A stretch of 42,401 nucleotides of DNA. Origin: an uncultured Pelagibacteraceae bacterium (lineage in GTDB: Bacteria > Pseudomonadota > Alphaproteobacteria > Pelagibacterales > AG-422-B15). The stretch spans positions 132,135 through 174,535 of the forward strand of contig CACDOH010000001.1 of NCBI GenBank assembly GCA_902554325.1, given 5' to 3'. Within the stretch, counting starts at the first letter, position 1. Every line of letters starts with the position of its first letter. The notes beneath the pieces are model-generated. The model searched no databases. It saw nothing but the letters and a program-made list of their open reading frames with translations, and was not told the DNA's origin. Positions 1-42,401 of the stretch are shown piece after piece. Made by a program: the position numbers and the translations under genes.

Positions 1-119
1 TTATTAATTAAAATATCAACTAAAGTAGTATTACTAAAATCTCTGAGCATTTTATTAGGTACTCTTTGACTACCTGTTCTGCCATAAGAAAAAATACCTA
101 TTTTCTTTTCAATAACCAT
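1..119 (-). CDS. Partial nucleotidyltransferase (cytidylyltransferase-like), N-terminus only
   Basis: The gene runs off the left edge; only about 39 N-terminal residues are visible, beginning at an ATG at 119. After a short beta strand (KKIGIFSYGRTGSQRVPNK) comes the R-x-G-S-x-R-x-P-x-K pattern of the nucleotide-binding loop in GT-A-fold nucleotidyltransferases such as NeuA, KdsB and SpsF. The exact substrate cannot be read from this piece. The fused glycosyltransferase/cytidylyltransferase gene ends 3 bases upstream on the same strand, so the two are almost certainly co-transcribed. The family is reasonably likely; calling it a CMP-sugar synthetase is inference from the neighbouring NeuB-type gene. 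Confidence 0.6.
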   Translation of the reverse strand, partial: MVIEKKIGIFSYGRTGSQRVPNKMLRDFSNTTLVDILIN

Positions 120-122
120 AAC

Positions 123-1493
123 TTAATTAATTTTTTTTTCGTCAATTATAAGATTTGCAATTGCAATATCTCTACTATCCTTTATCAAAAAAGCTTCTTT
201 ATCAAAAGCTATATTGCTAATAATATTTGATCCTGTAAGGCTGCCTTTCTTTAGATTTCTATTTCTTGTGACAACGCAGGTTCTTGTATGTGAATACAAT
301 GTATCAAAATCATCAATAATATACTCATTTTTGTTAATTTGATTCATACCATGTGAAGTTCTTTGAAATACAGGTGTATTAATTTCTTCAACGAGAATCG
401 TACTTTCAACATCGTTCATTATTAAAGAATTTATACCTTCTTCAATTGTAGCTGTATCAACAAATGGTGCTTGAAGTACCCCCAAATAAGTTATTCCAGA
501 ATAACTTTTATCGTACTTACTTGTTATATCATCTAAAGTATGAGCTATAGGTTTTGATAAAATTGTTGATTGAGTATCTCTCTCAAAAAATTCTAATCTA
601 TTGTCTTTGAACTTTTTAATGGTATTCTTAACTTCGTTTGTATCAGAAGCAATAATGATATGTTCAAATATTTTTGAATTAATACATTTTTCAATTGTAA
701 TCTCTAATAAGCTTTTTCCATTAGATAGTTCTACTTTCCATAGATTACTAATAAAATCATAATTTTTTCTACAAGGAATTACTGCAATAATAGGTTTAAA
801 TTTTTCAATATTAATCCCAGATAAATCAGCTTTTATTCTTCTCCTCGCATTAATAATATTTTTATTATTATTAGTTACATTATTCTCATGTCTACGATAA
901 TAAAATAGAGGTAAGCTGACATTAGCATATTTATGATTATTAATTATTTTGCTCCACAGATCTGTTCCATCTTGAGCACCTAAATCAGTCCTATATCCAC
1001 CAATTTTTTTTAAAACATCAGATCTAATCATGATGGAGGCCCCATTTGGAGGGACATCTTTTTGATGATTCTTGTGGTAAAAGGGTTGTCTTCGTACTTG
1101 TGAAAAAACATTTGCATTTTCATCCATTAGATAATAATCGGGAAAAACCATAGCTATATCTGAATTATGATCGAGATAATTACTTAAAACTAATAAATTA
1201 TTATCTTCAAATATATCATCGGCATCAAGTCTTATAAAATATTCTCCTGAGGATTTTTCTAATGCAAAATTTGCTGCTGATGGAATACCAAGCCTTTTAG
1301 TGTTAAAAATTTTTACTCTAATATCTCCTTTATAAAGATCAAATATATCTTGAGTATTATCGTCTGAGTTTTCATTTATCAGAATAAGTTCCCAACTTGA
1401 TGCAGTTTGTCTTATTACACTCTCAATAGCTTCCTTTAAATATCGACCATAGTTATGTGATGATATATATACTGTGACTTTTACTTTACTCAT
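123..1493 (-). CDS. Bifunctional protein: GT2 glycosyltransferase fused to a NeuA-like cytidylyltransferase domain
   Basis: This 456-residue protein has two GT-A-fold halves. Residues about 1-215 are a family 2 glycosyltransferase: an N-terminal strand, then SHNYGRYLKEAIESVIRQT, a LILINENSDDNT loop and the metal-binding LDADD motif. Residues about 232-456 align by eye with CMP-sialic acid synthetases (IAVIPCRKN, then SKIFEHIIIASDTNEV, then LGVLQAPFVDTATIEEG). The usual GSKxxxxKN nucleotide loop is replaced by a divergent stretch (RKNYDFISNLWKVEL). The fusion suggests one protein that activates a sugar acid, or once did, and transfers a sugar. It lies downstream of a NeuB-like gene on the same strand. 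GT2 assignment is firm; the C-terminal activity is uncertain because of the altered loop. Confidence 0.8.
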   Translation of the reverse strand: MSKVKVTVYISSHNYGRYLKEAIESVIRQTASSWELILINENSDDNTQDIFDLYKGDIRVKIFNTKRLGIPSAANFALEKSSGEYFIRLDADDIFEDNNLLVLSNYLDHNSDIAMVFPDYYLMDENANVFSQVRRQPFYHKNHQKDVPPNGASIMIRSDVLKKIGGYRTDLGAQDGTDLWSKIINNHKYANVSLPLFYYRRHENNVTNNNKNIINARRRIKADLSGINIEKFKPIIAVIPCRKNYDFISNLWKVELSNGKSLLEITIEKCINSKIFEHIIIASDTNEVKNTIKKFKDNRLEFFERDTQSTILSKPIAHTLDDITSKYDKSYSGITYLGVLQAPFVDTATIEEGINSLIMNDVESTILVEEINTPVFQRTSHGMNQINKNEYIIDDFDTLYSHTRTCVVTRNRNLKKGSLTGSNIISNIAFDKEAFLIKDSRDIAIANLIIDEKKIN

Positions 1494-1522
1494 TTCATTT
1501 TCTTAGTCTAGGAAATTTTTGA

Positions 1523-1630
1523 CTACCAAAGCCAACAATAATACGTTTTTAAATTAAATAAATCATCATTATTCTTATTAGTAAAGTAAGTATGATGTGG
1601 TGAAATATTTGATAAATTTAAAATATTCAT
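1523..1630 (-). CDS. Short hypothetical ORF coupled to the upstream neuB-like gene
   Basis: A 35-codon frame starts at an ATG two bases after the stop of the NeuB-like gene and fills much of the 139-base gap before the fused glycosyltransferase. It resembles no family I recognise. In another frame its tail continues as a 16-codon stretch (RIIVGFGSQKFPRLRK) ending next to the glycosyltransferase start, so this may be the remnant of a longer frameshifted gene. Coding potential is unproven. Confidence 0.22.
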   Translation of the reverse strand: MNILNLSNISPHHTYFTNKNNDDLFNLKTYYCWLW

Positions 1631-1632
1631 TT

Positions 1633-2331
1633 TTATAGGGCTAATTTTAGCTCTTTCTTAAAATTTGAAATAGCCATTAACTCCTCTGGTAACATGCTGC
1701 AACTGTGATCAGGGCCAAATAAGTTTTTATCTAGGGTAAAATGTTTTTCTATAATTTTTGCACCTCTTGAAAGAGCGATAATAGATGCGTTTACACCTAT
1801 TGTATGATCACTAAATCCATCATATTTACTGAAGTCTACTTCCGATAAATGAAGTTCATCTAATTCAGTTGGATATTTTGATACACAATACAGATAACTT
1901 ATTTTTTTATTAGAAGAAAAGACCGGGAAATCTTTTTTCTTCCAGTGCCCAAGAGATATTATTAGAGGCTTATTAAGCTCTAACAATGTTTTTATTAACT
2001 TATTATCATTAATCGATCTAGATGCAACTTTATATCTTTCCACATTTAATTCCTCTAACCAATTAATTAGTTCAAAATTAAAAACTGAACTCATAAATTC
2101 AATATCAGCTTTCTTACATTCTTCATTTAAAGTAACTAAATTTTCTTGAGAAAGTTGTGTTTTACAATTGTATTCAAACCAAGGATTATTTTTTTTTTCA
2201 AATGTTTTTAAAGCATCAAATAATTGAAACTTAGCTATGTCAGCACCACTCTCTTTTGCTGCATGTATTAGTTCCTTCGCGAGCACCATGTCTCCATTAT
2301 GGTTCTGGCCTATTTCAGCTATTATCTCCAT
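1633..2331 (-). CDS. NeuB-family nonulosonic acid synthase, TIM barrel only
   Basis: NeuB-type enzymes condense phosphoenolpyruvate with an N-acyl amino sugar to give a nine-carbon sialic-acid-like sugar. The 232 residues carry the family hallmarks in order: IAEIGQNHNGD at the N-terminus, ESGADIAKFQ, a VASRSI strand, YCVSKYPT, GFSDHTIG, and GAKIIEKHFTLDK followed by GPDHSCS. The protein stops just after the barrel. The C-terminal SAF (antifreeze-like) domain found in usual NeuB proteins of about 330-360 residues, which helps close the active site of the partner subunit, is absent. It lies between an asparagine-synthase-like gene and the fused glycosyltransferase/cytidylyltransferase, so the three may act on one sugar. 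Fold is certain; substrate unknown. Confidence 0.85.
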   Translation of the reverse strand: MEIIAEIGQNHNGDMVLAKELIHAAKESGADIAKFQLFDALKTFEKKNNPWFEYNCKTQLSQENLVTLNEECKKADIEFMSSVFNFELINWLEELNVERYKVASRSINDNKLIKTLLELNKPLIISLGHWKKKDFPVFSSNKKISYLYCVSKYPTELDELHLSEVDFSKYDGFSDHTIGVNASIIALSRGAKIIEKHFTLDKNLFGPDHSCSMLPEELMAISNFKKELKLAL

Positions 2332-2371
2332 ATATATTATTTCTATTTATTTTAGATTAAATTCTAACTAA

Positions 2372-4228
2372 TTAAAAATATTCTTTATATTCTTCTAACC
2401 AAAGCTCTAAAACAAGAAATGAAAAGAATATTTCACCATTTAATTTCTTTTTGTTATCCAGCATTTTTATAATAGTTTCTCCACTTTTATTATGGATAAT
2501 TCCCATCTTGTATAGATTTGAGTCTTTCGAAAAACAAGATAATAATAGTTTAGACCAGTCATTTCTGAACCAGTGGTCTAAAGGCACATTAAATCCGTGC
2601 TTAGGTCTACTGATAATTTCTTTTGGTATAACTTCAGCAAAAGCCTGCTTTAACAACCATTTAATTTGTCCATCTCTATAAAAATGATCGTATCTTAGTC
2701 TAGAAGATAATGACAAAATTTTAGGTGAAGCAAAGGGAACTCTTCCTTCAATTGAATTTGCCATGGTCATTTTATCTAATTTTTGTAACATTTCATTTCT
2801 TAAGTAAAAATCCCTATCTTGGGCAATATAGTCTTCTTTTTCCCAATATATATTGTCATTAAATTCTCTAAAGAATCTATGAGAACTTAGTCTAGATTTA
2901 TAAAAGTCTTTATTGAATATCTTTTTCTTTTCTGCTTCTGAAGCATAATAATGCCAGGCCCAAGCCTGCTTGTGAGATGGATAAGAATTAATTATCTTTA
3001 TCTTTTCTTGATCGTCATAATTATAATCATGAAATGATAAATCCATTGGAAAATTATTATATTTTTCTATGGTTTGAGAATTTAGATTTGGATACCAAGA
3101 ATAGCCTCCAAAACATTCATCTGCACAATCTCCAGATAACAAAACTTTTACCCCATCTTTTTTTGCTTGTTGCGATATCGCCTTTATTCCCATAGCAGAT
3201 GATGTTGAGAAAGGCTGGTCTATACTTTTAATAAAGGATTTTAAGTCTAATAAAAAATTACTTGATGTAACTTTTATTGTTTTATGTGATGTACCTAAAT
3301 TTTTAGCAAACTTTTCAGCATAAATTGACTCGTCAGATTGTCCATGTTGAAGGTCTTCAACATTTTCAAATCCAATTGTATATGTATTTAATTTTTCTAC
3401 ATTTTGACTCGCAATGTAAGTAACTATTGAACTGTCTAGTCCACCACTAAGGAATGAGCCTACTGGAACGTCAGATAACAACCTATCATTTACAGACTGT
3501 TCTACTAAATGCTTTGTATAATCAATAAGATCTTTTTCTGAAACAAAATTTTTATTTTCTACATATTTAAAATCATATTTGTACAAAGAAGTCCCTTTTT
3601 TATCTATAACCATGTAATGTGAATGAGGAAAAGATTTTACATTGGAGAATATTGTGTCTGGTTGTGGAGTCCATGTAAATGTTGGCAAATCCCAAATAGC
3701 ATCTAGATTTAAATCACTCTTAAAACTCGGATGAAAAGAAAGAGCGTTTATTGTAGAAGCATAAACAATTTCATTTTGGCTTGGTTTAAAATAATATAGT
3801 GGCTTTTCTCCAGCTATATCTCTTGCTAAGATTAATTTTCGTTCTTTCTTTAACCACAAAGATATAGCAAACATGCCATCTAACATAGAGAATAGATCCT
3901 CAGAAAATTCATCATACAAGTGACAAATAACTTCACCATCCGAATTGGTATTAAATTTATATCCCTTATTCTCAAGTAATTTTCTTAAAAACCTGTAGTT
4001 GTAGATTTCACCATTATAAAATAATACAACTGACTTATCTCTATTAAATAAAGGTTGATCTCCATTTACTAAATCATTAATTTTTAATCTTCTTATTGCA
4101 CCTGTAAATTCATCATCAAAATAATAACCCTCAGAATCAGGACCTCTATCTAATAAAGATAGATTCATTTTTTCAATAATTTTGCTATTAAAAGATGATT
4201 TTATTTTAAAGCCTGCGATACCACACAT
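2372..4228 (-). CDS. asnB: Asparagine synthase-type glutamine amidotransferase
   Basis: The 618-residue protein has both AsnB halves. The N-terminal glutaminase domain starts MCGIAGF with the nucleophile Cys2 exposed after Met removal, followed by RGPDSEG and YNGEIYNY. The synthetase domain has the PP-loop SGGLDSS at residues 261-267. AsnB hydrolyses glutamine and uses the ammonia to amidate an adenylated carboxylate. In polysaccharide clusters such paralogues often amidate uronic acids instead of aspartate (for example WbpS in O-antigen loci). Its position between a NeuB-like synthase and surface-glycan genes supports a sugar-acid amidation role, but this is inference and free-asparagine synthesis is not excluded. 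The DUF115-like gene ends 6 bases upstream. Confidence 0.9.
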   Translation of the reverse strand: MCGIAGFKIKSSFNSKIIEKMNLSLLDRGPDSEGYYFDDEFTGAIRRLKINDLVNGDQPLFNRDKSVVLFYNGEIYNYRFLRKLLENKGYKFNTNSDGEVICHLYDEFSEDLFSMLDGMFAISLWLKKERKLILARDIAGEKPLYYFKPSQNEIVYASTINALSFHPSFKSDLNLDAIWDLPTFTWTPQPDTIFSNVKSFPHSHYMVIDKKGTSLYKYDFKYVENKNFVSEKDLIDYTKHLVEQSVNDRLLSDVPVGSFLSGGLDSSIVTYIASQNVEKLNTYTIGFENVEDLQHGQSDESIYAEKFAKNLGTSHKTIKVTSSNFLLDLKSFIKSIDQPFSTSSAMGIKAISQQAKKDGVKVLLSGDCADECFGGYSWYPNLNSQTIEKYNNFPMDLSFHDYNYDDQEKIKIINSYPSHKQAWAWHYYASEAEKKKIFNKDFYKSRLSSHRFFREFNDNIYWEKEDYIAQDRDFYLRNEMLQKLDKMTMANSIEGRVPFASPKILSLSSRLRYDHFYRDGQIKWLLKQAFAEVIPKEIISRPKHGFNVPLDHWFRNDWSKLLLSCFSKDSNLYKMGIIHNKSGETIIKMLDNKKKLNGEIFFSFLVLELWLEEYKEYF

Positions 4229-4234
4229 ATTAAA

Positions 4235-5299
4235 TTATTTTTTATTAATAAAATCTTGAAATGCTATATTCGTCATACCAGGAACTGGTCTACAATAATT
4301 AGTAGGAGTATATACATTTAAAAATTCTATATTAGATCTGGGTATTATATTTTCATAATCCTTAAATTGGATCTTATTTCTTGAGAAATTGCCTTTTAAT
4401 CCAAATGCATCATTTTTAAATTTTTTTAATAAATTAATAATGTTGATTTTATTTGCTTCAATCAAAAATAAATTTTTAAATAATGATAAGAAACCTCGAT
4501 TAAATCCTCTCGGGAAACCATAAGAGAAAGCAAGCCTTGAAGCGTTATAAAATGATTTATAATGGCGCATAGACTTAAAAATATATGGCGCCGAATATTC
4601 CATAGCCCCTAACATAGACATATCTTTACCAATAAAAGTGACTCTTTTAAAACCAAAAAAGTGCATTAATGGAATTATCGCAATAGTAGCTGAGTTTAAA
4701 CTTTCATTAGGATGTATAACTAATTCTCCATTAACAATTGAGGGATTAAGATAATTATCTATAGTATTTTCTTCTGAGGACATTGAAAATAAATACTGTT
4801 TATTTGGTAAATTAAGTTTCTTTGTTCCATCCAAGTCATATGCTTGATCAAAGCATATCATGGGCAAATCGGGATATTTATTGAGTAAATCATAAGGAGA
4901 ATTTTTTAAAATTATTTCACTCTTTACCTTATATTTTTTATGAGGAAATCTTATTCTTCTGATCTCAGCAAGTTCTGCAAAATCGTCAACAAAATTATTC
5001 CACTCTTTGGTATACTTTTTTTTAAGACTTCTCTCTAAGTCATAGTCACATGCTATTGCTTGCATAAAAGTATATTGCATTGTGTTGGTCCTTAATTTTT
5101 CCGGATAAATACTTAATAAATAGTCTGGTTTTAAATTAAAAGAATGCAGCTTAGGAGTAAGTGATTTTGGCTCAAGAAAAATAATACTGTTTTTTTTATT
5201 TAATAAAGATAGATCTAAGTTGTTTTGAATTATAGAATGACCTCCCATAATAATTATTGCATTCTCACCTTGATACTTATTTTTCAAATTAGACAACAT
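4235..5299 (-). CDS. DUF115/MptE-like (Maf-type) putative glycosyltransferase
   Basis: The 354-residue protein resembles the DUF115 or Maf superfamily, related in fold to GT42 sialyltransferases. It has an N-terminal Rossmann strand with a glycine-rich turn (NAIIIMGGHSII), then LKPDYLLSIYPE, and a later FFGFKRVTFIGKDMSM element matching the family's IGxDL motif. In flagellated bacteria Maf proteins put pseudaminic or legionaminic acid onto flagellin. Here the neighbours are NeuB- and Pse-type genes, so transfer of a nonulosonic acid is the leading hypothesis. No flagellar genes are visible, so the acceptor is more likely a surface polysaccharide or another protein. Recognition is by motif only and is moderate. 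Confidence 0.5.
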   Translation of the reverse strand: MLSNLKNKYQGENAIIIMGGHSIIQNNLDLSLLNKKNSIIFLEPKSLTPKLHSFNLKPDYLLSIYPEKLRTNTMQYTFMQAIACDYDLERSLKKKYTKEWNNFVDDFAELAEIRRIRFPHKKYKVKSEIILKNSPYDLLNKYPDLPMICFDQAYDLDGTKKLNLPNKQYLFSMSSEENTIDNYLNPSIVNGELVIHPNESLNSATIAIIPLMHFFGFKRVTFIGKDMSMLGAMEYSAPYIFKSMRHYKSFYNASRLAFSYGFPRGFNRGFLSLFKNLFLIEANKINIINLLKKFKNDAFGLKGNFSRNKIQFKDYENIIPRSNIEFLNVYTPTNYCRPVPGMTNIAFQDFINKK

Positions 5300-5320
5300 A
5301 ATAGAAAATTTAGATCCTGA

Positions 5321-6469
5321 TTAATTAGATATTTTATTCATGTAGTTATATTTGTCATCAATAACCTTTATCTTAATTAGATCTTGACTAGGCGAAGTAT
5401 GAATAAGGTTCTTATAATATATGTTAAGGTATTTACACATCACATCAATATTGTCTTCTCTTATTCTACTTATATAATTTTTTCTTGGCCGATGAATTGC
5501 ATCTGTATACCATTTATCGTAATCAAGCCATGTTGGGAGAAATCCCCAAATAATTTCCAATGCTGAGGCGGAAAAAGGTAAATCAATTAATTCATAAAGA
5601 TTATTTTTCTGCAATTTAGAGTCAAAATTTGTTAAAAATTCTCTGGAAAATAAATGTTGGCACATGCAACCAAAATAAAAAGGTACATCTTCCTTATGGA
5701 ATATATTTCGATTATAAATTTTATATTCGTCTACAACGTCTTCCAAATTTAATAATTTCATATCACCATCGTTTGAAATAAAGATTAATTTTTTAAAAAT
5801 ATTAACTAAAGATCCATCTTTAATTATCCCTTTGATAATATACTTGATAACATGAATAAGCTTAAATGCCTTGATTGGTAAATGGTGTTGATCTTGTCCT
5901 ATTTTAAATGTTGTTTTGTAGTCTCCCCAATGTTCTATAATTTTAGCAAAATTTTTGTCCTTAGAAAACTTAATCAAAATTTTATCCACCTGGTTTTGAT
6001 GATATGAGTCATCTTCTATAAATAGTGTCTCCCAGCGTTGCCTTGTTATTATTCTCTTCTCGAAACCCATATCCAAAAAATTAATACTATTTTCTTTACT
6101 AAACTCCATTATATTTCGAAGAGAGTCTTTACTAGTGAATATAAAACCTTCCATAAGGAAAAGGCTATAATCGTATTTTTTCCATTTCTTATTTTTAATA
6201 AATTTATACCATGCGCTAGAATCTAGTCCATGGCCATTCTCTACTTCATGATAAATATAATTAATTTTTATTTTTTCTAAAAATTTTAAAATTCTTTCGT
6301 CGTCTGGCGTTAGTTGAATGTTTTTATTCTTATGAGTTTTGTAACCATCGCCTTTAATATAAATAATATGTAATTCATAGTCAGAATAATTTTGCATCAT
6401 CAAGGATATAATTGAAGAATTAAACAGCCAAGGGTTATGATGAGCTAAAATACAAACAGAATTCGTCAT
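5321..6469 (-). CDS. Putative GT-A-type glycosyltransferase
   Basis: This 382-residue protein begins with a GT-A-like pattern: strand SVCILAHHNPW, then a helix with SIISLMMQNYSDYELHIIYI, the layout of family 2 glycosyltransferases. In place of a clear DxD there is a YDYSLFLMEGFIFT element, and the C-terminal half is novel to me. The absence of an obvious DxD makes the activity uncertain. It belongs to the same minus-strand run as the flanking sugar genes (6 bases after the preceding gene, 21 before the next), which supports a glycan role. No signal peptide or membrane segment is evident, so it should be cytoplasmic. Confidence 0.5.
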   Translation of the reverse strand: MTNSVCILAHHNPWLFNSSIISLMMQNYSDYELHIIYIKGDGYKTHKNKNIQLTPDDERILKFLEKIKINYIYHEVENGHGLDSSAWYKFIKNKKWKKYDYSLFLMEGFIFTSKDSLRNIMEFSKENSINFLDMGFEKRIITRQRWETLFIEDDSYHQNQVDKILIKFSKDKNFAKIIEHWGDYKTTFKIGQDQHHLPIKAFKLIHVIKYIIKGIIKDGSLVNIFKKLIFISNDGDMKLLNLEDVVDEYKIYNRNIFHKEDVPFYFGCMCQHLFSREFLTNFDSKLQKNNLYELIDLPFSASALEIIWGFLPTWLDYDKWYTDAIHRPRKNYISRIREDNIDVMCKYLNIYYKNLIHTSPSQDLIKIKVIDDKYNYMNKISN

Positions 6470-6475
6470 TTATTT

Positions 6476-7834
6476 TTACTTAATTTTTTCTAGGGTATTA
6501 TAAAAGTTTTTTCTTGGAATAAGTTTATCAGAATTAATGTATAGGTTCTCATATTTTTTCACTTGCCTATGATCTAAAGAAAAATTATTAATGGATGTAC
6601 TACTAAATTCATTTATGATTTTTTTTATCTCAATACTTGAAACTACCCCTTTAAAATTGTATATCTTGCTATTACTATGATCTTGTATCTTTTTAACTGC
6701 GCTATATCCTCGAAAAAAGATTTCTGGGCAAATAATATTAATATAAAAACTTTTCATCGCCACACTCTCAAAAACTGCTGTGGAATGATAACCACTTACT
6801 ATTTTTGAGATGGATAACAGCTCTTGAAAAACTGTTGGATAATATGTATCTTCGTCATCATTAACTACTAAATGAGCGATATCACTAGCACTACTTATCC
6901 CCAAATGCTTCTTTCTATTTTTTACAACAAAATATAAATCATTTTTATCACAAAATTTTCTCATAGATTTCATCAAATTCTTTTCATTTAAACCATGAAT
7001 ATACCAATGTAATGCTCTTCTATCTAAAAAGATAAGAAAATACATGAATAACCTTTTAATTGAGCCTCTAAAAACACCTGACAGTCGTTCAATACAATTA
7101 CTATTTTTTTGTTGAATTAATTTTTGGAAAATCCCTGTAAAAGCCGATTGCCAATATTTAGAGTTAAAGCCTTTTTTGAAATGATAATTTAAAAAAAAAG
7201 GAAAAGGTAAATAAAGAAAAACTTCTTTATTATTTGGTATGCAATATTTATTTCTTATATCATTTTTATTTAATGCTTCTAAATGTTCATCAACATCACA
7301 AAACCCAATATTAATAAGTTTACACTTCTCTCTAAAGAATGAAGAATTTTCGTGATTATTTACTTCTTTATTACTATCTATAATATCTAAACAGTAACTA
7401 TGTAATTCATTGGTATAAGTTAAAATGATTCTTTCATAATCTTGTAATAGAGGTATTGTAGTGAAGTTGTGCCACTCCCAAATTCGATAATATGTATCAA
7501 AACCTGTTTGTAAAATTACCCACTTACCAGAAATTTTTTTTTTAATTTTCTCATCTAGTATAAAAAGTATTGGATACAAGGAAATGTAAAAATCAAATGG
7601 TTTAGATTTGGAAATAAAGTTTTTTAAATCTTTAAATGAATTTAGTTCAATAATATTAATTGTATTCTTCTCTGTATTCGTAAATGGAAAGATATTTATT
7701 GAGGGAGCATTTTTTACGTCAGGAATATTAATATGGCATATTGTTATTTCATGATTCAAAACCTTACCCAAATCAATAATTGGGGAAAAAATTCTATAAG
7801 TTTGCTTAGTATCAATTATAAAAAGAAGTTTCAT
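6476..7834 (-). CDS. GT-B-fold, CDP-glycerol phosphotransferase-like protein
   Basis: The 452-residue protein has an N-terminal Rossmann strand (MKLLFIIDTKQTYRIF). Its C-terminal region has YPTVFQELLSISKIVSGYH, then STAVFESVAMKSFYINI. This pattern of a lookout segment followed by a Ser/Thr-Glu nucleotide-sugar site is seen in CDP-glycerol:glycerophosphotransferase-like and polysialyl-transferase-like GT-B proteins. It directly follows pseF, so it may handle a CMP-activated sugar. I see no catalytic motif firm enough to name a donor. Only 6 bases separate it from the next gene, consistent with one operon. Confidence 0.5.
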   Translation of the reverse strand: MKLLFIIDTKQTYRIFSPIIDLGKVLNHEITICHINIPDVKNAPSINIFPFTNTEKNTINIIELNSFKDLKNFISKSKPFDFYISLYPILFILDEKIKKKISGKWVILQTGFDTYYRIWEWHNFTTIPLLQDYERIILTYTNELHSYCLDIIDSNKEVNNHENSSFFREKCKLINIGFCDVDEHLEALNKNDIRNKYCIPNNKEVFLYLPFPFFLNYHFKKGFNSKYWQSAFTGIFQKLIQQKNSNCIERLSGVFRGSIKRLFMYFLIFLDRRALHWYIHGLNEKNLMKSMRKFCDKNDLYFVVKNRKKHLGISSASDIAHLVVNDDEDTYYPTVFQELLSISKIVSGYHSTAVFESVAMKSFYINIICPEIFFRGYSAVKKIQDHSNSKIYNFKGVVSSIEIKKIINEFSSTSINNFSLDHRQVKKYENLYINSDKLIPRKNFYNTLEKIK

Positions 7835-7857
7835 GAAAAGTAACTACTATTTTTTTT

Positions 7858-8547
7858 TTAAATATATTTAAATAATTTTTTTACTATTTTAAGATCTTCT
7901 AATGTATCCAAATCGTGTGCTTTTAAATAATCAATTGTAATAAAGTTAGATTTTTCACCAAAAACTTTTTTTTCTCCCAGCCATGCTTCTTTTTTACCCC
8001 AGTAGAATTGGGCTGCATCAAAAAATAATGCTTCTAAATCTTGTGATCTTGCAAGTATATTTTTTTTAAATAACATTTTAATTGTGTTAAATTTAGTAAG
8101 TTTAAAAGAACGGTAGACTGAATGATCAAACTGGCAGGCTGAGAAAACATAGTTTAGATTATTTTTTTTATATAATTTATAACCTTTGATAATCGAGCTT
8201 GGTTCAATTAGTGGTGAAGCTGGAAATACACAGCAGACGTCTTCAAATTTTATATTCTCACCTAACCGTTTTACTGTATCTTTCATTACTTTTGAAATTG
8301 GAACATAATCTGATGAAAGATTTTTATTTCTCAGAAAAGGAATTTCTGCGCCAAAAGATTCAGAAATTCGTGCTATTTTCTCACTATCCGTAGATACAAT
8401 TATTCTGTCAAAAAGATTTGTTCTTTTAATTGCTTTTATTGAATAAGAAATAATTGGCTTACCATAAAAAGATATAATGTTTTTATTTTTTATTCTTTTA
8501 CTTCCTGATCTAGCCGGGATTATAGCAATTTTTTCATTTTTTTTCAT
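7858..8547 (-). CDS. pseF: Pseudaminic acid cytidylyltransferase
   Basis: PseF joins CTP and pseudaminic acid to give CMP-pseudaminate, the donor for glycosyltransferases. The 229 residues match the usual length. The nucleotide loop is intact (IIPARSGSKRIKNKNI, with Arg13 and Lys17), followed by FDRIIVSTDSEKIA, VCCVFPASPLIEPSSI, a QFDHSVYRSF segment, FFDAAQFYWGKKEAW and the C-terminal DLDTLEDL. The FDHSVYR and AQFYWG elements are typical of PseF rather than NeuA. Its start overlaps the end of pseC by 14 bases, so translation is probably coupled. It is the third gene of a pseB-pseC-pseF run. Confidence 0.9.
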   Translation of the reverse strand: MKKNEKIAIIPARSGSKRIKNKNIISFYGKPIISYSIKAIKRTNLFDRIIVSTDSEKIARISESFGAEIPFLRNKNLSSDYVPISKVMKDTVKRLGENIKFEDVCCVFPASPLIEPSSIIKGYKLYKKNNLNYVFSACQFDHSVYRSFKLTKFNTIKMLFKKNILARSQDLEALFFDAAQFYWGKKEAWLGEKKVFGEKSNFITIDYLKAHDLDTLEDLKIVKKLFKYI

Positions 8548-9694
8548 ATATTACTTTTTTGATACTTTTTATTATATACTCTAAATCTTTCTTTTTTAGA
8601 TCTGGATATATTGGTAAAGAGCATGTTTGATTATAATATGTTTCTGCATTTTGATAGTTTGCCTTATTAAATTTATATTTTTTTCTATAATAACTATGAT
8701 GATAAATAGGAACATAGTGAACTTGCAACTGAATTCCAAGATCAAACATTTTTTTAAAAAAAATTTCCTTTGTAATACTGATTTCACTAAATTTTATTTG
8801 AATTGGAAACAAGTGATAAGAGTGTCTAATCCCTCTTGATTCTTTGGGTAAAATAATTTCCTTAATATCAGCTAATGAATACCTATAAAATTTTGCTATC
8901 TTATTTCTTTTCATTATAAAGGAATTAAGTTTCCTTAATTGGCTGGAGCCTAAAGCACATTGAAAATCTGTTAATCTATAATTAAAACCTAATTGACTCA
9001 TGTCGTTAAGCCACATTTTATCTGATTTCAATTCTTTTCTGATTCCATGAGATTTTAGTAATCTCACTTTGTCATCAATAAGACTATTGTTTGTTATAAT
9101 TGCTCCACCTTCACCTGTAGTAATTGCTTTGACTGGGTGAAAAGACTGAGTAACTATGTCGGCATACTTTACTGCATAATATGGATCATTTAAATAATAT
9201 GAACCTAGTGCATGGCAGTTATCATTAATAAGTTTGAAATTATACTTATTAGCAAGCATTCTTAATGTTTTCCAATCGCATGGATGTCCTGCGTAGTCAA
9301 CGGCGATGACAGCCTTAATTTTTCTTTTGTTTAACTTATATTTTTTAATTTTATCTTCTAATTTTTCTGGATCTATACAATAAGTTTCTTTATTAATATC
9401 TACCAAGTCTGTTTTAGCTCCTGAGTACTCAATTGTATTAGCAGATGCTAAAAAAGTTATTGGGGAAGTAATTATTATATCATCTTTTTTCCAGCCAAGG
9501 GATTTACCTGACAAATGTAAAGCTGCTGTTCCACTTGAAACGACAGAACAATATTTTGCATTAAAGCTTTTTTTTAGATCGTTTTCAAACTTGCTAATTT
9601 GACTTCCTTGTGTGATGTAATCTTTCTTAAGTGATTTAGTGACAGCCTTAATGTCATCACTTCTTATTGTTTGTTTTCCATAGCTTATTTTCAT
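8534..9694 (-). CDS. pseC: UDP-4-keto-6-deoxy-AltNAc 4-aminotransferase
   Basis: PseC is the PLP-dependent second enzyme of pseudaminic acid synthesis, aminating C4 of the PseB product. The 386-residue sequence is a DegT/DnrJ/EryC1 aminotransferase: SSGTAALHLS near residue 53, the PLP-pyridine-contacting Asp in INDNCHALGS (Asp158), and the Schiff-base lysine in SFHPVKAITTGEGG (Lys189). The C-terminal HYVPIYHHSYY segment is also characteristic of PseC. It starts 8 bases after the pseB stop and overlaps pseF, which fits the canonical gene order. Confidence 0.93.
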   Translation of the reverse strand: MKISYGKQTIRSDDIKAVTKSLKKDYITQGSQISKFENDLKKSFNAKYCSVVSSGTAALHLSGKSLGWKKDDIIITSPITFLASANTIEYSGAKTDLVDINKETYCIDPEKLEDKIKKYKLNKRKIKAVIAVDYAGHPCDWKTLRMLANKYNFKLINDNCHALGSYYLNDPYYAVKYADIVTQSFHPVKAITTGEGGAIITNNSLIDDKVRLLKSHGIRKELKSDKMWLNDMSQLGFNYRLTDFQCALGSSQLRKLNSFIMKRNKIAKFYRYSLADIKEIILPKESRGIRHSYHLFPIQIKFSEISITKEIFFKKMFDLGIQLQVHYVPIYHHSYYRKKYKFNKANYQNAETYYNQTCSLPIYPDLKKKDLEYIIKSIKKVIYEKK

Positions 9695-9702
9695 GTATCA
9701 AA

Positions 9703-10725
9703 TTAATGAATATTATTTCTTATGAGTTTTCTCAATTGTTCGACTGTGAGAAAATTAGTATTATTCTGACTTGAATAAGAAAATCCTTGCGGACACTTTT
9801 TTCCTCTTAAATTTTTATTTTTCTTAATTAGTTTAGTTTCTTTCCAAGTAAAAAACATGGAGTCAGGTTTAATTATATAAAATTTCTTAAATTCAAGAGT
9901 CTTATGAGAGTCATGGACAGAAATCATTTCCTCATGTATCTTTTCACCACTTCTTATACCCGTATAGTTGATTTTGCATTTAGGTGCCAATGCATTAGCC
10001 AAAGTTAAAATATTATATGAAGGAATCTTTGGGACAAATATTTCACCACCCTGCATTAATCTCAAACATTCGATAACAAAATTTACTCCTTCCATCAGAG
10101 TAATACTAAAACGTGTCATATTCTTATCAGTTATTGTGATAGTGCCAGAAGGAATTTGTTTTAATAAAACTGGGATTACTGATCCTCTGCTACCAAAGAC
10201 ATTTCCGTACCTAACAACTGATAATTTAGTTTTTGATTTACCTTTATAATTATTAGCTGAAATAAATAATTTATCAGAAGTAAGCTTGGTCGCTCCGTAA
10301 AGATTTGTAGGTGAAGATGCTTTATCTGTACTTAAAGCAATAACATTCCTGATGTTGTAGTGAAGAGCAGAGTCAATAATATTCTGAGCTCCTAAAATAT
10401 TAGTCTTTATCGTCTCAAACGGGTTGTATTCAGATGTTGGAACTTGTTTTAAAGCTGCAGCGTGAATTAAATAATCGACGTCATCATTCATTGCGAATAA
10501 AAGTCTCTCTTTATCCCTTATATCGCCAATAAAAAATCTTACAATCTTAGTATGGTTTTTTATTTTTTTTATAAAGCTCTCAGATAACATTTCGGATTGT
10601 TTTAATTCATCTCTGCTATATATTATTATTTTCTTTGGCCTATAGTTCTCCAAAACATTTCTTACAAATTCTTTGCCAAAGGAGCCTGTTCCCCCGGTAA
10701 TAAATATGGTTTTATTATTAAACAT
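9703..10725 (-). CDS. pseB: UDP-GlcNAc 4,6-dehydratase (5-inverting)
   Basis: PseB performs the committed step of pseudaminic acid synthesis, converting UDP-GlcNAc to the 4-keto-6-deoxy-L-arabino sugar with C5 inversion. The 340 residues form an extended SDR: GGTGSFGKEF NAD-binding motif at 11-20, HAAALKQVPTSEYNP, STDKASSPTNLYGATK containing Asp134-Lys135 and Tyr143-xxx-Lys147, VVRYGNVFGSRGSVIP, and a GGEIFVPKIPS segment. The AALKQVP and TDKA motifs separate it from ordinary epimerases. It is the first gene of the pseB-pseC-pseF set, 35 bases downstream of the Wzz-like gene on the same strand. Confidence 0.94.
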   Translation of the reverse strand: MFNNKTIFITGGTGSFGKEFVRNVLENYRPKKIIIYSRDELKQSEMLSESFIKKIKNHTKIVRFFIGDIRDKERLLFAMNDDVDYLIHAAALKQVPTSEYNPFETIKTNILGAQNIIDSALHYNIRNVIALSTDKASSPTNLYGATKLTSDKLFISANNYKGKSKTKLSVVRYGNVFGSRGSVIPVLLKQIPSGTITITDKNMTRFSITLMEGVNFVIECLRLMQGGEIFVPKIPSYNILTLANALAPKCKINYTGIRSGEKIHEEMISVHDSHKTLEFKKFYIIKPDSMFFTWKETKLIKKNKNLRGKKCPQGFSYSSQNNTNFLTVEQLRKLIRNNIH

Positions 10726-10760
10726 TTGCTCTAAAATAAATAGTCATGAATTAGATCTTC

Positions 10761-11717
10761 TTAGCTAGGATTTTCTTTGTACCTAAATTCGTAAGAAACT
10801 TTCAACGTCAGGATAAGCGAAATAACTACAATAGACAAAATAAAAGATAAGAAATAATAGTATCCTCTGCGAGAAGGTATATTATTTACAAGTATAGTGT
10901 AATCATAGATTTTATATTCTGAATTATTTGGCAAATCTTCAAGTCTTAAGAGTTCATTAACTTCTTCGGCAATAGCTTTAAAGTTTTGCATATTTTGAAG
11001 TCTTGTATTAATTCTTTCCTCAATATATCTAGCAAGCTCTGAAGCTTCGACTGTTAGATCAGTTGATATAGAAAAATCACTGTCTATTTCACTGAAAAAC
11101 CCTCCAGTTAAATTGCTAGCAGCTTCTATTTCCTCTTTATACATTGTCTTATAACTATCAGTCTCCATTAATCTTTTTCTAATTTCTACTCTTCTTTGAA
11201 GGCTTTCTGAATGAAGCTCTAAAGATTGTTTTACCATCTTCACAATATTCGCGTTAAATTCGTAATTAGCTTCATTAATTTTATCCAAATATTTTTGGTA
11301 AATAACATTAGCATTATCTTTAGAAGCATCAACGAAACTTATGTCATAGACTCCATTTTCCAATTCTTTTATTCCGTCACTTAAGTCAAAGTCTATAAAC
11401 TTTCTAAGATTATGTATGTATTGAATAAAGATTTCTGCTGAATCAAAGCTCCCATCAGGTTCATAGTTAGAAAAAAAAACATTTTGAACTAATCTAACGT
11501 GAAAAGCCTGCAATTCTCTTTTTAATAAAGAAAATTTGTTCATAGATTCATAATTTGCTGGATATATCTTAATTGTGACGTCATGGTCAGCAGTTTTTTT
11601 TGAATTACCATAGAAGTGCCCTATTGCCATAATAAAAATAAATACAATAAATAATATAAACTTTAATTTCCATGCACTTTCTAGTAAATCGAATATATCT
11701 ATTTGTTTTTCTTTCAT
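10761..11717 (-). CDS. Wzz-family chain-length determinant
   Basis: Polysaccharide co-polymerases of this family sit in the inner membrane and set the length of Wzy-made O-antigen or capsule chains. The 318-residue protein has the expected topology: a short cytoplasmic start with DIFDLLESAWKLK, a first membrane helix at about 18-36, a large periplasmic, largely helical middle, and a second helix at about 288-305 followed by a basic tail. There is no Walker-type kinase domain, so it is the Wzz type, not the Wzc type. Its presence says the island feeds a Wzy-dependent or similar polymer; no wzx or wzy is visible here. It lies 6 bases downstream of the epimerase gene. Confidence 0.8.
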   Translation of the reverse strand: MKEKQIDIFDLLESAWKLKFILFIVFIFIMAIGHFYGNSKKTADHDVTIKIYPANYESMNKFSLLKRELQAFHVRLVQNVFFSNYEPDGSFDSAEIFIQYIHNLRKFIDFDLSDGIKELENGVYDISFVDASKDNANVIYQKYLDKINEANYEFNANIVKMVKQSLELHSESLQRRVEIRKRLMETDSYKTMYKEEIEAASNLTGGFFSEIDSDFSISTDLTVEASELARYIEERINTRLQNMQNFKAIAEEVNELLRLEDLPNNSEYKIYDYTILVNNIPSRRGYYYFLSFILSIVVISLILTLKVSYEFRYKENPS

Positions 11718-11723
11718 AGTAAA

Positions 11724-12707
11724 TTATTTGTAATAACTTAAATACCAATCAGTAAACTTTTTTATACCCACCTTAACACTTATACTTGGTTTATAGCCAG
11801 TGGCCTTCTTTAGTTTAGCTATACTGGCATGAGTTTTAACAACATCTCCTAACTGCAAGGATTTATATCTTACTTTTGCTTTCTTAAGCAAATTATTTTC
11901 AATCAATTTTACAAAATTTTTTAGGTATTCGGGTTTATCACTACCAATATTATACAAATCAAATGGTATTTCTTTTCTAGAAGGTCTTTTTATTAACTTA
12001 AATATTCCATCCACAATGTCATCGACATGAGTAAAGTCTCTATGGTGTTCGCCTTTATTGAATAGATCAATTTTCTTTCCAGCCAATATTAATTTAGTAA
12101 ATTTAAATAAAGCCATATCAGGTCTTCCATAAGTGCCATACACAGTAAAAAATCTTAACCCAGTGCAAGGTAGCTTAAAAATATTAGCATATGAATATGC
12201 AAGCACTTCATTTGTTTTTTTTGTAGCAGCATAAAAAGAAAGAGGAGCATCAGTGTTTTCAGTTTCTTTTAGAGGAAAAGAATTACTAGAACCATAAACT
12301 GAACTAGTTGAAGCGAAAATTAAATGCTTTAAATTAATATTTTTTGAAGCTTCTAAGATATTAAAAAAGCCAATTATATTATTCTCAACGTATGTCTCAG
12401 GATATTCAATTGAGTGCCTTACTCCTGCTTGAGCTGCTAGGTGAATAACAACATCGTACTTACATTTATCAAAATTATTTTTTAATTTAGTTTTTTTTGT
12501 AATATCAATTTTAAAAAAATTAAATTTTTTATTCTTATTAAGAATTCTTAATCTATCTTTTTTTAATTTAACATCATAATAAGAGTTTAGATTATCAAGG
12601 CCATACACATTGTACTGATTTGAATTTAAAAGCCTTTGACATAAATGAAACCCTATGAAACCAGCACATCCAGTGACAAGTACCTTTTTTTTTGTTTTGT
12701 ACATCAA
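11724..12707 (-). CDS. NAD-dependent epimerase, UDP-glucuronate 4-epimerase type
   Basis: The 327-residue extended SDR has the Rossmann motif GCAGFIG (residues 13-19), LDNLNSYYDVKLKKDRL, HLAAQAGVRHSI, STSSVYG and the catalytic Tyr159-xxx-Lys163 (SFYAATKK). The NSYYDVxLKxxRL and AAQAGVRxS stretches are hallmarks of the UDP-GlcA 4-epimerase (GAE/CapI) group, which makes UDP-galacturonate for polysaccharides. Two adjacent Met codons open the protein; either could be used. It begins the minus-strand run that continues into wzz and pseB, and faces away from the methyltransferase gene 43 bases off. Confidence 0.88.
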   Translation of the reverse strand: MMYKTKKKVLVTGCAGFIGFHLCQRLLNSNQYNVYGLDNLNSYYDVKLKKDRLRILNKNKKFNFFKIDITKKTKLKNNFDKCKYDVVIHLAAQAGVRHSIEYPETYVENNIIGFFNILEASKNINLKHLIFASTSSVYGSSNSFPLKETENTDAPLSFYAATKKTNEVLAYSYANIFKLPCTGLRFFTVYGTYGRPDMALFKFTKLILAGKKIDLFNKGEHHRDFTHVDDIVDGIFKLIKRPSRKEIPFDLYNIGSDKPEYLKNFVKLIENNLLKKAKVRYKSLQLGDVVKTHASIAKLKKATGYKPSISVKVGIKKFTDWYLSYYK

Positions 12708-12750
12708 ATTATTTATATTTTTTAGATAGGAAGTCTGTTATACACTAAAT

Positions 12751-13407
12751 GTGCTAAAGAAGAAATATTTTCATCAAGTATTGGCTAATAATAAGAAGTT
12801 AAACAGGGAACTCTTGTCTATAAGAGAGTTTTCTACAATTAAACAGGTAGGTTCCTATATTGATTACTATCCCACAAATACAACAACAAAAAAGTTTGTT
12901 GATTTAGGATGTGGAGATAAACATTTAGAAAACGTAGTAATTAAAAATGGTTTTAATTATGTTGGCTACGATATAAATGATATTGATTTTGAATGTGATA
13001 AATTTCCACTTGAGGACAACAGTGTAGAAATAACAGTTAGTTTAGCTGTATTAGAACATATACAAGATCCTAGCAATTTTCTATCTCAGTGCTATAGAAT
13101 TTTAAAACCTGGAGGATTAATATTTCTTTCTACTCCTAATTTTTCTCTAAGTTATAAGTTTTTTTATGATGACCCAACTCATGTAAGAGCTTATACTCCA
13201 AACTCATTAAAAACATTATTACAAATGTTTAATTTTAAAAAAGTAGATATTTTTCCTGCTTTGAGATGTAAGCCTAAATGGTACTATACAGGAAGAAATA
13301 GGTTTTTTAAGGCGTCTAAATTACTTCCTTTCAGAGGAGATAATAAATATGCACCAGAATTCCTTAAAGGTAAAACATCTGGAATATTTGGTGTTGGAAT
13401 AAAGTAA
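12751..13407 (+). CDS. Class I SAM-dependent methyltransferase
   Basis: The 218-residue protein is a Methyltransferase_11-type enzyme: motif I VDLGCGDKHLE (about residues 50-60), acidic YDINDIDF, motif with SLAVLEHIQDP near 97-107, and RILKPGGLIFLSTPN near 116-130. It starts with GTG; the nearby ATG two bases upstream is in another frame and stops at once. The target is unknown; the setting suggests O-methylation of a sugar. It is divergent from the epimerase gene and converges on the tRNA-fMet gene, which ends 18 bases beyond its stop. Confidence 0.8.
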   Translation: MLKKKYFHQVLANNKKLNRELLSIREFSTIKQVGSYIDYYPTNTTTKKFVDLGCGDKHLENVVIKNGFNYVGYDINDIDFECDKFPLEDNSVEITVSLAVLEHIQDPSNFLSQCYRILKPGGLIFLSTPNFSLSYKFFYDDPTHVRAYTPNSLKTLLQMFNFKKVDIFPALRCKPKWYYTGRNRFFKASKLLPFRGDNKYAPEFLKGKTSGIFGVGIK

Positions 13408-13425
13408 TAATAAAATGATTAATAA

Positions 13426-13502
<77 letters not shown>

Positions 13503-13639
13503 TAAAATTATAGTCTGTAGATTGGGTGAACCTATCTTTAATATTTAGATATGTCAATTATCGGTTAATGCGTCCTTATTGTAAATTCTTTTGATAAATA
13601 ACCATAAAAGGTTATGACTTCGTTAAGCTCAGGTAAAGA

Positions 13640-14434
13640 TCATTTAATGTTACTGAATATATCTAACAACTTTCCGTGAATGTATTTGTTGGAAGCGATT
13701 ACTCCTTTTATAGAAGAAAATGGATTTCTTATCGATCCTTTAATTATATAATGTCTTCCACCTGAGTTTTTAATTAAATGTGCTCCAGCAAAGATATCCC
13801 ATAGCTTATCATCAGGATTTATATATGCATCAATTCTTCCAGACGCTACATACGCCATTTCTAAATTTGCTGACTCAAAAATTTTTATTCTTCTTGTAAT
13901 TGGTGGAGCAATTTTTTTTATAAGATTTTCAATTTTATTTCGATTTATTTTATTTGAAGATTGATTACAGTTAATAGAAATAACTGCATCCCCTAATTTT
14001 TTAACTTTTGAGGTATTTACCTTTTTACCATTCAGAGTTGTCCGTTTACCATCAGTAAAAAATAATTCAGATCTATTTACATCATATATACCAGCAGCAA
14101 TATCGTTATTTTTTTGCAAAATACTTACTGAATTTGCAAATATTGGTATTTGTCTTACTTGATTAGTTGTTCCACATATTGGATCAATAATCCATATATT
14201 ATATTCACTGTAATCTTTTTGTATTTCATTTATTTTTAAGCTTTCTTCACTGATGATTGTATCGTTTGGAAAGTATTCTTTAATAGACTTAAACAAGAAA
14301 TTATTTACTTTAATATCAAGTTCCGAAGTATACCCTTTGTTAGGTTTATAGCTCCTAAATTTATTTTGCTTATAGTTTATATTTTTCTCTATCAATAAAA
14401 GAAGTCTTTGTAAGAATAGTTTTCTTTTGTTCAT
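13640..14434 (-). CDS. Inositol monophosphatase-like protein with an altered metal site
   Basis: The 264-residue protein belongs to the IMPase/FBPase/CysQ superfamily of Mg2+-dependent sugar phosphatases. Visible metal-site elements are TSELD (Asp40), SEE (Glu63-Glu64), WIIDPICGTTN (residues 81-91) and the C-terminal DKLWDIFAGAHLI with Asp. The canonical motif is DPIDGTxN: Asp84 is present, but the second aspartate, a metal ligand in characterised members, is Cys87 here (codon at 14174-14176). Activity may be lost or changed. It lies 13 bases downstream of neuB on the same strand, where a phosphatase acting on a phosphorylated sugar acid would make sense. Confidence 0.85.
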   Translation of the reverse strand: MNKRKLFLQRLLLLIEKNINYKQNKFRSYKPNKGYTSELDIKVNNFLFKSIKEYFPNDTIISEESLKINEIQKDYSEYNIWIIDPICGTTNQVRQIPIFANSVSILQKNNDIAAGIYDVNRSELFFTDGKRTTLNGKKVNTSKVKKLGDAVISINCNQSSNKINRNKIENLIKKIAPPITRRIKIFESANLEMAYVASGRIDAYINPDDKLWDIFAGAHLIKNSGGRHYIIKGSIRNPFSSIKGVIASNKYIHGKLLDIFSNIK

Positions 14435-14447
14435 TTATTGTAATATG

Positions 14448-15518
14448 CTAAATGCAATCTGCTGTAAGAATTTGATCCTTTTTTATATTTTTTTTAGCCT
14501 TTTGTCCCACAATTGAAAAATAAAATTCCGGGTTTATACCATCTTGATTACTGGAAACAACAGTTCTAATCATTTTATCTAATATTTTTTCACCACCTTT
14601 AATATCGCACAAAGCAATAAATTTTTTTTGAAGTACATTCTTTAATGTTGTTTCTGATTCTTGAAGAATTTTAATTTTTGAACCCATGGCCTTTACAAGA
14701 TTATTTGACAGGTTGATCAATTTTTCAAAATCATCAAATTCTAAACTGGCTGATTGATCTGGACCGCTCATTTGCTTATTTAGAGTAACATGTTTTTCAA
14801 TTACATTAGCTCCTAAAGCTACTGACCCTAATGTGCCTTCGAAACCTATTCCATGTCCTGAAAATCCAACATCTTTATTAAACATCTCTTTCATAACATT
14901 TATAACATTTAAGTTTTTATCCTCCAAAGGACAGGGATAAGCGGATGTGCAATGAAGGAACATCATGGGACAATTCTTATTATCAAATATTCTATTAGTA
15001 ATATTCATTTGATCATAAGATGTCATACCAGTACTTATTAGTGTAGGAATATTCTTAGATGCTATATATTCTAAGAAATGATAATTAGTAGCATCAACAC
15101 TTGCAACTTTTATAACTGAAGCATTATTTTCGACTAAAAAATCAACTGACTTTTCTTCCCATGGACTTACAATAAATTCTAATTTCTTTTCCTTAGAATA
15201 TGTAATTAGTTCTTTGTATGTATCATCATTAAACTCAAGTCTTTTATCCGGGTATGTCCAAGTACCAAAGGCTTTGTTTTCAGTAGGAATATCATTTTCA
15301 TTTTTACTTAAGTATCCTGTCGGATCAACCAGTTTAGTATTAGGATCCACTAAATAATCTATATTCCTTTTTTGAAATTTTACTGCATCAGCACCTGCTT
15401 TAGCAGACAAATCAATCATTTTTTTTGCCAAATCAACTTGACCATTATGATTAATGCCTATTTCGGCAATAAAATAAGGGGATGCACCTTTTTTTAAATA
15501 TTTTTCCTTGAAACTCAT
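14448..15518 (-). CDS. neuB: NeuB-type N-acetylneuraminate/nonulosonate synthase with SAF domain
   Basis: The 356 residues form a full-length NeuB: FIAEIGINHNGQ near residue 17, AGADAVKFQKRN, a VSPWEEKSVDFL segment, IKVASVD, LISTGMTS, LHCTSAYPCP, GFSGHGIG, and ANVIEKHVTLNKQMSGPDQSAS, then a C-terminal SAF domain from about residue 295. NeuB condenses PEP with an acylamino sugar. Whether the acceptor is ManNAc, a di-N-acetyl-bacillosamine derivative or something longer cannot be read from sequence. It is divergent from the heptose-type operon across a 145-base gap, which suggests joint control. The phosphatase-like gene follows 13 bases on. Confidence 0.92.
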   Translation of the reverse strand: MSFKEKYLKKGASPYFIAEIGINHNGQVDLAKKMIDLSAKAGADAVKFQKRNIDYLVDPNTKLVDPTGYLSKNENDIPTENKAFGTWTYPDKRLEFNDDTYKELITYSKEKKLEFIVSPWEEKSVDFLVENNASVIKVASVDATNYHFLEYIASKNIPTLISTGMTSYDQMNITNRIFDNKNCPMMFLHCTSAYPCPLEDKNLNVINVMKEMFNKDVGFSGHGIGFEGTLGSVALGANVIEKHVTLNKQMSGPDQSASLEFDDFEKLINLSNNLVKAMGSKIKILQESETTLKNVLQKKFIALCDIKGGEKILDKMIRTVVSSNQDGINPEFYFSIVGQKAKKNIKKDQILTADCI

Positions 15519-15663
15519 TAAATATTAAAATTATTAATATTATATTAAAAAGATTAATTTATTATCTATTTGAATATTCATGTTAATATAATCACATAAA
15601 CCATTTTAATACATCAAGAAAATCATGAACTAATTTCAAATTTATCCGAAAGTTAGATTAACA
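15519..15663. promoter_or_regulatory. Divergent intergenic region between neuB and the heptose-type operon
   Basis: The 145-base AT-rich gap is the only place from which both the minus-strand neuB pair and the nine-gene plus-strand operon can start, so it should hold two back-to-back promoters. I see AT-rich blocks but no convincing -35/-10 pair or operator palindrome. The call rests on gene layout only. Confidence 0.4.
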
Positions 15664-16665
15664 ATGAAAAAAAGTAAAGATTTTTATCAATATGTTACTT
15701 CAAAAACTCCTTTTCGAATATCATTGGGTGGTGGAGGTACAGATTTACCAAACTACTCTAAAATTAGAGGAGGTGAACTTTTAACTGCAGCTATTAATCA
15801 ATATTGTACAGTATCATTATCCTCTCGTCCTTTAGACAATAATGTTCTTGTACAGACTACTAAAGTAGAATTTAGGAAATCAACTAAAGACATAAAACAT
15901 GAAATTATTAGAGAAACATTAAGATATTTTAAGTTAGATAATGCTCTTCAATTATCAACATTCACTTCAATTCCAACAAGGACTGGTTTGGGTTCGTCGA
16001 GTACACTTATTGTAGGATTAATTTGTGCAATAACAAAAATGAAAAATATTAAAATATCTAAAAGAGAGATTGCTAAGCTAGCTTATAAAATCGAGAGGAA
16101 AATCTTAAATTTGAAAGGAGGTATTCAAGATCAATATATTTCAGCTTTTGGAGGAATTCAAAAAATAAAGGTAAGTAAGACTGGTATAGTCAATTTAAAA
16201 ACAATAAACATAAGTCCGAAAGTACAAAAAATATTAAATAGTGGATTAGTAATGATTTATTCTGGAAAACAGAGAAATTCTTCAAGGATAATAAAATCAA
16301 TAAAGGATGATCAATCTAAAGTAATTGAAGTATTTGATGAAATAAAAGAGTTAGGAAAAAAATCGTATAACTATCTTATTAATGGAGATATTGAAATGAT
16401 TGGTAAAATAATGAATAAACATTGGGAACTTAAAAAAAAATTATCGTCTAACATGTCTTCCTTTGAGTTAGATAAGTCTTATAAAGAATTAAAAAAATAT
16501 GGCTCTCCTGGAGGTAAAATAGTAGGAGCAGGTGGCGGTGGTTTCTTCATGATGGCTGTTAATGAAAATAAAAAAAGATATTTAAAGAAGTTAAATGAAA
16601 ACGGTTATCGTATTTTGGATTGGAAGTTTGATTTTAATGGCACACATATTATTGATAAAGGTTAA
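15664..16665 (+). CDS. hddA: GHMP kinase, D-glycero-D-manno-heptose 7-phosphate kinase type
   Basis: HddA-type kinases phosphorylate C1 of heptose 7-phosphate to give the 1,7-bisphosphate on the way to GDP-heptose. The 333-residue protein shows the GHMP layout: TPFRISLGGGGTDLP at the N-terminus, the ATP loop RTGLGSSST at about 106-114, GGIQDQYISAFGG, and the C-terminal GSPGGKIVGAGGGGFFM. The FRISLGGGGTDLP start is typical of the HddA/fucokinase-like subgroup. It heads a plus-strand operon that also contains gmhA- and gmhB-like genes, which makes a heptose substrate likely. The next gene starts 3 bases after its stop. Confidence 0.87.
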   Translation: MKKSKDFYQYVTSKTPFRISLGGGGTDLPNYSKIRGGELLTAAINQYCTVSLSSRPLDNNVLVQTTKVEFRKSTKDIKHEIIRETLRYFKLDNALQLSTFTSIPTRTGLGSSSTLIVGLICAITKMKNIKISKREIAKLAYKIERKILNLKGGIQDQYISAFGGIQKIKVSKTGIVNLKTINISPKVQKILNSGLVMIYSGKQRNSSRIIKSIKDDQSKVIEVFDEIKELGKKSYNYLINGDIEMIGKIMNKHWELKKKLSSNMSSFELDKSYKELKKYGSPGGKIVGAGGGGFFMMAVNENKKRYLKKLNENGYRILDWKFDFNGTHIIDKG

Positions 16666-16668
16666 AAA

Positions 16669-17487
16669 ATGTTAAAGAAAAATGAAATAGGTATTGTACA
16701 AGGTAGACTATCAAAAAAAATAAGAAATCTTATTCAAGCATTTCCGAGAGATAATTGGGAAAAAGAATTCTTTGTTGCTGAAAGATTAGGCTTTGACGGT
16801 ATTGAGTTTATTTTCGATAACCTGAATAACCCAATATTGACAAAAAAAGGTAAGGAAAAAATCAGGAGTATTTTAAATATTTCTAAAACAAAAATATTTT
16901 CAGTTAATTGTGATTACTCTATGTTTAATCCTTTGTTTGGCAAAACTGTCGTTAAATCGACAGCCGTTATAAAGGAAGTTATAAATTCTTGTGCTGAATT
17001 AAATATACCTAAAGTAGGTTTATCTTTTGAAGATAATAGTTCTATATTAGATTTAAAAAGTTCAAGAGAAGCAATTCAAGCTCTTAGATCAATTACAAAT
17101 TATGCAAAAAGATTTGGAATAATGATAACTCTAGAAACATCACTAAGTGTAATAAATATAAAAAAATTAATAAATGAGGTTGGTAGTAAAAATTTAAAAA
17201 TTAATTTTGATACAGGAAATAGTTGTTCACTTGGGGAAGATACACCAAAAGCTATTTTAGAATTAAACAGCTTGATCTATAGTATACATGTTAAGGATAG
17301 AACAAAGCTCTTCGGAACAACGGTACCACTTGGAACTGGAGATGTAGATTTTAATTCGTGTTTTAGATCGTTAAAAGAAATAAATTTTGAAGGAGTAATT
17401 GTAATTCAAGGTGCGAGAGGAAAAAATGATATTGATACCGCAAAGAAATATCTTAAATTTGTTAAAAAGCTTTTGAAAGAAAATTAA
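16669..17487 (+). CDS. TIM-barrel sugar phosphate isomerase/epimerase (AP endonuclease 2 family)
   Basis: The 272 residues match the xylose-isomerase-like TIM-barrel superfamily: EIGIVQGRLSKKIR at the start, AERLGFDGIEFIFDN, ITLETSLSV near the middle, LKINFDTGNSCSLGED, and SLIYSIHVKDRT near residue 206. The acidic and histidine residues of these segments (Glu, Asp, His) are the usual divalent-metal ligands. Relatives act as sugar epimerases or isomerases. In this operon it could epimerise a heptose or keto-sugar intermediate; the substrate is unknown. It overlaps neither neighbour but sits 2-3 bases from both. Confidence 0.8.
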   Translation: MLKKNEIGIVQGRLSKKIRNLIQAFPRDNWEKEFFVAERLGFDGIEFIFDNLNNPILTKKGKEKIRSILNISKTKIFSVNCDYSMFNPLFGKTVVKSTAVIKEVINSCAELNIPKVGLSFEDNSSILDLKSSREAIQALRSITNYAKRFGIMITLETSLSVINIKKLINEVGSKNLKINFDTGNSCSLGEDTPKAILELNSLIYSIHVKDRTKLFGTTVPLGTGDVDFNSCFRSLKEINFEGVIVIQGARGKNDIDTAKKYLKFVKKLLKEN

Positions 17488-17489
17488 AA

Positions 17490-18215
17490 TTGAGTTCAAA
17501 ATCAAAACTTACAGGTAAACTCGCATTGGTAACAGGTGTTACTGGTGATATAGGATTAGCAATAACCGAAAGTCTATTAAATAATGGCGTTAAGGTATTA
17601 GGAATATCATTAAATAAAAAAAAACAAAATAATATTTTACGAAAATTTAAGAGATATAAAAATTCACTTTACATAATAAATTTTAACTTAGAAAAAATTG
17701 ATCAAATTGAAAAATTATGTATGAAAATAAAAAAAATACATGGAGTTCCAGATATTATTGTAAATAGCGCAGGAGAATTTCACTATAACAAGCTTGAAAG
17801 CAATTCTTTGATTAAAATAAAAAATAATTTTAATTTAAATGTTATTTCAGCAATACTAATATGTAAGTCATTTATAAAGGATATAAAAAAACGAAAGTGG
17901 GGAAGAATAATTAATATTTGCTCTTCGAGTGCATACAATGGAGGAGGGACATCTGGTCATTGTGTGTATAGTGCAACAAAGCATGCTTTGTTGGGGTTCT
18001 CACGAGCACTTGATGAGGAAGTTCGTACGTCAAATATAAGAGTTGGAACTATTTCCCCCGCAGGAGTAAAAGGAAATATGACAAAAAAAAGATACGATAT
18101 AAAACAATCATCGCTTATGGAGCCAAGTGAAGTTTCAGATGCAGTAAATTACTTAATAAACTCTGATGGCAATGGAATAATATATGAAATGCGTATCTGG
18201 AGAATGAAAAGATAA
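17490..18215 (+). CDS. Short-chain dehydrogenase/reductase (first of two)
   Basis: This 241-residue classical SDR has TGVTGDIG cofactor motif at 15-22, NSAG at 91-94 (NNAG in most members), Ser145 in ICSSSAYNG and the catalytic Tyr159-xxx-Lys163 (YSATK). It starts with TTG two bases after the previous stop; no ATG lies in frame nearby. The C-terminus (YEMRIWRMKR) departs from the usual VDGG ending. It probably oxidises or reduces one hydroxyl of the operon's sugar; a second SDR follows after 11 bases, so the two may do an oxidation and a reduction with the aminotransferase or epimerase between. Confidence 0.85.
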   Translation: MSSKSKLTGKLALVTGVTGDIGLAITESLLNNGVKVLGISLNKKKQNNILRKFKRYKNSLYIINFNLEKIDQIEKLCMKIKKIHGVPDIIVNSAGEFHYNKLESNSLIKIKNNFNLNVISAILICKSFIKDIKKRKWGRIINICSSSAYNGGGTSGHCVYSATKHALLGFSRALDEEVRTSNIRVGTISPAGVKGNMTKKRYDIKQSSLMEPSEVSDAVNYLINSDGNGIIYEMRIWRMKR

Positions 18216-18226
18216 AATATACAGCA

Positions 18227-19054
18227 ATGGTAAATAAAAATATTTTTAACCTTAAGGGAAAAAAAAGTCTTATTACCGGGGGTGGAGGTTTACTTGGACC
18301 AGAACACGCTATCGCTCTTGCCAATCAAGGCTCGGAGGTATTTTTAATAGATATAGATAAGCAAGGTCTGGATAAAGGATCTGAAAGAGTCAAAAAAGCA
18401 AATAAATCAGCTAAAGTTGAAACATTCCATATTGATCTGAAAGATGAGTCAGAGCTTAAAAGTCTAAAAAATTTTTTAATAAATAAAAATGTTCATATCG
18501 ATATCTTAGTTAATAATGCCGCCATAAACCCTAAAATGGATGCTTCTAATAATAGCTCTGGAAAGGTAGAAGACTACAAGTTAGACAATCTAAGAGAAGA
18601 AATTGAAGTAGGTTTAATTGGAACATTTTTGTGTTCAAAGATATTTGGCTCTGCAATGGCAAAGAAAAAATCTGGTGTAATAATAAATATTGCTTCAGAC
18701 TTAGCAATTCTTGCTCCAGATCAGAGAGTATATTCAAAAAATAATAATATTAATACTGTAAAGAATTTCAAACCTATAGGTTACCCTATGGTAAAGTCGG
18801 GCATGCTAGGCCTTAATAGATATTTAGCAACTTACTGGGCTCACAGAGGAATTAGGGTTAATTGTCTGGTACCTGGTTCTGTAAAAAACAAACAAACAAA
18901 AAAATTAATAAAAGAAATTGAAAGTAGAATTCCTTTATCTCGTTTGGCAAAAAAAGAAGATTATCACGGATCAATTGTTTTTTTAGCTTCAGATGCTAGC
19001 GCTTATATGACTGGACAGATATTAGTGGTAGACGGCGGAAGAAGCATTTGGTAA
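18227..19054 (+). CDS. Short-chain dehydrogenase/reductase (second of two)
   Basis: The 275-residue SDR carries TGGGGLLG at 17-24, NNAA at 96-99, Ser157 in INIASDLAIL and the catalytic Tyr186-xxx-Lys190 in IGYPMVKSGMLG, ending with the typical ASAYMTGQILVVDGG. An extra loop of about 15 residues (around 168-183, KNNNINTVKNF) before the active Tyr sets it apart from most SDRs and may shape the substrate pocket; similar loops occur in SDRs of polysaccharide clusters. The substrate is inferred to be a sugar or sugar phosphate of this operon. Its last 7 bases overlap a possible TTG start of the gmhA-like gene. Confidence 0.87.
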   Translation: MVNKNIFNLKGKKSLITGGGGLLGPEHAIALANQGSEVFLIDIDKQGLDKGSERVKKANKSAKVETFHIDLKDESELKSLKNFLINKNVHIDILVNNAAINPKMDASNNSSGKVEDYKLDNLREEIEVGLIGTFLCSKIFGSAMAKKKSGVIINIASDLAILAPDQRVYSKNNNINTVKNFKPIGYPMVKSGMLGLNRYLATYWAHRGIRVNCLVPGSVKNKQTKKLIKEIESRIPLSRLAKKEDYHGSIVFLASDASAYMTGQILVVDGGRSIW

Positions 19055-19062
19055 AAAATGTA

Positions 19063-19662
19063 ATGGATAAATCTAAAATAAGTTTTCCATCAAATTATTT
19101 TGCGGAAAGCTCAAATACTATTGCAACTCTTTCTAAACAAGAAGAAAAAATTAATAGAATTGTGAATGGTATTTTTGATACTTTGCAAAGTAATGGAAAA
19201 TTATTAATTGCTGGAAATGGAGGTTCTTGTGCTGATGCCGAACACTTTGCTGGAGAGCTAGTCTGCACTTATAAAAACCCAAAAAGATATGGTTTTCCAG
19301 CAGTTTCGCTGAGTAGTAACAGCGCATCATTAACTGCATGGGGGAATGATTTTGGTTTTGAAACTCATTTTGAACGTCAGGTAGAGTCTCTAGGACAGCA
19401 AAATGACGTGCTTTTTTTGATATCTACTGGTGGGGGGGACATAGAAAAAGGCTTGTCAGTAAATCTAATTAAAGCAGCCAATAAGGGTATAGAAAAAAAG
19501 TTAAAAATATTCTCTCTTATTGGGAAGTCAGGTGGAGAACTCGAAAAAATCTCAGATGAATACATAAAAGTAAAATCTAATGTTACATCCCATATTCAAG
19601 AAGCTCACATAGCTATAATACATTACATATGTGAGTCACTTGATAATCTTGGAAGTAATTAA
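19063..19662 (+). CDS. gmhA: Phosphoheptose isomerase (SIS domain)
   Basis: GmhA converts sedoheptulose 7-phosphate to D-glycero-D-manno-heptose 7-phosphate. The protein has LLIAGNGGSCADAEHFAGEL (active-site Glu), SLTAWGND, and the C-terminal IQEAHIAIIHYICE with the catalytic His. I take the ATG at 19063; an in-frame TTG at 19048, preceded by a purine-rich stretch and overlapping the upstream gene, is possible and would add 5 residues. The usual phosphate-binding STSGNS motif reads STGGGD here, encoded across a run of seven G (19432-19438). It fits between hddA and the gmhB-like gene in function. Confidence 0.88.
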   Translation: MDKSKISFPSNYFAESSNTIATLSKQEEKINRIVNGIFDTLQSNGKLLIAGNGGSCADAEHFAGELVCTYKNPKRYGFPAVSLSSNSASLTAWGNDFGFETHFERQVESLGQQNDVLFLISTGGGDIEKGLSVNLIKAANKGIEKKLKIFSLIGKSGGELEKISDEYIKVKSNVTSHIQEAHIAIIHYICESLDNLGSN

Positions 19663-19667
19663 CAAGG

Positions 19668-20381
19668 ATGATTATGAATAATAAAAACCATAAAATTGAA
19701 ATATATGCTGATGGTGCAACCACAGAAGAAATAAATAAACTGAAAATTTTATCTATTGATGGGTATACATTCAACCCTTCACTATTTAGAAAGAATAAAG
19801 CTGATGATTACATTGGGCATTCAAAAAAAATACTAGCATTAATACCCAATAAACCTGTTTCTCTTGAAGTTATCGCAGATACAAATGATGAAATGATAGA
19901 GCAAGCTTTAAAACTAAATAAATTAGCTTCAAATGTATTCGTTAAGGTTCCAATTACTAATACAAAAGGTATATCTACTCTTCCTGTACTTGATAGACTT
20001 TGTAAAGAAAATATTAAAATGAATATAACTGCTATATTTACAATTGATCAAGTTAGGGAAATTCTAGAAACAATAAAAGAGACAAATAGCATTATATCTG
20101 TTTTTTCGGGAAGATTGTTTGATATTGGCCTTGATGCAGTTAAGTTAACAAAAGAAATTTCTGAACTCACCCATGCCAATAGCAACTGTAAAGTACTCTG
20201 GGCAAGCACAAGAATGGTATATGACTATATTAATGCTCAAAATGCAGGTTGTGACATCATTACCATGAGCTATGAATTCATAACAAAAATGGATTTATTC
20301 AATAAATCCCCAGAGGAGTATTCATTACAAACTGTCCAAACATTTTACAAAGACGCTATTGATGCAAAATACAGTTTTTAA
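19668..20381 (+). CDS. Transaldolase-family protein (TalC/fructose-6-phosphate aldolase-like)
   Basis: The 237-residue single-barrel protein has the family's N-terminal EIYADGATTEEI with an acidic residue (Asp15), DGYTFNPSLF, the Schiff-base lysine in SNVFVKVPITN (Lys93), MNITAIFT, and SVFSGRLFDIGLD. Transaldolases move dihydroxyacetone units between sugars and can make sedoheptulose 7-phosphate, the substrate of the gmhA-like gene just upstream. This gives the operon its own supply of C7 sugar, or a dedicated aldol step in building a longer chain. It starts 6 bases after gmhA. Confidence 0.85.
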   Translation: MIMNNKNHKIEIYADGATTEEINKLKILSIDGYTFNPSLFRKNKADDYIGHSKKILALIPNKPVSLEVIADTNDEMIEQALKLNKLASNVFVKVPITNTKGISTLPVLDRLCKENIKMNITAIFTIDQVREILETIKETNSIISVFSGRLFDIGLDAVKLTKEISELTHANSNCKVLWASTRMVYDYINAQNAGCDIITMSYEFITKMDLFNKSPEEYSLQTVQTFYKDAIDAKYSF

Positions 20382-20943
20382 TTTGAACTTGTTACAATTT
20401 CACTTTATTCCAATTTTAAAAAAAAATAATTTATTTCTTGATCGAGATGGGATTATTAATAAAGCGATAATTAGAAATAAAGAAATATCATCGCCTAGAA
20501 GCTATGAAGAATTTATATTATATGAAGACCTTAAAATACTTAATGATAGCTTAATAGAAAACAATTTTAATAAAATAGTTATAAGCAATCAACCAGACAT
20601 AGAAAGAGGTACTATAGATTTAGAATTAATAAAAAAGATAAATCAATTAATTTATAAAGAAATCAATGTAAACTCTATTTATATATGTCCACATACGAAT
20701 GATAAAATGTGTAAATGCAGAAAACCAAATACTGGATTAATTGAAGAATATTTTAAGAAATATCAAAGATTAGGTAAAAATTTCTTTATAGGTGACACCA
20801 TAAAAGATCTTAAATGCTCAAAAACTCTTTCTATTCCTTTTATCTTAAGAAAAACTCAATATAACAAAAATTTAGTTAACTGTTCAGATTTTGCAATTGA
20901 TAGTTTAAACGATTTGAAAAATATTTTTTACAATAATCTCTAA
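20362..20943 (+). CDS. gmhB: HAD phosphatase, heptose 1,7-bisphosphate phosphatase type
   Basis: GmhB removes the C7 phosphate from heptose 1,7-bisphosphate. The HAD nucleophile motif is FLDRDG (Asp28 and Asp30 counting from a TTG one codon upstream), with SNQ at 76-78, the zinc site CPH (Cys110) and CKCRKP (Cys118, Cys120), and GDTIKD at 145-150; the CPH...CxCRKP zinc loop is diagnostic. The start overlaps the transaldolase gene by about 20 bases. About 20 residues precede the HAD domain, so a downstream TTG could also be the start. Together with hddA and gmhA it completes a heptose 1-phosphate pathway. Confidence 0.85.
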   Translation: MQNTVFNLNLLQFHFIPILKKNNLFLDRDGIINKAIIRNKEISSPRSYEEFILYEDLKILNDSLIENNFNKIVISNQPDIERGTIDLELIKKINQLIYKEINVNSIYICPHTNDKMCKCRKPNTGLIEEYFKKYQRLGKNFFIGDTIKDLKCSKTLSIPFILRKTQYNKNLVNCSDFAIDSLNDLKNIFYNNL

Positions 20944-21018
20944 AAAAAAGATTTAAGAATCATCTTCTGTCAGTTATGACTTGTTTCAACAATACAAATA
21001 ATGTAAATCAACTTTAAT

Positions 21019-21699
21019 ATGAATAAGCGTAATAATCACATTGCCTTCATACCAGCAAGAAAGGGGAGTAAGGGGTTTCCAGGAAAAAATAGTAAGCTAT
21101 TTGTTTTTACCGCAAATTTTATTAAAAAAAGTAAATTATTTGATAGAGTAATTGTATCAACAAATGATGAAGCAGTTAAAAGAAAAGCAACAATAAGTAA
21201 TTTTGAGATACATAATAGGAAAAATAAATATTCAACATCTACTTCATCTATAAAATCATCAATTCTTTCAGCTATTAATGAACTAAATATTAATGAGAAT
21301 GATATAATATGGTTATTTTATATACCCATAATCTATAAAGATTTAGTAGATTTTAAAAAAGCAAAAAAAATAATATCTAAAAAAAATGTAAATAGCTTAT
21401 TGAGTTTTGTGAAAGATAATATTCATCCCTATCATTTTTGGAAATTTGATCGAAATAAGAAAACAATTAAGCAATATTTTAAAAATAATATTTATAGAAG
21501 GCAAGATTTGCCTGCAGCATTTAGATATTATCATTATTTATGTTGCTTTAAGGTTAAAGAAGTTAAAAATCTAAATGAAGAATTGATAAATAATAAAACC
21601 TTCCCTTTAATATTAGATTTAAAGACTTCTGACAAACTGATTGAAGTGGATACGCACATAGATTATATTAAATGGAAAAAATTTTATGAAATTAAATAA
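21019..21699 (+). CDS. NeuA-like CMP-sugar cytidylyltransferase
   Basis: The 226-residue protein starts with the intact loop IAFIPARKGSKGFPGKN, then LFDRVIVSTNDEAV, and ends with LIEVDTHIDYIKWKK, matching NeuA-type enzymes that make CMP-activated acidic sugars. The middle deviates: the usual LQPTSPLR reads LFYIPIIYKDL, so the sugar-binding part has changed. It lies in the heptose-type operon 75 bases after gmhB (the largest gap in the run) and overlaps the aminotransferase gene by 14 bases. The operon's product is therefore probably CMP-linked, unlike GDP- or ADP-heptose made with HddC or HldE. Confidence 0.82.
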   Translation: MNKRNNHIAFIPARKGSKGFPGKNSKLFVFTANFIKKSKLFDRVIVSTNDEAVKRKATISNFEIHNRKNKYSTSTSSIKSSILSAINELNINENDIIWLFYIPIIYKDLVDFKKAKKIISKKNVNSLLSFVKDNIHPYHFWKFDRNKKTIKQYFKNNIYRRQDLPAAFRYYHYLCCFKVKEVKNLNEELINNKTFPLILDLKTSDKLIEVDTHIDYIKWKKFYEIK

Positions 21700-23071
21700 A
21701 CCAAAGATCAAGAATTCAAATAAGCTTTACAAAGAAGCAATAAAATACATCCCATCAGGTACTCAATCCTTTAGTAAAGGGGTTACGCAATTTGTAAATG
21801 GATTTGCTCCAAAATATCTAGATAAAGGCAAAGGAGCATATACATGGGATGTTGATAATAATAAATACTTAGATTATGTGATGGGCTGCCATCCACTTGT
21901 ACTTGGATATGCTGATAAAGATATAAATAGAGCAGTAAAAGATCAACTAGATAAAGGGTCAACATTTAGCTTGATGAATAAACTTGAATTAGATGTAACA
22001 AAAAAACTTATTGAAGTTGTACCGTCTGCTGAAATGGCAAGATTTGGTAAAAATGGCGCAGATGCAACAACCATTGGAGTGCGTGTTGCAAGAGCTGTTA
22101 CTAAAAGAGATCATATAGCCTACTGTGGTTATCATGGATGGCATGATTGGTATATTGCCAATACTGATTTAAATGATGGCATACCTAAATTTAATAACAA
22201 ATTAGCACATTCATTTAATTATAATGATTTGGACAGCCTTGAAAAAATTTTTAAGAGACTACCAAATAAAGTAGCAATAGTGATAATGGAACCTGTGGCT
22301 GTATCAGAACCAAAATGTTTCTCTAGTTCTATTTGCAAAAAAACATCCTGTAAGATAAAATGTCAAAACACTTTCTTACATGAAGTTCAAAAAATGGCAA
22401 AACATTATGGTGCATTGCTTATGTTTGATGAAATAATAAGTGGATTTAGATTTAGCCTCGGTGGAGCTCAAGAACTTTTTGGTGTTACACCAGATTTAAC
22501 TTCATTTGCAAAAGCTATTTCCAATGGTATTCCTTTATCAGCAATTGTAGGAAAAAAAGATTACATGAAAGTATTAGATAAAACCTTTTTTTCTTTTACT
22601 TACGGAGGAGATTGTCTAGGCCTAGCTGCAGCAGATGTATGTATTCCAAAAATAAAGAACAAAGATGTTCCTGGTCATTTAAATAAGGTAGGAAAAATTC
22701 TTAAAGATGGAATTAATAAATCTGCCTGTGATCATGGACTTACAGACTATTTTGAATGTATTGGATATCCTTGCAGAACTATCCTAGCAATCAAAGGTAA
22801 CAAAAAAAATAACGACCTTCATCTAAAATCATATATTCAGCAAGAGCTTTTTCGTAGGGGTATTTTGTGGACAGCATATCATGCAATTTCTTGGTCACAT
22901 AAAAGGAAAGATATAGAATATACCATCAAAGCATTTGATGAAGTATTTGAGAAAGCAAAAAAAATTATTAATAATAATAAGTCTGTAAAATACTTAATTG
23001 AAGGAGAATCAGTCAAACCTGTATTTAGAAAAGTTTCTGATTTTAACTCATATATTATCAAAAATAAATGA
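21686..23071 (+). CDS. Class III aminotransferase, glutamate-1-semialdehyde aminomutase-like
   Basis: The 461-residue PLP enzyme resembles HemL and related sugar aminotransferases: IPSGTQSFSKG, WDVDNNKYLDYVMG, FGKNGADATTIGVRVAR, CGYHGWHDWY, LLMFDEIISGFR (Asp248) and the Schiff-base lysine in FAKAISNGIP (Lys276). HemL of haem synthesis is an unlikely role here because of the operon. A four-cysteine insert (Cys211, 217, 222, 226) right before the PLP-Asp strand is unusual for the family and could bind metal. It probably aminates a keto or aldehyde group of the operon's sugar, and is its last gene. Confidence 0.85.
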   Translation: MKLNKPKIKNSNKLYKEAIKYIPSGTQSFSKGVTQFVNGFAPKYLDKGKGAYTWDVDNNKYLDYVMGCHPLVLGYADKDINRAVKDQLDKGSTFSLMNKLELDVTKKLIEVVPSAEMARFGKNGADATTIGVRVARAVTKRDHIAYCGYHGWHDWYIANTDLNDGIPKFNNKLAHSFNYNDLDSLEKIFKRLPNKVAIVIMEPVAVSEPKCFSSSICKKTSCKIKCQNTFLHEVQKMAKHYGALLMFDEIISGFRFSLGGAQELFGVTPDLTSFAKAISNGIPLSAIVGKKDYMKVLDKTFFSFTYGGDCLGLAAADVCIPKIKNKDVPGHLNKVGKILKDGINKSACDHGLTDYFECIGYPCRTILAIKGNKKNNDLHLKSYIQQELFRRGILWTAYHAISWSHKRKDIEYTIKAFDEVFEKAKKIINNNKSVKYLIEGESVKPVFRKVSDFNSYIIKNK

Positions 23072-23104
23072 TAACATAGCTATTTAAAATATTTACTTCA
23101 TAAT

Positions 23105-24142
23105 TTATTTATATTTAAAAATATTTGTAATTTCTACTAACGATCTATTTAAATCTGATGAATAGTTAAAAAGTGTTTTTCCAATATATTTTTTTAGGAC
23201 AATATTTTTTTCTAATTTGATATCTTGTTTTTTTACAATTAAAATTCCATCTATTACAGAAATTTTAATTAAATCTTCATCTTCATAAAATATTTTTCCA
23301 ATAAACCACGGGTGCGTAAATTTTTTTATTTTTTTATAATATGAGTTAAACAAAGTTAATTTTAAATCTTTATATTTATATTTAATGAAACAAAATGCTC
23401 CAGGATATGGTTTAGAACATGCTTTTATGAATAAATCTATATCCTCCCCTTTCCAAGTCCAATTAATTACACCAGATATATCAGTATAAAACCTTGGAAG
23501 ATACCAACCTTTAGTTATATTTTGATTTATAGATTTAAAATCTTTACTTAGAACAATGTTATTTACGAAAATTTTAATTAAAGATTTATAAATTAAATTT
23601 GTATGTTTAAGATAATCTATAGGCAACATTTTTCCTTTAAGTTTCTCTTTTTTGCTTTGTATTAAAATTTGCCCAGTATCCACTCCCTCATCCAAAATAT
23701 GAATAGTAGCGGCACAAAATTTCTTTTTATTTAGAATTCTATAAGTAAAGGTACCTCCTCCTTTTTCTTCAGGCAATAAAGATGGGTGAAGATTAAAAAT
23801 TTTATTTCTAAATTTATCTATAATTTCTTTTTTAAAAATAAACCTTGAAGAGAGAGAAAAAATATAATCAATTTTATGTTTCCTTAAAATTGAATTTCCT
23901 ATTTTAGAATTTAAGTCATCAATATAATAAACATCTGTTTTTTTTTCTAATTCAAAAATATTTCTGTACAAATCTAAATCATTTTCAGAGTTTTTAATAT
24001 CCCTCAAATGAAATTTTTTTTTATGACTTATTATTATAGGTTTTGAAAGTTTATTTTTTATGAATTCGTCAAATAGACAATTCAAATGATACCCATGTCC
24101 AACTAAAGCAAATTTTGAGTTTTTGTTTATTTTAAATCTCAT
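23105..24142 (-). CDS. Sugar N-formyltransferase-like protein
   Basis: The 345-residue protein has a methionyl-tRNA-formyltransferase-like catalytic domain: the N-x-H pair in FNLHPSLLPEEKGGG (Asn117, His119) and Asp155 in ILDEGVDTGQIL, the complete Asn-His-Asp triad for transfer from N10-formyl-tetrahydrofolate. The N-terminus (FALVGHGYHLNCL) and a C-terminal extra domain differ from Fmt, as in sugar formyltransferases that act on nucleotide-linked amino sugars. It is convergent with the aminotransferase gene 33 bases away. It may formylate the amine that enzyme introduces; this link is inferred from position. Confidence 0.83.
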   Translation of the reverse strand: MRFKINKNSKFALVGHGYHLNCLFDEFIKNKLSKPIIISHKKKFHLRDIKNSENDLDLYRNIFELEKKTDVYYIDDLNSKIGNSILRKHKIDYIFSLSSRFIFKKEIIDKFRNKIFNLHPSLLPEEKGGGTFTYRILNKKKFCAATIHILDEGVDTGQILIQSKKEKLKGKMLPIDYLKHTNLIYKSLIKIFVNNIVLSKDFKSINQNITKGWYLPRFYTDISGVINWTWKGEDIDLFIKACSKPYPGAFCFIKYKYKDLKLTLFNSYYKKIKKFTHPWFIGKIFYEDEDLIKISVIDGILIVKKQDIKLEKNIVLKKYIGKTLFNYSSDLNRSLVEITNIFKYK

Positions 24143-24491
24143 ATAAGAGAATTAGTGTAATTTTCATAAATGATAAAGTGATATTTTTAAACATCACAGA
24201 TATTTCGTTGTACTTCTGTACTACAGATATTGTGTCTTATGATTTTTTCATTAGGTGGAATTGTACTGTCTCTTTTTAAAATATTAAACACCGAAGATTT
24301 AAGACATTTCTTAAGAGTTGCTTTTGTGACCTTTTCAGAAATTATTTTTTAAGAATTTCCCTTCTTTCCTGGCATCTTCATCAATCTGAACAAATTGTAA
24401 TTTTACAAGGTGCTAGATAACTATATTCATCAACATCATAACTATATTTAGGACTAAACCAACCAGTGTGTTTGTTCTCGTTAATCATTCT
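24143..24491. other. Decayed non-coding stretch with short minus-strand frames
   Basis: No intact gene is visible. On the minus strand two short frames remain: 24381-24488 (35 codons from an ATG, beginning MINENKHTGWF) and an open stretch without a start that ends at 24187, of about 50 codons. Neither resembles a family I know. They follow the recombinase remnant on the same strand, so this is probably a decaying mobile segment. Confidence 0.45.
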
Positions 24492-24652
24492 TTATTTTTT
24501 CGCTTTTGATTTTTTACTAACTTGTTTGGCACAAAATTCAGAGAATGCAGATAGAAGTTTAAAGTACACACTATCTATAGTGTTTGTACCGGTAATTTCA
24601 CTTCCAATATCTACAAAGTGAAGATTAACTTTCCCTAAAATTACAATTATCT
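24492..24652 (-). pseudogene. Remnant of a serine recombinase (resolvase/invertase family)
   Basis: A minus-strand open stretch of about 53 codons, without its own start, reads VNLHFVDIGSEITGTNTIDS then VYFKLLSAFSEFCAKQVSKK. This matches the end of a resolvase catalytic domain: the strand preceding the long E helix, then the helix with an LSAFAEFER-like core. The catalytic serine region (N-terminal) and the DNA-binding domain are missing, and the usual FER is FCA here, so it cannot be active. It marks a past mobile element or site-specific recombination at this point in the island. Recognition is by motif only. Confidence 0.55.
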
Positions 24653-24723
24653 AATAGTAGAAACTTATTGTTCATTGACTGTGTTGAAAAAACCTGGTAC
24701 GTAAAATAAAATAATTTATTGTA

Positions 24724-25527
24724 GTGATAAGAAAAAAAGTAAAATTTCCAAAAAAGAAAACTCACAATGAAATGATTTCTTTTTTTAAAGATTTAAATCT
24801 TGAAAAGCAAATCAATAAGAATCACTCACTTGACATAAATTTATTAAGGAAATCATTACCTTATCCTCCAGATATGAGTGATTTATACAGAATTTATGAG
24901 TTCATTACTTTGAACAAAAGAACCACAATATTAGAGTTTGGGTCTGGCTGGTCAAGCTTAATAATGTCTTTAGCTTTAGGTGAAAATCTAAAAAAACATA
25001 AAAATGATATAAAAGATCTAAGAAGGAATAATCCTTTTGAATTATTTGTTGTCGATAATGAAAATAAATATTTGTCAGTTAGTAAAAAAAGAATTCAAGA
25101 TTATAAGAAAATTAATAAAAGTAAAATATTATCAAAAGTAAATTGGTTATTTTCTGAAGTAAGCATGACTTTGTTTGAAGGAAGATTTGCAACAGAATAT
25201 AAAACTCTGCCTCTATGTAATCCTGACTTTATTTATTTGGATGCTCCTGATCAATTTAATATCAAAGGAAAAATTAATGGTTTTAATATAGGTCATAATG
25301 ACTTAATGCCAATGTGCTGCGACATTCTCAAAATTGAACATTTCCTAGTTCCTGGAACTATTATATTAATTGATGGAAGGGGTGCAAATGCACAATTTTT
25401 AAAATATCACTTTAAGCGTAACTGGATTTTTATATATGAGAAAATTTTTGACCAGTATGTATTATATCTTGATGAAAAATCAATAGGACCTCTTAACGAC
25501 AGACAATTAAAATTCTATAAAAGCTAA
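24724..25527 (+). CDS. Rossmann-fold, methyltransferase-like protein
   Basis: The 267-residue protein has a SAM-methyltransferase-like core: TTILEFGSGWSSLIMSLAL (motif I), LFVVDNENKYLSVSKKRI, then NPDFIYLDAPDQFN and FLVPGTIILIDGRG. This order fits a class I methyltransferase or a non-catalytic relative found in glycan islands. It starts with GTG (24724); an in-frame ATG at 24772 is an alternative, since the first 16 residues are mostly lysine-rich. Its stop overlaps the stop of the converging gene by 4 bases. The substrate is unknown. Confidence 0.6.
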   Translation: MIRKKVKFPKKKTHNEMISFFKDLNLEKQINKNHSLDINLLRKSLPYPPDMSDLYRIYEFITLNKRTTILEFGSGWSSLIMSLALGENLKKHKNDIKDLRRNNPFELFVVDNENKYLSVSKKRIQDYKKINKSKILSKVNWLFSEVSMTLFEGRFATEYKTLPLCNPDFIYLDAPDQFNIKGKINGFNIGHNDLMPMCCDILKIEHFLVPGTIILIDGRGANAQFLKYHFKRNWIFIYEKIFDQYVLYLDEKSIGPLNDRQLKFYKS

Positions 25528-26954
25528 CTCGCTATTAATATTTTCTTTATTTTTGATATACTGGTTATGAAGAGGTATCTTAATAAAAATATCTTAAGTC
25601 TTAAACGCATGAATAATTTTTGTAAAATATTAGCCCTATAATTACTTAAATATTCAAAAATAGAGTCGCTTATATTATCTAGACTTTTTGAGTTTAAATC
25701 ATATTTAAGAATCCCTCGCATGTCTTGAAGGTCTTTTTCACTTATCTTTCCCCTAAACTCTGTTATATTTTCAATAAAATCGTAATCAGCGTCTAGACCA
25801 TAATAATTCATTAAATCATTGGGATAACCTAGCCGATTTAAAGTGTGATAATTGTGATCAAATATCTTATCTCCATAATTATTTATTAAATACATTTTTT
25901 GTTTTTTATTTAGCATAAAATTTTGAACTCCATATTCTTTTTGATAAAAATTTTCATTCAAATCTATTTGGTCATGAAAACTTTCTCTTATAAAAAATTT
26001 CTTATAACGATCTACAAATATAATTGGTTTATTAAGTATGTTAATGTCTTGAAATGCAGTGGTTCCTAAGCTAATTACAAATTTTGAATATTTTAGTATT
26101 TTATAAAAATCATTATCTTCAACAACTTTTAATTTCGTATTAATTACTTCCCATGATTCTTTTCGACCATCATATGAAGAAATCTTTCTTTTTTGTCTAT
26201 CTGTTGGATGTAATTTTAACATTAAATTAAATGGTTTTTCTAATAATATGTCTGTAATTTTTTTATAAGACTCTAATACATGTGGAAACATGCTTGCTGG
26301 ATTGGGTGGCAAAAACATAATTAGTTCTTTATTTAAATCAAGCCCATACTTTTCGTAGAAAAAAATTTTGTCTTTTTTTTCTTCTTTTGTTGTTTGACAA
26401 TATTGAACAGATCCTGTGATTTTAAAATTATCAGATTTAAATATTTTCTTTATCTTTTTCTTTTTGATACTTTGGCTATATATATTATTAATAATTTCAT
26501 TATGTAGATAAAGTTGATTAGGTAAATATTTAGCAAAACAGATCTCCAGATTAGCTGGATTTTGATGAGATATTAGTATCTTATCCTGATATCTAATGTA
26601 AGCCAAAAAATAATCCATGCCTCGAAAAGCTCCTGTAATTATGATGTCATGATCTTTGATTAACTTATCTAAATGTCCAAAAGAATTTATCCAAATAGCG
26701 TTAGCTTCTTTAAAATCTTTATCATCTTTAAAACTCTCTGAAATACATGGAAATTTTGAAAAATAATTTCTCTTTCTTGCATCATCTTTAATCAAGCCTT
26801 CAGTAAATACAGCGTATGTAACCAAACAATTCTTATTCCTTCTAAGCTTTCTAACTAATTGTATGTCAGTTTTTTCAAATCCAATGTATAACCAATATGT
26901 TAAAATTAGAAATTTCTTTCTTATAACTGGTTTATTCTTGATTTTAGATTTCAT
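25524..26954 (-). CDS. GT-B-fold, CDP-glycerol phosphotransferase-like protein
   Basis: This 476-residue protein has the C-terminal donor-site pattern of glycerophosphotransferase and related GT-B enzymes: LIMFLPPNPASMFP, FNLMLKLHPTDRQ, then KFVISLGTTAFQDINIL and NKPIIFVDRY. The LHPTD and GTTAFQD segments correspond to the nucleotide-sugar site. The very C-terminus (RLRLKIFLLRYLFITSISK) is hydrophobic and basic, so it probably clings to the membrane, as is common for late polysaccharide enzymes. It is a paralogue in type, though not close in sequence, of the gene at 6476-7834. The donor sugar is unknown. Confidence 0.55.
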   Translation of the reverse strand: MKSKIKNKPVIRKKFLILTYWLYIGFEKTDIQLVRKLRRNKNCLVTYAVFTEGLIKDDARKRNYFSKFPCISESFKDDKDFKEANAIWINSFGHLDKLIKDHDIIITGAFRGMDYFLAYIRYQDKILISHQNPANLEICFAKYLPNQLYLHNEIINNIYSQSIKKKKIKKIFKSDNFKITGSVQYCQTTKEEKKDKIFFYEKYGLDLNKELIMFLPPNPASMFPHVLESYKKITDILLEKPFNLMLKLHPTDRQKRKISSYDGRKESWEVINTKLKVVEDNDFYKILKYSKFVISLGTTAFQDINILNKPIIFVDRYKKFFIRESFHDQIDLNENFYQKEYGVQNFMLNKKQKMYLINNYGDKIFDHNYHTLNRLGYPNDLMNYYGLDADYDFIENITEFRGKISEKDLQDMRGILKYDLNSKSLDNISDSIFEYLSNYRANILQKLFMRLRLKIFLLRYLFITSISKIKKILIAS

Positions 26955-27076
26955 AGTAACTTATTAGCAGCTATGTTTATTTGTTAATTTTATTTTATAA
27001 CATATTATTTTGTTACACTATATATGTTATAAATTATAAAAATACTTAAGAAATAATTACTAGGCTTAATTCTAAA

Positions 27077-27754
27077 ATGGAAATTAAAAAACACAAAGAT
27101 ATAATTAGTTATGAGAAGATACAAATAGAAAGATCAAGGCAAAAATTTGATTTTTGTAAGGTGTCCTATAACGATGTTAGTCGTTGGCAAAAAATTATTA
27201 AAGAAGATTTAAAAAAAAATCATTTAAATTTTAGAATATGCTGTCTAGGTACAAGATCCGGGAAAGAAGTAGATTTATTCAGAATAGGGTTCTCAAATAA
27301 TTTATTTTTAAAATTAATCATGAGAATGTTTAGTATCTCAAAGATACTTGAGAAATTTTTACAATTGATAGTTTATCCAATAAACAGAAAAAAGATTTCT
27401 TTTGATAAAATGGATTATGCATACGGTGTTGAGATAAATCCTGATGCAAAAAGAAAAGATATTTTAATTGCTAACTTTGATCTCCTACCTAAAGATTGGT
27501 ATAATAAATTTAATGTAATCTTTTCAAATTCATTTGATCAATCAATGAATCCAATCAAAACAAGTGAGCAATGGAAAAAACTTGCCGAAAGTAAGTCGAC
27601 TTATTTTATCATTTGTTTTTCTTATACTGAACCTACATTAACTGATCCCGTAGGTTATATTACTTTTGAAGATATTAAATCTCTATTTCCTGGGAAAGTA
27701 ATTTATTGCTCAAAAAATATTTCGACCTACCATGAGATTATTATAAAAAACTAA
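27077..27754 (+). CDS. Methyltransferase-like protein
   Basis: The 225 residues look like a divergent SAM-binding Rossmann protein: FRICCLGTRSGKEVDLFR as motif I, YGVEINPDAKRKDILIANFD with an acidic residue after the second strand, then WYNKFNVIFSNSFDQSMNP. A hydrophobic and basic segment lies between motif I and the second strand (about residues 70-100), which may contact the membrane or a lipid-linked substrate. The preceding 122 bases are AT-rich, separate two divergent genes and must hold their promoters. The role in glycan methylation is inference. Confidence 0.55.
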   Translation: MEIKKHKDIISYEKIQIERSRQKFDFCKVSYNDVSRWQKIIKEDLKKNHLNFRICCLGTRSGKEVDLFRIGFSNNLFLKLIMRMFSISKILEKFLQLIVYPINRKKISFDKMDYAYGVEINPDAKRKDILIANFDLLPKDWYNKFNVIFSNSFDQSMNPIKTSEQWKKLAESKSTYFIICFSYTEPTLTDPVGYITFEDIKSLFPGKVIYCSKNISTYHEIIIKN

Positions 27755-27786
27755 GTGTAATTTTATATTTGATTTAGTTTTTTATT

Positions 27787-29121
27787 TTAAACTGTGAAAA
27801 AATTTAATGAATTTTCTACTGTTGGATTGTAAACTTTGGATTTTCTAGAAAAAATTATGATTGATCCTGTTAATGCCGTATTCCAAGGAGAATTTCTCAT
27901 CATTAAATGACAAAATAAATCTTTATCTAAATTACATTCTAAATCTACTTTTCTGCTATTATATTTTGAATTACTTCTAATGATAAAAGACTTGAAATAA
28001 CCTGATTTATTCATATTAATTTCTCCATCATTCTTCAAACATAGATCCTTATAAACATTAATTTTTATATTCCAATTTGTATAAATATTTAATGTTTTAA
28101 TTCTTTGAAAATATTTATCCTGCGACTCATTAAACAATCTATTCATGAAATTTATCGATTTTATATATCTTTTTTTCTGATAAAAATATCTAACCTTAGA
28201 TAATTTTTTCTGAATATGATTTTTTATGCTACCAAGATCATCTATTATTGTCTTAATCTGGCTTTTGTTTCCGTTTAGATTAATATAACCTCCTCCTTCA
28301 ATATTTATGTATTCACACGACATTGAACGAAAGTGTTTTGCAACCTCAATATTACACGGTTGAGCAATCCATTTATTCAACAAAGAAAATTTTCCTGTAA
28401 TCATATATGTACCACCTGCTGGAAAATAAAACTCAGGATTAAATATTTTTACTACTTTATCTAATTTTTTAAAACTTTTTTTAATAATTCTTCTTTTTTC
28501 CAAGGGTTTATTCAAATTAGTAAAAGCTTGGGGATATCCACTTGCAGCACCCAGAGGATAACAAATTATAGATAGTGCACTCCTAAATTTATTATCAATA
28601 AATTTCTTAACTGACTTAAGTTCATTTATTGATAATGGATTGTCCACATTATTGTAAAATACTTTTTTGTCTGATCTTGATTGAATAATAATTGATGTAT
28701 CTAAATCGTAATTTACATGATCTTCTAGTTCACTAGTATTAGTTGACATCTGAGGGACAATTGCAATATTAAATTCTTCAGAAATCTTTTTTCTTTTTAA
28801 TGCATCAATTTCTAAAACATTATTAAAACCAAGATCATTTATCTTCTTCTTAAGTCTCTTAGAATTAAACTTCTTGATTATTATTCTTGTATTCTTTTTC
28901 CGATATCTTGATAAGACTTTTTCATCAAAATGATCGCAGTGTAAGTGGCTAATATATATAAAATCCGGGTTTATTTTATTTAGAAAAGAAGCATTCTCTT
29001 TATAAAAGGGCCATGAATACCATGCACTTTCTTTTGTTTTACCTATCCAAGGATCACAAACAATTTTTTCATTAGATGACTGAACTTCAATAAATGAGTT
29101 ACAATAATGCCTTATAATCAT
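27787..29121 (-). CDS. UlaG/CMAH-like metallo-beta-lactamase-fold hydrolase
   Basis: The 444-residue protein has the metal motif HLHCDH (His59, His61, Asp63, His64) after ISHLHC, an N-terminal VCDPWIGKTKESAWYSWP, the FYFPAGGTYMITGKFSLLN segment and a C-terminal KVYNPTVENSLNFF tail. This combination resembles the metallo-hydrolase part of CMP-N-acetylneuraminate hydroxylase (CMAH) and its bacterial relatives. The Rieske iron-sulfur domain that CMAH carries for hydroxylation is absent. In an island full of nonulosonic acid genes it may act on a CMP-sugar or free sugar acid; the reaction is open. The fold is certain, the CMAH kinship is from memory of family motifs. Confidence 0.72.
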   Translation of the reverse strand: MIIRHYCNSFIEVQSSNEKIVCDPWIGKTKESAWYSWPFYKENASFLNKINPDFIYISHLHCDHFDEKVLSRYRKKNTRIIIKKFNSKRLKKKINDLGFNNVLEIDALKRKKISEEFNIAIVPQMSTNTSELEDHVNYDLDTSIIIQSRSDKKVFYNNVDNPLSINELKSVKKFIDNKFRSALSIICYPLGAASGYPQAFTNLNKPLEKRRIIKKSFKKLDKVVKIFNPEFYFPAGGTYMITGKFSLLNKWIAQPCNIEVAKHFRSMSCEYINIEGGGYINLNGNKSQIKTIIDDLGSIKNHIQKKLSKVRYFYQKKRYIKSINFMNRLFNESQDKYFQRIKTLNIYTNWNIKINVYKDLCLKNDGEINMNKSGYFKSFIIRSNSKYNSRKVDLECNLDKDLFCHLMMRNSPWNTALTGSIIIFSRKSKVYNPTVENSLNFFTV

Positions 29122-29167
29122 ATAAATGTAAGTATATTCATATTAGTTTATATATAAGCAATTATTC

Positions 29168-30202
29168 TTAGATCAAGAATTTTAATATTGCTGTTACCCT
29201 CAATTTAGATAAAAATTTAAAAAGGAAAATATTAATTACTAATTTCAAAAAAGTAATATAATTTACGCTACTATTGTTAATATCTTCATAAATTTCTCTT
29301 GAGAAATCAATGTAATCATTTGTTATAGTGCTAATACTCTTAAAGTTATATTTATAATTATTCTCTCTATTTAAACCAGTCCTAACTTTATCTAACTTTG
29401 ATAAAAGCTCATCCATATCGTTATATAAGAGCCTTTGATCCTTAACTATCTCACTATTGCTTGAACAATTTCTTGTTATGGAAGGTAAGCCACATGAAAC
29501 TGCCTCTATTAATGAATTAGAACATGCTTCAATTTTGCTTGTTGATATATATATATCTGAGGATTTCAAATATTTTCCCAATAACTCACTACTCATTACC
29601 CCTAGATTTTTAATATTCTTAAATTTATATTTTTCATTGCCAATAAATACCATCTCGTATTTATTAAAGTCTAAACTGTTATCTAGTTGATTAAGAATAT
29701 CTATTCCCTTATTTGGATGAAAAGACCAGCTTGAGGAAATTAATTTACATTTTTTACTTGGCTGATAATGAATTTTATTTATACCATTAAAAATCGCACT
29801 ATCACTAGCATTATGAATTATCTTATATTTTTTTGCTAATTTAAGACCAGAATTTAAATTTCTTGATAAGCTCCATTGAGATTGAAAGATAGTAGCATCA
29901 GCCAAGTAAAGATTAAATTGATATATTAACTTATCAAAAATATTCCCATGTTTCCTGTTACTTGAAAGAGGACCGTCCATTCTATGTATAAATTTTTTCT
30001 TTGGATATTTAAATTTTAATTTGACCAATTTATAAAATTCATGATGTGAATTAAATATAATTATATCTGCATCAAAAGGATCTTTACATAACAACCCCTT
30101 GCTGCCAATTTCTTTCTTTAATGATTTAAGAAATGTACTGCCACCACCATTTTTCTTAGAAAAATTAAAAAGTATAAAAATTTTTAATTCTTTGTTACTC
30201 AT
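29168..30202 (-). CDS. Family 4 (GT-B) glycosyltransferase
   Basis: The 344-residue protein is a GT4-type retaining glycosyltransferase: GGGSTFLKSLKKEIGSKG at the N-terminus, FIHRMDGPLSSNRKHG, NASDSAIF, LISSSWSFHPNKGIDIL, and the EX7E motif in SKIEACSNSLIEAVSCGLPS. The donor is probably a nucleotide sugar added to a growing chain on the cytoplasmic face. Its C-terminal hydrophobic stretch (about residues 317-340) could associate with the membrane. It lies 8 bases downstream of pseI, at the end of the pseH-like/pseI run. Confidence 0.85.
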   Translation of the reverse strand: MSNKELKIFILFNFSKKNGGGSTFLKSLKKEIGSKGLLCKDPFDADIIIFNSHHEFYKLVKLKFKYPKKKFIHRMDGPLSSNRKHGNIFDKLIYQFNLYLADATIFQSQWSLSRNLNSGLKLAKKYKIIHNASDSAIFNGINKIHYQPSKKCKLISSSWSFHPNKGIDILNQLDNSLDFNKYEMVFIGNEKYKFKNIKNLGVMSSELLGKYLKSSDIYISTSKIEACSNSLIEAVSCGLPSITRNCSSNSEIVKDQRLLYNDMDELLSKLDKVRTGLNRENNYKYNFKSISTITNDYIDFSREIYEDINNSSVNYITFLKLVINIFLFKFLSKLRVTAILKFLI

Positions 30203-30210
30203 AATAAATT

Positions 30211-31248
30211 CTATTTAATTTTTAATTTTAGCAATACTTCTTTCTTTACCGGCATATTTTTTTTGATAGAAATAGGCGATTTTTTTCCTAGAATCTTCTC
30301 GAAATATTTAGGCTCTATACCATTAGCTGGCCTTACTCTTCTTATATTCTGGTAAGAAAATATTTCACCTTTGTTAATATTATTCGTTGCAAATATAGAC
30401 CTTCTATATCTTTTATTTTCATTTTCTGACTTTTTTCTGTAAAAAAATTTTTTCCCCATTAATTTATATGTTTCGTCTATAGCGCACCTAAACTCTTTAA
30501 TCTCATTTCCTTTTAAAGAGAATTTTACATCTAAACCCTTGTTCTGGCCTGAATAACCTATGTGTTTTTCAAATACTTCAGCTCCTGCAGCAACAGCTGC
30601 TTGAGCAATACTAATATCTAATGAATGATCTGATAAACCAACCCTGCAATTAAATTTTTTCTTTAAGATATGAATATTGTTTAAATTAAAATCTTTCTTA
30701 GTAGATGGGTAGTTACTGACACAATAAAGTAAAGTTATATCTTTAGCCCCATTAGCTGTTGCGGTATCAAAACATTCTTCAATTTCCTCTAGGCTAGCCA
30801 TTCCAGTTGAAATAATCATAGGTTTTTTTGTTTTAGAAATTTTTTTGACTAAAGGAAGATCAGTCATTTCAAATGAAGCAACTTTATAAATAGGGCAATG
30901 TAATTCTTCTAAAAAATCAACAGCAAATTCATCAAAAGGCGTACTGAAAATTTTAATCTTTTGTTTTTTAGCATATAAAAATAGTTCTTTATGCCATTCT
31001 AGAGGTGTGTGGGCTTTATTGTAGAGATCCCACAAAGTATGACCTTTCCATATTCCAGATCTAATCTTGAAAATATTTTTATCCGATTTTAGTGTCATGC
31101 TATCAGCCGTGTATGTTTGTATCTTGACTGCATCAGCACCCTTTGATTTTGCTAAATCAATTAATTTCTTTGCGATAGACAGCTTGCCATTATGATTAGC
31201 TGAAATTTCAGCGATCAAATATGGCTTGCCCTTTAAATTAATCATCAA
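30211..31248 (-). CDS. pseI: Pseudaminic acid synthase
   Basis: PseI condenses PEP with 2,4-diacetamido-2,4,6-trideoxy-L-altrose to form pseudaminic acid. The 345 residues have LIAEISANHNGKLS, ADAVKIQTYTADSMT, GHTLWDLYNKAHTPLEW, STPFDEFAVDFLEEL, YKVASFEMTD, LYCVSNYPS, GLSDHSLDI, EKHIGYSGQNKGLD, then a SAF domain with RRSIFATNNINKGE and NIRRVRPANGIEPKY. The LWDLY, PFD and SFE features separate PseI from NeuB. Its start overlaps the 68-residue upstream gene by 4 bases. It lies about 20 kb from pseB-C-F, also on the minus strand. Confidence 0.92.
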   Translation of the reverse strand: MMINLKGKPYLIAEISANHNGKLSIAKKLIDLAKSKGADAVKIQTYTADSMTLKSDKNIFKIRSGIWKGHTLWDLYNKAHTPLEWHKELFLYAKKQKIKIFSTPFDEFAVDFLEELHCPIYKVASFEMTDLPLVKKISKTKKPMIISTGMASLEEIEECFDTATANGAKDITLLYCVSNYPSTKKDFNLNNIHILKKKFNCRVGLSDHSLDISIAQAAVAAGAEVFEKHIGYSGQNKGLDVKFSLKGNEIKEFRCAIDETYKLMGKKFFYRKKSENENKRYRRSIFATNNINKGEIFSYQNIRRVRPANGIEPKYFEKILGKKSPISIKKNMPVKKEVLLKLKIK

Positions 31249-31451
31249 TTCTGGAGTTTTTTTGCAAGATTACTTATCTTCTTATCTTGCTTATATATTT
31301 CGGCTAATATCTTTGCAGATTTATTTGGATCTAAAGAAAAACTTAATCTTACCAAATTCATCCAGTTTACATTATTTTTTGATCTTATAGATTCAATTTG
31401 GTCAATTATATTACTATAATAATCTAAATTTTTTTTTGATTTTTTTTTCAT
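31245..31451 (-). CDS. Small helical protein between pseI and the pseH-like gene
   Basis: This 68-residue protein of unknown function is translationally coupled: its stop overlaps the pseI start by 4 bases and its start lies 2 bases after the acetyltransferase stop. After a lysine-rich start it reads IESIRSKNNVNWMNLVRLSF and AEIYKQDKKISNLAKKL, which looks like two or three amphipathic helices with no signal peptide or membrane segment. The tight placement between two pseudaminate enzymes suggests a helper or subunit for the pathway. I recognise no domain. Confidence 0.7.
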   Translation of the reverse strand: MKKKSKKNLDYYSNIIDQIESIRSKNNVNWMNLVRLSFSLDPNKSAKILAEIYKQDKKISNLAKKLQN

Positions 31452-31453
31452 AA

Positions 31454-32017
31454 TTAATAAACATCCTCAAGTGTTATTTTTGAAGTTTTACATATCTCTC
31501 TGCTAAAATATTTTGGATTATAACAAGCTACAAGAATGGCATCTTGTTCTTCACCGTCTACAAGATAATGTCCTTTAAGAATAGCTTCAATTACCCAATT
31601 AGCTTTAAGATAAACTTTTACTGCTCCAATATTTGATTTGATTATTGGCCCGTGAACTTTTCTTATACCTAAATCATTAAAGGCTACTAAGTTTCCAAGC
31701 TTTATAGCTTCTGATCCCAGACCCTGCTTCAAATAGTTTTTGTCACCTATAAAAACAACCAGGTCTGACTTTTTATGAAGATAATCGATAGGACCAATTT
31801 TTATAACTCCTATATTTTTACGATCTTTTATATGATGCACTAAATACTGATAAAGGTTTTTATTTTTAATACCATTATTGTATTCATCTAATAGGTTTTC
31901 TTTTGTAAATGTTCTTTTTGAAGCTGAGTAATTTTTAGCATGTTCATTATTATGCCAGTCAATAAACTCACTATTAATATCCTTATGACTTAGCTCTCTT
32001 AATTCAACAGTGGACAT
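31454..32017 (-). CDS. pseH: GNAT acetyltransferase, PseH-like
   Basis: PseH acetylates the C4 amine of the PseC product. The 187-residue GNAT protein of the RimJ/RimL type has LRELSHKDINSEFIDWHNN at the start, the acetyl-CoA loop KQGLGSEAIKLGNLVAF (Q/RxxGxG/A motif), and IRKVHGPIIKSNIGAVKVYL followed by KANWVIEAILKGHYLVDG. The position directly upstream of pseI, with the pseB-C-F genes nearby, makes PseH the natural role, though the sequence alone does not separate it from other sugar acetyltransferases. It opens the run ending with the GT4 gene. Confidence 0.8.
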   Translation of the reverse strand: MSTVELRELSHKDINSEFIDWHNNEHAKNYSASKRTFTKENLLDEYNNGIKNKNLYQYLVHHIKDRKNIGVIKIGPIDYLHKKSDLVVFIGDKNYLKQGLGSEAIKLGNLVAFNDLGIRKVHGPIIKSNIGAVKVYLKANWVIEAILKGHYLVDGEEQDAILVACYNPKYFSREICKTSKITLEDVY

Positions 32018-32065
32018 ATGTAAAAAGCTTTCAAATATTTTATACGAATTATAATTTTGATCATA

Positions 32066-32089
32066 ACATTATTACATTATTACATTATT
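32066..32089. repeat. Three tandem copies of ACATTATT
   Basis: The octamer ACATTATT is repeated three times without a break in the 154-base gap between the divergent pseH-like and DUF4910 genes. Such a repeat could change length by slippage and alter promoter spacing, but in so AT-rich a sequence it may be chance. No clear promoter hexamers are seen next to it. Confidence 0.6.
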
Positions 32090-32171
32090 AAATCAGAATT
32101 TAATAGCAAATGAAATAAGGTTTACTGATATTTCTATTGATAATAAAAAAAACACCTTTAAGTTCAAATGA

Positions 32172-33500
32172 ATGACAACTAATATCGACAAATTATTTGA
32201 TGAACTTTATCCTATATGTAGATCAATAACTGGTGAGGGTATTAACAAAAGTCTAAAAATTATTTCCAATTCGCTGCCAATAAAAATTTATTCAGTTAGG
32301 TCTGGAAAAAGAGTATTTGATTGGACCGTGCCAAAAGAATGGAAATTAAATCGTGCTTATTTAGCAAATGAAAATGGCAAAATTATTATAGATTCAAACA
32401 TAAATAATTTGCATGTTTTGAATTTTTCTCAACCATTTAGAGGAGTTTTATCTTATAAAGACCTCTCTAAACATATTCACACAATAAAAGACTTACCCAA
32501 TGCTATCCCTTATGTCACCAGCTATTATAAAAAGAATTGGGGATTATGTATGAGTTATAGGCAATTTAAAAAATTAAAAAAAAATACGAAGTATAAAGTG
32601 CACATAGACACTAAAATTAGTAATGGCTTTCTAAGATATGGAACATTTGATCTTAAAGGTGAGTCAAAAAAATTAGTTATGCTGTCATCTTATTTATGTC
32701 ACCCTAGCATGGCCAACAATGAATTATCTGGTCCCCTTACTATGATTAGGCTGTATGAAAAATTAAAGAGTTTGAAAAAAAGAAAATTTACGTATCGTTT
32801 CATTCTATTGCCTGAAACTATAGGTTCAATAACTTACTTACATAAACATGGATCCAGCTTAATTAAAAATATTGAGGGAGGAATGGTACTAACTTGCTTA
32901 GGAGGACCGAGCAAAAAGATTAGCTTTAAACTATCCCGAAGAGATTGGATCGGCAATGAGTCCAAATTTGACAAAATTGCTAAACATTATGCTAAGTATG
33001 AAAGTAATAATTTTACAACAAGGCCTTTCACTCCAACGGGAGGTTCAGACGAAAGACAATATTGTTCACCGGGATTTAACCTGCCAGTAATCCAAGCTGC
33101 AAAAACAGTTTATCCTCCCTATGGAAATTTTCCTCAATATCATACAAGCATGGATAATAAAAGTTTTATGAAAATAAGTTCTGTAGAAAAATCTGCAAAT
33201 CAAATATTTTCTTTTTTACAAACAGTAGAAATAACATCAAAGAAGTTAAAAGGTAGAGTTCAAAATTGTGAACCACAACTAAGCAAAAAAAACCTTTATC
33301 CAGCTATAAACTCTCATGATACAAGAAAGAAATCTAATAATGAAAAAATTGATAACAGAAATCAGTTAAATATAATATTATCTTTACTTTCTTTGGCAGA
33401 TGGAAAAAGAGATATTGTTGATATTTCTAACTTTTTAAAAATATCAGTAAATAAATTAATACCTATTATTGAACTATTAGAGAAAAATAAGCTTTTATAA
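32172..33500 (+). CDS. DUF4910/DUF2172 aminopeptidase-like protein
   Basis: The 442-residue protein belongs to the DUF4910 family (Zn-peptidase-like barrel with an inserted DUF2172 domain and a C-terminal winged helix), often found in polysaccharide clusters. Hallmarks are LFDELYPICRSITGEG at the start, VFDWTVPKEW, LSSYLCHPSMANNELSGP, LLPETIGSI, PTGGSDERQYCSPGF and YHTSMDN near the end of the catalytic part. The metal-binding ANDNLSG segment of relatives reads ANNELSG here (residue 183), so the usual Asp ligand may be shifted or lost. Peptidase activity has not been shown for the glycan-linked group to my knowledge; the role is unknown. The next gene starts 5 bases after its stop. Confidence 0.82.
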   Translation: MTTNIDKLFDELYPICRSITGEGINKSLKIISNSLPIKIYSVRSGKRVFDWTVPKEWKLNRAYLANENGKIIIDSNINNLHVLNFSQPFRGVLSYKDLSKHIHTIKDLPNAIPYVTSYYKKNWGLCMSYRQFKKLKKNTKYKVHIDTKISNGFLRYGTFDLKGESKKLVMLSSYLCHPSMANNELSGPLTMIRLYEKLKSLKKRKFTYRFILLPETIGSITYLHKHGSSLIKNIEGGMVLTCLGGPSKKISFKLSRRDWIGNESKFDKIAKHYAKYESNNFTTRPFTPTGGSDERQYCSPGFNLPVIQAAKTVYPPYGNFPQYHTSMDNKSFMKISSVEKSANQIFSFLQTVEITSKKLKGRVQNCEPQLSKKNLYPAINSHDTRKKSNNEKIDNRNQLNIILSLLSLADGKRDIVDISNFLKISVNKLIPIIELLEKNKLL

Positions 33501-33505
33501 GGGCC

Positions 33506-34297
33506 ATGAGTATTATTTTAATATCAGGCGATCATCCAAGACATAAATACTTTGTCAAATCTCTGATCACAACAGGACTTGTGGTTGGCTTGATTCTTGA
33601 AAAGAGGGAAAATTTTATTCCAGTTGCACCAAAAAATATTTCAAAAAAACTCTCTACTTTGTTTGATCACCATTTTTTGCTCAGAGATAAAGCTGAAAAT
33701 GAATTCTTTCAAATAAATCAAGATATAAATATTCCTGCCATTGAAGTTCGCAAAGAAAGCTTAAATTCAATTGAAACAATATCTTTTATTAAAAAAATGA
33801 ATCCTAAATTGGTTCTGTCCTACGGTTGTCATAAAATTGATAAGTCAATAATCAATTCATTCAAATGTAAATTCTGGAATACTCACGGTGGTCTCTCACC
33901 ATGGTATAGAGGTACAATAACCCATTTTTGGCCTAGCTACTTCCTTGAACCTCAAATGACAGGTGTTACCTTGCACGAAACTAGTGACTTCATCGATGGT
34001 GGAAATATATTATTTCAAACATCTCCTGAAATGGTCAAAGGAGACGGTATTCATCAACTAGCTTCAAGATCAACTCAAAAATATATTAATACTCTAAAAG
34101 AAAAATTAATTGAATTAGATTATAATAATTTACCAAATGGTCTACCCCAAAGTTCAGCTGGGAAAGTTTTTAAGACATCAGATTGGAAACCAGAACATTT
34201 AGAGGTAATTTATGATAAATACGATGATAGTATTGTTGATCTTTATTTATCTGGAGAAATCAAAAATAACTTGCCCAATTTAATCTCAGTATTTTAA
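33506..34297 (+). CDS. Formyltransferase-family protein
   Basis: The 263 residues match the formyl-transferase fold: FWNTHGGLSPWYRGT with Asn125 and His127, and SDFIDGGNILF with Asp164, the Asn-His-Asp catalytic set that uses N10-formyl-tetrahydrofolate. It lacks the C-terminal OB domain of Met-tRNA formyltransferase, and the NTHGGLSPWYRG version of the loop is typical of sugar-modifying members in glycan loci. It likely forms an operon with the DUF4910 gene. Next to the pseudaminate genes, an N-formyl variant of pseudaminic acid is a reasonable guess. Confidence 0.8.
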   Translation: MSIILISGDHPRHKYFVKSLITTGLVVGLILEKRENFIPVAPKNISKKLSTLFDHHFLLRDKAENEFFQINQDINIPAIEVRKESLNSIETISFIKKMNPKLVLSYGCHKIDKSIINSFKCKFWNTHGGLSPWYRGTITHFWPSYFLEPQMTGVTLHETSDFIDGGNILFQTSPEMVKGDGIHQLASRSTQKYINTLKEKLIELDYNNLPNGLPQSSAGKVFKTSDWKPEHLEVIYDKYDDSIVDLYLSGEIKNNLPNLISVF

Positions 34298-34329
34298 AAA
34301 AATAAGATCTCAATGAAGTAACATGTCAC

Positions 34330-35214
34330 TCAAGATATAATTAACTTTTTAATGAATTTAATTCTTTTTATTATAACATTTTTAAATATTAAAATAAGAG
34401 TCAGCGGAAATATTATACTTAAGTAATCTGCGAGAATTTCAAAGTTTCTAATCAATTTTTGTTTTTTGTGGTTATCTGTATATATATAATTTCCTTTCTC
34501 GGGAATATAAATATTTCCGATCTCATCATAAGCTGAGTATATTTCAGGCTGATCTGTATTCTGATAATATTTTTTTACTGTATCTAAGTTATTTTGAGCA
34601 TGTACTATTGAGAATGGAAGCGAAACGCCAAATGAGGGATCTAAAACTAGAGTTTCATTGTCTAATTCAACTTCTACAACTACATGCTTATTCAGGCCAA
34701 CTACTCGAGAATTGATATTACCTAACCGATTCAATAGATTTGATAAACCAATTGCATTCTGTGAACAGATACCAAAGCCTCTTCCAAGTGCGCGTTCATA
34801 TTTATAGCTTTCAAAATTAGTAAATGCTTTTGTTGTTGGTTTTTGTAAATTTAGTTCTGTTATCAATGGGTCCATAAATTTAGCTAAAAAAAGTATCCAA
34901 TTGTCTCTAAGAGTAATAGAATTTATTTGATCAGGCCATATATAAGCAATTCCGTTATTATAAATTTTATTCACATTTTGCAAACTTTCAAAAGTATAGT
35001 TTTTATTTAATTCAATATCAATTTTGCGAAGTGTGTCAGAGTAAGTATTAATTTCTATTTGAAAGTTTTCATTAATATAATTTCTCCAATCATAAGGGAA
35101 TATTCTGTAGTATGTAGAACTTATAATTAGAAATATTAATAATAATAATATTGCAACCTGAAGAAGCATAGCAACTAGCGCTGATAAATTATTTGAAAGT
35201 ATATTTTTGTTCAT
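34330..35214 (-). CDS. Membrane-anchored transglutaminase-like protein
   Basis: The 294-residue protein has an N-terminal membrane helix (about 12-33), a transglutaminase-like domain with the triad Cys150 (GRGFGICSQNA), His177 (GLNKHVVVEVE) and Asp192 (LVLDPSFG), and a second hydrophobic segment near 262-284 before a basic tail. Such domains act as cysteine proteases or amide-modifying enzymes; the anchored form suggests work on a cell-envelope protein or amide substrate, probably in the periplasm. It starts about 43 bases beyond the 5S gene on the same strand with no hairpin terminator visible between, so read-through from the rRNA operon is possible. Confidence 0.72.
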   Translation of the reverse strand: MNKNILSNNLSALVAMLLQVAILLLLIFLIISSTYYRIFPYDWRNYINENFQIEINTYSDTLRKIDIELNKNYTFESLQNVNKIYNNGIAYIWPDQINSITLRDNWILFLAKFMDPLITELNLQKPTTKAFTNFESYKYERALGRGFGICSQNAIGLSNLLNRLGNINSRVVGLNKHVVVEVELDNETLVLDPSFGVSLPFSIVHAQNNLDTVKKYYQNTDQPEIYSAYDEIGNIYIPEKGNYIYTDNHKKQKLIRNFEILADYLSIIFPLTLILIFKNVIIKRIKFIKKLIIS

Positions 35215-35244
35215 AAAAAGTTTGATTACATTGTGAGTGATAAA

Positions 35245-35388
35245 TTCACGTTTAGTAGACCTGGCAATGTCCTACTCTCCCATGCCTTAAGACAAAGTAC
35301 CATCGGCGCTGGAGCCCTTAACGTTCGAGTTCGAAATGGAATCGAGTGTAACCTCTCCGCTATAACCACCAGGTCAACAAAACGTGAA
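35245..35388 (-). other. Extended terminal stem around 5S rRNA
   Basis: The arms 35245-35264 and 35369-35388 are inverted repeats: TTCACGTTT and GACCTGG on one side pair with CCAGGTC and AAACGTGAA on the other, separated by a 4-base bulge. The inner part is the normal 5S helix I; the outer nine pairs lie in the precursor and probably guide processing. Confidence 0.75.
35258..35375 (-). rRNA. rrf: 5S ribosomal RNA
   Basis: About 118 bases on the minus strand, beginning GACCTGGTGG and ending in the complementary CCAGGTC. The conserved loop CGAACTCG and the downstream GGGAGAGTAGG are visible on the transcribed strand. It follows 23S after about 95 bases. Ends are set from the terminal helix and could move by one or two bases. 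Confidence 0.93.
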
Positions 35389-35448
35389 ATCAATACCAAA
35401 TAATATTTTATCAATTATTCTATCTTTGTGTCGCCTGTATCTTACTAG

Positions 35449-35469
35449 TTTGTTTCTAGTACATAGAAA

Positions 35470-35475
<6 letters not shown>
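35449..35475 (-). other. 23S rRNA processing stem, 3' arm
   Basis: On the transcribed strand this arm (CTTGATTTTCTATGTACTAG, then AAACAAA) is complementary to the 23S leader at 38196-38223, with two small mismatched spots. Such stems are the usual RNase III sites that release pre-23S. Confidence 0.75.
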
Positions 35476-38195
<2,720 letters not shown>

Positions 38196-38201
<6 letters not shown>

Positions 38202-38223
38202 TATTCTATGTACAAAAAACAAA
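38196..38223 (-). other. 23S rRNA processing stem, 5' arm
   Basis: The leader arm (TTTGTTTTTTGTACATAGAA, then TAATCAAG on the transcribed strand) pairs with the trailer at 35449-35475, bringing the ends of pre-23S together. Confidence 0.75.
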
Positions 38224-38328
38224 CTTATATGTCTTTTGCAATACTTAGATATTTTGAATTCTCAATAAAAATTTTATTAATTTAGTATTGATGTCACTTC
38301 ACGATGTAAATGGAAAAGCTTAAAACAT

Positions 38329-38404
38329 TGGTGGAGCTGACCGGGATCGAACCGGTGACCCCCTGCTTGCAAAGCAGGTGCTCTCCCAGCTGAGCTACAG
38401 CCCC
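38329..38404 (-). tRNA. tRNA-Ala (UGC) in the rRNA spacer
   Basis: A 76-base cloverleaf with encoded CCA, acceptor GGGGCTG/CAGCTCC, anticodon loop CTTTGCAAG giving UGC and the T-loop TTCGATC. It lies between tRNA-Ile and 23S, the standard bacterial spacer position, and is transcribed with the rRNAs. Confidence 0.97.
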
Positions 38405-38420
38405 AAGAGAAACCACGTCA

Positions 38421-38498
<78 letters not shown>

Positions 38499-38526
38499 AA
38501 ACGTAGGCTTTATAGTTTTAAACAAT

Positions 38527-38548
38527 GAAAGAGAAACGAGGACGGTAA
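38527..38548 (-). other. 16S rRNA processing stem, 3' arm
   Basis: The transcribed strand reads TTACCGTCCTCGTTTCTCTT and then TC. It is complementary to the leader arm at 40192-40213 except at two mid-stem positions. The pair flanks 16S and is the expected RNase III substrate. Confidence 0.78.
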
Positions 38549-38611
38549 GCCACATATAATTACTAAGTTAAAATTTCTTAAATTCAATAGAACTCAAAAA
38601 ATGACTCTTAG

Positions 38612-40101
<1,490 letters not shown>

Positions 40102-40191
40102 AACACGACGCACACAAACTTATTGGCGGAGTTACATAATCTAAATTATATAATCCAAATAAAACGTGTACGATTATTCTGTACTGCGGAA

Positions 40192-40213
40192 TTACCGCCC
40201 ACGTTTCTCTTTC
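40192..40213 (-). other. 16S rRNA processing stem, 5' arm
   Basis: The leader arm (GAAAGAGAAACGTGGGCGGT then AA on the transcribed strand) pairs with 38527-38548 over about 20 of 22 positions, giving the pre-16S stem. Confidence 0.78.
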
Positions 40214-40530
40214 AATTTACTTTTCCAATAGCATAATCGCGCAAGCAGGTGTTACTTTTCCTAAGGAAAAATAAAAAATGCCAGATTGATTATATTAAGA
40301 CTAAAATAGTCATATGCCGCAGGTTCAGAGCATCACCGAACAAGGGTGAAAGTTTTTTATTGTATTGAGCCAAAAAGTCAAGCATCAAACATAAAATTAG
40401 GCAGAAAATAAGTACTTTTCACTCATATATAATACCCAGTAATATCAATGAGATAGAGAGAGTATGATCATTTTACCTCTGAAGATTAATATTAGTGATG
40501 TCATAAAATATAAATTCTTTATATGAAGAT
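40214..40530. promoter_or_regulatory. rRNA leader/promoter region and upstream region of the M23 gene
   Basis: This 317-base gap separates two divergent units. For the rRNA operon a CTTGAC -35 candidate lies at 40377-40382 (minus strand), with only AT-rich candidates such as TAAAAA or AATAAA at 15-17 bases for the -10, so the match is weak. For the plus-strand M23 gene a TATAAT at 40428-40433 is a possible -10 without a clear -35. Between 40214 and 40350 lies transcribed leader with no gene. Confidence 0.35.
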
Positions 40531-41799
40531 GTGAAAATGTATCTATTAAACAAAAAAATCTTGGTTTTTATAGCTGGTCTGATTCTTATTATTGTGATCG
40601 CTTACTATTTATCAGTTTCTTTTAATGATAAGATTGATATCCAAATTCCAAAAGAAACAACACTTATTCAAGAAGACCATTCTGAAAAGAAAGATAGTTT
40701 AGACTTATTTTTCTCATTTCTTGAGTACTATGAACTTGTAGAGGGTGACACGTTTATCAGCACTTTAAAAAAAACTAACCTCAATAAAAGAGAAATCGAT
40801 CAATTAATTATAGCTGTGAAAGATGTAATCGAGATAAACCAATTACGCATCGGAACACGCATAGAGATGATTTCTGATCTTATAAAAGAAGAGAGAATTA
40901 TTAAAGAAATTATAATTTATCCTGATAGAGAAGAAAAAATATCAATTTTAAGAATAGACGATAGATTTACAGTACGTAAAGATATTAAAACACTCTACTC
41001 GGAGCTCGTATTCCATGAAATTGAAATAGAGAAAAGTATCTACTCGTCGCTAAAAAATATTAATGTACCAGACAATATAATTATGTCATTTGTACAACTT
41101 TTTAGTTTTGATATTGATTTTCAAAGAGACATTAGGAACAAAAATAAAATAAATATTCTATTTGAACAATTTAAAGATAAGGATGGCGAGTTAATCAAAT
41201 CAGGTTCTATTTTTTTTGCAAAAATTATTCTAACAAAAGATAGTTACGAACTGTATAAATTCGAAAATGATAATTATATTGAATATTTTAACAGCGACGG
41301 AAAAAGTGCCACAAAAGCTTTGATGAAAACTCCAATAAATGGTGCAAGATTATCATCTGCTTACGGTATGAGAAAGCACCCTATCCTGGGATATAATAAA
41401 AAGCACATGGGCGTTGACTTTGCTGCGCCCATAGGTACTCCAATTATGGCTGCTGGAACAGGACATATTGAATACATTGGAACCAATGGTGGTGCTGGAA
41501 AATATATTCGAATTAAACATTTAAATGGCTATAAGACAAGTTATTCTCATCTTAGTAGCTATGCTTCTGGCATACAAAAAAATGTTCGGGTCAAACAAGG
41601 TCAAACTATCGGTTATGTGGGAAGTACAGGATTATCAACAGGGCCGCATCTTCATTATGAGGTTATTTTTAATGGTAATAAAATTAATCCAATGAAAATG
41701 AAACTTCCATCAGGTAAAAAATTAAAAGGGATAAATTTAAATAACTTCCTCACAGAAAGAGACAGGATAAATAATGAGATTTCAAAAATTAAGAATTAG
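40531..41799 (+). CDS. M23 family peptidoglycan endopeptidase, membrane-anchored
   Basis: M23 (LytM) enzymes cut peptide cross-links of peptidoglycan during growth or division. The 422-residue protein has an N-terminal membrane helix (about 9-28), a periplasmic linker with an OapA/LysM-like helical part (VEGDTFISTLKKTNL), and a C-terminal LytM domain: RLSSAYGMRKHPILG, the zinc ligands His292 and Asp296 (KHMGVDFAAP), and HLHYE with His373/His375 plus His340. The zinc site is complete, so it should be active. It starts with GTG; an ATG two codons on is an equal choice. Its last 11 bases overlap the converging DUF4167 gene. Confidence 0.9.
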   Translation: MKMYLLNKKILVFIAGLILIIVIAYYLSVSFNDKIDIQIPKETTLIQEDHSEKKDSLDLFFSFLEYYELVEGDTFISTLKKTNLNKREIDQLIIAVKDVIEINQLRIGTRIEMISDLIKEERIIKEIIIYPDREEKISILRIDDRFTVRKDIKTLYSELVFHEIEIEKSIYSSLKNINVPDNIIMSFVQLFSFDIDFQRDIRNKNKINILFEQFKDKDGELIKSGSIFFAKIILTKDSYELYKFENDNYIEYFNSDGKSATKALMKTPINGARLSSAYGMRKHPILGYNKKHMGVDFAAPIGTPIMAAGTGHIEYIGTNGGAGKYIRIKHLNGYKTSYSHLSSYASGIQKNVRVKQGQTIGYVGSTGLSTGPHLHYEVIFNGNKINPMKMKLPSGKKLKGINLNNFLTERDRINNEISKIKN

Positions 41800-42130
41800 C
41801 TTCTTCTATAGCTTTAGCGGGATCTAAAGTTTCTACAGGTGCAGTTTCCTCCTCTGCGGACACAGTTTTAGCAGATTTTGTATCACTGTTGCCATTATTT
41901 CTATCTTGGCGGTCATTTATTAAACGACTGTAATGCTCTGCATGCTGTAAATAATTTTCAGCACCTACATGATCACCTGAAGCTGCTGCATCTTTTGCTA
42001 GAACTTTATACTTTTCGAGCACAGTTGATAAATTTCCTCTTACGCGAGTAGAGCTATTACCATTAACAAAACTATCACCTGAATATCTATTGTTTGACCT
42101 TTTAAAAGGTCTAGTTCTTCTATTTTTCAC
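41789..42130 (-). CDS. DUF4167 domain protein
   Basis: The 113-residue protein shows the DUF4167 core, VRGNLSTVLEKYKVLAKDAA followed by DHVGAENYLQHAEHYSRL, after a basic arginine-rich start (KNRRTRPFKRSNNR) that suggests nucleic acid binding. The C-terminal third is acidic and low-complexity. The family is alphaproteobacterial and usually lies beside prmC, as here. Function is not established. Its end overlaps the M23 gene tail-to-tail. Confidence 0.88.
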   Translation of the reverse strand: MKNRRTRPFKRSNNRYSGDSFVNGNSSTRVRGNLSTVLEKYKVLAKDAAASGDHVGAENYLQHAEHYSRLINDRQDRNNGNSDTKSAKTVSAEEETAPVETLDPAKAIEEANS

Positions 42131-42231
42131 TTTGAAAACTAATTCCTAAATATAATTGGAAATTTTTAATTAATTCTTTTAAAAGAATGTTGGTAAACTA
42201 GTGTTTACTATAAAAATAATCAAGTTTTTAT

Positions 42232-42401
42232 TTAATTACTTTCAGCAATAATGCATCTGGGAATATTTGATATATCATTTTTTATAGAAACGACCTTAAA
42301 GTTATTATTTTTCAATATCTTAACTACTCCATCGTGTTGATTTATTCCTATTTCTAAGAATAAACATTGCTTCCTCTTTATCTTTTTAGCTAAATTCTGA
42401 A
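42232..42401 (-). CDS. prmC: Release factor glutamine methyltransferase, C-terminal fragment
   Basis: The gene runs off the right edge; about 56 C-terminal residues are visible, ending at 42232. The pattern CLFLEIGINQHDGVVKILK then FKVVSIKNDISNIPRCIIA matches the end of PrmC (HemK), where LxEIGxxQ precedes the last helix and the closing strands. PrmC methylates the GGQ glutamine of release factors. The placement upstream of the DUF4167 gene is the usual alphaproteobacterial order, which supports the call. It belongs to the core genome, not the sugar island. Confidence 0.8.
   Translation of the reverse strand, partial: QNLAKKIKRKQCLFLEIGINQHDGVVKILKNNNFKVVSIKNDISNIPRCIIAESN

Follow-up and report, generated by a model that had tools for sequence, protein, structure and literature searches.

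A NeuB-type synthase that accompanies heptose-phosphate genes in Pelagibacterales suggests a route to a CMP-activated ulosonic acid

We analysed a 42,401-nucleotide stretch of DNA (the window) from contig CACDOH010000001.1 of an uncultured Pelagibacteraceae bacterium, and focused on a group of sugar genes that includes a PEP-condensing synthase of the NeuB family. We refer to the subfamily of this synthase, encoded at 14448..15518, as NeuB2. From the sequence analysis we consider it somewhat better than an even bet that a core set of enzymes turns a heptose into a CMP-activated ulosonic acid. This core comprises a transaldolase, a GmhA-type isomerase, an HddA-like kinase, the dehydrogenase SDR2, NeuB2, an IMPase-family phosphatase and a CMP-ulosonate synthetase. 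We hold more tentatively, at just under an even chance, that the genes specify a dedicated bacterial C10 route, in which a NeuB-type synthase, a GmhA-derived heptose and CTP activation would yield a 3-deoxy-dec-2-ulosonic acid, possibly aminated.

The setting is a surface-sugar island of the SAR11 type. A first-pass annotation had described nine packed plus-strand genes of named families with a NeuB and a phosphatase gene opposite, and we found all eleven genes in place. The nine-gene run (15664-23071) encodes members of the GHMP kinase, AP_endonuc_2 TIM-barrel, SDR (two genes), GmhA-like SIS, TAL_FSA transaldolase, GmhB-like HAD, CTP_transf_3 and class III aminotransferase families, with intergenic gaps of -23 to +75 bp. 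The minus-strand pair (13640-15518) encodes NeuB and Inositol_P family members, and the divergent starts are 145 bp apart. These genes and two neighbors are as follows:

13640..14434, minus strand, inositol-monophosphatase (IMPase)-family sugar phosphatase (PF00459, 127 bits)
14448..15518, minus strand, NeuB2, PEP-condensing synthase (PF03102, 218 bits)
15664..16665, plus strand, GHMP sugar kinase, HddA/WcbL-like, in its own subfamily (169 bits to NF049969, cut-off 600)
16669..17487, plus strand, TIM-barrel sugar isomerase/epimerase (PF01261, 81 bits)
17490..18215, plus strand, SDR1, short-chain dehydrogenase (PF00106, 131 bits)
18227..19054, plus strand, SDR2, gluconate-5-dehydrogenase-like SDR (167 bits to NF006070)
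19048..19662, plus strand, GmhA-type sedoheptulose 7-phosphate isomerase (TIGR00441, 154 bits; 1tk9, E 2.7e-34)
19668..20381, plus strand, transaldolase (PF00923, 130 bits; TIGR02134, 224 bits)
20359..20943, plus strand, HAD-IIIA phosphatase, GmhB-like (80 bits to NF006506; 4pnh, E 7e-10)
21019..21699, plus strand, CTP-transferase, NeuA/PseF-like, module-B type (PF02348, 33 bits)
21686..23071, plus strand, class III (PLP) aminotransferase (PF00202, 135 bits; 387 bits to NF004856)
23105..24142, minus strand, possible sugar N-formyltransferase, pathway membership uncertain (PF00551, 49.5 bits)
24724..25527, plus strand, probable SAM methyltransferase, likely accessory (ILEFGSGWSS motif)

None of the eleven assignments passed a curated NCBIfam equivalog cut-off (169 bits against 600 for HddA, 154 against 209 for gmhA, 283 against 400 for NeuB), so all eleven genes are remote family members. 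The real start of the HAD-IIIA phosphatase probably lies inside its open reading frame. As for the two neighbors, the possible N-formyltransferase is not conserved across the other NeuB2 loci. The methyltransferase reading comes solely from the ILEFGSGWSS motif, with no Pfam match, and homologues of this gene (51-54%) occur within two other NeuB2 loci (G092 and G070). The window holds two additional NeuB genes, at 1633-2331 and 30211-31248; the latter is a PseI above its cut-off, and PseB, PseC, PseF (also above its cut-off) and a weak PseH-like GNAT are encoded as well. Two other NeuB/NeuA genes are accounted for by a separate pseudaminic acid set.

NeuB2 is present in exactly six of 397 Pelagibacterales genomes. 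The kinase subfamily (E<=1e-70) and the transaldolase subfamily (E<=1e-60), each with a clear gap to the next matches, occur in the same eight genomes, and all six NeuB2 genomes are among these eight (hypergeometric P ~5e-12). The GmhA-type isomerase subfamily is likewise found in 6/6, and among the 397 genomes there was no case of NeuB2 without heptose genes. In four genomes NeuB2 adjoins or sits between the isomerase and/or kinase genes. Thus, the possibility that NeuB2 is independent of the heptose genes, which the first-pass annotation had named as grounds for abandoning its proposal, is rejected, and we conclude that the partnership is well supported. The conserved gene order that it had also proposed to look for did not hold: the subfamilies recur together in six to eight genomes from two families, with their orders reshuffled. 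In one further genome (G248) kinase, transaldolase and isomerase are present with a partial NTase beside the kinase, and NeuB2 was not detected; in another (G107) a possible site for NeuB2 is covered by a run of N. When the search was extended beyond Pelagibacterales with 172 genomes sampled at class level, it returned only the window's own genome at E<=1e-70. Among the matches listed in a GTDB scan, there was one close relative, in AG-404-A03 (50%), on the same contig as G359, and the rest were at most 37% identical.

The company that NeuB2 keeps differs from that of 25 control loci of related kinases in the same order. A PF02348 gene of the CMP-ulosonate-synthetase type is present in 6/6 NeuB2 loci and 2/25 controls, in keeping with the earlier emphasis on a CMP-type enzyme, although these transferases differ from locus to locus (20-54% identity) and are not orthologues. 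An IMPase-family gene lies within five of the six NeuB2 loci, with none detected at the G070 locus, and within none of the 25 controls. Conversely, an HddC-like NTase is found in 0/6 NeuB2 loci and 21/25 controls. The absence of HddC and HldE noted earlier holds for the window, and we identified neither in the 79%-complete genome. The three genome-wide PF00483 matches are proteins of 451, 289 and 231 aa, the last beside a sugar-kinase-like gene; from size and context we read them as GlmU-like, GalU/RfbA-like and AmgK-MurU-like, respectively. Two PF01467 proteins were found in this genome, neither of them HldE-sized. Hexosamine precursor genes (NeuC, LegB/C/G, PseB/C/G) are not conserved across the six NeuB2 loci.

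The active sites were conserved. NeuB2 retains the catalytic and metal residues E25, Q55, K129, Y186, S213, H215, E234 and D247. Arg314 of sialic acid synthase is reported to position the N-acetyl group of ManNAc, and the R314A variant to be inactive (PMC6795526). This position, which falls in the antifreeze-like domain, is Ser in the window's NeuB2, Ser or Tyr in 6/6 NeuB2 proteins and R/K in 69/73 other NeuBs; in addition, Phe112 is replaced by Trp. These residues would fit a non-acetamido acceptor. In a quick IQ-TREE phylogeny NeuB2 forms its own clade (SH-aLRT 100). NeuBs with Trp112 also occur in marine viruses and module-B loci without a transaldolase or kinase; therefore, this active-site type alone does not prove a heptose acceptor.

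For GmhA, the four zinc ligands are completely conserved (PMC5705639). The isomerase residues D61, H64, E68, Q175 and H183, that is, the four ligands and Asp61, are conserved in 8/8 module proteins, and with every zinc ligand kept, the site points to sedoheptulose 7-phosphate as the predicted substrate. SAR11 clusters with a full transaldolase-isomerase-kinase-NTase set carry a divergent isomerase that lacks this site, and for that reason we rejected a common annotation for the isomerase here and those of the other heptose-type clusters. The kinase has HddA as its best NCBIfam match and 3k85 and 4usk as its nearest PDB entries; its invariant R18, D27, Q155 and D156 are equivalent to the catalytic R13, D22, Q162 and D163 of WcbL. 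Alignment to 1vpx gave the transaldolase a transaldolase rather than an F6P-aldolase signature. Relatives of SDR2 (47-59% identical) occur in four other kinase/transaldolase loci, and among NeuB2 loci the HAD-IIIA phosphatase is confined to the window and G035.

From these genes we infer the substrates, the order of steps, the product and its carbon number (C10, or C11 with an octose as acceptor). Sedoheptulose 7-phosphate from the transaldolase would be converted by GmhA to an aldoheptose 7-phosphate, which may then be phosphorylated, trimmed and modified by the kinase, the two phosphatases (HAD and IMPase) and the SDR and TIM enzymes. NeuB2 would then condense the free aldehyde sugar with PEP to give the 3-deoxy-dec-2-ulosonic acid (C10), and the NeuA/PseF-like enzyme would activate this acid as a CMP sugar destined for a surface polysaccharide. 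An anomeric phosphate perhaps keeps the ring closed, like the nucleotide in the pseudaminic and legionaminic routes. Because an HddA-type C1 kinase is unneeded if NeuB2 takes heptose 7-phosphate, the role of the kinase is a guess. In the window's genome an amino group would probably come from the class III aminotransferase.

Amination had been put forward earlier as a pathway step. TIM, SDR1, the CTP-transferase and the class III aminotransferase are, however, a separable second module (module B), which elsewhere accompanies other, SAF-less NeuBs in SAR11 loci and marine phages. Orthologues of the aminotransferase (56% identity) and CTP-transferase (43-45%) occur in three genomes (G064, G274, G171) with a different NeuB, and we therefore rejected the view that the nine genes form one pathway; of the single pathway once drawn from nine genes and NeuB, the pairing of the heptose set with NeuB2 stands. 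Amination is thus less certain and not an established step. Besides module-B loci and marine viral cassettes, a further two NeuB2 loci contain the TIM-barrel gene (24-31% identity), and the order SDR1-TIM-SDR2 is repeated in marine viral NeuB cassettes. The CTP-transferase matches the CMP-NeuAc synthetases 6ifd and 1eyr and scores far under the PseF cut-off. It lacks a 'GKPLI' stretch, yet we rejected decay of the gene, since the 7-residue deletion is common to all four module-B orthologues.

Several known systems share parts of this gene set. The GDP-D-glycero-alpha-D-manno-heptose pathway (GmhA-HddA-GmhB-HddC) has the isomerase, kinase and HAD phosphatase types, whereas here HddC is missing and NeuB2, the IMPase-family phosphatase, a CMP-transferase and a dedicated transaldolase are present; the HldE/HldD-type adenylyltransferase and epimerase of the ADP-heptose pathway were not identified, the 79%-complete genome having no PF01467 protein of HldE length. 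Nonulosonic acid pathways (Neu5Ac, legionaminic, pseudaminic) share the NeuB-type PEP condensation followed by CMP-transferase activation. In contrast to their UDP/GDP-hexosamine route with a hydrolysing enzyme, a heptose set would supply the acceptor here, and the NeuB lacks Arg314. Lincomycin octose is made with the LmbR transaldolase, LmbN isomerase, LmbP kinase, LmbK phosphatase and LmbO guanylyltransferase (PMC4351081, PMC5854111). By enzyme family the linked transaldolase, SIS isomerase, GHMP kinase and HAD phosphatase resemble that pathway, but an LmbO-like guanylyltransferase is missing, PEP condensation and CMP activation would be added, and the GmhA zinc site is a true one. The first-pass annotation missed this parallel (transaldolase-isomerase-kinase-phosphatase-NTase), which makes a C8 sugar, and hence a C11 acid, possible.

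An octose variant is nevertheless unlikely. In it the transaldolase, like LmbR, would move a C3 unit to ribose 5-phosphate, and NeuB2 would extend the octose to a C11 acid. The same kinds of enzyme in the same order as for lincomycin speak for it, as does a transaldolase that is otherwise superfluous if transketolase provides sedoheptulose 7-phosphate; the complete GmhA zinc site, which the full SAR11 transaldolase-isomerase-kinase-NTase clusters lack in their divergent isomerase, argues against it. A marginally smaller probability falls to an ordinary nonulosonic acid, made by NeuB2 from PEP and ManNAc, a legionaminic or pseudaminic precursor, or mannose (giving Kdn), with the heptose genes serving another residue. 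In favor of this reading, NeuB2 has the full length of a NeuB, the window also contains pseudaminic acid genes, and SAR11 surface islands are mosaics. Yet in 397 genomes NeuB2 always came with heptose genes, it lacks Arg314 and forms a separate clade, genes of the NeuC, LegB/PseB or PseG type are missing from the conserved module, and the window's pseudaminic genes bring their own PseI and PseF.

We think it improbable that the CTP-transferase or an undetected HddC activates heptose 1-phosphate made by the kinase, with NeuB2 as a passenger. The kinase is retained in every NeuB2 locus, and G248 has the same kinase subfamily with its partial NTase; the counts for HddC-like genes run the other way, and the linkage of NeuB2 would be left without explanation. 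PF02348 enzymes of the NeuA/PseF kind activate free ulosonic acids and are not known to act on sugar 1-phosphates. Least credible is a chance mosaic of unrelated sugar genes in a hypervariable island. HVR2, the surface-gene region of SAR11, rearranges rapidly (PMC2217521), and two modules are combined in the nine-gene run, but the same subfamilies stay together across two families despite different gene orders. For the core, chance assembly is largely refuted; for the aminotransferase, CTP-transferase, TIM and SDR1 it may yet apply.

If the heptose-derived C10 acid is real, CMP-activated ulosonic acids would extend from the C8 of Kdo and the C9 of the sialic acids to ten carbons, heptose and sialic-acid-type metabolism would be joined directly, and the C10 size class would occur in a bacterial order that ranks among the most abundant in the ocean. 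A full-text literature search, with most subscription journals outside its scope, returned no paper on decaulosonic or dec-2-ulosonic acid. The locus supplies defined enzymes that can be assayed in vitro.

None of the HddA-like kinases on viral contigs belongs to the subfamily of the NeuB2 loci (module A), and 0/73 had a NeuB within 8 kb. Like the window, module-B and marine viral cassettes combine aminotransferase, CTP-transferase, TIM and SDR genes with a NeuB that has Trp112 and belongs to the same wider clade. Their NeuBs are SAF-less with no adjacent kinase or transaldolase, whereas in the window such a cassette is joined to the heptose set. SAR11 surface islands are thereby linked to a large, little-described group of SAF-less NeuBs in marine viral contigs.

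All eleven genes listed by the first-pass annotation were found at the positions it gave. Nine form a plus-strand run (15664-23071) whose intergenic gaps range from -23 to +75 bp, and 145 bp separate this run from a divergent NeuB (14448-15518, hereafter NeuB2), which lies with an IMPase-family phosphatase (13640-14434) on the minus strand. Because none of the eleven reached an NCBIfam equivalog cut-off, each is a remote member of its family. The window also carries a pseudaminic acid set overlooked in the first pass, split either side of the NeuB2 region (7858-10725 and 30211-32017):

7858-8547, PseF (263 bits, cut-off 206)
8534-9694, PseC
9703-10725, PseB
30211-31248, PseI (425 bits, cut-off 340)
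31454-32017, PseH-like GNAT, weak (47 of 93 bits)

PseG was not identified. In total, the window holds three NeuB genes and three cytidylyltransferase domains. Since PseB, PseC, PseF and PseI are present, the PseI/PseF pair is separately accounted for, leaving NeuB2 to be explained. The third NeuB (1633-2331) is short (232 aa), lacks a SAF domain and has a very long branch; it adjoins a fusion of a glycosyltransferase-2 and a degenerate cytidylyltransferase-like domain (123-1493).

The first-pass annotation raised the possibility that NeuB acts with the heptose genes, and independence of the two is contradicted by their distribution. A profile built from four NeuB2 proteins (E<=1e-85) detected NeuB2 in exactly 6 of 397 Pelagibacterales genomes: the window's own (G000), G035, G092, G070, G351 and G359. 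The window kinase has eight matches at E<=1e-70, clearly separated from the next (<=39% identity, E>=9e-64), and for the window transaldolase the eight best-matching genomes score E<=3e-62, with the next at 3e-55. Both searches returned the same eight genomes, namely the six with NeuB2 plus G107 and G248; the chance of all six falling within those eight is ~5e-12. The kinase, transaldolase and isomerase genes of G248 lie at the ends of contigs, and the isomerase of G107 is followed by a run of N. The NeuB2 loci are not copies of each other, because the other NeuB2 proteins are 46-66% identical to that of the window, their genomes come from three genera in two families, and the genes are ordered differently:

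G035, divergent layout as in the window
G092, isomerase-NeuB2-kinase
G070, isomerase-NeuB2
G351, kinase-NeuB2-SDR2-transaldolase-isomerase
G359, kinase-NeuB2-SDR2-TIM-isomerase-CTP-transferase

As controls we used 25 loci in which other HddA-like kinases of Pelagibacterales (33-39% identical to the window's) occur in ordinary clusters. An HddC-like NTP-transferase was present in 21 of 25 control loci but in none of the six NeuB2 loci, whereas a CMP-transferase was present in 2/25 versus 6/6 and an IMPase-family gene in 0/25 versus 5/6. These three counts are not circular with the choice of loci; the count for NeuB itself (2/25 versus 6/6) is circular, since the latter loci were picked by NeuB2. 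No NeuB was found within 8 kb of 73 viral HddA-like kinases. The reported absence of HddC and HldE holds across the G000 genome (1.17 Mb, ~28% GC, 37 contigs, 79% complete) by PF00483 and PF01467 matches. The PF00483 proteins of 451, 289 and 231 aa, the last beside a sugar-kinase-like gene, were read as GlmU-, GalU/RfbA- and MurU-like, respectively, and neither of the two PF01467 matches fits HldE. G248 is an exception, in that a partial NTase adjoins its kinase.

The zinc ligands H64, E68, Q175 and H183 are described as completely conserved in GmhA (PMC5705639), and these residues together with D61 are present in 8/8 module isomerases, which favours sedoheptulose 7-phosphate, hence a C7 sugar, as the predicted substrate. 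The kinase equivalents of WcbL residues tested by mutation (PMC4691232) are invariant. The residue before the catalytic Gln-Asp pair is Lys in all control kinases and Trp, Ile, Ser or Val in the module kinases, so their sugar may differ. In our alignments, the window transaldolase has Glu and Phe at the positions that we take to separate transaldolase from fructose-6-phosphate aldolase. NeuB2 keeps all catalytic and metal residues and has Trp in place of Phe112. Arg314 is described as the sole antifreeze-domain residue in the NeuB active site, where it positions the N-acetyl group and the aldehyde, and R314A is reported to be inactive (PMC6795526). This position is Ser or Tyr in 6/6 NeuB2 proteins and Arg/Lys in 69 of 73 other NeuBs. 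In a quick tree, NeuB2 formed a single clade (SH-aLRT 100) that joins (98) module-B NeuBs, from the cassettes described below, and four NeuBs, among the GTDB matches listed, that also lack Arg/Lys at 314.

The nine genes had been read as a single pathway. The heptose genes are indeed tied to NeuB2, but the aminotransferase and CTP-transferase belong to a second cassette, module B. Their orthologues (55-56% and 43-45% identical, respectively) occur in G064, G274 and G171 (L067-L069) with an SDR2-like SDR (SDR2, window 18227-19054), a TylF-type methyltransferase, a GNAT and a SAF-less NeuB of 276 aa; a TIM barrel was found in two of these three loci. The G064 locus further encodes an isomerase of GmhA type that shares 56% identity with that of the window. 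A Magnetococcales contig (L133) is similar (SAF-less NeuB, CTP-transferase, aminotransferase, SDR2-like SDR), and the arrangement is widespread on marine viral contigs (IMG/VR, L197-L276), where NeuBs of 270-290 aa without a SAF domain often accompany a CMP-transferase, class III aminotransferase, TIM barrel and SDRs (e.g. L199:8007-16800, L218:7998-13600). Several viral cassettes read NeuB-CMP-transferase-aminotransferase-TIM-SDR2 or NeuB-SDR1-TIM-SDR2 (SDR1, window 17490-18215). None of the 75 aligned viral NeuBs has a SAF domain, and 74 carry Trp where NmNeuB has Phe112; because these W112 NeuBs occur without nearby heptose genes, W112 alone is no heptose marker. A related search of an annotated phage collection matched only three phage records at E<=1e-20. 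Because module-B genes recur elsewhere with other, SAF-less NeuBs, the window combines a heptose module with a module-B cassette. The proposed amination may be common, since class III aminotransferases of other types lie close to the CMP-transferases of G035 and G070, but it falls outside the conserved core.

The window set resembles the early steps of either GDP-heptose or lincomycin octose synthesis (LmbR, LmbN, LmbP, LmbK; PMC4351081, PMC5854111), joined to the late steps of a nonulosonic acid route. By the features compared it belongs to none of the three, because HddC, an LmbO counterpart and Arg314 are absent and hexosamine precursor genes are unlinked. The most likely reading, which the first-pass annotation had raised, is a heptose-plus-PEP route to a CMP-activated C10 ulosonic acid; gene linkage and residue patterns are the observed part of it, while substrates, step order and product are putative. 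Transaldolase would supply sedoheptulose 7-P, the GmhA-type isomerase would convert it to an aldoheptose 7-P, and the kinase, phosphatases, SDR2 and TIM would modify this sugar. NeuB2 with PEP would then give a C10 3-deoxy-2-ulosonic acid, to be activated as a CMP sugar by the NeuA/PseF-like enzyme. A kinase without an NTase, together with one or two phosphatases, could hypothetically mean that an anomeric phosphate locks the sugar temporarily while it is oxidised or aminated. A full-text search of the available papers found no mention of decaulosonic acid, and 'nonulosonic' together with 'SAR11' only in a review of algal viruses.

Other SAR11 clusters (L192-L196, L352, L353, L365) carry a lincomycin-like set of transaldolase, divergent SIS isomerase, HddA-like kinase and HddC-like NTase, often with a GmhB-like HAD, and may make an NDP-octose or unusual NDP-heptose. 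The GmhA zinc site is incomplete in 5/5 of the isomerases checked (L192-L196).

The surface-sugar island of the window adjoins an rRNA operon (35259-40100). Three island proteins of 318-452 aa without a Pfam match (5321-7834 and 10761-11717) are probably unrecognised sugar-transfer or surface genes. The setting is comparable to HVR2 of HTCC1062, a 48-kb surface-gene region between the 5S and 23S genes (PMC2217521). However, HVR2 splits 23S from 5S, whereas the operon in the window is contiguous (16S-Ile-Ala-23S-5S), with the island outside it on the 5S side.
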